Shown: in pieces, positions 1 to 64,000 of the stretch
Numbering within the stretch: position 1 is the first letter of the stretch
How the letters are laid out: every line of letters begins with the position of its first letter
Assembly: GCA_029582155.1 (NCBI GenBank)
Contig: CM055909.1
Coordinates: 16,990,534 to 17,054,533 of the forward strand
Length of the DNA stretch: 64,000 bases
Direction of reading: 5' to 3'
Source: Panopea generosa
Lineage: Eukaryota; Mollusca; Bivalvia; Adapedonta; Hiatellidae
Notes under the pieces: generated by a model
Seen by the model: only the letters and a program-made list of their open reading frames with translations
The model's database searches: none
What the model was told of the DNA's origin: nothing
Made by a program: the position numbers and the translations under genes

Positions 1-1745
1 GGCGATGCACGGTGGTGATATAGCGATGGTATGATGGCGATGCACGATGGTGATATAGCGATGGTATGATGGCGATGCACGATGGTGATGGCGATGGTAT
101 GATGGCGATGCACGATGGTGATATAGCGATGGTATGAAGGTGAAGCACAGTGGTGATATAGCGATGGTATGATGGCGATGCACGGCGGTGATATAGCGAT
201 GGTATGATGGCGATGCACGATGGTGATATAGCGATGGTATGATGGCGATGCACGATGGTGATATAGCGATGGTATTATGGTGAAGCACGGTGGTGATATA
301 GCGATGGTATGATGGCGATGCACGATGGTGATATAGCGATGGTATGATGGCGATGCACGGTGGTGATATAGCGATGGTATGATGGCGATGCACGGCGGTG
401 ATACAGCGATGGTATTATGGTGCTGCACGATGGTGATATAGCTATGGTATGATAGCGATACACGGCGGTGATATAGCGATGGTATGATGGCGATGCACGA
501 TGGTGATATAGCGATGGTATGATGGCGATGCACGGTGGTGATATAGCGATGGTATGATGGCGATGCGCAATGGTGATATAGCGATGGTATGATGGTGAAG
601 CACGGTGGTGATATAGCGATGGTATGATGGCGATGCACGGCGGTGATATAGCGATGGTATGATGGCAATGCACGATGGTGATATAGCGATGGTATGATGG
701 TGAAGCACGGTGGTGATATAGCGATGGTATGATGGCGATGCACGGCGGTGATATAGCGATGGTATGATGGCGATGCACGGTGGTGATATAACGATGGTAT
801 GATGGCGATGCACGATGGTGATGGCGATGGTATGATGGCGATGCACGATGGTGATATAGCGATGGTATGATGGCGATGCACGGTGGTGATATAGCGATGG
901 TATGATGGCGATGCACGGCGGTGATACAGCGATGGTATGATGGCAATGCACGATGGTGATATAGCGATGGTATGATGGTGAAGCACGGTGGTGATATAGC
1001 GATGGTATGATGGCGATGCACGGCGGTGATATAGCGATGGTATGATGGCGATGCACGGTGGTGATATAACGATGGTATGATGGCGATGCACGATGGTGAT
1101 GGCGATGGTATGATGGCGATGCACGATGGTGATATAGCGATGGTATGATGGCGATGCACGGTGGTGATATAGCGATGGTATGATGGCGATGCACGGTGGT
1201 GATATAACGATGGTATGATGGCGATGCACGGTGGTGATATAGCGATGGTATGATGGCGATGCACGATGGTGATGGCGATGGTATGATGGCGATGCACGAT
1301 GGTGATATAGCGATGGTATGAAGGTGAAGCACAGTGGTGATATAGCGATGGTATGATGGCGATGCACGATGGTGATATGGCGATGGTATGATGGCGATGC
1401 ACGATGGTGATATAGCGATGGTATGATGGCGATGCACGGTGGTGATATAGCGATGGTATGATGGCGATGCACGGTGGTGATATAGCGATGGTATGATGGC
1501 GATGCACGATGGTGATATAGCGATGGTATGATGGCGATGCACGGTGGTGATATAGCGATGGTATTATGGTGAAGCACGGTGGTGATATAGCGATGGTATG
1601 ATGGCGATGCACGATGGTGATATAGCGATGGTATGATGGCGATGCACGGTGGTGATATAGCGATGGTATAATGGCGATGCACGGTGGTGATATAGCGATG
1701 GTATGATGGCGATGCACGGTGGTGATATAGCGATGGTATGATGGC
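1..1745. repeat. 35-bp minisatellite array
   Basis: About 50 head-to-tail copies of a 35-bp unit, with a core like GATGGCGATGCACGGTGG followed by TGATATAGCGATGGTAT. Occasional 33-bp variants lack two bases at the ATATAGC step. The array enters from the left edge, so its full length is unknown. Because 35 is not a multiple of 3 and the unit has almost no stops on the minus strand, long minus-strand open frames of 35-residue periodicity run through it. They are a by-product of the repeat and should not be read as a protein. Confidence 0.95.
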
Positions 1746-1784
1746 GGTGCAGATTAAATATTGTATTAATTAATAAGTGTCAAT

Positions 1785-4700
1785 AAGAGGCAACTCTAGT
1801 TCAGTTGAACTATGGTGACTTGTAATTATTAATTACCAAAGAGAAATAATTTAAATTAAAATGATGTCTTACAATCAACGGGAAGGAACTATCGTTCAAT
1901 TGAAATTTTGTGACTATTGTCAAGAACGGTCAAATGGAAACAACTGTAGTTCCGTGGAATTATTGTTACGTGTAGTCAATAATTGTCTAAGGGAATTAAC
2001 TCTTTTTGCGTTGAAAAATGTATTATAACCTATTATGGTAAAAAATGGCAATTCTTGTTCAGATAAAAATTAATTAAATTATTTAGCGCTCTTTCACTTT
2101 GACAAGTTTATACCATAAGTCAAACTTATTCAAATGAACTAGAGTTGTTTCCGTTTTACCTTTATAACTAATGGATACATTATACCAACTGCACTAGATG
2201 TGTTTCCCTTTGACCATTTTACTATAATACAATATTTTAATTGAAATAGAGCTACTTCCCTTTGATCATTATTAACTTATATAAAAATATTTCAACTGAA
2301 ATAAAGTTGCCATTATAGATTATAAACATTATTTCTACTAAACTTGAGTTGATATTGACTTTAGGTTACAATATTTCAACTGAACAATGGTTATTTTCAA
2401 TTGACCTTTGTTGACTATAGTCACACGATTCAACTGAACTAAAGATGTTTCCTTTGATCTTTATTGACTATAGTCACAATAATTCAGCTCAACTTGAGTT
2501 GTTTCCTTTTGAAATATAGTTATTTCCCTTCACAATTATTAGCTTTAATACAAACAGTTCAACTGGTCTAGAGTTGCTTCCATTTGACCATAATTGACTA
2601 TAATACAATATATGACTCGAAACATAGTTATTCCCTTTTGACCAATAGTAACTTTAGTAAAAATATTCCAACTAAACTAGAGTTGTTTCCCCTTTGACTT
2701 TTATAGCCACGACATCACGACATTTCAACTAAACTAGAGTTGCCCCCCCTGCCCCCCCCCCCCCCCCCCCCCCCATTAATCAATAAAAATCAAAATGAAA
2801 CAAATCTAGTTGAGTGACGATGATCAATAATGATCAAAGGGACACAGTCTAACTCAGTTGAAATATTGTATTAAGGTCAATAACAGTCAAATGGAAATAC
2901 ATCAAGTTCAGTAGAAATAGTGTATTATAATCAATACTGGTCAAAGGGAAGCAACTCAAGTTAAGTTGAAATACTTTTATTAAAGTAATAATGGTCAAAA
3001 GGGATTAACTCTATTTCAAATCAATTATTGTATTTAAGTCAATAATGGTCAAAGTGAAATAATCTTGGTAAGTATTATAATCAACAATGGTCAAAGGGAA
3101 ATAAGCGAAGTTCAGTAGAAATATTATATAATAATTAATAATGGTCACAGGGTAGAAACTCATGTTCAGTTGAAATATTTTGATTAAAGACTATAATACA
3201 ATATTTGATTAGACTTATTCCCCTTTGACTTTTATTTACTTTAATAAAAATATGTCAACTTAACTTGTGTAACTTTCCGTTGACCATTATTGATTATAAT
3301 ACTGATCTTGAGTTACTTGACTTTACCAGTTATTCCCCTTTGACCATAATTTACCTTAAAAAATATTTTAACTGTACTATCGTCACAATTATATAGATTC
3401 TGCTGAACTAGACTTGTTTCATTTTTACTTATTATAGTCACTACATTTCAACTAAACTAGAGTTGTTTCCCTTTGACCATTATTGACTATCGTCACAATA
3501 ATTCAGCTGAACTATACTTGTCCCACTTTGAATTTTATTGATTATAGTTATTTCCCATTTGCCATTATTATATTTGATCAAAACAGAACAACTTAAAAAG
3601 AGTTGTTTCCCTTCCACCATTATTAACTAAAAGTGACAATATTTCAACTGAACTAGAGTTGCTTCCTTTTAACCATTTATGAGTATAATACTGACTGAGA
3701 GTTGTTTTCCTTTGACCATTATTGACTATATCGTCACAATAATTCAGCTGAACTAGACTTGTTTCACTTTGACTTTTACTTATTATAGTCACTACATTTC
3801 AACTTAAGTTGCTTTCTTTTGACCAGTATTGAATATTATACAATATTTCAGCTGAACTAAATTACTTTCCTTTCACAAATTTTGACTTTAATCAAAATAT
3901 TTCTATTTAACTTGAGTTATTTCCCTTTGACCATTATTGACCTGAATAAAAATATTTCAGTTGAACTAGAGTTGTTTCTCTATGACAATTTTTGATTATT
4001 ATACTGATTAAGAGTTATTTCCCTTTGGCCATAATTGACTATAATGCAATAGTTGATTTTAAATAAAGATATTGCCTTTTAACCATTATTAACTTTAATA
4101 GAAATATTTCAACTTAACTTGAGTTACTTCTCTTTTACTATTATTGACATTGATAAAAATAGTTAATCTAAACTAATGTTGTTTCCCATGGACTTGTATT
4201 GACAATAGTCACAATAGTTCAGCTGAACTAGAGTTGTTTCCCTTTGACTTTTATTATTATAGTCACGAAATTTCAACTGAATTGCTTTTCTTTGGTCATT
4301 GATTATACTACTGATACAGAGTTATTTCTCTTTGACCACAATTTATTATAATACAATATTTAATTTGTAATAGAGTTATTTCACTCAGGCTATTATTGAC
4401 CTTAATATAATGTTTCAACTAACTACAGTTTTTTCCCTTTGTCTATTATCGACTATCGTCACAATACTTCAACTGAACTAGACTTGTTTCACACTTTAAG
4501 TTTTATTGATTATAGTCACTACATTTCAACTGATCTAAAGTTGCTTCAATTTGACCAGTATTGATTATAATACAATATTTCAACTGAATTAGAGTTATTT
4601 TCCCTAACCATTTTTAACTTTATTCAAATAATTTCAACTGAACAAGAGTTGCTTCCCTTTGTCCATTATTGATTATTATACAATATTAATACTGAATTTG

Positions 4701-5700
4701 AGTTATTTCCCTTTGACCATTATTGACCTTAATGAAAATATTTCATCCTAACTAAAGTTGTTTCTTTTTTACCTTTATTGACTATAGTCTCAATTATTCA
4801 GCTGAACTAGAGTCGTTTCCCTTTGGCTTTTATTGATTATAGTCACCGACATTTCAACTGAACTAGTTGCTATCCTTTGACCAGTATTGAATATAATACA
4901 ATATTTCAGCTGAATTCAGATGTTTTTTTTCCATTATTAAGTTTAATCAAAATATTTTAACTGAACTAGACTTGTTTCCATATCACCAATATTAACTATA
5001 AGTTACAATAATTCAGCTGAACTAGATTGGCCTCACTATGGCTTTTATTTATTGTAGTCGCGACATTTTAACTGAACGAGAGTTGCTTCCCTTTGACCAG
5101 TATTTACCGTAAGTTACAATATTTCAACTGAACTTGGGTTGTTATCCTTGATTTTATTCACACTTATTTATGAACTAAAATGCATTTGATTCCCTTGGAC
5201 AATTATAGACTCTAAGTAATACCTATCTAAGTGAAGTAGAATTGTCTAGAATTGACCATTATGGACTATAAGTCACACTTGTTCCACTGCACTAGAGTAA
5301 CTTCCCTTTGAGTATTATTGACTCTAGGTGTTTCTTTCTGACCATTCATCACATAAGTTTGATTGAACTCTGATAGTTTCCCTTTTTACCGTTAAAGACT
5401 ATAGTCACGATATTTCAACTGAAATAGAGTTTCTTCTCTTTGACCATTATTAATTATAATACAATATTTCTACTTAGTTTGAGTTGTTTCCATTTGAACA
5501 TTATTGACTAAGTGTCACAATAGTTTAACTGAGCTAGGGTCGTTTCCCTTAGACAATTAATAGCTTTACGTCACAATACTACAACTGATCTAGAGTTGTT
5601 TCCATTCGGCCATTATAAACTTTAAGTCATACTAATCCAACTAAATATTTTGACCATTTGACCCTTATCAAATATAGTCACACTAGTTTTACTTTACTAA
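1785..5700. repeat. Degenerate ~55-bp satellite with orientation flips
   Basis: Old, diverged tandem repeat. The plus-orientation core reads roughly TTTCCCTTTGACCATTATTG, then ACTATAGTCACAATATTTCA, then ACTGAACTAGAGTTG. Blocks run minus at about 1785-2080, plus at 2085-2742, minus at 2775-3185 and plus at 3187-5700. The 2742/2775 switch coincides with a C-tract. No coding sequence is seen. Confidence 0.85.
2743..2774. repeat. Poly-C tract
   Basis: About 30 C residues with a T and a G interruption, sitting exactly where the surrounding satellite changes orientation. The complementary G strand could form quadruplexes. Length is likely to be unreliable in any assembly. Confidence 0.9.
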
Positions 5701-6203
5701 GGACACATCCTTATAAAAATGACACATTAAGTCAAATATTTTCCTCGATATTACAATACCTTATAAACAGAAGATTTGTTTTCTCTCCTTATTTAAGACA
5801 CATCCAAACAAGAGCCTAAATATTGTTTCCGATTTGCCATAACATATCCTCAAAAACAGGATACTTATTTTCTCTCTTTATTTAGAACTAATTCTAACAA
5901 TAATGCCACATTGCACCTAATTTTGTCCCCGATCTATTAGAAGATGTCGTCAGAAACATAAGATTGATATCTTTTTCTTTTCTTATGACAAATTCTTACA
6001 AGAATGACACATTAGCCTAATATTGTCCATGATTTATTACAAATTGTCTTCAGAAACTGGAGATTTATTTGCTCTCTTTACGTAGACCATAATAAAAATT
6101 ACATGTTAAATTGTTGACAGGTTAACTTCATATCGTCTCCGATTTATTACAACACGTCTTCAAAGACAGAAGATTTGTTTTGCTCTCCTCACTTAGGACA
6201 TAT
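5700..6203. repeat. ~100-bp degenerate repeat, about five units
   Basis: Roughly 100-bp units with recurring phrases such as GACACATTCTTAC-like starts, 'ATTGTCCCCGATTTATTACA' middles and 'CAGAAGATTTGTTTTCTCTC' ends, starting near 5700, 5797, 5885, 5985 and 6080. Strongly diverged and non-coding. Confidence 0.7.
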
Positions 6204-6204
6204 C

Positions 6205-6248
<44 letters not shown>

Positions 6249-6305
6249 CTACGGACGGACAGGCAGGATAGCAGGCAGGTAGCCGGGCAGGCAGGCAGGC
6301 AAATA
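6204..6305. repeat. (GACA)n microsatellite with degenerate GGCA tail
   Basis: Perfect GACA/ACAG run to about 6248, followed by a decayed GGAC/GGCA-rich tail to about 6305. Confidence 0.9.
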
Positions 6306-7059
6306 GATACAGGACAATATAAAACTTTTAAAAGGTTTCGTGTTTGGTGACTGGGTCAAACTTAGTCTCATTTAATCGCCGTAATATCGTCGTGAGACTA
6401 ATCCCTTAGAGGACGATCAAATAAAAAAATAAATAAAAATCGTTCGAAAACGTGCTTTGATATGCACTAGGTCAAACCTTGTTAACACACAGGCATGGAC
6501 AAAAGTAAACTAACCGCATTTCTGATCCACCAATTGCATCTTTGTTTGGTTCCAATTTTTGAAAATATTATTTCCTTTTTTTTAACCTGTGAACTACTTC
6601 TAATAGCTTAACATATAACACTTTGCCATCAAATGCTGAGGTGTTACGTTGTTATAAATAAGGGCAGTTGTTTTATACACACAGCGATAAAATGAAAGAG
6701 CACGAGAAAATGATAAGTCTCCATATAGGTAAACAGGTGAGGTCAGGGCATTTAACGCGTACCAAATAAACTATACCATACGACGACCGCGTATGAGGTA
6801 AACAAAGACCGCAGTTTTGCTGTGGGCGAAAAAAAGAGTATAACTATTGTGCGTAAGTTTTAACCTGGCACTCATTAATATTCGCCAATATGTTTGGGCC
6901 CCTCCGTGCAGCTATTCATGAATACGATATGATGCTGATTAAATATTGTATTGATGTCGGTTTATCAACTGTTAACGATTGGACACCGAATATTAATTTA
7001 CGGATGTGCACGGAATATAACAATATGATGATGAGCTTGACCAATTATCAACGAATTGT
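6306..7059. other. AT-rich spacer, no recognisable feature
   Basis: No gene, tandem repeat or transposon end was recognised. A 68-codon plus-strand open frame starting at 6890 shows no family resemblance and runs into the Tc1-type 3' sequence that follows, so it is not called as a gene. Confidence 0.5.
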
Positions 7060-7260
7060 TATAATCCTGGTGTGCATTTCACAAAAACACTTATAACAAA
7101 AATCGTCGTAAACGTAAACCAAGAATTATTCATATTATTTTTAGTAATCATCGAAATAAATCTAAACTTGCTAAATCCATGCAGAAAATTATATATTTTC
7201 TGGAAATACAATCATTTTAAACTTCGATAAAAATTTAAACAAATAATATGTAAATGCCAA
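7060..7260 (+). mobile_element. Tc1-like element, 3' end fragment (copy 1)
   Basis: About 200 bp clearly related to 17310-17500, sharing stretches such as AAATCGTCGTAAACGTAAACC and TATATTTTCTGGAAATA with scattered differences. The second copy lies directly downstream of a readable Tc1 transposase C-terminus, so both are taken as the non-coding tail of the same Tc1-like family. Diverged and inactive. Confidence 0.6.
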
Positions 7261-7885
7261 ATTGACTTACGGCGATTTGCATCATAATATATTTTGTGAA
7301 ACCCACATCAGAGTTTTGGAAGTTATAACTTAACCCATTGCAAACATAAAGTGTTGAAGTGGTTCACTGCATTAGCATGTTTTACCTTATAGGGAAGAAT
7401 ATTCCAAATTTTGAATTCCGAATACACATGTACTCTTTCAATTCAATATTCTTTATTATTTTGTAACTTCAACATATAATTGTTCTCATTACATGCATAC
7501 GTTACAACATACGTCCAATATATTTATCACATGCGTCGTAAATAGTTTTTTAAATATTCAAAACACATAAATAAGCATATGTACATCTGCAGTTTATATT
7601 TCAATAAGAGGTTAGACTTTGTTATTTATAAATGAATTTGGTAAGTAATTTACTTATAAATATCTAAAATTCCATATATCAACCATGATAGTTAATATAT
7701 AGTTTCATTCATAACCACCCACAAACAATGATTCGTTAAAATATTCACAAACCTTATATACTAGCCATAAGAAGAGCAAATGCTGTGTATATAAAGCTTT
7801 CAATTTTTAAAAGTTCTGTAATTTGCTTTAGGTTCGTCATTTCAATAAGCTTACCAATGTTGGGCAAGTGGTAATAATAAGGTTT
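7261..7885. other. AT-rich spacer, nothing recognised
   Basis: Very AT-rich sequence with no open frame, tandem repeat or terminal repeat that I can support. Confidence 0.5.
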
Positions 7886-8170
7886 TTATATATAATCTAC
7901 GAATGTCATTGTAAAACGGACGTGATACTCGTCTTCCAAATCGTGTATACTACGCAAAGTGCAATATCTTTGGTTATGGTCAATTCTGTTCTGTTCATAT
8001 CGACCAGTTTCAATTCTAAGCTTACGAGCGGTTAGACTTAGTCGAGACAAAGCAATAATAAACTTGTCTGGCAAATCAAAATATGTTTCGAATTCAAAAT
8101 AAAGTTTAAAATAACTATATGTTATATACTTTCTATATACTAGAATGTCATATTTACAAAAATACAACAT
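7886..8170 (-). mobile_element. LINE ORF2 C-terminal fragment
   Basis: A 94-codon minus-strand frame carries LPDKFIIALSRLSLTARKLR, then IETGRYEQNR, then LEDEYHVRF. This is the pattern 'LSxLRLSSHxLxIETGRY ... C..C .. IEDEYHFLLxC' found at the C-terminus of reverse-transcriptase proteins of many invertebrate LINEs, downstream of the polymerase domain. The usual cysteine cluster is partly lost (one C remains before LEDEYH) and no reverse-transcriptase core lies upstream on this strand, so it is a 5'-truncated, decayed copy. The clade cannot be assigned from this piece. Confidence 0.65.
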
Positions 8171-8739
8171 CCCTCTGTCTAAACACTAAATGAATGAAAA
8201 TTATGTAAATTTGCGGTTATAGGGTCACGCTAGACATAGGAAAATACACTGATTCAATAACGATTTATATTTGCAGCCCAATTGTATCACCTTTATTACA
8301 ATCACCAAGCAGAGAATCGTTAAGATATTTAATAATGATATTGTCAGAGTTAGCTGTTTTACACCAATATTTTACCATATCTGTTTAAGAGTTTTTTTTC
8401 TGATTTAAGTTTCAAAAAGTGTGCAGAGAAAGTTTTGTTTACAGATTTAGTTTGTTTTAATAAATCGACATTGGTATTCGATGACTTTTCTATTCCTTTA
8501 TGACTTTTTATTCATCCGGTGGATGTTTTAATTGCATTCATCAGACCGAGATATGACAAAAATGGAATTTGAAAATTAAATTTACCTTTTAAAGTGTCAT
8601 TAGACAGAATTGTTCCATCATTATCGATTATATGATTTTTAATATATATATTAGTTTATACTGTTGAAGACCCAGTGAGTCTAACCCCTTTTTAACATCA
8701 TAAAACCATTTTTTACAAGAACTGTTTGCCACTGTGCAA
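8171..8739. other. AT-rich spacer, nothing recognised
   Basis: No supportable gene or repeat boundary. Confidence 0.45.
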
Positions 8740-9006
8740 TTTGTTTGTTAAATTTTATTATATGCTATTAAAATTTTGAAAAAACATATTGACAAATTTC
8801 TGGGGCGGGGCCAAATTTGATCACAGGGTCATCAATTGAACAAACTTGAGAGAGCTTTGTGTAAGAATGCTTCATACGAAATTTTGTGAAAATCTGTCAA
8901 GTAGTTTCAGAGAATTCGTCTGAAGCAAAAGTTAACGACCGACGGACGACGACAGACGAATGTAGATCACAAATGCTCATCATGACCTTTGCTCAGGTGA
9001 GCTAAA
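8740..9006 (+). mobile_element. Dispersed non-autonomous repeat (mollusc type)
   Basis: Contains the phrases GGGGCGGGGCCAAATTTGATC, a CGACGGACGACGACAGACG block and the end TTTGCTCAGGTGAGCTAAAAA. From memory, this combination is typical of short interspersed repeats in bivalve genomes. No coding capacity. Family assignment rests on recall, not on an alignment. Confidence 0.5.
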
Positions 9007-9404
9007 AACTAGCAATAGCCTTTTCTTCAAATAGATTCAAAGGGAAGCAAAAATGTTTGTTGTTTGTCTTAAATTATTCCGATTTACCAATATTGAGGCA
9101 TAATCTTCGTCGAGACTGTTACAACATCGAGTGATTTGAACGATATTGCAGTTTTCATGCATGGATGGCAATATTAGTTTTGTCTGAAAGCAAACTGATT
9201 CACCATTTGTTTTAAAGTCAAAGAGTAATATAAAAGTCATTTAGAAAAAAAGCAAGATTGTTTCAATGACCTTGAATCGCTCACAGGTATCATAGAGACT
9301 ATGTTTTGTGTAAGAACATTAAAATAATTGATCACGCATTCCGTGATAATTCCAATGTCTCGCCCAAATAGACTGCTTAAATAACAGATAGATGGAGTTG
9401 GAAT
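9007..9404. other. Spacer with weak repeat remnants
   Basis: No gene found. The stretch near 9255-9350 (TTTCAATGACCTTGAATCGC) resembles the head of another short dispersed repeat but is too decayed to delimit. Confidence 0.4.
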
Positions 9405-9606
9405 GCGTGGTCCAGTGGTAGAGCATTGAACTCAAGAATGGAGGGTCGTGGATTTGATCCTCCCCAATGGCTATGTGTGGTGTCCTTGAGCAAGACATTT
9501 TTATCTACATATGCTTATTACTGGTTCTACCAGGAAGACTTCCAGCATGTTTTCTGTAAGTTGTAATAATTTGTTTAACAATCGAGTTAAAAAATAATAA
9601 ATAAAT
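9405..9606 (+). mobile_element. SINE family A, tRNA-headed copy
   Basis: A tRNA-like head has an A box (TGGTCCAGTGGTAGAGCA) and a B-box-like GTGGATTTGATCC. The body reads TGTGTGGTGTCCTTGAGCAA and the tail has AAGTTGTAA and an AT-rich end. The same family recurs at 29070-29255, 35640-35705 and, inverted, 39590-39708. The head is too imperfect to be a functional tRNA gene. Confidence 0.75.
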
Positions 9607-9627
9607 TTAGGCTCCTTTCACGCGGAC

Positions 9628-9935
9628 TGCGGCGTGGTCTAGTGGTAGAGCGTCCGCCTCGCATGCGGAAGGTCGTGGGTTCAATCCCCAGCCGGGTCAT
9701 ACCAAAGACTAAAAATGGTACCAGAAGCTTCCTCGCTTAACGCTCAGCATTTAGAGGAGAGTTCTAGTTCTGGTCGGCCCGGTGTCAGTATAATGTGACT
9801 GGGTGGGGTATCATACCATGTGTCTGCGGCATGACACTCCAGTGTGACAGCGCTTAGAATACTGTCTCAAGTAGACACCGTCGCGATTTGACTAAAATTG
9901 TTGAAAGCGACGATAAAAACCATACAGCACAGAAT
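9628..9935 (+). mobile_element. SINE family B with tRNA-Ala-like head
   Basis: The head GTGGTCTAGTGGTAGAGCG ... GGTCGTGGGTTCAATCCCC has good A and B boxes and an anticodon loop CTCGCAT (anticodon CGC, alanine-like). It continues without a break into a ~230-bp body containing CCGGTGTCAGTATAATGTGA and CATGACACTCCAGTGTGACAG and ends near GCGACGATAAAAACC. The fused body and weak acceptor-stem pairing make it a SINE, not a tRNA gene. The body may be one of the conserved central domains described for metazoan SINEs, but I could not confirm which. Confidence 0.75.
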
Positions 9936-10289
9936 ATTTTTTTTATCAACGCTGCATTGTAGATAATAATGATGGTCTCCGTTTATCCGTACGTATGCAT
10001 TGAATAATTTTATATAACTGGGTCAAATAAGGCCCTCCTATGGGTCAGGGTCCTTGTTCCCTGGATCCCTTGGGATAACTGTGTTTACGGGAACTCGACA
10101 AAGCCTCGTTACCGTCAAAAACAGTTAACCCTCGGGATGGCAGTTTCTATCTTAACCTTCAAGCCATGCAAGATACTTATAGGAAATATCCGTCTTTCTA
10201 CCAATCCAACCTCTACTAAAGTACATGGGGCGGGGATATGGCAGTCACAGACGGCATTTTCTTGTTTGAATGGGAAAAACACACCTTTT
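9936..10289. other. Higher-GC patch with an unrecognised minus-strand frame
   Basis: Between about 10020 and 10290 the GC content is clearly above its surroundings. A minus-strand frame (10115-10378) reads PHIPAPCTLVEVGLVE-like sequence but overlaps a SINE fragment at its N-terminal end and matches no family I know. It may be a decayed transposon fragment. No function is proposed. Confidence 0.35.
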
Positions 10290-10390
10290 GTAACACACAG
10301 GTCACCAGGTGACATCCAGTTATATTGATGGAAGAAAACTTCACAATGAAGCCCCGTCCTTCCACATGTAAGTGGCAAACTTTTTACACA
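10290..10390 (-). mobile_element. SINE family C, partial body
   Basis: Read on the minus strand it has the family C landmarks in order: AAAGTTTGCCACTTACATGT, then GGAAGGACGGGGCTTC, then TTCCATCAATATAACTGGA. The tRNA-like head is missing. Compare the copies at 22325-22600, 26045-26258 and 60700-60960. Confidence 0.65.
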
Positions 10391-11004
10391 AATTTATCGA
10401 GTTTGGTAAAAAAACACGGTTAGTTTGTTGTCCCAACAATAGAAACACTGAATATGGTTATTAACAACAAAACGAACACCCGTTATACAAGCATAAACAT
10501 TTATTGTACTGAAACAGAATAATCAAATATTAATCATGTTTAGTCAACCAATCAATACAAAGCACTTTTGTGAAAAGAAAACACATTAAAAAATTATAAA
10601 AATATAAGTAACATTATAGTAACATGTTATTGTTGTAATGCACAAAGCACAGTTGTTTAAAAGTCAGTATACTTTGAAACTCTGTTGAATTAAAATGTTT
10701 TACTGGGTTTGTTTTTAAAGTATATCTGGTGAAAACGATATAAAATGTTTTAAAAATAAAATAATTATTCAAATGAATGAAAAGCATCTAACTACCATTA
10801 AAAAATAAAATCCAAATGGTTTGTATATCAATCCACCAAAACGTGACAAAATCTTTATTTTAACTGGAGTGGAAACCAGGATACGAAATCCCCATTCTAA
10901 AAATAGATAGCACTTAATAACTACTTGAAGACCTTCTAATCATTATTTGTGTCAACCTGTATAACAAATCAAATTGAAATAAAAATGAAATCACCCCATA
11001 TAAT
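10391..11004. other. AT-rich spacer, nothing recognised
   Basis: No coding or repeat structure supported. Confidence 0.45.
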
Positions 11005-11610
11005 ATGAACCGATGTTGTTCCGGGTAAGAAAAGAATCATTGTTGATCTCTACAGAGGGGTAGAAATCTTCTAAATGGGTGTCATGTTGATTCTTTCATT
11101 TTTTGTCATGTTAAATTACCAACACGTGTGGTTCCAGGTGGCCATATGAGTGATGGTAAGGAAAGGATCACTGTGGCTCGTGCATGTTGTAAAAAGAGAC
11201 AATTTGAGTAATACATTCCAGTACGGTTATTCGACGCCAACAGGAAGGAAGATTCCAGGTTCACTCTACATGTACAAAAACAAAAATTTAACATACAGAT
11301 TAAAAAAATACATCAACAAATGAATATGCAGAATGAACCTAGAACCTTGATACCTGCAGAACTGCAGAGTTTAAGCAAATTCTATCGTATTACTCAATTT
11401 TTCGCTTCTTACGACGCATAAGCCACAGTGATCCTATTCTTGTCATCACTCATGGCTCCCTCGAACCGCACAGGGATTGGGAATTTAACCACAATAGTGA
11501 ATATGACAAAAAATGATAAAATGAACATGACACCCATTCGGACGATTCCTACCCCTCTGCAGAGATCGACAACGATTCTATTCTTAGCCAGAACCACACA
11601 GGCTGTGACA
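11005..11610. repeat. Inverted duplication, ~200-bp arms
   Basis: The plus strand of 11005-11195 and the minus strand of 11401-11610 are diverged copies of one sequence. They share phrases such as GATCTCTACAGAGGGGTAG / GATCTCTGCAGAGGGGTAG, AATGGGTGTCATGTT and GGATCACTGTGGCT. A spacer of about 200 bp separates the arms. Minus-strand frames within (for example 11409-11651) are relics; the parent sequence is unknown. It could be a foldback transposon or a locally inverted duplicate. Confidence 0.75.
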
Positions 11611-12252
11611 TCACAAAAACTATAAACTTTTTTATAACTCAAGGGCCACAACTCCCACTAGTTACCATATAAGGCCTGTTAAAAATGTTCAAGATCCTAC
11701 GATATGGAACTATTGTGTACATTTAGTGAAGATCCAATGATAAATGCTAGTCTTTCATGAGAAACAATGTGAAATAATTTAATTATCACCAGTAATTATT
11801 TTGACCAATTCAAAAATTGGATTGATTAATGAAAAGTAGAAATTGTTTTCGAAGAAATATACAAATCTAAAAGAGAAACAACTGAAGAATAATTCAGGAA
11901 AACTCTAACACTAACTTGACATACCTTAATATACACTACTGGTTTTGCGTAGCAACAATTATATCACCAAACTAAAAATATAGTTTAATTCTTAAATTGA
12001 CATTATGGAGTCAGTTCCAGGGTGGTTGTTGTCAATTCATTTATTTTTCTATACTATCTAATGCAAATCTTACATTGTTATGACACACAGTGTTTGTGCT
12101 GAGAAATTTCAAAGAAACAACAACATATTTTGGTAAAAACTTTGCAACTAGAATCAAAACAAAACAAATAAACATGTATTTACAAGTTAACACGCTAACC
12201 AAAGACAAACAGTTTAATATCATGTAAAATAACATCATAATAACAAAAAGTA
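11611..12252. other. AT-rich spacer, nothing recognised
   Basis: No gene or delimitable repeat. Confidence 0.45.
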
Positions 12253-12618
12253 TGATGAAGCGATGATCAAAGAATCATGAAACAATGATTAAATATCACA
12301 AAGCCATGAAAACATTTGATGAAGCAATGGTCAAACAATCATAAAACAATGATTAAATATTACAAAACAATGAAAACATCTTATGAAGCAATGGTCAAAC
12401 AATCATGAAACAATGATTAAAAATTACAAAGCCATAAAAAATTTGATGAAGAAATGGTCAAACAATCATGAAACAATGATTAAATATTACAAAACAAAGA
12501 AAACATTTTATGAAGCAATGGTCAAACAATCATGAAACAATGATTAAATATTACAAAGCCATGAAAACATTTGATGAAGCAATGGTCAAACAATCATTAA
12601 ACAATCATTAAAAATTAC
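12253..12618. repeat. 64-bp minisatellite, left part
   Basis: Five to six units built from GATGAAGCAATGGTCAAACA, ATCATGAAACAATGATTAAA and TATTACAAAGCCATGAAAAC. The array breaks off at ATTAC (12614-12618) and resumes in the same register at 13563. Confidence 0.9.
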
Positions 12619-13562
12619 TGTAACAAAGTTAACATTTTTACACATAAAATGACTACACATAACCCTTAAGCTTTAACAATACTCTTTATGTACAGGTACG
12701 GTAATTACATGTTATTACATAAATGATAGTGAAGACTTTTTATATGCAGACTGCACAGTATAAAAGGGTCAGTTGTATTGGTTATTTGAGAGAGGAAGAT
12801 GTGTTGTGTTGCATAAAGGTCTGGGACCTTACATAGAATGAATGAATGAATGGTGTTTTACGGCACGTCGACACATAAAATAGGAATATTATTTGTTGAA
12901 GTTGAATGCAAGATGAGGCGAGAATGATGATATGAAGTTTGAAATATCTCCTCCTTTTTGGTCTTGGTGAAAAATGGATGGAATGTCGATTTGTAGACCA
13001 TAAAATTACGAAGTACCAAGATGAATACATATTGATTCTATGGTGGACAAGAATTCCCAAAACGTCAGCTTGTTAGAGAATGGAACTATGAGACGTGAAA
13101 AACAGTTTATATATTATTATATACTTGGATACACGAAGCATATAGATTCCATGGTGACGTAAAATTCCACGACTAGATATGCTATGATATAGCATTTATT
13201 CTATGGAGATGTGAAGTGCATAAATTATAAGAAATATAAAACAATTATACGAGAGTGCAGAAGTGACATAAAGTCTAGCATTTTATGATACATGTATATG
13301 CTACTAGTTGTTGTGTTACAATATATTACAGTTTAGGCTGTTTGAGAGAGGAAAATTGATATATAATATATCCATATATTGTCATACATTATATTTTTCT
13401 TGAATCCACATTTTCTCTTCTTTAACTGTCTCTAACTTTTCTATCTAACTATCTCTCTGATTTATTAAATTGAATTAAATTACATAAATTTATACTGGTG
13501 TAATAGTTGTTTATGATAACAATATCTTTACTGAACAAAATGATAACATAAACTTTGTCGCA
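12619..13562. mobile_element. Solo-LTR-like insertion in the 64-bp minisatellite
   Basis: A 944-bp sequence interrupts the array and is flanked by a direct repeat ATTAC on both sides. Its ends are TGTAACAAAG and CTTTGTCGCA, that is TG...CA with a short imperfect inverted repeat. A TATA-like box (TATAAAAGG) lies near 12758. TG...CA ends plus a 5-bp target duplication and no coding capacity fit a solo LTR of an LTR retrotransposon, a fossil. Family is not assignable. A GAATGAATGAATG stretch near 12838 may be another repeat inserted in it. Confidence 0.5.
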
Positions 13563-14111
13563 ATTACAAAGCCATAAAAAATTTGATGAAGCAATGGTCA
13601 AACAATCATGAAACAATGATTAAATATTACAAAGCCATGAAAACATTTGATGAAGCAATGGTCAAACAATCATGAAACAATGATTAAATATTACAAAGCC
13701 ATGAAAAAGTTTGATGAAGCAATGGTCAAACAATCATGAAACAATGATTAAATATTACAAAGCCATAAAAAATTTGATAAAGCAATGGTCAAACAATCAT
13801 GAAACAATGATTAAATATTACAAAACAATGAAAACATCTTATGAAGCAATGGTCAAACAATCATGAAACAATGATTAAAAATTACAAAACCATAAAAAAT
13901 TTGATGAAGCAATGGTCAAACAATCATGAAACAATGATTAAATATTACAAAGCCATGAAAAAGTTTGATGAAGCAATGGTCAAACAATCATGAAACAATG
14001 ATTAAATATTACAAAGCCATAAAAAATTTGATAAAGCAATGGTCAAACAATCATGATATAATGATAAAATATTACAAAGCCATGAAAAAGTTTGATGAAG
14101 CAATGATTCAT
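13563..14111. repeat. 64-bp minisatellite, right part
   Basis: Eight to nine further units of the array seen at 12253-12618, in the same orientation. Confidence 0.9.
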
Positions 14112-14985
14112 CTGATAAAACAATGACTAGATTGGTGATCCATGTATTGAATACCTTGGCAAACTTGTTGGGCCATGTATTGAGTACCATGACTAGATTG
14201 GTTGGCTGTACAGTGAATACCAGGGCTAGACTGGTGGGCTGTAAAGTGAATACCATGACTAGATTAGTGGGCCATATAGTGAATACCATGACTAGATTGG
14301 TGGGCCATATAGTGAATACCATGACTAGATTGGTGGGCCATATAGTGAATACCATGGCTAGATTGGTGGGCTATATAGTGAAAACCAGGGCTATATAGTG
14401 AAAACAAGGGCTGTTTTGGTGGGCCGTATAGTGAATACCATGACTAGATTGGTGGGCCATATAGTGAATACCATGGCTTGATTGATGGGCCATATAGTGA
14501 ATACCAGGGCTATATTGGCGGGCTGTATAGTGAATGTCATGGCTAGATTGGTGGTCCATATAGTGAATATCAGGGCTGTATAGGTGGGCCGTATAGTGAA
14601 TACCATGACTAGATTGGTAGGCTTATAGTGAATACCATGGCTAGATTGGTGGGCCGTACAGTGAATACTGTGACTAGATTGGTGAGCTAATAGTGAATAC
14701 CATGGCTAGATTGATGGGTCGTACAGTGAATACCATGACTAGATTGGTGGACCGTACAGTGAATACCAGGGCTAGATTGGTTGGCCGTAGAGTGAATACC
14801 AGGGCTAGATTGGTGGGTCATACAGTGAAAACCATGACTAGATTGGTGGGCCGTAGAGTGAATACCATGACTAGATTAGTGGGCCGTAGAGTGAATACCA
14901 GGGCTAGATTTGTGGGCCATACAGTGAATACCACAACTAGATTGGTAGGACTTACAGTGAATGCCAGGGCTGTATTGATGAATCA
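14112..14985. repeat. 33-bp minisatellite in the presumptive 3' UTR of the ASB gene
   Basis: About 26 units of 33 bp: CATGACTAGATTGGTGGGCC plus ATATAGTGAATAC, with alternative CAGGGCTAG and GCCGTACAG variants. Because the unit is a multiple of 3, both strands carry 11-residue periodic open frames (plus: MTRLVGHIVNT). These are repeat artefacts. The array stops about 13 bp from the stop codon of the minus-strand ASB-type gene, so its minus strand should be transcribed as 3' UTR unless polyadenylation is immediate. Confidence 0.85.
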
Positions 14986-14998
14986 TCACACCATGCAG

Positions 14999-15231
14999 TT
15001 AAATCTCTGTAACCTCCAAGGCAGTATCAAGCTCCTGCTCGATCTCTGCCAGCTGTGTGAAACCGTTGACCAGGACACAACCAACACAACCTAGTTCCCT
15101 GTACAGCAAGTAATTCTGTAATGGCTCGCTCAGTCTTAACGCAGAAACTGCCTCCACAGTGTAATTGTTTCCCTGGATCAGCTGGAACACAACAGAGACA
15201 CGGCACATGTGCTGCAGACTGTTTCCAGAAT
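14999..15231 (-). CDS. ASB gene, exon 10 (SOCS box and stop)
   Basis: Encodes the SOCS box. SLQHMCRVSV matches the Elongin BC-box pattern (S/T)LxxxCxxx(V/I/L/A), and the C-terminal half LRLSEPLQNYLLY matches the 'LP.P..L..YLLY' end of SOCS boxes. The Cullin-5 box proline motif is altered (LRLS in place of LPLP). A 30-residue tail (ELGCVGCVLVNGFTQLAEIE...) follows before TAA at 14999-15001. Acceptor ATTTTACAG. Confidence 0.88.
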
Positions 15232-18200
15232 CTGTAAAATATATATACAGTATATATTACTTCAAAGTCCCATTTAACTTCCCAAAAACAAACATTTTTA
15301 AATAATAAAATTTGATTGAAAATTTAATGTGTTTGTTATATTGCTAAAGCCATACCTATGAACTCCGTATTTATTGCTTTTTAAAAACACACAAAAAAAT
15401 TACTGTGATCAAATTTGTGAAATTCTTAAACAGAGGTCCACTCCTAAGAGGTATTAGTTTACAAATCTTTAAGATTGTTTTCCGACAATCTCAGCCAATA
15501 TTCCAGATTACACAAAAATAATACACACGTTTTCATGTACACAGTTTATCGAGATGGTATGCAGATTCTCAGAATTGGTTAGGAAAAAATAGAAAACATA
15601 ACGAGACATTTTACTCACATCATTATAGTTTATCAATTCTTTCAATAAAAAATAAAAGAATTTTACTCACATCAGATTTTTTTTATTACACAACTGAGGC
15701 AAAATGCAGTGTATAATACATTTCTAATGGATGTACCAGTTTATTTTTAGAATATGCAAAAAACAGTGCTAGTGTGCCCAAGTGAGAATTAAGACCATTG
15801 GATAAGGTGTCCATTAATAAGATTAGAAAAGTTATGGCCTGAGGAACACTACGCATCGTTATTGAGTTTTCGTGGGTTTTTTTTGTAAAAATGCATCATT
15901 TTTACGAACTTAGTCATTAAAATTATATTATAATCAGCACTTTTTGTCATAAATGACCACAAAAATGTGAAAGGAGATGCTATGTACTGGGTCATCATGG
16001 GATGAAAACCGAGTATTTGTAAGATAATTATTGATTTAAAAATCAATGTAAAAAAAAAGTTTTTAGTACCTTGGATTTGTTTAGCAATCTTTTTGTGTTT
16101 CTCACTCAAGATAAATTCCTCATGTTCATCAAATTTGTCTTCATCATCCTCTTCATCAGCCTCATCATCAGATCCAAATTGATGTCGAGGACGTTCAGTT
16201 AGAAGAGATTGGTTGAATGACAGAAAGTTGGGCATCAGGCACATTCGTATCAACTTTCCCAGCCACGTAAAGGTGAAGGAGAAATCAAGGACACCCAATC
16301 CTTCAATGCAACCATATCTAAATAATAAGAACAAGAAAAAAATTTCACCATCATGTGACTAATGCCACCGGTTTGGCAATATCAGTTAACAAAAATTGTC
16401 AGAAATTTCACCAATTTAAAACTAGACATTTTGCCAATTAACTGTGTATCCAAGTTTTGTAAAGATTGAATTAAAACTACAATGCACTTGAGTTGGAGAG
16501 TGAAATCAATATTTCTGCTAATTTTAAACAAGAGTTATTTGGTAGATTATCAATCGTCGCAGGGCTATTTTGTCAGCAAACATTTCAATTAAGAAAAATG
16601 AATTAAAAGAAATAGAGTTAAAGTAAAAACTTGTGCACAGTAACAATAAAGTTAACATACAAATTGAGTGAATTTTATTGGAAAATATTTTTAAAAATTT
16701 GAGAATTAAAATTTCAAACAGTGACACCGCAAATCAAAAACTTTGAAATTAGTAGTGAGTATAACCACCATTTGTAGTAATGCAAGCAACGCTTCTCATT
16801 AAAAGCACAATGGTTTCATACATTGCTGGGCAATGTTGTTCCGCTCCTGAACCTAGGTGTATTCATTAAATTTTCTCTGTGGTGACAGACGAGCATTGTT
16901 TAATGCATTCTTATTCCAGACATCCTCAATTGGAAATGTGCCTGGGGACATAGATGGCCATTCTAGAGTTGCATTGACTTGAAGAAAAACTGTTGTGAGG
17001 CAAGCCGTATGTGTCAGCAAATTATCATATAAACAAGAACAAAGTGACCTCTCCAATAAATACGTCATAAAAAACATAGTGCAACAGGATGTAAAACGTC
17101 ATCAATGTAAGACATAACAGTCACATTGCTATTTAAGATAACAAGCTCAATGTTGTGGAATTTCCAAGATGCATTAATGTTCGCCAGCCCCTACAAAGAA
17201 ACTTTTATTAGCCTTTCCATGCCTTGGTTTAAATATTGTACTTTCAATGAGACAGAGATGTGTTGCTTGCATTGCCGTAAATGGTGTTTACACCCGCTAC
17301 TTATTGCAATGCAGGGCTGCATTTCATAAAAAAAATACAACAAAAATCATCGTAAATGTAAACCAACACTTATTCGTAGTATATTCAATAGTCATCAAAA
17401 TGAATCAAAATTGCTTAAACCATGTAGAAAACAATATATTTTCTGAAAAAAAAATCATTTTAATTGTTGATTAAAATTTTAACAAACCAAATATTATTAA
17501 ACTTGATCAACATGAAACTTGTTTATGTTACATTGAGTTTTTAAAGAGAATTTATCAGGATTTTTCAAAATTTTAAAATTGGCTAAAAACATAGTTTTCC
17601 AATATATCATGCCTATATATATACTCACTGACCCCTTATGGCAAAAATGATATATATTGAAACATGCTAAAATATTATATTGAGAAGGGATTTTCTAACT
17701 TGTGATACGTGCTTAGGTTAGTTTAAAATAAATTTCTCGCTTAAAATTGCAACATATTTTGCTACTGATTAAATGAGTCACATGTTTACATTTTGATTTC
17801 AATATAATCCGTTATACAGGTTTACATATAGAAAAACTTGTTTTATCGTAGAAAGAGACAGAATGACAATGTGAAGGTATTTAAGCGTGTCTATTTTTTT
17901 AATGGGGATTTCGTTTCAAGATTTGCACTCAAATTTCACTATCGACTATGTGACGTTCAGGTGATTTGACAAACCAAACAATATTGATTTTATTTCTTAT
18001 GATAATGAGTGCTTTTTATCTTTTTTAAAAATAATTTTCTTTTCTTGGACATATATAGCGTTTTTTCTCGATATAATCCCTTTAAAGTCCTTTAGTGTAA
18101 TAACAATGGTATACAAGATCTTATTGATATTTCAATACTATAGCATATGAGATCTTATTGGTATATGATAACTATGGTGTACAAGATTTTATTGATATTT

Positions 18201-21200
18201 CAATACTTTAGTATATGAGATCTTATTGGCATATGATAACTGTGGTATACAAGATCTGATTGATATTTTAATACTTTAGTATATGAGATCTTATTGGCAT
18301 ATGATAACTATAGTATACGAGAACTTATTGATATTTCAATACTATAGTATATGAGATCTTATTGATATTTCAATACTATGGTATACGAGATTTTATTGAT
18401 ATTTCAATACTATAGTAAATGAGATCTTATTGGTATATGATAACCATGGTATACAAGATCTTATTGATATTTCAATACTTTAGTATATGAGATCTTATTG
18501 GTATATGATAACTATGGTATATAAGATCTTATTGATATTTCAATACTTTAGTATATGAGATCTTATTGGTATATGATAACCATGGTATACAAGATCTGAT
18601 TGATATTTCAATTCTAAAGTATATGAGATCTTATTTGTATATGATAACTATGGTACACGAGATCAGATTGATATTTCAATACTATAGTATATGAGATCTT
18701 ATTGGTCCATGGTAACTATGGTATACAAGATCTGAGTGATATTTTAATACTTTAGTATATGAGATCTTATTGGCATATGATAACTATAGTATACAAGAAC
18801 TTATTAATATTTCAATACTATAGTAAATGAGATCTTATTGGTATATGATAACTATGATACACGAGATCAGATTGATATTTCAATACTATAGTATATGAGA
18901 TTTTATTGGTATATGGTAACTATGGTATACAAGATCTGATTGATATTTCAGTACTATAGTATATGAGATCTTATTGGTATATGATAACTATGGTATACAA
19001 GATCTAATTGATATTTCAGTACTATAGTATATGAGATCTTATTGGTATATGATAACTATGGTATACAAGATCTGACTGATATTTCAGTACTATAGTATAC
19101 GAGATCTTATTTGTATATGATAACTATGGTATACGAGATCTGATTGATATTTCAATACTATACTATATGAGATCTTATTGGTATATGATAACTATGGTAT
19201 ACGAGATCTTATTGATATTTCAATACTATAGTATATGAGATCTTATTGGTATACGATAACTATGGTATACGAGATGTGATTGATATTTCAATACTATAGT
19301 ATATGTGATCTTATTTGTATATGATAACTATGGTATACGAGATGTGATTGATATTTCAATACTATAGTATATGAGATCTTATTTGTATATGATAACTATG
19401 GTATACGAGATCTGACTGAAATTTCAATACTATAGTAAATGAGATCTTATTGGTATATGATAACTATGGTATACAAGATCTTATTGGTATACGATAACTA
19501 AGGTATACAAGATCTGATTGATAATTCAATACTATAGTATATGAGATCTTATTTGTATATGATAACTATGGTATACAAGATCTTATTGATATTTCAATAC
19601 TATAGTATATGAGATCTTATTGGTATATGATAACTATGGTATACGAGATCTGATTGATATTTCAATACTGTAGTATATGAGATCTTATTGGTATACGATA
19701 ACCATGGTATACAAGATCTTATTGATATTTCAATACTATAGTATATGAGATCTTATTGATATTTCAATACTATAGTATATGAAATCTTATTGGTATATGA
19801 TAACTATGGTATACAAGATCTGATTGATATTTCAATACTATAGTATATGAGATCTTATTGGTATATGATAATTATGGTATACAAGATCTTATTGATATTT
19901 CAATACTATAGTATATGAGATCTTATTGGTATATGATAATTATGGTATACAAGATCTTATTGATATTTCAATACTATAGTATATGAGATCTTATTTGTAT
20001 ATGATAACTATGGTATACAAGATCTTATTGATATTTCAATACTATAGTATATGTGATCTTATTTGTATATGACAACTATGGTATACGAAATCTGATTGAT
20101 ATTTCAATACTATAGTGTATGAGATCTTATTGGTATATGATAACTATGGTATACAAGATCTGATTGATATTTCAGTACTATAGTATATGAGATCTTATTT
20201 GTATATGATAACTATGGTATACAAGATCTGATTGATATTTCAATACTATAGTATATGAGATCTTATTGGTATACGATAACTATGGTATACAAGATCTTAT
20301 TGATATTTCAATACTATAGTATATGAGATCTTATTGATATTTCAATACTATAGTATATGAGATCTTATTGGTATAAGATAACCATGGTATACAAGATCTT
20401 ATTGATATTTCAATACTATAGTATATGAGATCTTATTGATATTTCAATACTATAGTATATGAGATCTTATTGGTATATGATAACCATGGTATACGAGATC
20501 TTACTGATATTTCAGTACTATAGTATATGAGATCTTATTGGTATATGATAACTATGGTATACAAGATCTGATTGATATTTTAATACTATAGTATATGAGA
20601 TCTTATTGGTATATGATAACCATGGTATATGAGATCTTATTGATATTTCAATACTATAGTATATGAGATCCTATTGGTATATGATAACCATGGTATACGA
20701 GATCTTTTTGATATTTCAGTAATATAGTATATGAGATCTAATTGCTATATGATAACTATGGTATACGAGATCTGGTTGATATTTTCAATACTATAGTATA
20801 TGAGATCTTATTGGCATATGATAACTATGGTATACACTATCTTACTGATATTTCAATACTATAGTATATGAGATCTTATTGGTATATGATAGCTATGGTA
20901 TACAAGATCTGATTGATATTTCAATACTATAGTATATGAGATCTTATTGGTATATGATAACTATGGTATAAGAGACCTTGTTGATATTTCAATGCTATAG
21001 TATATGAGATCTTATTGGTTTATGATTACTATGGAATATGAAATAATATCATAACAAAAAAAAGGTGAATGAGACCTTACTGATCTATGATATAGAATTG
21101 TTAACATCCTATATCATAAGATTAAAAAATTTAAAGTGCCTTAATATGACAAATCATTACATGACAAATTAGACCAATCATAAAATAATATACAGTTTGT

Positions 21201-24200
21201 GTTGATGAACAAAGCAGAATACCTACAACAAAATAGTACTAGATGAAGGTGACATGTTGGCCTTTTTGTCAATTTGTCTATAACTACCTGTTCATCTTGT
21301 TACATTCTGTGCAGTGTTCCTTGTTCCTCAGGTATTTAAATATTGCAAAAACATGCAGCACGTCTTGGCCAGCCATTCCATCCCATCTCATCTTCTTGTG
21401 GATGTACTCCTCCACGTGGGCGCCCAGCCGAAACAGGAGCACAAAGATACGGATGTCTATCTCCTGACCAAACCTTTGTCTTACCCCTTCCAAAATCTCA
21501 TCAACCAAGTAATGAGATTCACCAAAACACTTACGAATGGCGCTACCATAAACTTTGGCAAATAGCACGGCTGGCTCAAATCGCATTCCAAACTCGAACA
21601 AATTAGCTGGACATTCAGACCTAAAATGGCTGTCCAGAAATCCGTGTCGGAAAATGGCTCGAAGACAAGATGGGTCATCCTGCCAAATCGCAAGAGCCAA
21701 AGGATGAGTGAAGAAACAACGCAGCTGAATAAATTTTCGTGACATCGCATCCTCATGAGAAAGGTTAATTGGCGTATACTTTCGAGGGTCAAGCACACCC
21801 AGGTTTGTTGCATTTAGCAGTATTTCTACACACCTGTTAAGTAAATATTACATAAAGTAGGTTATTGCAGTTTGAAATTCAATGTACATATATCTGTAAA
21901 GAAAATACTTACTTTTTCTGGAACTTTTGAGAAATAGTTCAACAAACATTTCATTTACAACCATGACAGTCAGAATAAATTGCCATAAGAATGTCTTACT
22001 GTATTTATTTTCATTTTTTTTATAAATATTATTTATTTTATTTTAATTGCAAAGAAAGCTCAAAGCTTATATGAACCACTCTCACATCCAATTACTGCGT
22101 AGAACCATTACCGACAGGGCGGGCTGGGAATCGAACCAGAAACCTCTGGTATGAACGGCCAATGCCTTATTCACTACACTACTAACCCACTTGCAAATTA
22201 TAATATTCAAAGATTAAGGCCGCATTAGCAGCCTTGTAACATATATTGTTCCCCTGTATTCCTGTATGATCAGAAATCCAGCAGAAAATAGTTCAGTATC
22301 CTCTTTACATAAATATTAGTCTGTTTTTTTTATGGCGCCCATATTGGATTTATGGGGGCCAGAATATAAACGCAAATCAGAAAGTGGAACATTGGTGACC
22401 GACTTTCACATAAATATTAAAGGCAGTATATCAGGAAAAATGTCGAAAACAAATGATATTATTTCTGTCCTTCCGCAAGTAAATGACAAATTTCTCATAT
22501 AAAGTTTTGGAATGAGTGGGATTTGAATCTACGACCTTAAAGGTGCGAGGTAAGTGATCTTGAGAAGGCGTCTTAGACCACTTGGCCACGGAGGACCCTC
22601 ATTACTATTAATAAGTAAAATACAAATGATCTGGGGGGAGAGGTTTCTAATCCGCTGATGAAAAGCGGTGTTTAAGAAGAAGTCAATTAAAGGGATTATA
22701 TTTGCATATTACCGTCAATTCCCTGTCCTTAATACAGACACCCAGCAAGATATGCGCGTCTTAAGTGTCTAATTGCATAACCTCTTTATTACAAACATCA
22801 GGTTTCTGAAGCCACGTTTTTATTTTGTTTACATTTGCCATTTTCAACGAACCGCTTTCGGGTTTCCGATCAATCAGCGGATAGCATCGTGAAGACTTGT
22901 TCCAGATCTCGTTTTTCGAGGCTTTGTTCGGAGAGTTTACGGAGTTCAATGTAAACATTGCGCAATACTTTATTACGGGACTTATTAAAGTTTTGGCCAA
23001 TATTCAATTACTGTTAATTTGATATCTTTCAAGTAAATAAAGGTTATACGTGAATACATAAGCATTAATTTGTGCACACTGCATACAGGAAAAGTCTGGA
23101 TTAACAGCATGTTTGTGTTACTTGCCAATATAATCCCTTTAAAGAAATGTTGGACAATGATAACGACAATGATGGACCACCAGCAGGAAAAGATCACTAA
23201 CAGGAATAGATCATCAACAGGAATAGATCACCAACAGCAATAGCTCAGCTCAATGACAGACAGACTTCCAAGGCTAGTTGACAACAGAGGTTTACCTTAA
23301 CTCAGGTGAACTAAAGCATACATTACTGTACCTACCTAATTGCAGTATACTTTAGTTTTAGTAGTTCTTTTTTTAGTTGAATATTACACCATTACTATAT
23401 TTATCGCATTTATTGGCACAGCAAAAAATGAATTATTTGTTGCTGTCTCAATACATAGGGTCGATATGTCGATCATTACATATGCTGATAAACTTATGAT
23501 ATTTCAAAGCAATTTCTAAGAAAGATATGCACTCATTTACCTTGGCTTATCCTCATAAACAGCTATTGTTAGAGGAAACCACTGAGATATTTGCAGTGGT
23601 TCAATGCTTTTGTTTATGAAGTTATTGGCATTTGCCCCATTGTTTAGCAGAACTTTTACACATTCAACATGTCCTCTTTCAGCAGCGATGTATAATGGGA
23701 AAGAAGTCTTATCCAAGCAAAATCTGTTCACATATAATTTCAAGAATCGCTCGCCTGAAATTAATGATGAAATGAAATGACTGATAATGAGATAAAGCTA
23801 AAACAAAGTAGAAATGTGTCTGTGGACAAAGAAAATGTCACTGATACAAGATTTAATGTGACCCAAAACATGTCACTGATACAAAATTAAATGTGACACA
23901 AAACATGTCACTGACACAAGATTTAATGTGAGATGAATCATGCCACTGACACAAGATTTAAAGTGACACAAAGCATGTCACTGATACAAGATTTGATGCG
24001 ACACTGATACAAGATTTAATGTGAGACAAATCATGTCACTGACACAAGATTTAATGTGAGACATATCATGTCACTGATACAAGACTTAATGTGACACAAA
24101 GCATGTCACTGTTACAATATTTAATGTGACACAAAATATGTCACTGATACAAGATTTAATGTATCACAAAACATGTTACTGATACAAGATTTAATGTAAC

Positions 24201-27200
24201 ACAAGGCACCTTACTGATACAAGATTTAATGTGACACAAAACATGTCACTGATACAAGATTTAATGTGACACAAAATATGTCACTGATACAAGATTAAAT
24301 GTGACACAAAACATGTCACTGATACAAGATTTATCATGACACAAAACATGTCACTGATACAAGATTTAATGCGACACAAGGCACCTCACTGATACAATAT
24401 TTAAAGCGACATAAGGCACCTCACTGATACAAGATTTAATGCGACAAAAAACATGTCACTGATACAAGATTTATCATGACACAAAACATATCACTGATAC
24501 AAGAATTAATGGGACACAAGGCACCTCACTGATACAATATTTAATGCAACAGAAGGCACCTCACTGATAAAAGATTTAATGTGACAAAAAAACATGTCAC
24601 AGATACCAGATTTAATGTTACACATGACATTGTGTGGGAAGAAGAATTAATTTTAAACAAGAAATGTCACTGGTAAGTGTCGCATGCCCCCCAAATGGTC
24701 GTTGAAAAAATAACAATATAATTAGGTTATAATAGGTAACGATGTATCCATGAATATAAAGAGTAATGGACTGATGTTTCAGACTAGACATGCAATTTCA
24801 TGTTTTTTACATTAAAGCATGACCTTGACCTTTGTGTAACCTTGAACTTGACATCTGATGTAATTGTCTGGGTATTTCAACAGTTTAATGTTGCTGGAAC
24901 ATTATCATGACATGCTGATCACTTGTGTCAAGCTATTTTAAAATCCCTAAATGTAAGACAAATTGCAGATCAGTTGTTGATAAATTGAGCCAAGTGTTTG
25001 TGAAATCCATCCATTTATGATAAAATTAAAGGATGGACTTGATATTTCAAACAGATTCAAAGTGTTGTCATAAATACTAAAAGTGTGACCTTGACCTTTG
25101 AGGTATGGGTCTAGGTCTTACTTATGACATGTCGTCATGTCATCTTGATAAATTGGGCCAAGTTAAAGGCAAAATCACAGACCAGACACACAATATCAAA
25201 CAAATTGAAAGTGTGACCTTGATCTTTGAGTAAAGGTTCTGGGTCTTACATGTGACACTTAATTATGTATGTTGACCAACTTAGCCAAGCGTTTTTAGAA
25301 TTTATCCATAGATGACAGATTGGACAAAAAATGTCAAAATGACCGAAAGTGTTGTCAAACAAAGTTAAATTGTGACCTTGACCTTTGAATTGGGAGTTTG
25401 GGTATTAAGCGCAACAGGTCGTCATGTTATGTATGTTGATCATTTATAACAAGTATTTATAAAAATCCATCTATGCATGACAAAGTTGCAGGCCAGACAC
25501 GAAATCTCACACAGACTCAAAGTGTTGTCAAACTCAAATTGTGACCTTGACCTTTGAGGTACAGATGTGGGTCTTACTCGCGAAACGTCGTCATGTTATG
25601 TTGATCATTTGTAGCAAGTATTTATAAAATCCATCTAAGCATGACAAAGTTACAGACCGGACACAAAATGTCACACAAACTCGAAGTGTATTCAAACTAA
25701 AATTGTGACCTTGACCTTTGAGGTACGGATATGGGTCTTACTCGTGACACGTCGTCATGTTATGTTGATCATTTGTACCAAGTATCAACAAAATCCATCT
25801 ATGCATGACAAAGATACAGGCTTAAAACGAAATACCGGATGGACGCTGTGATTACTATATGCTACTCGAAAAAGCTTTCTTTTTTGGGAGGTGGGTGGGG
25901 AGTGGGTTTGGGGGGGGGGGGGGGGGGGGGGGGGGTCGAGGGGTGGAGGGGCACAAAAATACATTCCTGTTTAGTTATTACATCAAAGTCCTAAGATACA
26001 TAGTCAAATGTCACACTTAGGTTTGTACATTTCTGACAATGTTTTTTAATGGGGTTTATTGCCTTTTAAACACATTTCAGGTTCTATATGACATATCCAG
26101 TTTTATTGATGAAGGAAGACATCAGAATTAACCTGAGTAGAACCACTGTCTTTCCACAAGTAACTAGCAAACTTTCTCAAACCTACAGCCGTAGTGGTGA
26201 AAGGTAAGTCATCTTGAGAAAGCACCTGGGACCACTCAACCACAGAGGACCATCATTTCTGACACTTGAAGGCTCAACTATTTTTTATACTATAATTGAT
26301 TTCATATGTCATCTGATCATTAAGAGAAGAGGATATCTTAATCTTTTTAAACTATTTGTTTAAATCAGTTTTATATTAGTAAACAACACCTAGTTTATTT
26401 GAGATTAATTTATACAAATATAAGAAATATCAGTGTGAAATACCAGAAGTTTCTGAGAAAATTGTTGCAAGCAGACAAGTCTTCAAATGTTGCTATACAG
26501 ATTCAAACAAAGAAGAACTGATAAATGTAGATATATAGGTACAACAAAATAGAACTGATAAATGTAGCTATACAGGTGTAACAAAGAAGGACTGATCAAT
26601 GTAGCTATACAGGTGTAACAAAGAAGGACTGATCAATGTAGCTATACAGGTGTAACAAAGAAGAACTGATAAATATAGCTATACAGGTGTAACAAAGAAG
26701 GACTGATAAATGTAGCTATACAGGTGTAACAAAGAAGAACTGATAAATGTAGCTATAAAGGTGTAACAAAGAAGAACTGGCAAATGTAGCTATACAGGTG
26801 TAACAAAGAAGAACTGACAAATGTAGCTATACAGATGTAAACATAGAAGAACTGATAAATGTAGCTATAAAGGTGTAACAAAGAAGAATTGACAAATGTA
26901 GCTATACAGATGTAAACATAGAAGAACTGATAAATGTAGCTATACAGATGTAAACATAGAAGGACTGATAAATGTAGTTATACAGATGTAACAAAAAGGA
27001 ACTGATAAATGTAGCTATACTGATGTAACAAAGAAGAACTGATAAATGTAGCTACACAGGTGTAAGAAAGAAGAACTGATAAATGTAGCTATACAGGTGT
27101 AACAAAGTAGAACTGATAAATGTAGCTACACAGGTGTAAGAAAGCAAAACTGATAAATGTAGCTATACAGGTGTAAGAAAGAAGGACTGATAAATGTAGC

Positions 27201-30200
27201 TATACAGATGTAACAAAGAAGAACTGATAAATCTAGCTATACAGGTGTAACAAAGAAGAACTGATAAATGTAGCTATACAGATGTAACACAGAAGGACTG
27301 ATAAATGTAGCTATACAGGTATAACAAAAAGAACTGATAAATGTAGCTATACAGGTGTAACAAATTAGAACTGATAAATGTAGCTACACAGGTGTAACAA
27401 AGAAGAACTGATATATGTAGCTATACAGGTGTAACAAAGAAGAACTGATAAATGTAGCTATACAGATGTAAACATAGAAGAACTGATAAATGTAGCTACA
27501 CAGATGTAAACATAGAAGAACTGATAAATGTAGCTATACAGATGTAACAAAGAAGAACTGATAAAAGTAGCTATACAGATGTAACAAAGAAGAACTGATA
27601 AATGTAGCTACACAGGTGTAAGAAAGAAGAACTGATAAATGTAGCTATACAGGTGTAACAAATTAGAACTGATAAATGTAGCTACACAGGTGTAAGAAAG
27701 CAAAACTGATAAATGTAGCTATACAGGTGTAAGAAAGAAGGACTGATCAATGTAGCTATACAGGTGTAACAAAGAAGAACTGATAAATGTAGCTATACAG
27801 GTGTAACAAATTAGAACTGATAAATGTAGTTACACAGGTGCAACAAAGAAGAACTGATAAATGTAGCTATACAGGTGTAACAAAATAGAACTGATAAATG
27901 TAGCTATACAGATGTAACAAAGAAGAACTGATAAATCTAGCTATACAGATGTAACAAAGAAAAACTGATAAATGTAGCAATACAGGTGTAACAAAGAAGA
28001 ACTGATAAATGTAGCTATACAGGTATAACAAAAAGAACTGATAAATGTAGCTATACAGATGTAAACATAGAAGAACTGATAAATGTAGCTATACAGGTGT
28101 AACAAAATAGAACTGATACATGTAGCTATACAGATGTAAACAAAGTAGAACTGATAAATGTAGCTATAAAGATGTAAACATAGTAGAACTGATCAATGTA
28201 GCTATAAAGATGTAAACAAAGTCAAACTGATAAATGTAGCTGATAAATGTAGCTATACAGGTGTAACAAAGTAGAACTGATAAATGTAGCTATACAGGTG
28301 TAACAAAGTAGAACTGATAAATGTAGCTATACAGGTGTAACAAATAAGAACTGATTAATGTAGCTGATAAATGTAGCTATACAGGTGTAACAAAGTAGAA
28401 CTGATAAATGTATCTATACAGGCATAACAAAGAAGAATTGATAAATGTATAAATTTATACAGGCATAACAAAGTAGAACTGATAAATGTAGCTATACAGG
28501 TGTAACAAATTAGAACTGATAAATGTAGCTATACAGGTGTAACAAATTAGAACTGATAAATGTAGCTATACAGTTGTAACAAAGTAGAACTGATAAAATT
28601 ATACAACAAACCATTTTTCCTGGCGTTGTTTATCAATAGCTCCAAACATTCAACATGTCCAAAATATGCTGCCCAGTATAAAGGCGTTTCCTGGCATTTT
28701 CCTTTCTTCCTTATATCAGCCCCAGCTTCAAGAAGAATTGAGACCAGGTCTGGGTTTCCTTTTTCACATGCCGCGTACAGTGGTGTGTGTTTGCGAGGTA
28801 ATGCTCTGTGGTTTACATGTGCGTTAGCCGCCAGCAGTACCTTCACGCATTCCAATCTATTACTATCACATGCTGAAATTAAATATTATCTACTGTAAAC
28901 GTACCCCATGATATAATTCTGTACTAGTGTTCCTTTTCTAAAAATCTATATTTCTTTCCAATTTGAACTAAAACAATTGAAATAAATTAACAGAAAATCA
29001 TACTGATGGATAAAGCATGTAGTAATATATGTGGGGATATTAAAATATAAGTACTTCACCTCATAAAACAAACAGTGGTAGAGCATCAATTCCAGGACCC
29101 GAGGGTCAAAGGTCTGATCCTCCAGCACCACCTTGTGTGGTGTCCTTGACCCAAACATTTTATCTGCATATGTATAAGTACTACCCAGGAAGACCTAGAG
29201 TGTGATTTGTCTAAGTTGTAAGGACTTACTTCACAATCAAGATAAAATAAACAAGTTTAAAAAAAACAACAATGAAACAATTGTTACCTGATATATATTG
29301 CGTGCAGTTTTTGGCAGATTTTGAGGTTCACAACCCCATAAAAAAAAGATGTAAAAGGAGAAATTAATATTTTTATGTATATAAAAATAACAAATATATC
29401 TTAACAAGACTGTAACAGTGGTAATATGTAAATTAAGTAGTGGCATGCAAAACAAAGTCCTCTATAGGTTGATGCTGTGTATTTCCATATACCGCTTTGT
29501 TGGTCGTGTCTTACCTGTAACTACCAAATGCATTGTATGACTTTTAAATAACTTTACAGAAATGTTCAGTACAACATGACATGTATTATACAACAGCTGA
29601 TTGGCTACCACAAAGGTCAATGTCATGTGTAGTACTTACATATATGAAACCTGTGTCCTTTAAGTACTGCACAGAAATGTTCAGTGTAACATGGTGATGA
29701 ATCATACCTGTCCCCATTGCACCATCAGTAAACATTGGAATATACTTTATTTATTGGAAATGCACAAGTACTGTATTTTAAGTACCCACCAGGACACAAC
29801 TAATAAAGCAGTATATAACAATATATAGACTTAATATGCCTTGTTATGGCCATGATCTTGACATTTGAGATAGCTACCCAGGTTTTGTTTGAAACACATA
29901 TTATGCTGTGAAGTTATTAGAAAATCGGCCTACATTTGGAAGTAATAGAGAGGACACAACCAACAATATTTTACTATTTAACAATTAGTTTACTGAAATA
30001 AACGCAGCCTCAAAAATATCTAAGTCTTGTATATAACGACCTTTGAGGTAGCCACCAAGTTGCTCAGGGAGACACGTCATGCTGAACACATCTGTTAAGT
30101 TATTTGAATATCAGCCATTACACTACAAAGTTACTGAGCAGACACAACTAACAATGCCTTATATGGAAATACACAACTTCCATATATACTTAAGTCCTGT

Positions 30201-33200
30201 ATGTGTGACCTAGACCTTTGAGGTAGACACCCAGATTTTACATACGACATGTCGCTATCTCATGCTGAACACTTCTGTGAAATAATATGAAAATTAGCCC
30301 ATGCATTTGGAAGTTACATGTCAGACATGACCAACAATGCATTATATGGAAACATACACAGCATCAATACACTTAAGTCCTGTACAAGACCATGACCTTG
30401 TTGGTAGCCACTCAGGTTTTGTACATGACACACGTGAAGTTATTTAAAAACATTCAGTCCATTTGGAAGTTACAGTGAGGACACAACCAACAATGCAAAT
30501 TATGGAAATACACAACCTCCATGTACCTGAGTCCTGTTTGTGACCTTGATTTTTGAGATAGTTGCCAAAAAGTTGCACGAGACATGTTGTCATGGTATGC
30601 TGAACACTTCTAAGAAAAAATCTGTGCATTCATTTTATGTTACAGGCCAGACATAACCAACAATGCATTATATGGAAATATACAGCCTTCATATGTTGAA
30701 GTCCTACATGTGACTTTGACCTTTGAACTAGCTGTCCAAATGTTGCTTATTACACGTCCTCATGCTATGCTAAACAACATTGTAAATTTAATTGATTTCG
30801 TCCATGTATGTGGAAGTTAAAGAAGGGCACGAAAGGAAGGACAGCAAGACTGAGGGATTGACCAACACACACACACACACACAATATGTATGTTAAATGA
30901 ATTTATGGAAAATGAGATAAAAATTATTGTACAAACAAACATACCAGTATGTATAAAGATCTTAATACCTTGCCATAATGGTGTAATACGTCCAAATCTT
31001 GTGACATGATTAGGGTCAGCTCCAGCGTCGAGGAGAAATTTTACACACAGTGTGTGACCCTCTATAATTGCAAGCATCAATGGTGTCTCCTCATCATCCT
31101 TCGAATAATCTATCCGTTTATCCATAAAGAAGTCCCACTTGGATTTATCTACAAAATAAACAAGAGGGTCCTAGAGTGATCTGGTATGTAGTACTGGTAT
31201 ATATACATGCTATTTTCTAAAACAATGTATACTGTATTTAAGTTTGTGTCATCCAGTGTCAAAAAAGACATTTTTTCACTTTCACCATATTCAGATCAAA
31301 TATGAAGTAAGAAATGGGTTGAAAAATATAAAAAAAATTTCTTGACCATAAGACAAAGAACCCATTAAGGTATTCAGAGGTATTAAGTTTCATCAGATTG
31401 GATAAATATGTATGAAAAGAAACAAGGAACAATAGATGAACTGAACAAACAGAGCAACAGACAATGCAAAATTGACATCTCAAACTTTTGTAAAGGAATA
31501 TAAATTGATTTTATAATGATTCCTATTAATGACATTTAAAAATACAAGAATTTGGTGACTGTATAATGTCTTACCTTGCTTTAGGAGATATTTCAGGCAT
31601 TCCACATGTCCGTGACTTGCTGCCTCATGTAACGGAGTAGAACCATCACTGTCATTGTCATCAACCTTCCTACCTACAGGTCAGTCAGAAATAATCAATA
31701 CACATATCACAGTCATCTGCCTTCCTACCTATAGGCAAGTCAGAAATAATCAATACACGTATCACAGTCATCTACCTTCCTACCTATAGGCCAGTCAGAA
31801 ATAATCAATACACACTTCCTACCTATAGGCCAGTCAGAAATAATCAATACACATTTCACAGTTATCTGCCTTCCTACCTATAGGCCAGTCAGAAATAATC
31901 AATACACATATCACAGTCATCTGCCTTCCTACCTATAGGCCAGTCAGAAGTAATCAAAACACATATCACAGTCATCTGCCTTCCTACCTATAGGCCAGAC
32001 AGAAGTAATCAATACACATATTACAGCCATCTGCCTTCCTACCTATAGGCCAGTCAGAAATAACTAAATCTATGGTATAACAATCTCCAGCAAACACTGC
32101 TAACTAAGCAACTAAATCAATGTTACAGTAATTACCAGTAAACACTGCTAAGTAAGTAAATAAACCAATGGTATAACAATCTCCAGCAAACACAGCTAAG
32201 TAAGCAACTAAATCAATTTATAGTAATCACCAGTTAACACTGCTAACTAAGCAACTAAATCAATGTTATAGTAACCATCAGTAAACACTGCTAAGTAAGA
32301 AACTTAATCAACGGTACAGTAACCATCAGTAAACACTGCTAAATAAGAAATCACCAGTAAACACTGTTAAGTAAATAAATCAATGGTATAATAATCTCCA
32401 GCAAACACTGCTAAGTAAGCAACTAAATCAATGTTAAAGTAATCACCAGTAAACACTGCTAAATAAGCAACTAAATCAATGTTATAGTAATCACCAGTAA
32501 ACACTGCTAAGTAAGCAACTAAATCAATGTTATAGTAATCACAAGTAAACACTGCTAAGTAAGCAACTAAATCAATGTTATAGTAATCAACAGTAAACAC
32601 TGCTAAGTAAGTAACTAAATTAATGGTATAACAATCTCCAGCAAACACTGGTAAGTAAGCAGCTAATTCAATGTTATAATAATCACCAGTAAACACTGCT
32701 AAGTAATTATATCAATGGTATAGTAAATCACCAGTAAACACTGCTAAGTAAGTCACTAAATCAATGTAACAGTAATCACAAGTAAACACTTCTAAGTAAG
32801 TCACTAAATCAATGTTACAGTAATCACTGCTAAGTAAGTAATTAAATCAATGTAACAGTAATCGCCAGTAAACACTGCTAAGTAAGTAACTAAATCAATG
32901 TTACAGTAATCACCAGTAAACACTGCTAAGTAGGTAACTTAATCAATGGTATAGTAAATCACCAGTTAACACTGCTAAGTAAGTAACTCAATCAATGGTA
33001 TAGTAAATCACCAGTGAACACTGCTAAGTAAGTAACTAAATCAATGGTTAAGTAAATCACCAGTAAACACTGCTAAGTAAGTAATTTAATCAATGGTATA
33101 GTAAATCACCAGTAAACACTGCTAAGTAAGTAACTTAATCAATGGTATAGTAAATCACCAGTAAACACTGCTAAGTAAGCAACAAAAGCAATGGTATAGT

Positions 33201-36200
33201 TATCACCAGTAAACACTGCTAAGTAAGCAACTTAATCAATGTTATAGTAAATCAACAGTAAACACTGCTAAGTAAGCAATTCAATCAATGGTATAGTAAA
33301 TAACCAGTAAACACTGCTAAGTAAGCAACTAAATCAATGGTTAAGTAAATCACCAGTAAACACTGCTAAGTAAGTAACTAAATCAATGGTATAGTAATCA
33401 CCAGCAAACACTGCTAAGTAAGTAGCTAAATCAATGCTATAGAAATCACCAGCAAACACTGCTAAGTAAGTAACTAAATCAATGGTATAGTAAATCACCA
33501 GTTAACACTGCTAAGTAAGCAACTAAATCAATGGTATAGTAAATCACCAGTAAACACTGCTAAGTAAGCAACTAAATCAATGGTATAGTAAATCACCAGT
33601 AAACACTGCTAAGTAAGTAACTTAATCAATGGTATAGTAAATCACCAGTAAACACTGCTAAGTAAGCAACTAAATCAATGGTATAGTAAATCACCAGTAA
33701 ACACTGCTAAGTAAGCAACTAAATCAATGGTATAGTAATCACCAGTAAACACTGCTAAGTAAGCAACTTAATCAATGTTATAGTAAATCAACAGTAAACA
33801 CTGCTAAGTAAGCAATTCAATCAATGGTATAGTAAATCACCAGTAAACACTGCTAAGTAAGCAACTAAATCAATGGTTAAGTAAATCACCAGTAAACACT
33901 GCTAAGTAAGTAACTAAATCAATGGTATAGTAATTTAATCTTTGTTAAGGATATGTTTAGACAAAATAACATAGACATGATATGATATGATATGACATGA
34001 TATGATAAGGCTTTGAATTAACTAGAGAGACATAATTTATTTTCTTATTTAAGTCAGTATGCCAGCTTTTTTTCAAAATTTCTTTTACATATTTATAGCA
34101 ATGTTTCCCAACACAGTGCCTTTAAAATATTAAAGAGGCATAACCAGTTCAAATAATTCAAATATTACTGTCTGCCATAATAGTTTAAATAAGTGGTTTT
34201 AACTATAAACAAATGTACTTTGCACCAGATATGGTCTAGATAGCCACATTTTATACTAAATATTATAATTATACCAGCTTTTTTATTGAATTAATAGTGT
34301 AGAAAATACTGGTCATACTGCTTTAAATAATGGGAGTTTTCTTCAGCATACTACCTTGTCTCAAAAGGTACTTGATACAATTCAGATGGCCATGACGGGC
34401 TGCCTCATGTATTGGCGATATACCCGTCTTGTAATCACAACAATCCATCTTTTCACCTGCAAATGAATGCGTGAACATAAATAGTTTTAAATATTCAAGT
34501 AGTTTCAATACCACAATATAAAGTGTTTATAGGTATCACAATATTTTTTCTTTGTTATATTTAATATTTAAAATAAGGTCTAGGATTTCCACAGTAAAAT
34601 ACATTCCATATAGAACTTTTTTTTAAAATATTTTTTTGTTCATAACAAGAATGTATCCCCACAAAAAAATGCACAATAACTGGAAGGTTGACCTGCTTGA
34701 TTGTTTTAAAGACAGTGCAGCGACACCCTAACAAGTTCTGAAAACTATGTCCTGAAATTCTCATGAGTATATGCATCTGTTCAATCCTATAACAGTCACT
34801 TTTTTAACATCAGTGATGGCTTATTGCATTATATGTTATGCCAGCTTTGGTCTTTCTGTCCGCAGCAAAAAAATCACAATTACTATGAACCAGTTTGAAA
34901 ACAGTTCAAACCACATTACATAGGACTTTTTTTAAGGTGCAAGTATCATGTTACCATGGCAAAAAGGGACACAACTGTGTAGTGAGACGTTACAAGGGTC
35001 AGTCATTAAAGAATGAGAACAGTCTCATAACTTAAATACTAAGTTTGGACTACTTGTCATGTCACTATTTACACACCACAGGACATGAAATGAAAGGACA
35101 TTGCGTTCATGATAACACACAAAGAAAACATGGCATATATTAAAGTAAACTTTGCATGGAAAAAAAACACTTGAAATAATCACAGCACTAGAAGAAGTCC
35201 AGAACTTACTCTTCCATACAATACAGTTTGTAGATGGCTATCGCAATTCAGAACAGAGCGGGAGAGCATCTTACATCTGCCTATACTGGGGTGAAAAATT
35301 GATACAACGGACAATTTCACGATAGAAAAAGTGGCACTGTATTGAATGCTATCGGCGTCTGACATGTGATGAAGTAACATATGAACTGGGGATAAACCAC
35401 AGGTCAGTTTATAAAATTCTGACACATCATTTAGGAATGATATCTGCAAGGTGGGTGCCTCACATGCTGTCACATGAACACGAATTAAAGAGGCAAACTA
35501 GTGAATGGCACACCCCAAACTCTCCCAGACCAGTAAAATTCCAAACTTAAGAAGTATACTATCCCACAATGTTGGTGATATTTGCATATGATTTGATCAA
35601 AGTTCTGACATCACCGGGTACCAAACGGTGCATGATTTTCGAGCATGATTTGTCTAAGTTGTAAGAACTTGTTTCACAATGGAAGTAAAATAAATAAGTT
35701 TAAACTATAACTAATCTACCGAACGGTAAAACAGTGAATAGAAAACTGTTATCATATGTTTTTGAGAAGATCCTTCGTCCAGCTACATGGCACAAGTGCC
35801 AAGAGTTGTTAGCAATTGGTCCATTCATTCTACATGATAATGCTTTGATGAGAGGCATTATATTAGATATATATGTGTATAACTACACATATGTTATGTG
35901 TATAACTACATGTTATATTAGGTATATATATGCATAACTACATATGTTATATTAGGTATATATGTGCATAACTACATATGTTATATTAGGTATATATGTG
36001 TATAACCACACATATTTTTATATTAGATATATATGTGTACAACCACCAAATATATGAGATTTTGGAAAACAGAAGAATGTTATTATCATGTATGTGAGGT
36101 TCTGACATGCAACCATCCTTTACAATAGTTGGCGCCACACAATCAGTGGCCATATCATACCATCATATAAATGATTTATTTCTGATTGCTTCCTATAATA

Positions 36201-39200
36201 GGATTCTGCTATGGAGCTCATTAAATAAAAGCTTTGTAATTTACTCTTACCATTTTTAACTAACTTCTTCAGCTGTTCTACATCCCCTGACCTTGCAGCC
36301 TTGCATGCAGCTGGTATGTCTTTGCTCTCCTTGGTGACAGGTTCAGTCCTCCTTTTTGGTTCAGGCTTGCTATACAATATAGATTAAACTTAAGAGCTGA
36401 CAAATGATAGTAGTGGAGAGTTACTACAAGCAATGACTTAACAGACAAAGCCACTGATAGTCAAGACATGCAGCAGGGGTAAAATTGACCTCTTCTATTA
36501 CGTTGATGAGGCGAAATCATTGTAAGTCTGCAAGTGGCTTGATTATTTCTAAACACATCCCCTACAACCCCCCTCCCTCCCCACCCATACCACGTTACTC
36601 TTGAAATTCATGAAATTTGATTGTTGTCCAATTCTTAACATGCGTCATGACTCTATTAATTATACATGTAAACTATCATCTGGATGAGTAAAACTGACTT
36701 ATATTATGACTAAGAAAGACAACTTTGGGAGCCCTTTAAGTTCCAGTCATAATCTTGTCCACTCAACAGTTATACATAATCTTGTCAACTCTCAAGTTAT
36801 AATTGTGTTGAGTCTCTAGTCTTTTTGATGATGTCAATAAACTCTGGCATTACAACTGTGTCAGCTTTCCGGTTATAAATAATCTTGTCTACTGTCCTGT
36901 TATAATCTTGTCAACTCTCCTGTTATAGTCTTATCAACTCTCCTGTTATAGTCTTGTTCACTCATGCATTATAATTGTGTCAACTTTCCTGTTATAATTG
37001 TGTCAATTCTCCTGTTATAATCTGGTTAACTCTCCTGTTATAATTGTGTCAACTCTCCTTTTATAATTTTGTCAACTCTCCTGTTATAGTCTTGTCCACT
37101 GAATGCATTATAACTGTGTCGACTTTCCTGTTATAATTATGTTAACTCTCCTGTTATAGTCTTGTCCATTCATGCATTATAATTGTGTCAACTTTCCTGT
37201 TATAATTATGTTAACTCTCCTGTTATAAGTTTGTCAACTCTCCTGTTATAGTCTTGTCCACTCATGCATTATAATTGTGTCGACTTTCTTGTTATAATTG
37301 TGTTAACTCTCCTGTTATACTCTTGTCCACTCACACATTTTAATTCCTTCCTGTTATAATTGTGTAAACTCTCCTGTTATAATCTTATGAACTCTCCTGT
37401 TATAATTGTGTCAACTCTCCTGTTATAATTATGTTAACTCTCCTGTTATAATCTTGTCCACTCACACATTTTAATTCCCTCCTGTTATAATTGTGTAAAC
37501 TATCCAGTTATAATTATGTTAACTCTCCTGTTATAATCTTGTCTACTCACACATTTTAATTCCTTCCTGTTATAATTGTGTTAACTCTCCTGTTATAATC
37601 TTATGAACTGTCCTGTTATAATTGTGTCAACTCTCCTGTAATAATCTTGTCCACTCACACACTATAATTGTGTCAACTATCTTGTAATAATCTTGTCCAC
37701 TCACACACTATAATTGTGTCAACTCTTTTGTAATAATCTTGTCCACTCTCCTGTTATAATCTTGTCCACTCACACACTATAATTGTGTCAACTCTCTTGT
37801 AATAATCTTGTCCACTCTCCTGTTATAATCTTGTCCACTCACACACTATAATTGTGTCAACTCTCCTGTTATAATTGTGTCAACTCTCCTGTTATAATCT
37901 TGTCCACTCACACATTATAATTATGTCCACTCTCTGTTTATTATTGTGGCAACTCTAATGTTATAATTCTGTCCACTCACACATGATAATTGTGTCAACT
38001 CTCTGTTTATAATTGTGTCAACATTAATATTATAATCTTGTCCACTCACACATTATAATTGTGTCAACTCTTCTATTATAATTGTGTCAACTCTCCTGTT
38101 ATAATCTTGCCCACTCACAAACTATAATTGTGTCAACTTTCCAGTATAATATTGTCAACTCTTTGGTTATAATTGTTATAATTGTGTGAACTTTCCAATT
38201 ATAATCTTGTCAACTCTCCAGTTATAACCTTGTCAACTCTCCAGTTATAACTGTATCAACTCTCCGGTTATAATCTTGTCAACTCTCAAGTTATAATCTT
38301 GTCAACTCTCCAGTTATAACTGTATCAACTCTCCAGTTATAATCTTGTCAACTCTCCAGTTATAACTATCAATTCTCCAGTTATAATTTTGTCAACTCTC
38401 CAGTTATAACTGCATCAACTCTCCGGTTATAATCTTGTCAACTCTCCAGTTATAATCTTGTCAACTCTCCAGTAATTATAATCTTGTCAACTCTCCAGTT
38501 ATAACTGTATCAACTGTCCGGTAATAATCTTGTCAACTCTCCAGTTATAACTGTATCAACTCTCTGGTTATAGTCTTGTCAACTCTCCAGTTATAACTGT
38601 ATCAACTCTCCGGTTATAATTGTGTCAAGAAACTCTAGCGTTATAATATAATCTCATCATCTCTTGAGTTATAATTGTGTCAACTTTTTAGCTATTATTG
38701 TGTCAACTCTCCTGTTATAATTGTGCCAACTCTTTGATTGTAACTGTGTCAACTCTTTAATAACAATTGTGTTGAGTTTTCAGTTATGATCTTGTCAATG
38801 TCACATAAAACATTATTCATTCATAATCCTGTTACATGTAGAAGTTGCCTTGATTTCGTCATGATGTATTTCTAAATATAATAATTGTAACCTACTACTT
38901 ATCGTCACCATCATTGAAAAACAGGAAGTGTTCAATGTTGTCAAACTCATTACATATGGAATTATTTCTAGGTGGCCATACTGGTGGTGACTGGCTGTTA
39001 ATTAACAATCTGTGTACAGATAATACCTAGATGTTTATCCTATAAATGACAGCAATGTAAAATGTTTTATTCTCCACGGAAACAAAAAAAATCATTGGTG
39101 GTTTTACTACATAATGCACCAGTCAATTTTTGCCACGACTCCCCCCCCCACCACCCCCCCCCCCCCTCCCACCCCCAGGATGTGATATAGCGGAGAACAG

Positions 39201-42200
39201 CGGGGCCATTCTCTTATCCATTAACACCTCCCCCAGTGTTTTACTTTGAGTAAATAAAAATGTCATAAAATTTGTCATTGTCTAAAACAGCCAGCTGTAA
39301 GACTCAGACTTAAAAATATAAGATCCAAATAACATAATATATATTAAACAAGCAAATTACTACATTTACTTGCAAAAACAAGCAATTTTAATAATAATTC
39401 AACAGAAAAGGTTACAGGATCACATTTATTACCTATAATTGTAAGTTTACAGGGTTTTACAAAAAAATGAAAGATTTTGAGTGCCGAGTCCGATTCTCAG
39501 ACTCAAATTATTGATGAACTTATGCCCAGGGTAACAAACAACTGTTGCATAGAGACACAGTCAATTTTCCCTCCCCAATATGTTCTATTTAAATTATTTA
39601 ATTTATGTCAATTGTGAAACAAGTTATTACAACTTTGAAAAATCATGCTGAAGTCTTCCTGGGTAGAACCCTGGGTAGACATTCTACCAATGGACCACAC
39701 ACTCCCAGCTTTAAGGCAGCTTTACAAATGACTACTGTATAGTGACACAGTCAATTTTACCTGCCCACTATGACCTGGCCTACAGAAGGCAAGGTTACAA
39801 GCGACTGGTGCATAGTGACACAGTCAATTTTACCTGCCCACTATGTCCTGGCCTAAAGAAGGCAAGGTTACAAGCGACTAGTGCATAGTGACACAGTCAA
39901 TTTTACCTGCCAACTATGTCCTGACCTGGGAAGGGCAGGTTTACAAACGACTAGTGCATAGTGACAAAGTCAATGTCCTGGCCTGGGAAGGGCAGGGTTA
40001 CAAATGACTGGTGCATAGTAACACAGTCAACTTTACCTGCCCACAATGTCCTGGCCTACAGACGGCAGGGTTACAAATGACTGGTGCATAGTGACACTGT
40101 CAATTTTACCTACCCACTATGTCCTGGCCTACAGAGGGCAGGGTTACAAATGATTGGTGCATAGTGACACAGTCAATTTTACCTGCCCACTATGTGCTGT
40201 CCTGGGGAGGGCAGGTTTACAAACGACTGGTGCATAGTAACACAGTCAATTATACCTGCCTACAATGTCCTGACCTGGTGAGAGCAGGGATACAAACGAC
40301 TGGTGCATAGTGACACAGTCAATTTTACCTGCCCACTATGTCCTGGCCTACAGAGGGCAGGGATACAAACATCTGGTGCATAGTGACACAGTCAATTTTA
40401 CCTGCCCACTATGTCCTGGCCTACAGAGGGCAGGGATACAAACATCTGGTGCATAGTGACACAGTAAACTTTACCTGCCAACTATGTCCTGGCCTGGGGA
40501 GAGCAGGTTTACAAACGGCTGGAGCATAGTGACACAGTCAACTTTACCTGCCAACTATGTCCTGGCCTGGGGAGGGCAGGGTTACAAATGACTGGTGCTT
40601 AGTGACACAGTCAATTTTACCTGCCCACTATGTCTTGGCCTACAGAGGACAGGGTTACCAACAACTGATGCATAGTGACACAGTCAACTTTACCTGCCAA
40701 CTATGGTCTGGGGAGGTCTGGGGAGGGCAGGGTTACAAACGACTGGAGCATAGTGACACAGTCAACTTTACCTGCCAACTATGTCCTGGCCTGGGGAGAG
40801 CAGGGTTACAAATGACTGGTGGTTAGTGACACAGTCAATTTTACCTGCCCACTATGTCTTGGCCTACAGAGGGCAGGGTTACAAACAACGGATGCATAGT
40901 GACACAGTCAACATTACCTGCCAACTATGTCCTGGCCTGGGGAGAGCAGGGTTACAAATGACTGGTGCTTAGTGACACAGTCAATTTTACCTGCCCACTA
41001 TGTCTTGGCCTACAGAGGGCAGGGTTACAAACAACTGATGCATAGTGACACAGTCAACTTTACCTGCCCACTATGTCTTGGCCTTGGGAGAGCAGGTTTA
41101 CAAACGACTGGAGCATAGTGACACAGTCAACTTTACCTGCCAACTATGTCCTGGCCTGGGGAGAGCAGGGTTACAAATGACTGGTGCTTAGTGACACAGT
41201 CAATTTTACCTGCCCACTATGTCTTGGCCTACAGAGGGCAGGGTTACAAACAACTGATGCATAGTGACACAGTCAACTTTACCTGCCAACTATGTCCTGG
41301 CCTGGGGAGGGCAGGCTTACAAACGAAGGGTGCATAGTGACACAGTCAATTTTACCTGCCCACTATGTCCTGGCCTAGGGAGGGCAGGTTTACAAACGAC
41401 TGGTGCATAGTGACAAAGTCCATTTTACCTGCCCACTATGTCCTTGCCTGGGGAGGTCAGGTTTACAAACGACTGGTGCATAGTGACACATTTCATTTTA
41501 CCTGCCCACTATGTCCTGGCCTGGGAGGGCAGGGTTACAAACGACTGGTACATAGTGACAGTCAACTTTACCTTCCATCTATGTCCTGGCCTACAGAGGG
41601 CAGGGTTACAAATGACTGGTGCATAGTGACACAGTCAATTTTACCTGCCAACTATGTCCTGGCCTGGAGAGGGCAGGGTTACAAATGACTGGTGCATAGT
41701 GACACAGTCAAATTCACCTGCCAACTATGTCCTGGTCTGGGGAGGGCAGGTTAACAAACGTCTGGTGCATAGTGACACAGTCCATATTACCTCCCCACAA
41801 TGTTCTGACCTGGGGAGTTCAGGGTTACAAATAGCCTGATTAAATAAGGCGTGAAAGGGCGGCTTTTTTTATAATTTGGATTTCTGATTTGCTGTCGTAA
41901 GATGCAAAATAGAAATCTTTTAAAGGCTTCTAGAGATGTGCAATATATTGCACTAGGTTACAAACAGCCTATTAGGGTGCATAATGACAGTCAGTTTTAC
42001 CTGCCCTACACATCTTGACTTGGGGAGAGTAGTGTTACAAACTGATGCATAATTTCAGTCAATTTTATCAACATGCACACAGTATTATCTGAATAAACTC
42101 AGCTGTGGAAAAAGGGCATCGAGGAACAGAATTTTTGTTGAATAAAAAAAAAGTTTTGTAGGGTGGGGTACGAGTGTCTGACCAAAGAGATTCCAGATTG

Positions 42201-43829
42201 CCTCATGGTAATGGCATGCCAAGTTAGTACACTAGGCACGGATGATTTTCTTACCCCCACGGTTTTGTGTGCTACTGTTTTTTTGTATTTGTACATCACG
42301 TTAAATTAATGCAGATAATGCCTTCTGATGATTTATATGCATATTAAAGTTTTTATGCCCCCCAAAAAGTTTTTTGGGTGGCATATAGTAATCACAGAGT
42401 CCGTCCGTCCATCTGTCCGTCCATCCGGGCAAACAAATGGGTAGTTAAGTGTCTAGGGTTTAGGGTTAGTAATTTTTATGGACAGTTGAAAAGCTGTTGA
42501 AACCATCCTTCCTTCTGTCCGTCCGTCCTTCCGTACGGTATTTTGTTTCCGGCTTGTAACTTTGTCATGCATAAATGGATTTTGTTGATATTTGCAACAA
42601 ATGATCAACAGAACATGATGACGTGTCGCGAGTAAGACCCACACCCGTACCTCAACGGTCAAGGTCACAATTTCAGTTTGTTTGACAGTACTTTGAGTTT
42701 ATGTGAGATTTCGTTTCTGGCCTGTAACTTTGTCATGCATAGATGAATTTTAATGATACTTGCTACAAATGATCAACATAACATCATGACATGTTGGGGG
42801 GGCATGTGAAACTTAACAGTGACATTTCTTGTTTATGTTATTTACATATATAGACAGTGTCAACCCCTACCCTACCCGGTACATATAAAACATTTTATAC
42901 ACTGCATAATTATAGTGTTAACACACACATATGCTATAAATGTTATACCTGCTATTAATGACATACAATGTGTTAAGAAGCTATTATAACGAACATATAT
43001 ACTGTCATATATTGTTATACCCACTAAATAAGGAAGTTTTGAAAATATATATCACAGGGCTGGGAAATTCCACTCGTCCACTTGCATGACGAGTGAACAT
43101 TTGGTCAGGACAAGTAAAATTTAAGAAACTGACTGTAATATTTCATTGATTTTAAGCATTCAATCAAAAATGTTGGAAAGGGAAGACGCCTAGCTTTTAT
43201 CAGAATTTCAAGCCCTGTTATCATCTACACAGAGTTGATAAAATATATAAAAGTAAAAAATAAATCCTCTCATCGTATCAATATAGAGGAACCACATACG
43301 TAAAGAAATCGTTTAGGATTTCATGTTGCAACTGAAGAAAGTGCTCCTGCATATCGGATCATTGTTTATCCAAGTAAGGTCAGAGATGATTTCTGTGCTA
43401 GGGCTATAATTACAATACTAGTGCAGACATATAAACTTGTCACATATAGGCATAGACTAAAATAATAAACTGCTACACTGGTACATCTTATTACAATTTA
43501 TGCAGATATAACCCAACACGCAGGGTTATATAGATCTACTATAAATAACATACAATTTTAATATACATATAAATCATCAGACGGCATTATCTGCATTAAT
43601 TATCGTGATGTACAATATACCAAAAAAAAGTAGCACACGCAAAACCCTGGAGGGTAAGAAAGTCATCCGTGCGTAATGTACTACATGTAACTACCACGGG
43701 GCAATCTGGAACCTCTTCTTTGGTCACACTCGTACCCGCCCTAAAAAGAAAAAAGAAAACAAAATAGATCTAGATCTACCTCTTCTCTCTCTCAAATGGT
43801 GGTATGACATACCAACTGACCATAGCCAT
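14999..43829 (-). CDS. Ankyrin-repeat and SOCS-box protein (ASB-type), 10 predicted exons
   Basis: Predicted substrate-recognition subunit of an Elongin B/C-Cullin-5 ubiquitin ligase. Ankyrin repeats would bind the target and the C-terminal SOCS box would bind Elongin B/C. Exons in reading order: 43829-43780, 36369-36251, 34456-34355, 31673-31575, 31148-30969, 28872-28612, 23754-23541, 21833-21288, 16317-16070, 15231-14999. All junctions are GT/AG with matching phases, and the total is 2052 nt (683 aa plus stop). About eight ankyrin repeats occupy residues ~35-360. A divergent segment with an acidic stretch follows to ~605, then the SOCS box at ~609-650 (SLQHMCRVSV ... LQNYLLY) and a short tail. 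Exon 1 is tentative. The member of the ASB family cannot be named. The introns are filled with private minisatellites. Confidence 0.82.
15232..16069 (-). other. ASB intron 9, no repeats recognised
   Basis: AT-rich intron without a minisatellite or identifiable transposon, unlike most other introns of this gene. Confidence 0.6.
16070..16317 (-). CDS. ASB gene, exon 9
   Basis: 248 nt. Begins YGCIEGLGVLDFSFTFTWLG and continues to a strongly acidic stretch (DDEADEEDDEDKFDEHEE) followed by a basic EKHKKIAKQIQ. No known domain was recognised. The acidic segment is likely a disordered linker before the SOCS box. Acceptor TTATTTAG; donor CCAAG|GTACTA. Confidence 0.8.
16740..17210 (-). mobile_element. 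Tc1-like transposase fragment, minus strand
   Basis: Minus-strand translation gives NSNVTVMSYIDDVLHPVA (compare Tc1 'LNAxRYxDEVLRPVV') and then LEWPSMSPGTFPIEDVWNKN, which is the hallmark 'WPSxSPDLNPIEHVWDxL' block, followed by a decayed C-terminus near VACITTNGGYTHY. The catalytic DDE region between these blocks is not intact and several frames are needed, so it is an inactive copy in ASB intron 8. Confidence 0.8.
17235..17500 (+). mobile_element. Tc1-like C-terminus and tail, plus strand (copy 2)
   Basis: MRQRCVACIAVNGVYTRY is the typical Tc1 C-terminal block (compare 'MRRRCQACIAAxGGHTRY'). It is followed by ~170 bp related to 7060-7260. It lies head-to-head with the minus-strand fragment ending at 17210, so two Tc1-like copies meet here or one was internally rearranged. 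Confidence 0.75.
17501..18085. other. AT-rich stretch with one TTAA-MITE-like end
   Basis: The right end ATATAATCCCT|TTAA (18071-18085) equals the terminal sequence of the MITE at 22691-23138. A possible decayed left end, TTAA|AGAGAATTTATC, lies at 17541. The 537 bp between may be an old copy; the left boundary is uncertain. Confidence 0.4.
18090..21030. repeat. 68-bp minisatellite, dimer of a 34-bp unit (ASB intron 8)
   Basis: About 43 units. Each 68-bp unit has two 34-bp halves, GATCTTATTGGTATATGATA-ACTATGGTATACAA and GATCTGATTGATATTTCAAT-ACTATAGTATATGA, which match each other at about 26 of 34 positions. Rich in short palindromes (ACTATAGT, GTATAC, AGATCT). Some units lack one half. Confidence 0.93.
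21288..21833 (-). CDS. ASB gene, exon 8 (largest)
   Basis: 546 nt. It completes an ankyrin repeat (CVEILLNATNLGVLDPRKYT), then gives a long non-canonical segment with two ankyrin-like helix pairs: THPLALAIWQDDPSCLRAIF and EIDIRIFVLLFRLGAHVEEY. A frame reading through the donor meets TAG at once, but AACAG|GTAGTT is a proper donor in phase 2 and exon 9 begins with the one base needed. The gene is therefore taken to continue, not end, here. Confidence 0.85.
22025..22200 (-). mobile_element. SINE family E with tRNA-like head
   Basis: The minus strand has GGTTAGTAGTGTAGTGAATA as an A-box region and a perfect B box in GGTTCGATTCCCAGC, then a short body and an AT-rich end toward 22025. Single copy in this window. 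Located in ASB intron 7. Confidence 0.65.
22325..22600 (-). mobile_element. SINE family C, tRNA-Leu-like head
   Basis: Minus strand from 22600: GGTCCTCCGTGGCCAAGTGG, then an anticodon loop CTCAAGA (CAA, leucine-like) with a long variable arm, then GGTCGTAGATTCAAATCCC (B box). The body shares a GCGGAAGGAC-type block with the other copies. Too decayed for a tRNA gene. Inside ASB intron 7. Confidence 0.7.
22691..23138. mobile_element. MITE with TTAA target duplication and AGGGATTATATT ends
   Basis: 448 bp flanked by TTAA on both sides. Terminal inverted repeats AGGGATTATATTTGCA and (right end reversed) AGGGATTATATTGGCA differ at one of 16 positions. TTAA duplications occur in the piggyBac and Kolobok superfamilies. 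No transposase; the 79-codon minus frame inside (22761-23000) has no family match. Related lone ends lie at 18071-18085 and 45557-45574. Confidence 0.75.
23143..23540 (-). other. ASB intron 7, part without recognised repeats
   Basis: Short imperfect repeats of AATAGATCAxCAACAG occur near 23190-23245. Otherwise nothing seen. Confidence 0.45.
23541..23754 (-). CDS. ASB gene, exon 7
   Basis: 214 nt, phase 1 in and phase 2 out. Encodes a linker (ERFLKLYVNRFCLDK), an ankyrin repeat (TSFPLYIAAERGHVECVKVL then LNNGANANN) and the start of another (FPLTIAVYEDKPR). Acceptor ATTTCAG|GCGAG; donor CCAAG|GTAAATG. Confidence 0.87.
23815..24625. repeat. 35-bp minisatellite (ASB intron 6)
   Basis: About 23 units of GATACAAGATTTAATGTGAC + ACAAAACATGTCACT. 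Same period as the array at 1-1745 but unrelated in sequence. Confidence 0.92.
24655..25895 (-). mobile_element. Dispersed element with internal 'GACCTTGACCTTTGA' repeats
   Basis: Ends AACAAGAAATGTCACTG (left) and GATTACTATATGCTACTCG...TTTTTTGGGAGG (right). The same ends appear in opposite orientation at 42355-42838. The interior is about five ~160-200-bp tandem units, each beginning TGTGACCTTGACCTTTGAGG and containing GTCGTCATGTTATGTTGATC and a CATGACAAAGTTACAGGCC-like block. Non-coding. I recall such elements as common in bivalve genomes. Confidence 0.65.
25910..25935. repeat. Poly-G tract
   Basis: A run of about 26 G residues following a G-rich lead-in from 25887, at the edge of the dispersed element. 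Could form a quadruplex in the non-template strand of the ASB gene. Confidence 0.9.
26045..26258 (-). mobile_element. SINE family C copy (ASB intron 6)
   Basis: Minus strand: GGTCCTCTGTGGTTGAGTGG head with CTCAAGA loop, body TTACTTGTGGAAAGACAGTG, then CATCAATAAAACTGGATATG and a tail ending GCAATAAACCCCATTAAA. The most complete family C copy besides 60700-60960. Confidence 0.72.
26480..28597. repeat. 37-bp minisatellite (ASB intron 6)
   Basis: About 57 units of ACTGATAAATGTAGCTATAC + AGGTGTAACAAAGAAGA. Variants alternate AGGTGTAAC, AGATGTAAAC and AAAGTAGA. It ends about 15 bp short of the exon 6 donor. Confidence 0.94.
28612..28872 (-). CDS. ASB gene, exon 6
   Basis: 261 nt coding for about two and a half ankyrin repeats: RLECVKVLLAANAHVNHR, HTPLYAACEKGNPDLVSILL and ETPLYWAAYFGHVECLELLI. 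Acceptor AATTTCAG; donor AATG|GTTTGTTG is acceptable but weak. A 37-bp minisatellite starts about 15 bp downstream of the donor in the intron. Confidence 0.87.
28873..29069 (-). other. ASB intron 5, short unremarkable stretch
   Basis: AT-rich, nothing recognised. Confidence 0.4.
29070..29255 (+). mobile_element. SINE family A copy (ASB intron 5)
   Basis: AGTGGTAGAGCATCAATTCC head, GGTCTGATCC B-box-like site, CCTTGTGTGGTGTCCTTGAC body, and tail GTCTAAGTTGTAAGGACTTA. Same order as the copy at 9405-9606. Confidence 0.75.
29256..29814 (-). other. ASB intron 5, middle part
   Basis: Low-copy AT-rich sequence. The phrases TTACAGAAATGTTCAGTACA (29560) and CACAGAAATGTTCAGTGTAA (29670) hint at a single local duplication of ~110 bp. 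Nothing else seen. Confidence 0.45.
29815..30830. repeat. ~170-bp tandem repeat related to the GACCTTGACCTTTGA elements
   Basis: Six units spaced about 150-185 bp apart, with starts near 29851, 30037, 30201, 30385, 30535 and 30705. Each carries a GACCTTGAC(C)TTTGAGGTAG block, a CACCCAGGTTTT block, a GACACAACCAACAATGC block and a TATGGAAATACACA block. Diverged. Clearly kin to the units in 24655-25895. Confidence 0.75.
30865..30883. repeat. (AC)n microsatellite
   Basis: Short perfect CA run in ASB intron 5. Confidence 0.85.
30969..31148 (-). CDS. ASB gene, exon 5
   Basis: 180 nt, phase 1 to phase 1. Contains an ankyrin repeat, DDEETPLMLAIIEGHTLCVK then FLLDAGADPNHVTR, and the start of the next one (RITPLWQ). 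Acceptor ATTTTGTAG and donor GCAAG|GTATTAAG. Residues DKSKWDFFMDKRIDYSK form the linker to the previous repeat. Confidence 0.87.
31575..31673 (-). CDS. ASB gene, exon 4
   Basis: Exactly 99 nt, that is one 33-residue ankyrin repeat, phase 1 at both ends: KVDDNDSDGSTPLHEAASHG then HVECLKYLLKQ. The donor is GCAAG|GTAAGAC. The acceptor and first ~10 exon bases (CTGTAG|GTAGGAAGG) are also the seed of the neighbouring 55-bp minisatellite, so look-alike acceptors lie just upstream. Confidence 0.88.
31664..32055. repeat. 55-bp minisatellite derived from the exon 4 splice acceptor
   Basis: Seven extra units beside the real exon 4 boundary, each about 55 bp: CTTCCTACCTATAGGCCAGT, CAGAAATAATCAATACACAT, ATCACAGTCATCTGC. 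Read on the minus (gene) strand every unit contains CTGGCCTATAG|GTAGGAAGG, a near copy of the true junction CTGACCTGTAG|GTAGGAAGG. The unit thus duplicates the last ~40 intron bases plus the first exon bases. Confidence 0.85.
32056..33935. repeat. 48-49-bp minisatellite (ASB intron 3)
   Basis: About 39 units of ATCACCAGTAAACACTGCTA + AGTAAGCAACTAAATCAATG + GTATAGTAA. 48-bp and 49-bp versions (AGTAATC versus AGTAAATC) are interspersed. The minus-strand frame 32367-32696 arises where 48-bp units are consecutive and is not a gene. Confidence 0.93.
33936..34354 (-). other. ASB intron 3, end, with (ATGAT)n
   Basis: Contains a short ATGAT/ATGAC microsatellite at about 33978-34008. The rest is AT-rich without recognised elements. 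Confidence 0.55.
34355..34456 (-). CDS. ASB gene, exon 3
   Basis: One ankyrin repeat with the classic core: GISPIHEAARHGHLNCIKYLLRQG, preceded by EKMDCCDYKT. Acceptor ATTTGCAG and donor CAAG|GTAGTA are clear, phase 1 to phase 1, which makes it a modular repeat exon. Confidence 0.88.
34457..34990 (-). other. ASB intron 2, AT-rich part
   Basis: No repeat or coding remnant identified. Confidence 0.45.
34991..35890 (+). mobile_element. Mariner-like transposon, decayed
   Basis: Plus strand. The left end TACAAGGGTCAGTCATTAAA resembles mariner terminal repeats (GGGTCATTCAAAAAG type). Translated pieces follow transposase order: LEIITALEEV and VDGYRNSEQSGRAS (N-terminal helix-turn-helix region), LTCDEVTYELGINHRSVYKI, GMISARWVPHMLSHEHELKR (the 'WVPhxL' linker), SEWHTPNSPRP, then ILRPATWHKCQELL and FILHDNAL (the HDNA catalytic block). 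Several frames and stops separate them and a SINE tail interrupts it, so it is inactive. No right terminal repeat was found. Antisense to the host ASB gene, intron 2. Confidence 0.78.
35640..35705 (+). mobile_element. SINE family A tail inserted in the mariner copy
   Basis: GATTTGTCTAAGTTGTAAGA then ACTTGTTTCACAATGGAAG matches the 3' portion of the copy at 29070-29255. It is 5'-truncated and lies between two mariner-derived segments. Confidence 0.7.
35865..36050. repeat. 34-bp minisatellite (ASB intron 2)
   Basis: About five units of AGGTATATATGTGCATAACT + ACATATGTTATATT. The sequence is rich in TATATA and ACATATGT palindromes. Confidence 0.85.
36251..36369 (-). CDS. ASB gene, exon 2
   Basis: Encodes KPEPKRRTEPVTKESKDIPA followed by ACKAARSGDVEQLKKLVKNG. 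This is a basic N-terminal linker, then the first ankyrin-like helix pair (AARSGDVEQLKKLV). It ends in a good donor (ATG|GTAAGAG, phase 1). The acceptor (TTGTATAG) has a weak pyrimidine tract, which makes the 5' boundary the least certain of the internal ones. Confidence 0.75.
36740..38800. repeat. 23-bp minisatellite (ASB intron 1)
   Basis: Roughly 85-90 units built on CTGTTATAATTGTGTCAACT + CTC, with AATCTTGTCCACTCACACA and CCAGTTATAATCTTGTCAAC subtypes clustered in separate blocks. The left part is CTCCTG-rich, the right part CTCCAG-rich. Confidence 0.9.
38801..39589 (-). other. ASB intron 1, spacer with a C-tract
   Basis: Low-complexity C-rich stretch at 39140-39177. No gene, SINE or terminal repeat recognised otherwise. 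Confidence 0.5.
39590..39708 (-). mobile_element. SINE family A, internally deleted copy
   Basis: Minus strand: GTGTGGTCCATTGGTAGAAT head, then directly CTACCCAGGAAGACTTCAGC and ACTTGTTTCACAATTGACAT. The B-box region and part of the body are missing. Confidence 0.7.
39715..42070. repeat. 73-bp minisatellite (ASB intron 1)
   Basis: About 29 units to 41840, with two decayed units beyond the interruption at 41840-41950. Unit: TGGTGCATAGTGACACAGTC, AATTTTACCTGCCCACTATG, TCCTGGCCTACAGAGGGCAG, GGTTACAAACGAC. More GC-rich than its surroundings. GCCTACAGAGG and GCCTGGGGAGG subtypes alternate in higher-order fashion between 40.4 and 41.3 kb. Overlapping plus-strand frames of ~63 codons are repeat artefacts. 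Confidence 0.93.
42355..42838 (+). mobile_element. Dispersed GACCTTGACC element, shorter copy
   Basis: Opposite orientation to 24655-25895: TTTTTTGGGTGGCATATAGT left end, about two internal units (CGAGTAAGACCCACACCCGT, then CGGTCAAGGTCACAATTTCA), right end CAGTGACATTTCTTGTTT. Nested in the long-TIR element. Confidence 0.65.
42839..43544. other. Interior of the long-TIR element
   Basis: AT-rich with no transposase remnant or tandem repeat that I could identify. Confidence 0.45.
43780..43829 (-). CDS. ASB gene, tentative exon 1 (start codon)
   Basis: Exon 2 has no in-frame ATG before an upstream stop, so a 5' exon is needed. Here a minus-strand ATG in good context (ACTATGG) opens MAMVSWYVIPPFEREK and then meets an AG|GTAGAT donor that leaves two bases. 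Exon 2 supplies the single base needed, giving ...REKSKPEPKRR. The phase fit and the exact total length divisible by 3 support it. The 7.4-kb intron and the merely fair donor leave room for another first exon, including one outside the window. Confidence 0.42.
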
Positions 43830-43979
43830 AGTCAATTACTAACGTTTGTTCAGTAATCTGAACTAAGAAGCAACCAATGCAAACGAACGCTAGAGTAGTG
43901 GTGGCAAATGGCGGGAATTATTCAAGGGACGCAACTTGTATATATTCCGGTATGACTAAATTACGCAATGTCGATTTTT

Positions 43980-44202
43980 CGGCGCAATGGACGCAATGGG
44001 CGCAATGTCGATTAAAAATCAAAATAACGTGAAAAGTGATGATTTAAAATCATTTATTTTAATTAAAAACCATTAATATTAATAAAACAAGTATTTTTTG
44101 ACCGTACTATGCTTTTAATCAAATTAAATTTGTAATCTTTAAACAATTTTAATTTTTCATCGACATTGCGCTGAACGAATCGTCATTGCGCCGTGGGTTA
44201 TA
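43980..44202. mobile_element. Small foldback / MITE-like element with GCGCAATG repeats
   Basis: The left side carries GGCGCAATGGACGCAATGGG then CGCAATGTCGATTAAAAATC. The right side is the reverse complement with changes (ATCGACATTGCGC ... GTCATTGCGCC). A ~220-bp AT-rich hairpin-like unit with CpG-containing ends in otherwise CpG-poor DNA. No target duplication found. Confidence 0.55.
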
Positions 44203-44327
44203 AATATGAAAATTTATAATAACTTTATAATAACTTAAAATATTATTTTTTAAACTCATTTATTTGAATAACAAGGTATAATCGTAGCCTATACATGTGC
44301 AAGGAATAACAAACACACACATTGACA

Positions 44328-44329
<2 letters not shown>

Positions 44330-44368
<39 letters not shown>
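44330..44368. repeat. (AC)n microsatellite
   Basis: About 19 AC dinucleotides. Confidence 0.92.
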
Positions 44369-44373
<5 letters not shown>

Positions 44374-44634
44374 TTATCCTCTCTTGTGGAAAAGACAAAT
44401 TTTAAAGTTCCCTACTTCCTTCCGAAAAATGTTCCTTGGAGTAATCGGACCTGGAAAATACAAAAAAAGGTTAGTCAAGCTCAGCCAAATATTTATATAA
44501 GTTCCTGGGCTACCGGTGTCGCAACAGATAACTCTAATGATGTCAGTAGTAACGTACATATAAACGTATCTACTTACATAAGTCCGCAAGTGAGGTCCAC
44601 AATATCTCATCCTTTCTATAAAACATATAGGCCC

Positions 44635-45056
44635 ACGATGGTACAACGTGCACCGGATATTGCCCTAAAGTGATAAGATTTTTACCAATTTTCAGCATGA
44701 TTTTTGTCAACAAGGTCAATTCTAACATAATTATCGAGTGTTTTTTTGTGACTACAACATAAACTATCTATGTGATTATACAGGAAATCACTCAAAACTA
44801 CACTGGAATGATGAAACTTGCGATTCTCTGTCACCCTTATCATTTTATCACCGGGTGCCATGTGCACATTTTACTCAATATCGTTTTATTTTTGCCATGT
44901 TGTGAAAATTCTGAATCGAACAATTTAGTAAGTAAGACGCATAAAACAAGTATGTTCAATTTCAGGGTTGTATCTAATGAAACGGCCGAGACATAGGACT
45001 AAAACAAAAATCGTCAGTGTACTGGGGACTGTATTTATGTGTACTGGGTATTGATC
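44635..45056 (-). mobile_element. Dispersed ~450-bp element, copy left of the 2.95-kb array
   Basis: The reverse complement of 58232-58690: shared blocks include GTGCACCGGATATTGCCCTA, AGTGATAAGATTTTTACC, CCGGGTGCCATGTGCACATT and GTGTACTGGGTATTG. About 80% alike by eye. No coding capacity and no recognised family. Confidence 0.75.
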
Positions 45057-45575
45057 TGTAACAAATTTTATTGTACTGGGGATTGCTTCAATTGTAAATA
45101 TGTTTTCTTGCCAAAATAAGCGATGAAAAGCATTTAACTTGCTTTAAAATGTACATAACAGTTATGTAGTCACAATTACATGGGCATTAAACCGAATCCA
45201 ATGCAGTACCACAGCACAGTGAACAGATGAACGACTGTAAAATAACTAACACTGCCGTTCACGTATACAAATTGAATGGTGAAATACTGTAACTGTCCAG
45301 AAAGGCTAATAATTAGAGAACCACCCTTGGGAATGTCATTCTATAAAGCGTTAGACTGACGGACGGTTATACAAACGGTTAAGCTCAACGAAGTAAAGAA
45401 ATAACCAAACGTGTTTGTCCGAAATAAAACAAAAAACAGTGCACCTCTTTTTGTGCTTCCGCAAGCTAGAACGCCAAGCATATTTTCTTCCGCACTTTTT
45501 AAACATGTACTTTTGGCTAGCATGTTTGCTTTAATATTATACATAAGTCAGTCATGCCAATATAATCCCTTTAAC
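45057..45575. other. Spacer ending in a TTAA-MITE end
   Basis: The last 18 bases before the array (GCCAATATAATCCCT|TTAA) equal the right terminus of the MITE at 22691-23138. No matching left end was found. The rest shows nothing recognisable. Confidence 0.5.
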
Positions 45576-45754
45576 TTAAAGGGGAACGCAACCCTGTATA
45601 TAAAACAGGATAATATGAATAGCTATGAGTTCAGCTTTCTATTAAAAGTATTATTATGCCTAAATTCGAGTCTATAAAGATATATCAGCTCGTTTTGTAA
45701 CGGTTATTTTCGCACATCGACTTTGTGGTGGAAGTCGCCATATTGGATACCTGC

Positions 45755-45777
45755 GTGACGTCATAACTGCACTTCCG
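45755..45777 (+). promoter_or_regulatory. CRE + ETS motifs in the left subterminal inverted repeat
   Basis: A full CREB/ATF site TGACGTCA (45756-45763) is followed by CACTTCCGG (45770-45778), an ETS-type site, about 90-110 bp before the P2X7-like ATG. The 23-bp block is repeated perfectly, inverted, at 48314-48336. Same positions +2953, +5906 and +8859 in the other copies. Function is inferred from motif identity only. Confidence 0.55.
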
Positions 45778-45865
45778 GTTTAAAACATAATTGATTTATA
45801 CGCTACAGCAGATATAGAAACGTGCAATTATAGTCACCGGCAAAGGTACTCGCAAAAATAATAAA

Positions 45866-46177
45866 ATGAATTTTAGTAACGGAGAAGGACCTGTGGCCTA
45901 CAACTTTGAACCAGAATTTTCAAAAGCAGAGTTAAATGAATTAGAAAACGAGTGAAATAGTGAGACGGCACAGTTGTTCACACATGTGAAAGATTTTTGC
46001 AGCTGCGGAAACTGTGTAATGCTGCTTTCGTCTGACGAAAATACGTGCTGCAGCTGCAATGACCATACTATTGGAAATTTAGTAGATTTAGAATGTATCA
46101 CAGAAATAATACAGCAATGTTTTATGAAGGCTTCACCCAAAAAGATGATAACTGTTAAACAGTCACACCGATCATGA
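45866..46177 (+). pseudogene. P2X7 cytoplasmic-domain-like ORF, copy 1
   Basis: From the ATG at 45866 the frame reads MNFSNGEGPVAYNFEPEFSK AELNELENE, meets TGA at codon 30, and continues in frame to a Met at codon 37 and a Cys-rich part: FCSCGNCVMLLSSDENTCC ... ECITEIIQQCF. The spacing CxCGxC ... CC ... CIT ... F matches the zinc-binding cytoplasmic 'ballast' domain of P2X7 receptors (human: WCQCGHC ... LCC ... CITTSELF). Relatives of this domain are, as I recall, widespread as stand-alone or transposon-linked genes in molluscs and cnidarians. No channel domain is present. The TGA is in all four copies, so either translation starts at codon 37 (67 aa) or the ORF is dead. A CRE/ETS-like block lies ~100 bp upstream. 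Confidence 0.65.
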
Positions 46178-46727
46178 ACCAGAGATCAAACCCGAAACCC
46201 ATCAATCACGACTCTGACATCTTATCATGTAGCCTGACATTGGTGATTGAATTTTTCAAAATAGTAAAATTACCCATAGCTTGATAAAAATTTAATTATT
46301 GCCGTCAGTGTTGATGTAGATCCAGGCGAGCCTGCACATTCATACTGTACTATCAGGGTATATACTGTTTGCTACTCAGTCAATACATTATAAAAAAAAC
46401 AAAACCTATTTAGACCAGGAATCGAATTTAAGGGAAAATGTTTTGTTACATATATTTACCTGTCTAAGAGAGAATAAAGAAAAATAATATTATATCTCTT
46501 TTCTTATCGTGTTTAGCTGGTGCGGCCATTGTTTCGTACTGAGAAATGGCTGATAATTTTTTTATTTCATACCCATTTTGGTAAATTTACATGAAGCATG
46601 AATGAGTTTTTTTTTGTGTTTTTTTTGTTGTTTCACATAACTGGCACTGTCTTTTGGTTATTCAAATGGTGTTACTACCCAATTTGATATATGGTGATTA
46701 TCTATTCCACCAGTTCCCTGAACATGT

Positions 46728-46970
46728 ATGAATGTTGTTCCTTATAGGGAGTGTCATATGGAATATAATGTCTACAGGCATATTGCACAAAGTGTATGTT
46801 ACTGTCCAGCTACTGGCACCCTGCTGAGCTTTCATAATTCACCAACACCACATTCACACCATGTGGTAATGAGAAATACCCTGCCACAGTGTGCATATTG
46901 TACCCTAATAAGCGTAATCACCCCAGGTTTAATGACCCCAGGGTTTATGACAGGATGTTATATCACATAG
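46728..46970 (+). other. 80-codon frame of unknown meaning in the 2.95-kb unit
   Basis: Reads MNVVPYRECHMEYNVYRHIA then QSVCYCPATGTLL. The YNVYRHIAQSVCYC stretch faintly recalls the 'YRxxAYRxFxxW' segment that follows the cysteine cluster in P2X7-type domains, and TTATAG|GGAG before it could be a splice acceptor. That would make it a downstream exon of the same gene. Weak evidence. Copies at 49681-49923, 52634-52876 and 55587-55829 appear identical. Confidence 0.3.
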
Positions 46971-47334
46971 TATTATGCCTTACTACCGATTAAAACATTT
47001 TCAGTTAATTAGGGTTTCAATATCAATGCAAACTTACAAGTAATAAAATTATGTTATATGATTTTATGAATATTTTTCATAAATTGTATACCAGAACACT
47101 TTTTTAACAGTAAAAAAAAAAATTTCATGAATTTTTGAATAAATAAAGGAACAAAGGTTTTACTTTATCTTTTTTCATTACGAAGTAGAGGTAGTTCAAA
47201 TGTATATTCACGAATAATGACCTTGTTGACTGTGAAAAAGCCATATATCAATAAACTAAATTGCCTATTAATTATAAAATTAATAAAATGATTTTATGAC
47301 CAATTAAATGTTGACTGAATATTAAGCATCATTT

Positions 47335-47597
47335 TTTGCCATCGAGGGCTTACTGTACAGATGTTCAGTTAACCTAACCACTGTTTCCTGAAAAGTTAAC
47401 CAGTACTCGAGCACACCCAACAACCGCAAGTAACTGATAATTTTCCCACTCGAATCAGCAGTGAGAGACAAATGATATTGAGACACAATTTTGTATGTCA
47501 ATCATCACAGAGACTGTCGCCGGGTGGGGATTCAAACTCGAGACACCTGGATTGATTGTTAGACACTTAACTGACTGAGCTAATCGGGCCTGTCACA
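47335..47597 (-). mobile_element. SINE family D inside the 2.95-kb unit, copy 1
   Basis: Minus strand: GGCCCGATTAGCTCAGTCAG (A box), TCGAGTTTGAATCCCCACC (B box), then body CAGTCTCTGTGATGATTGAC, GTGTCTCAATATCATT and an end near GCCCTCGATGGC. The same family lies in direct orientation just right of the array at 57478-57735. Confidence 0.75.
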
Positions 47598-48313
47598 ATT
47601 AATTAGCCTTAATTTGTATTTTAATAATAACTTTTAGATACCATGTCGTTTTCACACCTTATGTTTTGGCATTAACCTCTTGTTTTTATTGTTAATTGGT
47701 TTATTACACCTGTTCAAACAGCCTGCAATTATAAGATTGTGAAAGTTTGCTATATCAATTTCGCAATATTTTGGAAGAGTATATAAAATTACAAATTAAA
47801 TTTCAGAAATCAGTTGAGCTATATGTTATTAGCACATTTTTAAGAGCTTCCCACTGGATAATATACACTTAGTCTATATGTATGTCGCATATGGTCATCT
47901 TCGTACTGAAATCATCAGAAATTGCAGCTTGGATAGTAGTACGCCAAGGCATTGGTACGCTTCATTCTGCAATCTTAAGTCCTACCCCAAAGTATAAAGG
48001 CGTTTTGCGCGTGATGTCACCAGAAGCTTGACACTGAGGCAATGTGAAATCACATATTAGGAAAACAAAAAACAATGCTGCCCACAAAACATATCGCATT
48101 ACTCCACCCACTTATTCCGCTGGAGAAAACAATGTTTAATGGGTTAAGTCCTTCAATTCAGAATCGTTTTCGCGTTTAATTGTCTACCTTCGATGTTCAC
48201 TAATGCACTGTATATCTGTATATAAACTGATTACGTATATTAGTGTATATACATAAGAGTTTCAGTAGAGAGCAGTCACTAACGACACAATACAATTTGC
48301 GCGATAACTAGAA

Positions 48314-48374
48314 CGGAAGTGCAGTTATGACGTCACCGAATACCTCCATCACAAAAGAGCTACAAAATGGCGGC
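48314..48374 (-). promoter_or_regulatory. Right subterminal inverted repeat with CRE, ETS and YY1-like motifs
   Basis: Carries the inverted CRE/ETS block, then AAAATGGCGGC (48364-48374), a strong YY1-type site. It faces outward-in like the left block, so each unit has promoter-like sequence at both ends. Repeated in copies 2-4. Confidence 0.5.
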
Positions 48375-48818
48375 GCCCATAGCATTTAGGAAACGCTTGA
48401 AATCATGATATTTAATGTCATTTTTCTCATTTGATAAATTTCGTACAATTAAAATTTGTTGATTTTTGTGTTATTTACATGTCTATTTAACGATAAATAG
48501 CCATTTATATTCTGACGTGCGGTACCCTTTAAAGGGGAACGCAACCCTGTATATAAAACAGGATAATATGAATAGCTATGAGTTCAGCTTTCTATTAAAA
48601 GTATTATTATGCCTAAATTCGAGTCTGTAAAGATATATCAGCTCGTTTTGTAACGGTTATTTTCGCACATCGACTTTGTGGTGGAAGTCGCCATATTGGA
48701 TACCTGCGTGACGTCATAACTGCACTTCCGGTTTAAAACATAATTGATTTATACGCTACAGCAGATATAGAAACGTGCAATTATAGTCACCGGCAAAGGT
48801 ACTCGCAAAAATAATAAA

Positions 48819-49130
48819 ATGAATTTTAGTAACGGAGAAGGACCTGTGGCCTACAACTTTGAACCAGAATTTTCAAAAGCAGAGTTAAATGAATTAGAAA
48901 ACGAGTGAAATAGTGAGACGGCACAGTTGTTCACACATGTGAAAGATTTTTGCAGCTGCGGAAACTGTGTAATGCTGCTTTCGTCTGACGAAAATACGTG
49001 CTGCAGCTGCAATGACCATACTATTGGAAATTTAGTAGATTTAGAATGTATCACAGAAATAATACAGCAATGTTTTATGAAGGTTTCACCCAAAAAGATG
49101 ATAACTGTTAAACAGTCACACCGATCATGA
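48819..49130 (+). pseudogene. P2X7-like ORF, copy 2
   Basis: Identical to copy 1 apart from Ala to Val in the MKASPKK segment (here MKVSPKK). The same TGA at codon 30. Confidence 0.65.
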
Positions 49131-50287
49131 ACCAGAGATCAAACCCGAAACCCATCAATCACGACTCTGACATCTTATCATGTAGCCTGACATTGGTGAT
49201 TGAATTTTTCAAAATAGTAAAATTACCCATAGCTTGATAAAAATTTAATTATTGCCGTCAGTGTTGATGTAGATCCAGGCGAGCCTGCACATTCATACTG
49301 TACTATCAGGGTATATACTGTTTGCTACTCAGTCAATACATTATAAAAAAAACAAAACCTATTTAGACCAGGAATCGAATTTAAGGGAAAATGTTTTGTT
49401 ACATATATTTACCTGTCTAAGAGAGAATAAAGAAAAATAATATTATATCTCTTTTCTTATCGTGTTTAGCTGGTGCGGCCATTGTTTCGTACTGAGAAAT
49501 GGCTGATAATTTTTTTATTTCATACCCATTTTGGTAAATTTACATGAAGCATGAATGAGTTTTTTTTTGTGTTTTTTTTGTTGTTTCACATAACTGGCAC
49601 TGTCTTTTGGTTATTCAAATGGTGTTACTACCCAATTTGATATATGGTGATTATCTATTCCACCAGTTCCCTGAACATGTATGAATGTTGTTCCTTATAG
49701 GGAGTGTCATATGGAATATAATGTCTACAGGCATATTGCACAAAGTGTATGTTACTGTCCAGCTACTGGCACCCTGCTGAGCTTTCATAATTCACCAACA
49801 CCACATTCACACCATGTGGTAATGAGAAATACCCTGCCACAGTGTGCATATTGTACCCTAATAAGCGTAATCACCCCAGGTTTAATGACCCCAGGGTTTA
49901 TGACAGGATGTTATATCACATAGTATTATGCCTTACTACCGATTAAAACATTTTCAGTTAATTAGGGTTTCAATATCAATGCAAACTTACAAGTAATAAA
50001 ATTATGTTATATGATTTTATGAATATTTTTCATAAATTGTATACCAGAACACTTTTTTAACAGTAAAAAAAAAAATTTCATGAATTTTTGAATAAATAAA
50101 GGAACAAAGGTTTTACTTTATCTTTTTTCATTACGAAGTAGAGGTAGTTCAAATGTATATTCACGAATAATGACCTTGTTGACTGTGAAAAAGCCATATA
50201 TCAATAAACTAAATTGCCTATTAATTATAAAATTAATAAAATGATTTTATGACCAATTAAATGTTGACTGAATATTAAGCATCATTT

Positions 50288-50550
50288 TTTGCCATCGAGG
50301 GCTTACTGTACAGATGTTCAGTTAACCTAACCACTGTTTCCTGAAAAGTTAACCAGTACTCGAGCACACCCAACAACCGCAAGTAACTGATAATTTTCCC
50401 ACTCGAATCAGCAGTGAGAGACAAATGATATTGAGACACAATTTTGTATGTCAATCATCACAGAGACTGTCGCCGGGTGGGGATTCAAACTCGAGACACC
50501 TGGATTGATTGTTAGACACTTAACTGACTGAGCTAATCGGGCCTGTCACA
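50288..50550 (-). mobile_element. SINE family D, copy in unit 2
   Basis: Carried passively as part of the tandem unit. Confidence 0.75.
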
Positions 50551-51771
50551 ATTAATTAGCCTTAATTTGTATTTTAATAATAACTTTTAGATACCATGTC
50601 GTTTTCACACCTTATGTTTTGGCATTAACCTCTTGTTTTTATTGTTAATTGGTTTATTACACCTGTTCAAACAGCCTGCAATTATAAGATTGTGAAAGTT
50701 TGCTATATCAATTTCGCAATATTTTGGAAGAGTATATAAAATTACAAATTAAATTTCAGAAATCAGTTGAGCTATATGTTATTAGCACATTTTTAAGAGC
50801 TTCCCACTGGATAATATACACTTAGTCTATATGTATGTCGCATATGGTCATCTTCGTACTGAAATCATCAGAAATTGCAGCTTGGATAGTAGTACGCCAA
50901 GGCATTGGTACGCTTCATTCTGCAATCTTAAGTCCTACCCCAAAGTATAAAGGCGTTTTGCGCGTGATGTCACCAGAAGCTTGACACTGAGGCAATGTGA
51001 AATCACATATTAGGAAAACAAAAAACAATGCTGCCCACAAAACATATCGCATTACTCCACCCACTTATTCCGCTGGAGAAAACAATGTTTAATGGGTTAA
51101 GTCCTTCAATTCAGAATCGTTTTCGCGTTTAATTGTCTACCTTCGATGTTCACTAATGCACTGTATATCTGTATATAAACTGATTACGTATATTAGTGTA
51201 TATACATAAGAGTTTCAGTAGAGAGCAGTCACTAACGACACAATACAATTTGCGCGATAACTAGAACGGAAGTGCAGTTATGACGTCACCGAATACCTCC
51301 ATCACAAAAGAGCTACAAAATGGCGGCGCCCATAGCATTTAGGAAACGCTTGAAATCATGATATTTAATGTCATTTTTCTCATTTGATAAATTTCGTACA
51401 ATTAAAATTTGTTGATTTTTGTGTTATTTACATGTCTATTTAACGATAAATAGCCATTTATATTCTGACGTGCGGTACCCTTTAAAGGGGAACGCAACCC
51501 TGTATATAAAACAGGATAATATGAATAGCTATGAGTTCAGCTTTCTATTAAAAGTATTATTATGCCTAAATTCGAGTCTATAAAGATATATCAGCTCGTT
51601 TTGTAACGGTTATTTTCGCACATCGACTTTGTGGTGGAAGTCGCCATATTGGATACCTGCGTGACGTCATAACTGCACTTCCGGTTTAAAACATAATTGA
51701 TTTATACGCTACAGCAGATATAGAAACGTGCAATTATAGTCACCGGCAAAGGTACTCGCAAAAATAATAAA

Positions 51772-52083
51772 ATGAATTTTAGTAACGGAGAAGGACCTGT
51801 GGCCTACAACTTTGAACCAGAATTTTCAAAAGCAGAGTTAAATGAATTAGAAAACGAGTGAAATAGTGAGACGGCACAGTTGTTCACACATGTGAAAGAT
51901 TTTTGCAGCTGCGGAAACTGTGTAATGCTGCTTTCGTCTGACGAAAATACGTGCTGCAGCTGCAATGACCATACTATTGGAAATTTAGTAGATTTAGAAT
52001 GTATCACAGAAATAATACAGCAATGTTTTATGAAGGTTTCACCCAAAAAGATGATAACTGTTAAACAGTCACACCGATCATGA
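51772..52083 (+). pseudogene. P2X7-like ORF, copy 3
   Basis: As copy 2 (MKVSPKK), with the TGA retained. Confidence 0.65.
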
Positions 52084-53240
52084 ACCAGAGATCAAACCCG
52101 AAACCCATCAATCACGACTCTGACATCTTATCATGTAGCCTGACATTGGTGATTGAATTTTTCAAAATAGTAAAATTACCCATAGCTTGATAAAAATTTA
52201 ATTATTGCCGTCAGTGTTGATGTAGATCCAGGCGAGCCTGCACATTCATACTGTACTATCAGGGTATATACTGTTTGCTACTCAGTCAATACATTATAAA
52301 AAAAACAAAACCTATTTAGACCAGGAATCGAATTTAAGGGAAAATGTTTTGTTACATATATTTACCTGTCTAAGAGAGAATAAAGAAAAATAATATTATA
52401 TCTCTTTTCTTATCGTGTTTAGCTGGTGCGGCCATTGTTTCGTACTGAGAAATGGCTGATAATTTTTTTATTTCATACCCATTTTGGTAAATTTACATGA
52501 AGCATGAATGAGTTTTTTTTTGTGTTTTTTTTGTTGTTTCACATAACTGGCACTGTCTTTTGGTTATTCAAATGGTGTTACTACCCAATTTGATATATGG
52601 TGATTATCTATTCCACCAGTTCCCTGAACATGTATGAATGTTGTTCCTTATAGGGAGTGTCATATGGAATATAATGTCTACAGGCATATTGCACAAAGTG
52701 TATGTTACTGTCCAGCTACTGGCACCCTGCTGAGCTTTCATAATTCACCAACACCACATTCACACCATGTGGTAATGAGAAATACCCTGCCACAGTGTGC
52801 ATATTGTACCCTAATAAGCGTAATCACCCCAGGTTTAATGACCCCAGGGTTTATGACAGGATGTTATATCACATAGTATTATGCCTTACTACCGATTAAA
52901 ACATTTTCAGTTAATTAGGGTTTCAATATCAATGCAAACTTACAAGTAATAAAATTATGTTATATGATTTTATGAATATTTTTCATAAATTGTATACCAG
53001 AACACTTTTTTAACAGTAAAAAAAAAAATTTCATGAATTTTTGAATAAATAAAGGAACAAAGGTTTTACTTTATCTTTTTTCATTACGAAGTAGAGGTAG
53101 TTCAAATGTATATTCACGAATAATGACCTTGTTGACTGTGAAAAAGCCATATATCAATAAACTAAATTGCCTATTAATTATAAAATTAATAAAATGATTT
53201 TATGACCAATTAAATGTTGACTGAATATTAAGCATCATTT

Positions 53241-53503
53241 TTTGCCATCGAGGGCTTACTGTACAGATGTTCAGTTAACCTAACCACTGTTTCCTGAAAA
53301 GTTAACCAGTACTCGAGCACACCCAACAACCGCAAGTAACTGATAATTTTCCCACTCGAATCAGCAGTGAGAGACAAATGATATTGAGACACAATTTTGT
53401 ATGTCAATCATCACAGAGACTGTCGCCGGGTGGGGATTCAAACTCGAGACACCTGGATTGATTGTTAGACACTTAACTGACTGAGCTAATCGGGCCTGTC
53501 ACA
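53241..53503 (-). mobile_element. SINE family D, copy in unit 3
   Basis: Carried as part of the tandem unit. Confidence 0.75.
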
Positions 53504-54724
53504 ATTAATTAGCCTTAATTTGTATTTTAATAATAACTTTTAGATACCATGTCGTTTTCACACCTTATGTTTTGGCATTAACCTCTTGTTTTTATTGTTA
53601 ATTGGTTTATTACACCTGTTCAAACAGCCTGCAATTATAAGATTGTGAAAGTTTGCTATATCAATTTCGCAATATTTTGGAAGAGTATATAAAATTACAA
53701 ATTAAATTTCAGAAATCAGTTGAGCTATATGTTATTAGCACATTTTTAAGAGCTTCCCACTGGATAATATACACTTAGTCTATATGTATGTCGCATATGG
53801 TCATCTTCGTACTGAAATCATCAGAAATTGCAGCTTGGATAGTAGTACGCCAAGGCATTGGTACGCTTCATTCTGCAATCTTAAGTCCTACCCCAAAGTA
53901 TAAAGGCGTTTTGCGCGTGATGTCACCAGAAGCTTGACACTGAGGCAATGTGAAATCACATATTAGGAAAACAAAAAACAATGCTGCCCACAAAACATAT
54001 CGCATTACTCCACCCACTTATTCCGCTGGAGAAAACAATGTTTAATGGGTTAAGTCCTTCAATTCAGAATCGTTTTCGCGTTTAATTGTCTACCTTCGAT
54101 GTTCACTAATGCACTGTATATCTGTATATAAACTGATTACGTATATTAGTGTATATACATAAGAGTTTCAGTAGAGAGCAGTCACTAACGACACAATACA
54201 ATTTGCGCGATAACTAGAACGGAAGTGCAGTTATGACGTCACCGAATACCTCCATCACAAAAGAGCTACAAAATGGCGGCGCCCATAGCATTTAGGAAAC
54301 GCTTGAAATCATGATATTTAATGTCATTTTTCTCATTTGATAAATTTCGTACAATTAAAATTTGTTGATTTTTGTGTTATTTACATGTCTATTTAACGAT
54401 AAATAGCCATTTATATTCTGACGTGCGGTACCCTTTAAAGGGGAACGCAACCCTGTATATAAAACAGGATAATATGAATAGCTATGAGTTCAGCTTTCTA
54501 TTAAAAGTATTATTATGCCTAAATTCGAGTCTATAAAGATATATCAGCTCGTTTTGTAACGGTTATTTTCGCACATCGACTTTGTGGTGGAAGTCGCCAT
54601 ATTGGATACCTGCGTGACGTCATAACTGCACTTCCGGTTTAAAACATAATTGATTTATACGCTACAGCAGATATAGAAACGTGCAATTATAGTCACCGGC
54701 AAAGGTACTCGCAAAAATAATAAA

Positions 54725-55036
54725 ATGAATTTTAGTAACGGAGAAGGACCTGTGGCCTACAACTTTGAACCAGAATTTTCAAAAGCAGAGTTAAATGAAT
54801 TAGAAAACGAGTGAAATAGTGAGACGGCACAGTTGTTCACACATGTGAAAGATTTTTGCAGCTGCGGAAACTGTGTAATGCTGCTTTCGTCTGACGAAAA
54901 TACGTGCTGCAGCTGCAATGACCATACTATTGGAAATTTAGTAGATTTAGAATGTATCACAGAAATAATACAGCAATGTTTTATGAAGGTTTCACCCAAA
55001 AAGATGATAACTGTTAAACAGTCACACCGATCATGA
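54725..55036 (+). pseudogene. P2X7-like ORF, copy 4
   Basis: As copy 2 (MKVSPKK), with the TGA retained. Confidence 0.65.
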
Positions 55037-56193
55037 ACCAGAGATCAAACCCGAAACCCATCAATCACGACTCTGACATCTTATCATGTAGCCTGACATT
55101 GGTGATTGAATTTTTCAAAATAGTAAAATTACCCATAGCTTGATAAAAATTTAATTATTGCCGTCAGTGTTGATGTAGATCCAGGCGAGCCTGCACATTC
55201 ATACTGTACTATCAGGGTATATACTGTTTGCTACTCAGTCAATACATTATAAAAAAAACAAAACCTATTTAGACCAGGAATCGAATTTAAGGGAAAATGT
55301 TTTGTTACATATATTTACCTGTCTAAGAGAGAATAAAGAAAAATAATATTATATCTCTTTTCTTATCGTGTTTAGCTGGTGCGGCCATTGTTTCGTACTG
55401 AGAAATGGCTGATAATTTTTTTATTTCATACCCATTTTGGTAAATTTACATGAAGCATGAATGAGTTTTTTTTTGTGTTTTTTTTGTTGTTTCACATAAC
55501 TGGCACTGTCTTTTGGTTATTCAAATGGTGTTACTACCCAATTTGATATATGGTGATTATCTATTCCACCAGTTCCCTGAACATGTATGAATGTTGTTCC
55601 TTATAGGGAGTGTCATATGGAATATAATGTCTACAGGCATATTGCACAAAGTGTATGTTACTGTCCAGCTACTGGCACCCTGCTGAGCTTTCATAATTCA
55701 CCAACACCACATTCACACCATGTGGTAATGAGAAATACCCTGCCACAGTGTGCATATTGTACCCTAATAAGCGTAATCACCCCAGGTTTAATGACCCCAG
55801 GGTTTATGACAGGATGTTATATCACATAGTATTATGCCTTACTACCGATTAAAACATTTTCAGTTAATTAGGGTTTCAATATCAATGCAAACTTACAAGT
55901 AATAAAATTATGTTATATGATTTTATGAATATTTTTCATAAATTGTATACCAGAACACTTTTTTAACAGTAAAAAAAAAAATTTCATGAATTTTTGAATA
56001 AATAAAGGAACAAAGGTTTTACTTTATCTTTTTTCATTACGAAGTAGAGGTAGTTCAAATGTATATTCACGAATAATGACCTTGTTGACTGTGAAAAAGC
56101 CATATATCAATAAACTAAATTGCCTATTAATTATAAAATTAATAAAATGATTTTATGACCAATTAAATGTTGACTGAATATTAAGCATCATTT

Positions 56194-56456
56194 TTTGCCA
56201 TCGAGGGCTTACTGTACAGATGTTCAGTTAACCTAACCACTGTTTCCTGAAAAGTTAACCAGTACTCGAGCACACCCAACAACCGCAAGTAACTGATAAT
56301 TTTCCCACTCGAATCAGCAGTGAGAGACAAATGATATTGAGACACAATTTTGTATGTCAATCATCACAGAGACTGTCGCCGGGTGGGGATTCAAACTCGA
56401 GACACCTGGATTGATTGTTAGACACTTAACTGACTGAGCTAATCGGGCCTGTCACA
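56194..56456 (-). mobile_element. SINE family D, copy in unit 4
   Basis: Carried as part of the tandem unit. Confidence 0.75.
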
Positions 56457-57477
56457 ATTAATTAGCCTTAATTTGTATTTTAATAATAACTTTTAGATAC
56501 CATGTCGTTTTCACACCTTATGTTTTGGCATTAACCTCTTGTTTTTATTGTTAATTGGTTTATTACACCTGTTCAAACAGCCTGCAATTATAAGATTGTG
56601 AAAGTTTGCTATATCAATTTCGCAATATTTTGGAAGAGTATATAAAATTACAAATTAAATTTCAGAAATCAGTTGAGCTATATGTTATTAGCACATTTTT
56701 AAGAGCTTCCCACTGGATAATATACACTTAGTCTATATGTATGTCGCATATGGTCATCTTCGTACTGAAATCATCAGAAATTGCAGCTTGGATAGTAGTA
56801 CGCCAAGGCATTGGTACGCTTCATTCTGCAATCTTAAGTCCTACCCCAAAGTATAAAGGCGTTTTGCGCGTGATGTCACCAGAAGCTTGACACTGAGGCA
56901 ATGTGAAATCACATATTAGGAAAACAAAAAACAATGCTGCCCACAAAACATATCGCATTACTCCACCCACTTATTCCGCTGGAGAAAACAATGTTTAATG
57001 GGTTAAGTCCTTCAATTCAGAATCGTTTTCGCGTTTAATTGTCTACCTTCGATGTTCACTAATGCACTGTATATCTGTATATAAACTGATTACGTATATT
57101 AGTGTATATACATAAGAGTTTCAGTAGAGAGCAGTCACTAACGACACAATACAATTTGCGCGATAACTAGAACGGAAGTGCAGTTATGACGTCACCGAAT
57201 ACCTCCATCACAAAAGAGCTACAAAATGGCGGCGCCCATAGCATTTAGGAAACGCTTGAAATCATGATATTTAATGTCATTTTTCTCATTTGATAAATTT
57301 CGTACAATTAAAATTTGTTGATTTTTGTGTTATTTACATGTCTATTTAACGATAAATAGCCATTTATATTCTGACGTGCGGTACCCTTTAATGTTATCTG
57401 ATTATTTTGCTTATTTCTATATTATTTGACAAATACTTTAGGCAAGATGCATGTTTGTCTTTTCTCGGAGCCGGGCC

Positions 57478-57735
57478 AATTAGCTCAGTCGGTAGTGCGT
57501 TGGACTAAAAATCCAGAGGTATTGAGTTCAAATCGCCAGTCGGGCCACAGTCTCCGTGATGATTGATATACGACAGCGTGTCTCATTATCATTCATCTTT
57601 CATCACTAACTCAAATAAGAAAGTTATCAGTTACTTTTGGAGATGTTTGTGCTCAGGTAATGATCCCCGTAAAAAGTGGTTATGTTAAATGATCCTCTGT
57701 TAGCCCTCGATAACATAAAACTGACGCTAACTATT
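57478..57735 (+). mobile_element. SINE family D, free copy right of the array
   Basis: Head GGGCCAATTAGCTCAGTCGG ... TTGAGTTCAAATCGCC with anticodon loop CTAAAAA. Body CAGTCTCCGTGATGATTGAT, CGTGTCTCATTATCATT and end TTAGCCCTCGATAAC. The fused body rules out a plain tRNA gene. An ATTCAATCAATCAATC microsatellite-like tail follows. Confidence 0.75.
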
Positions 57736-58231
57736 CATTCAATCAATCAATCATTCCTCGGAATAGAATAGTTCTTCATTTTATTGAAATAGTCGCTGTT
57801 GAGGTCAGTTTCAGAAAATCAAGCGACGAAGATTATAAAGACTGTCAGTCATATAGTATGACTGTGTGCCAATGTGTTGTTTTATTATAATGGATTATAA
57901 CTGATTGCCCATTTTGGTGATTTAGATCGCTTTTTAAAACTATCAAATCAAACGGAAACGTGTTCGGGATTAAACGCTGTAAATGTTAAATTCTCATATT
58001 TAAATGTTTAATATTTAATTTGTATCGAAACATTTAAAGCGAAAAGTTAATTATAGCACTCAGTTTTCATAATGAAAATAATAAAACATAAACATCTACC
58101 TTTTTAAGTCTACACGTACCAAGCGCAAATTTTAAAGCCATAAATGGAATGAAATGTGCTTGCAGGGACCGAGAAATGTAGAACGATGGCACCAATTATC
58201 ACGTTTTTAAATGACAATCCCTTAAAACACA
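57736..58231. other. AT-rich spacer, nothing recognised
   Basis: No supportable feature. Confidence 0.45.
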
Positions 58232-58690
58232 ATGCAATACCCAGTACACCTATATGAGAACAAATTCAATCCCCGGTACACCGCCGATGTTTTAGTCCTA
58301 TTTCTCGGCCATTTCATTAGATACAACCCTGAAATCGAGTGTACCTTGTTCTATGTGTCTAACGTAATAAATTGTTCGATTCAGAATTTTCACAACATGG
58401 CACAAATAAGACGATGTTGAGTAAAATGTGCACATGGCACCCGGTGATAAAATGATAAGGTTGACAGAGATCAAGTTTTATCATTCCAGTATAGTTTTGA
58501 GTGATTTCCAGTCTTGTAAAGCATTTGCACATTAGTGACTTAATAATCACATTGAAAATTCATGTTGTAGTCACCAGAAAACACAAGATAATTAGGTTTG
58601 AACTGACCTTGTTGACAAAAGTCATGCTGAATTTTGGTAAAAATCTTATCACTTTAGGGCAATATCCGGTGCACGTTGTACCACCGTGAG
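58232..58690 (+). mobile_element. Dispersed ~450-bp element, copy right of the array
   Basis: Inverted relative to 44635-45056. Starts CAATACCCAGTACAC and ends GTGCACGTTGTACCACCGTG. It is placed so that the two copies face each other across the tandem array. Confidence 0.75.
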
Positions 58691-58733
58691 ACCTTCTGTT
58701 CTCAAACGTTTGTAAACAAAGTTAAACGTTTAA

Positions 58734-58932
58734 GGAGGGATACACCTTTTGAATTATTTCTTAAATCAGTGGTGTATTTGGTATATATGGCCATGTTTAC
58801 AACGTCACAGGTAAATAAATCTTGTTTTTATCCCAGGAAAAAATACATATTCACATTAGAAATTACTTCTAGTTTCATTATACACCAACTATACCATTTA
58901 TTTCAAAAATAATTAGACACGTATGTTCCTCC
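58734..58932. mobile_element. 199-bp MITE with TTAA flanks
   Basis: TTAA|GGAGGGATACACC on the left, GTATGTTCCTCC|TTAA on the right. The inverted ends share GGAGG and ATAC with a small offset. No coding capacity. A third, different TTAA-type family in this window. Confidence 0.55.
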
Positions 58933-58936
58933 TTAA

Positions 58937-59237
58937 GTGACCTGAATGCAGCCCAGGCTGGTGTAAGCTGATAACGTGAAAATGATGTTTTGTGCATAGT
59001 ATGTCGTCTATAAATAACCGCAGACAAGGTCGTGTGCTACTTACGGACGTATGCACAAGCAGACTGTCAGTTATATCTAAGATAGTACGATATAGATATC
59101 ATTGCAAGTAAGGATTAACAGGTATCGTCTAGGACATATATCATATAGAACTTCTGTACGGCGTGTGTCGCGTGTGTATGTAAACAGTAAATGTGATTAT
59201 ATTAGACATACCGATGTACGTGTAATACATTAAAACA
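58937..59237 (+). other. Upstream region of the SDR gene
   Basis: Presumptive promoter and 5' UTR. No TATA box at a convincing distance, and no known motif that I can support. Confidence 0.4.
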
Positions 59238-59553
59238 ATGTTTATATATTTCAGTTACTTTTGTCTTATTTTTTTTCTTGCAAGGTGGTTGCTAAGGAAG
59301 CTCAAAATAAGTAACTATGGCAACAGATATGTTCTTATTACCGGGTGTGATTCGGGATTTGGAAACATGCTCGCGAAACGACTGGATTCTATGGGATTGC
59401 ACGTTATTGCTGGATGCTTTACCGAGACGGGAATTAATGAGTTACGGGAAACAGGTTCAGAACGACTTGTTGCCATGACACTTGATGTTACCAGCGAAAC
59501 AAGCATCGCCAATGCCGTTGAACAGGTGAACAAAATACTGCCAAGAAACAAAG
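59238..59553 (+). CDS. SDR gene, exon 1
   Basis: Start Met chosen because it directly precedes the hydrophobic anchor and the frame is closed shortly upstream. Encodes the anchor, ITGCDSGFGNMLAKRLDSMG and the LDVTSETS segment. Donor CAAAG|GTGAGAC, phase 1. Confidence 0.88.
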
Positions 59554-61147
59554 GTGAGACGATAAATACTGACTGAGGATTTGTAATGTTGAAAGTTGAG
59601 ACAATGTTCACTGATAAATATCTAGATTTAATAACGACAAGGAACCCCGAAGGAAACATCTTGGGTCAATACAACAAATAGGGTGGGGTGGGTGGGGGTC
59701 GGGTAATGGATATGTGTTTTGTTGCTATTTATCTAAAAATTTACGTCAAGTTAAACACGATATTCTCGGGATTCTTTATTGACCGGGTATGGATGGCATG
59801 TGACAATAACAAGTGGGTTATTGAAAATTAGACCATACGTAAGCAACTTTTGACGATCAGTTCGAAACACTATTATCGAATTTCGATCATTCGAGCTTTT
59901 CGTATCAACATCCATGACTATCCCAAAACGATGCTATTGGAAACAATTGCATTAGTTTGTTGTACTATTTTGGTAATCTTCACCTCTACTTTTTCAGGAC
60001 TTTGGGCAATTGTAAACAACGCCGGTATTGTTGGCGGTACAGGCCCGACAAGCTGGCAGACGAGAAAAGACTACAATGACACATTGGCTGTCAACTTGTA
60101 TGGCGTTATATTCATGACAAAGGCTTTTCTACCACTGGTACTTCTAGAAAACGGACGTGTAGTGAATATGTCGAGTGTAATGGCAAGATTTCCGTTGGCA
60201 GGCGCAGCATACACGGTCTCCAAATATGGAGTGGACGGGTTCTCCCGAATATTGAGGTATTTCCAAATTCAACTTATTTTGTAGTATAAGAATATGATCC
60301 TAGCGATCTATGCAGAGCGGCACGAGTTTTTCAAAAGGAGTTTTATAATGTTTGCCATGTTCATTATTGTAGTTCCGTATATGGTTGCCTAGTTTTACCA
60401 GTACATAAGTGATGATTAGAATAGCAGTATGTGACTCGTGCATGTCAAATAAAAGTTGATTACTGAAATTAGGCAGCTCCACGTGCATCAAGGTTCTTAG
60501 TGTATTCTGCATATTTACTTGCTGGTGCTCTGTTGTAGGCCACTTAATCGAAGTTACAAAATGGACTTTCCTGATTGCCCTGTTGTCGCCTGCGTTCATT
60601 TGAAATTTCCAATGTGTTTATTCTTTTTGTCCACTGATAAATTAAAGAAGCTATTATACATTCATTTGTGTAATAAAAAAAAACAACAACACCGATTTCT
60701 TTCTCGGTTCCAAGAGGTGGTCTTATACTCCTTCACTCTGTTGAGTTGTCTAAAGTGCCGTCTCAAGATCACTTACCGCTCATCGCTAAGGTCGTAGGAT
60801 AGGTCCCACTCGCTCTAAATCTATGTTACTTGCGGAAGGACGGTGGTTCTACTGAGACTCATTTTGTGGTCTTCCACCACCAATAAAACTGGAATGACAT
60901 ATACATCGTAGAACTTGAAATATGTTGGAAATGGCATTAAGCCCCATTAAAAAAAACAATTCACAGATACTTTGATATTTCAGACGCGAGTTATACTTAA
61001 GTAAAGCAAGTGTCCACGTCATTGAACCAGGATTTTTCGACACGCCTCTGATGAACAGTGCAACATTAAATCGCCGTCTACAAGAGAAGATAGACAGCCT
61101 TCCAATACAAATGAAACGTCAGATCCCAGAACAGACATTGAAGGCTA
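59238..61147 (+). CDS. Short-chain dehydrogenase/reductase, 17beta-HSD6 / retinol dehydrogenase type, 5' three exons
   Basis: Predicted NAD(P)-dependent oxidoreductase of steroids, retinoids or similar lipids, anchored in the ER membrane by its N-terminus. Exons: 59238-59553, 59998-60256 and 60984-61147, with GT/AG junctions in matching phase (739 nt, 246 codons plus one base). Residues 1-20 form a hydrophobic signal-anchor (FIYFSYFCLIFFLARWLL). A Rossmann fold follows with cofactor motif TGCDSGFG (~35-42), NNAG (~110), catalytic Ser in VVNMSSV and catalytic YTVSK, then VHVIEPGFFDTPL. The family is ~315-330 aa, so the C-terminal ~75 residues must lie in exon(s) beyond 64000. The donor at 61148 (GTAAGT) is perfect. 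The exact paralog and substrate cannot be decided. Confidence 0.88.
59554..59997 (+). other. SDR intron 1
   Basis: 444 bp with a GGGTGGGGTGGGTGGGGG stretch near 59680. No transposon recognised. Confidence 0.75.
59998..60256 (+). CDS. SDR gene, exon 2
   Basis: Acceptor CTACTTTTTCAG. Encodes LWAIVNNAGIVGG, the active-site Ser region and YTVSKYGVDGFS. Donor TTGAG|GTATTT, phase 2. Confidence 0.9.
60257..60699 (+). other. SDR intron 2, first part
   Basis: No recognised element. Confidence 0.5.
60700..60960 (+). mobile_element. SINE family C copy in SDR intron 2
   Basis: Decayed head (GAGTTGTCTAAAGTGCCGTC with TCTCAAGATCACTTACC), then GGTCGTAGGATAGGTCCCAC, body TTACTTGCGGAAGGACGGTG and GTTCTACTGAG, CAATAAAACTGGAATGACAT and tail GGCATTAAGCCCCATTAAAA. 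It ends just before the branch/acceptor region of exon 3. Confidence 0.72.
60984..61147 (+). CDS. SDR gene, exon 3
   Basis: Acceptor TTGATATTTCAG. Encodes RRELYLSKASVHVIEPGFFD then TPLMNSATLNRRLQEKIDSL and ends at a consensus donor (GTAAGT) in phase 1. Reading through the donor stops immediately, so splicing is required. Confidence 0.85.
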
Positions 61148-61224
61148 GTAAGTAACTAGGATATGAGTTTGTCAAAATTCACAACCACGACAGTTATGGA
61201 GAAAAATAATATAATCTTATCTAT

Positions 61225-61994
61225 CAAAACAGTTAATTGGATACATGATAATGATAGCTTTATTGACGAAGAAACTTCACCTCCCCCGCCCTCTAAAACA
61301 GTTGGTAGGATTGGTAATTATGACAGCTTTATATTGAGCAACACAGTTGATTACTACAGCTTTATATGCCATGACACTACCAACACAGTTGATGGCTACA
61401 GCTTTATTGACCATGGCACTGCTAAAACAGTTGGTAGGCCTCGTGATTATTAACGCTTTATTGACAATATCAGATGGTTCTTATAGCTTTATTGACCACG
61501 ACACTGACATAATAGTTGGTTATTACAGCTTTATTGACCACGACACTACCAAAACATTTGATTATTACAGCTTTATTGACAACACTACCAAAACATTTGA
61601 TTATTGCAGCTTTATTGAACACGACACTACATAAATAGTTGATTATTACAGCTTTATTGAACACGACACTACTAAAACAGTAGATTAATACAGCTTAAAT
61701 GAGCAGGAATGTTCCAAAACTGTTGATTATTATAGCCTTATTGACTTTGACACAACCAAAACAGTTGATGATTACAGCTTTATTGACAAAAAACAGTCGA
61801 TTATTACAGCTATATTGACTATGACACTACCAAAAACAGTTGATTATTAAAGTTTTATTGACCACAATACTACCAAATCAGTTAATTATTGCAGCTTTAT
61901 TGACCATGACACTACCAAAACAATTGATTTTTACAGCTTTATTGAACAAAAACAGTTGATTATTACAATTTTATTGATAAAAACAATCAAAACA
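61225..61994. repeat. 42-bp minisatellite in SDR intron 3
   Basis: Units like TTGATTATTACAGCTTTATT + GACCACGACACTACCAAAAC + AG, about 18 copies here with many length variants. The same array continues at 62455-63125 and 63768-64000. Frames such as DYYSFIDHDTTKT repeats come from the array. Confidence 0.9.
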
Positions 61995-63302
61995 GATCTT
62001 GTTGTTACATAAAAGCTGTGCATGTTTGGTTAAGATTCAATGAAAAATGAAGGTGCTTTCGTGTCTACAACACTTTCCCTATGTAACTCTAAGTAAAACA
62101 GTGACCCCTGTCGCAACTCCAAATTTAACACGACTTCAACAAATCTTTAAGGGTACCATCCATGTAATGCTACATGTCAAATATCTAAGGTTTAGGCCTT
62201 GAACTTTCAGAGACAATGTTTTTTAAAGTTTCATTTAAAATGTGCTTATAAGCCCTATGGCAGGGGCATTTGTGTTCAAATCACACTGGTTTAAGAACTC
62301 GTCCTAGATCTTGTGGTTATATAACTGCTGTGGAAGTTTGGTTTACCAAAGATTCAATGAAAATGAAGGTGCTTTCGCGTCTAAAAGAAAAAGGTAAACG
62401 TCTAGACGGACGACAGCCAATTTACCATGACATAAGCCCTGCTGGCATTTGAACAGTACAGCTAAAAAACAGTCGATTATTACAGCTTTATTGACCATAA
62501 CACTACCAAAATAGTTAATATTTACAGCTTTATTGACCAAAACAGTTGATTATTAAAGCTTTACTGACCACAATATTACCAAAAAAACAGCCGAATATTA
62601 CAGTTTTAACCACTATAATTGTTGATTATTACAGCTTTATTGACCTCAATATTGCAAAAAACAAAACAGTTGATTATAACAGCCTTATTGACCATAACAC
62701 TACCAAAACAGTTTATTATTACAGCTTCATTCACAAAAACAGTTGATTATTACAATTTTATTGATAAAAACAATCAAAACAGTTGCTTATGACAGCTTTA
62801 TTGACTGAAATCAGTTGGTTATCACAGCTTTATTAATAATGCCCCCAACCAAAATGGTTGATTATGACAGCTTATTAACATTAACAGTTGATTATTACAG
62901 CTTTATTGACCACACAGTCCAAAAACAGTAAATTATTAAAGCTTCAACCTCTAAAATAGTCTATTATTACAGCTTTATTGACCAAAATATTGAGATAGAA
63001 CCTCAACAGTTGATTTTTACAGCTTCATTAACAATAACACCACCAAAACAGTAGATTAATGCAGCTTTATTGCCCAAAACAGTTATTATTACAGCTTTGT
63101 TGACGACAATATTACAGAAAACAAGAGGCCCAAGAGGACCTGCATCGCTCTACTCGCAACAGATACTATATGTGAAATATCTACGGTCTAGGCCTTTAAC
63201 TTTCAGAGAAAATGTTTTTTTTAAATTTTACTTGAAATGTGCTTATAAGCCCTGTGGCGGGTGCATTTGTGGTGGAATTGTGCTGGTTTAAGAAATTGTC
63301 CA
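61995..63302. repeat. 1308-bp segment, first copy of a direct duplication
   Basis: A non-minisatellite block (61995-62455: AGATCTTGTTGTTACATAAA ... GACATAAGCCCTGCTGGCAT) plus a stretch of the 42-bp array, repeated with a 1308-bp offset. Sequence near 63125-63302 is a third, more diverged copy of part of the block (GTGCTTATAAGCCCTGTGGC). Confidence 0.85.
63125..63302 (+). mobile_element. Short dispersed repeat, head 'AAGAGGCCCAAGAGGACC'
   Basis: ACAAGAGGCCCAAGAGGACC TGCATCGCTC resembles the heads of bivalve short interspersed elements. It continues into the diverged copy of the duplicated block, suggesting that the block itself is such an element. Confidence 0.5.
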
Positions 63303-64000
63303 AGATCTTGTTGTTACATAAAAGCTGTGCATGTTTGGTTTAGATTCAATGAAAAATGAAGGTGCTTTCGTGTCTACAACACTTTCCCTATGTAACTCTA
63401 AGTAAAACAGTGACCCCTGTCGCAACTCCAAATTTAACACGACTTCAACAAATCTTTAAGGGGACCTCCATGTAATGCTACATGTCAAATATCTAAGGTT
63501 TAGGCCTTGAACTTTCAGAGACAATGTTTTTTAAAGTTTCATTTAAAATGTGCTTATAAGCCCTATGGCAGGGGCATTTGTGTTCAAATCACACTGGTTT
63601 AAGAACTCGTCCTAGATCTTGTGGTTATATAACTGCTGTGGAAGTTTGGTTTACCAAAGATTCAATGAAAATGAAGGTGCTTTCGCGTCTACAAGAAAAA
63701 GGTAAACGTCTAGACGGACGACAGCCAATTTACCATGACATAAGCCCTGCTGGCATTTGAACAGTACAGCTAAAAAACAGTCGATTATTACAGCTTTATT
63801 GACCATAACACTACCAAAATAGTTAATATTTACAGCTTCATTGACCAAAACAGTTGATTATTAAAGCTTTACTGACCACAATATTACCAAAAAAACAGCC
63901 GAATATTACAGTTTTAACCACTATAATTGTTGATTATTACAGCTTTATTGACCTCAATATTGCAAAAAACAAAACAGTTGATTATAACAGCCTTATTGAC
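63303..64000. repeat. Second copy of the 1308-bp duplication, cut by the window edge
   Basis: Nearly identical to 61995-62692. Differences seen include AAGGGTACCATCC versus AAGGGGACCTCC near 62150/63460. Confidence 0.85.

Follow-up and report, generated by a model that had tools for sequence, protein, structure and literature searches.

Structure of the tandem array

The window, the whole 64,000-nucleotide stretch of Panopea generosa DNA analysed here (contig CM055909.1), was compared with itself and found to contain four units of 2,953 bp each, in one orientation, at positions 45576-57391. The units start at 45576, 48529, 51482 and 54435, and only the lag of 2953 gives high self-identity among the lags 2945-2961 scanned. 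One TTAA is present at every junction and at both outer edges, where other sequence adjoins on the left and on the right. All units lie on the plus strand. Unit 1 occupies 45576..48532 with both TTAAs included. Unit 2 (48529..51485) shares the TTAAs at 48529-48532 and 51482-51485 with its neighbours, unit 3 (51482..54438) shares those at 51482-51485 and 54435-54438, and unit 4 (54435..57391) ends with the outer TTAA at 57388-57391. Exactly two columns vary across the four units. Offset 98 is G in unit 2 (48627) and A in the other three, offset 555 is C in unit 1 (46131) and T in the other three, and units 3 and 4 are the same in sequence. The original prediction of four tandem units with an exact 2953-bp period, TTAA junctions and two differences was confirmed throughout.

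The left terminal inverted repeat of unit 1 (45576..45604, plus strand, TTAA included, then AGGGG) and the right one (48504..48532, minus strand, TTAA included) agree at 22 of 29 positions, or at 18 of 25 without the TTAA. The predicted imperfect inverted ends are thus real, as none of 20,000 random inner pairs reaches 18/25. A subterminal inverted repeat of 28 nt and 93% identity has its left arm at 45755..45782 (plus) and its right arm at 48309..48336 (minus). A long direct repeat between the unit ends was not found by comparing the terminal 400s, the longest exact one being 11 bp. The unit also includes a piece of a dispersed repeat at 47311..47590 (minus strand), which reads by eye as perhaps tRNA-SINE derived; ARAGORN found no tRNA in unit 1.

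Classification of the repeat unit

The repeat unit is of the Kolobok type, non-autonomous and similar to Kol0. Kolobok elements are defined by TTAA duplication and termini 5'-RR and YY-3' in PMC9587614, and the unit family displays both the TTAA target site duplication and RR/YY termini (AGGGG...CCCT next to TTAA). The first 530 bp of unit 1 (45576..46105, plus strand) match the left end of a larger element, L048, at 92.6%. L048 encodes a P2X7-C-like KolX frame that looks intact (E=2.4e-8), and thus the KolX resembling the P2X7 C-terminus that marks Kol0 is present in this relative. Unit 1 itself possesses a broken remnant of a KolX-like frame at 45866..46177 (plus strand), with an in-frame stop and the rest lost, whose match to PF20478 (E=0.031) is below the cut-off. 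Beyond the KolX frame of L048 lies a transposase-like stretch of 349 aa with DVWH, which has sub-threshold Pfam matches only (HipA_2, E=0.0085; MULE, E=0.051); a Kolobok element, or the one it derives from, is expected to encode a DDD/E transposase with C/DxxH. Five near-identical transposase-like copies in the genome have open frames of 533-646 aa. The unit has inverted ends and a longest frame of at most 95 aa, but at 2.95 kb it is long for a MITE. Larger relatives presumably supply in trans the transposase that moves it.

The unit shares TTAA duplication and RR...YY termini with the Kol0 lineage as described in PMC9587614, and a relative of the same left end bears KolX-like and transposase-like frames; the unit is itself non-autonomous, and the likeness is drawn from its ends and from the left end and these frames of the relative. 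A TTAA target, a terminal AGGRR motif and non-autonomy also liken it to the T2-MITEs of Xenopus (PMC6004289), a different host compared by description. A second KolX locus, L049, has no left end in common with the unit. piggyBac was rejected because a terminal CC[C/T]T motif is expected there (PMC2872659) and the unit begins AGGGG, and KolobokP because it requires long terminal direct repeats, which the unit does not have. Of the two families first named, Kolobok therefore stands by the ends and the KolX relative, while piggyBac falls by its terminal motif.

Copies and arrays in the genome

A total of 844 left ends were found in the genome. Head-to-tail junctions with a single TTAA number 17 and are distributed over 13 loci with different flanks, namely the array in the window and 12 others, versus 0 for a reversed-pattern control. 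The search was confined to the element ends, and tandem duplications with other breakpoints are outside this count. Inverted junctions, head-to-head or tail-to-tail, were absent genome-wide with four patterns that include a central gap of 0-15 and miss larger central deletions. Each locus contains two to four units, mostly of different types between loci; the long many-unit arrays expected of satellite DNA are not seen. TTAA occurs at both outer ends in nine of nine single copies and in 11 of the 13 arrays. The suggested refutation by dispersed copies that end elsewhere did not come about, all nine single copies that were read ending at TTAAAGGG, and the view of a young TTAA transposon with array boundaries at the transposon ends proved right.

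Neighbouring units are 0-4 bases apart in 11 arrays and 14 bases apart in one; they differ by 3-5% in C19, where two clearly different elements are joined head to tail via one TTAA; L002 was disregarded in this alignment. Active homogenisation, which had been suggested, finds no general support, given the array that keeps 14 differences and the other with 3-5%.

Three further loci were examined and not counted as arrays. At L041 and L042, separate insertions lie near one another with TTAAs of their own; the two copies of L042 are 99.4% identical and 863 bp apart. L040 resembled a collapsed head-to-head insertion pair, but its outer flanks are mutually reverse complementary, which denotes an inverted duplication of the locus.

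Ancestry of units within arrays

Four variants are common to all four units in the window and absent from nine single copies. In unit 1 they are located at 46054, 46243, 46607 (a one-base insertion in a T run) and 47204, all on the plus strand. Position 46243, the one among them tested genome-wide, has a 28-base context that occurs exactly four times in the genome, always in this array. L002 was oriented in this comparison. At the level of sequence, such shared private variants demonstrate that the window array is one resident copy multiplied in place from one ancestor. Repeated insertion of separate elements, as first proposed for this array, is contradicted by the same four variants, one of which is found nowhere else in the genome.

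In the 12 arrays of similar units, the units are closer within their own array than to any other unit compared. This summary covers 28 units, with C19 set aside and with one C3a and one C4 unit lacking an end. Judged by similarity only, the 11 arrays besides the window look as if they likewise came from one resident copy each, though young single copies, too, may be only two bases apart. A private-marker test failed for C27, since the marker occurs at nine places genome-wide, two in the array and seven elsewhere. In the trimer C3a, units 2 and 3 have a derived base in common, as predicted by stepwise growth; L002 was left out of this comparison. With 3-5% between its units, C19 fits double insertion and may be a true case of it.

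Origin of the arrays

We consider the best explanation, with a probability of roughly 0.55, to be one insertion, founding of a dimer linked to the transposase, and subsequent unequal exchange. On this view a single non-autonomous Kolobok-type element entered a TTAA once and was afterwards amplified at that site. Amplification would have begun with a head-to-tail dimer, formed when a copy's right end became linked by a single TTAA to the left end of its sister copy. Ordinary crossing-over cannot found this dimer because just 4 bp are repeated at the ends and there is no long direct repeat. The likeliest route would be that transposase acts on ends from both sister chromatids, or that an element is excised as a circle closed by TTAA and recombines with the copy in residence, circular products being possible. 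The 2.95-kb direct repeats would then allow unequal exchange, leading to four units. From the dimer onwards, such exchange extends the array by complete units and does not disturb its outer ends, whatever the position of the crossover. The objection originally raised against unequal exchange, that it would not explain a period starting at the transposon end, thus holds for the first dimer and not afterwards. Transposase-linked joining and the later exchange are both inferred. More tentatively, Kolobok transposase might regularly duplicate a non-autonomous element in place, by pairing the right end on one sister chromatid with the left end on the other and joining the TTAA ends, which would leave a dimer on one chromatid and a clean empty site on the other.

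Slippage by microhomology or during replication between the flanking TTAAs, without transposase, would give an identical first dimer, to be enlarged by unequal exchange; slippage has been proposed for coral CMITE arrays (PMC2872659). We regard this route as unlikely: pairs of 4-bp repeats spaced like these, 2.95 kb apart, are very numerous, so that hitting precisely the ends at 12 loci would be surprising, though only end junctions were searched. Local re-insertion, in which a copy excised from one sister chromatid enters, either way round, a TTAA beside the copy on the other sister and inverted products are lost as unstable palindromes, accounts for near-identical units with a single TTAA, and the two nearby copies of L042 are what local hops would give. 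Inverted pairs may indeed be lost via palindrome instability, which would likewise leave head-to-tail arrays alone; the complete lack of inverted junctions within the patterns searched nevertheless makes this account rather improbable.

Double insertion, in which separate copies land in succession in the terminal TTAA of a copy already present, draws on the TTAA preference, on the head-to-tail joining of different elements in C19, and on the commonness of such dimers according to reviews of McGurk and Barbash 2018. For the window array it is excluded by the private variants common to all units. Moreover, with 844 copies, insertion at random into terminal TTAAs should yield about 0.05 dimers, in random orientation, against 13 of 13 loci head to tail and none inverted, and most of the 32 TTAAs in each unit are internal. 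As a general account it is quite doubtful. An assembly artefact is very improbable: the arrays are known from the assembly alone and C21 and C27 are small contigs, but a local assembly error is unlikely when 13 loci have different flanks and, for the most part, units of different types, every break falls at transposon ends, and nine of the 13 arrays have base differences between their own units.

Comparison with known tandem transposons

Tandem transposon dimers are already known, and the first formation of tandem arrays from transposons is usually explained by double insertion or by long repeats recombining with each other. Double insertion is reportedly the main route that McGurk and Barbash 2018 proposed for transposable element dimers in Drosophila. 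Those are likewise full-length head-to-tail dimers of DNA transposons, whereas here 12 of 13 arrays seem to be made of copies of a single resident element, which is demonstrated for the one in the window.

Multimers of KolobokP in molluscs are also head-to-tail Kolobok multimers flanked by target duplications, for which unequal crossover and circle models were proposed; according to that account (PMC9587614) their units share long terminal direct repeats, in contrast to the TTAA alone shared here. The Bari1 arrays of D. melanogaster are head-to-tail arrays of a cut-and-paste transposon too, with a proposed circle or rolling origin. They differ (PMC8834629) in being heterochromatic, with about 80 and 6 copies and two bases missing per copy, against exact ends and two to four copies at 13 loci here. 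The coral CMITE arrays consist of tandem TTAA elements with highly similar units, and their authors infer slippage and not independent insertion. Unlike the present units, these are piggyBac-like MITEs of about 100 bp, some with spacers between units (PMC2872659). A Kol0 array of this kind was not found in the literature searched, though one may be in print.

A family without long end repeats that nonetheless forms 13 end-to-end arrays in one genome renders the founding step testable, and the arrays bear on how tandem DNA arrays begin. If true, transposase-driven unequal sister exchange would let a cut-and-paste element multiply with no need of a new target and would seed satellite-like arrays. 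The arrays also point to a possible active source element.

Structure of the array

Window positions 45576-57391 are occupied by four units of 2,953 bp (2,949 bp and one TTAA each), every one on the plus strand, with a single TTAA at each junction and another at either outer edge. Only two columns vary across the four units. The inverted ends of the unit match at 22 of 29 positions, or 18 of 25 without the TTAA, an agreement reached by none of 20,000 random inner pairs. A subterminal inverted repeat of 28 nt is set in from the ends by about 180-225 bp, and within their terminal 400 bp the ends share exact direct repeats of up to 11 bp. Each unit contains 32 TTAAs, mostly internal. This anatomy is firmly established, and the original prediction had described it accurately in unit length, junctions, edges, variable columns and end agreement. 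A dispersed repeat, perhaps tRNA-SINE derived (47311-47590), is present within each unit, and a 70% relative of it lies just past the right edge of the array (57473-57742).

Ends and junctions in the genome

The genome of 1.47 Gb in 39 contigs was searched for the ends of the unit, and 844 left and 802 right ends were found with at most 2 mismatches of 34. The junction of right end, TTAA and left end occurs 17 times at a limit of 3 mismatches (14 exact, 3 with a single mismatch), distributed over 13 loci as ten dimers, two trimers and the window tetramer. Neither head-to-head nor tail-to-tail junctions were found in the genome at up to 3 mismatches, nor inverted junctions with a central gap of 0-15, patterns that miss larger central deletions. 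The 30 bases adjoining the arrays are distinct on either side at all 13 loci, and the flanks (up to 1,500 bp; 282 bp on the right of the C19 array) share only short dispersed-repeat matches between loci. Both outer TTAAs are kept in 11 of the 13 arrays; the exceptions are C3a, shortened by 9 bp on the right, and C4, shortened by 76 bp on the left. The C3b dimer apparently lies inside a minisatellite-like tandem repeat, judged by many offset matches between its flanks.

Identity of the unit and its larger relatives

No frame longer than 95 aa was found within the listed stretch of the unit, and a broken short frame near its left end gives a weak match, below the cut-off, to PF20478, the P2X7 C-terminal domain (E=0.031). 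The unit starts with AGGGG and ends with CCCT. In the sections cited here, Kolobok elements are described as duplicating TTAA and having RR...YY termini, and the Kol0 lineage as coding for a transposase and KolX, which is similar to the P2X7 C-terminus (PMC9587614); the presumed Kolobok T2-MITEs are given as TTAA with AGGRR (PMC6004289). PF20478 has 48 matches in the genome, and two of the loci were inspected in part. One, on C7, starts with the same TTAAAGGGGAACGCAACCCTG end as the unit and aligns with it at 92.6% over the unit's first 530 bp; an open frame there gives a PF20478 match at E=2.4e-8. The second locus, L049, is without the unit's left end. Because the TTAA, the termini and the KolX-bearing relative fit these published features, we call the unit a putative non-autonomous Kol0-like Kolobok element, with a larger relative known from its left end and internal frames.

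About 1 kb past the KolX matches on C7, on the opposite strand, is an open stretch of 349 aa that contains a DVWH motif; a C/DxxH motif is reported, in the part of the source cited, as common to five superfamilies including Kolobok (PMC9587614). Its Pfam matches are sub-threshold only (HipA_2, E=0.0085; MULE transposase, E=0.051). Among its 117 genome matches, those of 98-100% fall at five places, with open frames of 533-646 aa beside KolX matches on the opposite strand: C7:13633966-13637000, C19:13735640-13738675, C17:21200861-21203896 and C14:55801148-55804167, with two KolX matches each, and C13:18069928-18072081, with one. These five near-identical loci are candidates for an active source of the unit's family.

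Ancestry of the units

Setting aside a few small gaps and the two truncated ends, neighbouring units show 0-4 base differences in 11 arrays and 14 in C21b. With C19 omitted, the median difference in the other 12 arrays is 0.03% within (21 pairs) and 4.1% between arrays (357 pairs), though the extremes overlap (up to 0.48% within, down to 0.42% between). In every one of these 12, the units are closer to one another than to any other unit compared, the set being the other arrays plus seven single copies that could be used, out of about 800 copies.

Since the nearest single copy to the window array (L001) differs from it by only 3-4 bases and one gap, shared variants were used as the test of ancestry there. 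Three substitutions and one T-run insertion are present in all four window units and in none of nine single copies. One of these four variants, a substitution, was checked genome-wide in a 28-base pattern, and has exactly four occurrences, all within the window array. On these shared variants, we have high confidence that the array derives from one copy. A similar marker for the C27 array failed, with seven of its nine genome places outside the array. For each of the 11 arrays other than the window and C19 ones, a single ancestor is no more than likely, because copies from one burst may be nearly as similar.

The C19 units are about 5% apart over their first part and 3.4% over the second, which fits an ordinary double insertion. 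In unit 2 of this array another sequence of 2,149 bp has been inserted, bordered by TACC on either side. Set against a unit of the C11 array, the second part of unit 2 shows at most 1 difference in 1,550 bases, and the first part 14 in 1,417.

Origin of the arrays

We regard a young in-place amplification of a Kolobok-type element as real. Four changes in the window array precede the amplification and two follow it, so that, conversion left aside, amplification looks later than insertion. In the trimer C3a, units 2 and 3 have a derived base that neither unit 1 nor any of the 33 other rows scored shows; growth there thus seems to have been stepwise or through conversion.

For the founding step, transposase-linked joining of ends is held with moderate confidence. 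The transposase would connect two sister copies via TTAA, the right end of one meeting the left end of its sister; or else a TTAA-closed circle would recombine into a resident copy, and a choice between the two could be made only with low confidence. In the portions cited, transposon ends on sister chromatids of maize Ac are able to yield tandem duplications, although the products are other than those proposed here (PMC3744419; PMC4270019). Homologous crossing-over can enlarge a dimer and leave its outer edges untouched, but it cannot found one from a single copy, whose ends have only TTAA common in register. KolobokP multimers, attributed by their authors to unequal crossover or circles, differ from the window family, as far as the cited sections describe them, in the long terminal direct repeats common to their units (PMC9587614). 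At the TTAA density of the window, about 0.05 dimers of any orientation are expected if the 844 copies took insertions in their terminal TTAAs by chance. With random orientation and survival of all products, the probability of 13 of 13 head to tail is about 1 in 8,000. If inverted pairs were lost via palindrome instability, the orientation argument would weigh less.

Tandem transposon arrays as a kind are already known. The arrays found here come close in form to those of Bari1 (PMC8834629) and of coral CMITEs (PMC2872659), and Drosophila dimers are put down mainly to insertion site preference (PMC7214746; PMC12628747), as described in the extracts cited. Kol0-like end-to-end arrays at 13 loci, with no long repeats and mostly near-identical units, were not found in the literature searched.

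Other arrangements and surroundings

Two same-orientation copies in the extracted locus L042 (2091-8866) are 99.4% identical and 863 bp apart. Both have TTAAs of their own, and the pair may reflect a local hop. In L040 (2461-6720), a full minus-strand copy stands opposite a partial copy on the plus strand, and the outer flanks mirror each other; the locus, flank included, is duplicated in inverted orientation around a short central filler.

The window array is enclosed by inverted repeat stretches (44634-45053 and 58235-58688), about 81% alike over 461 bp and some 0.5 and 0.8 kb off its edges. Unrelated minisatellite arrays crowd the window (1-1751, 12245-14971, 18100-21041, 23835-24624, 26485-28597, 31657-33933, 36879-38756, 39722-41831 and 61339-63878), with periods of about 23-73 bp and, as counted by the program, as many as about 80 copies.
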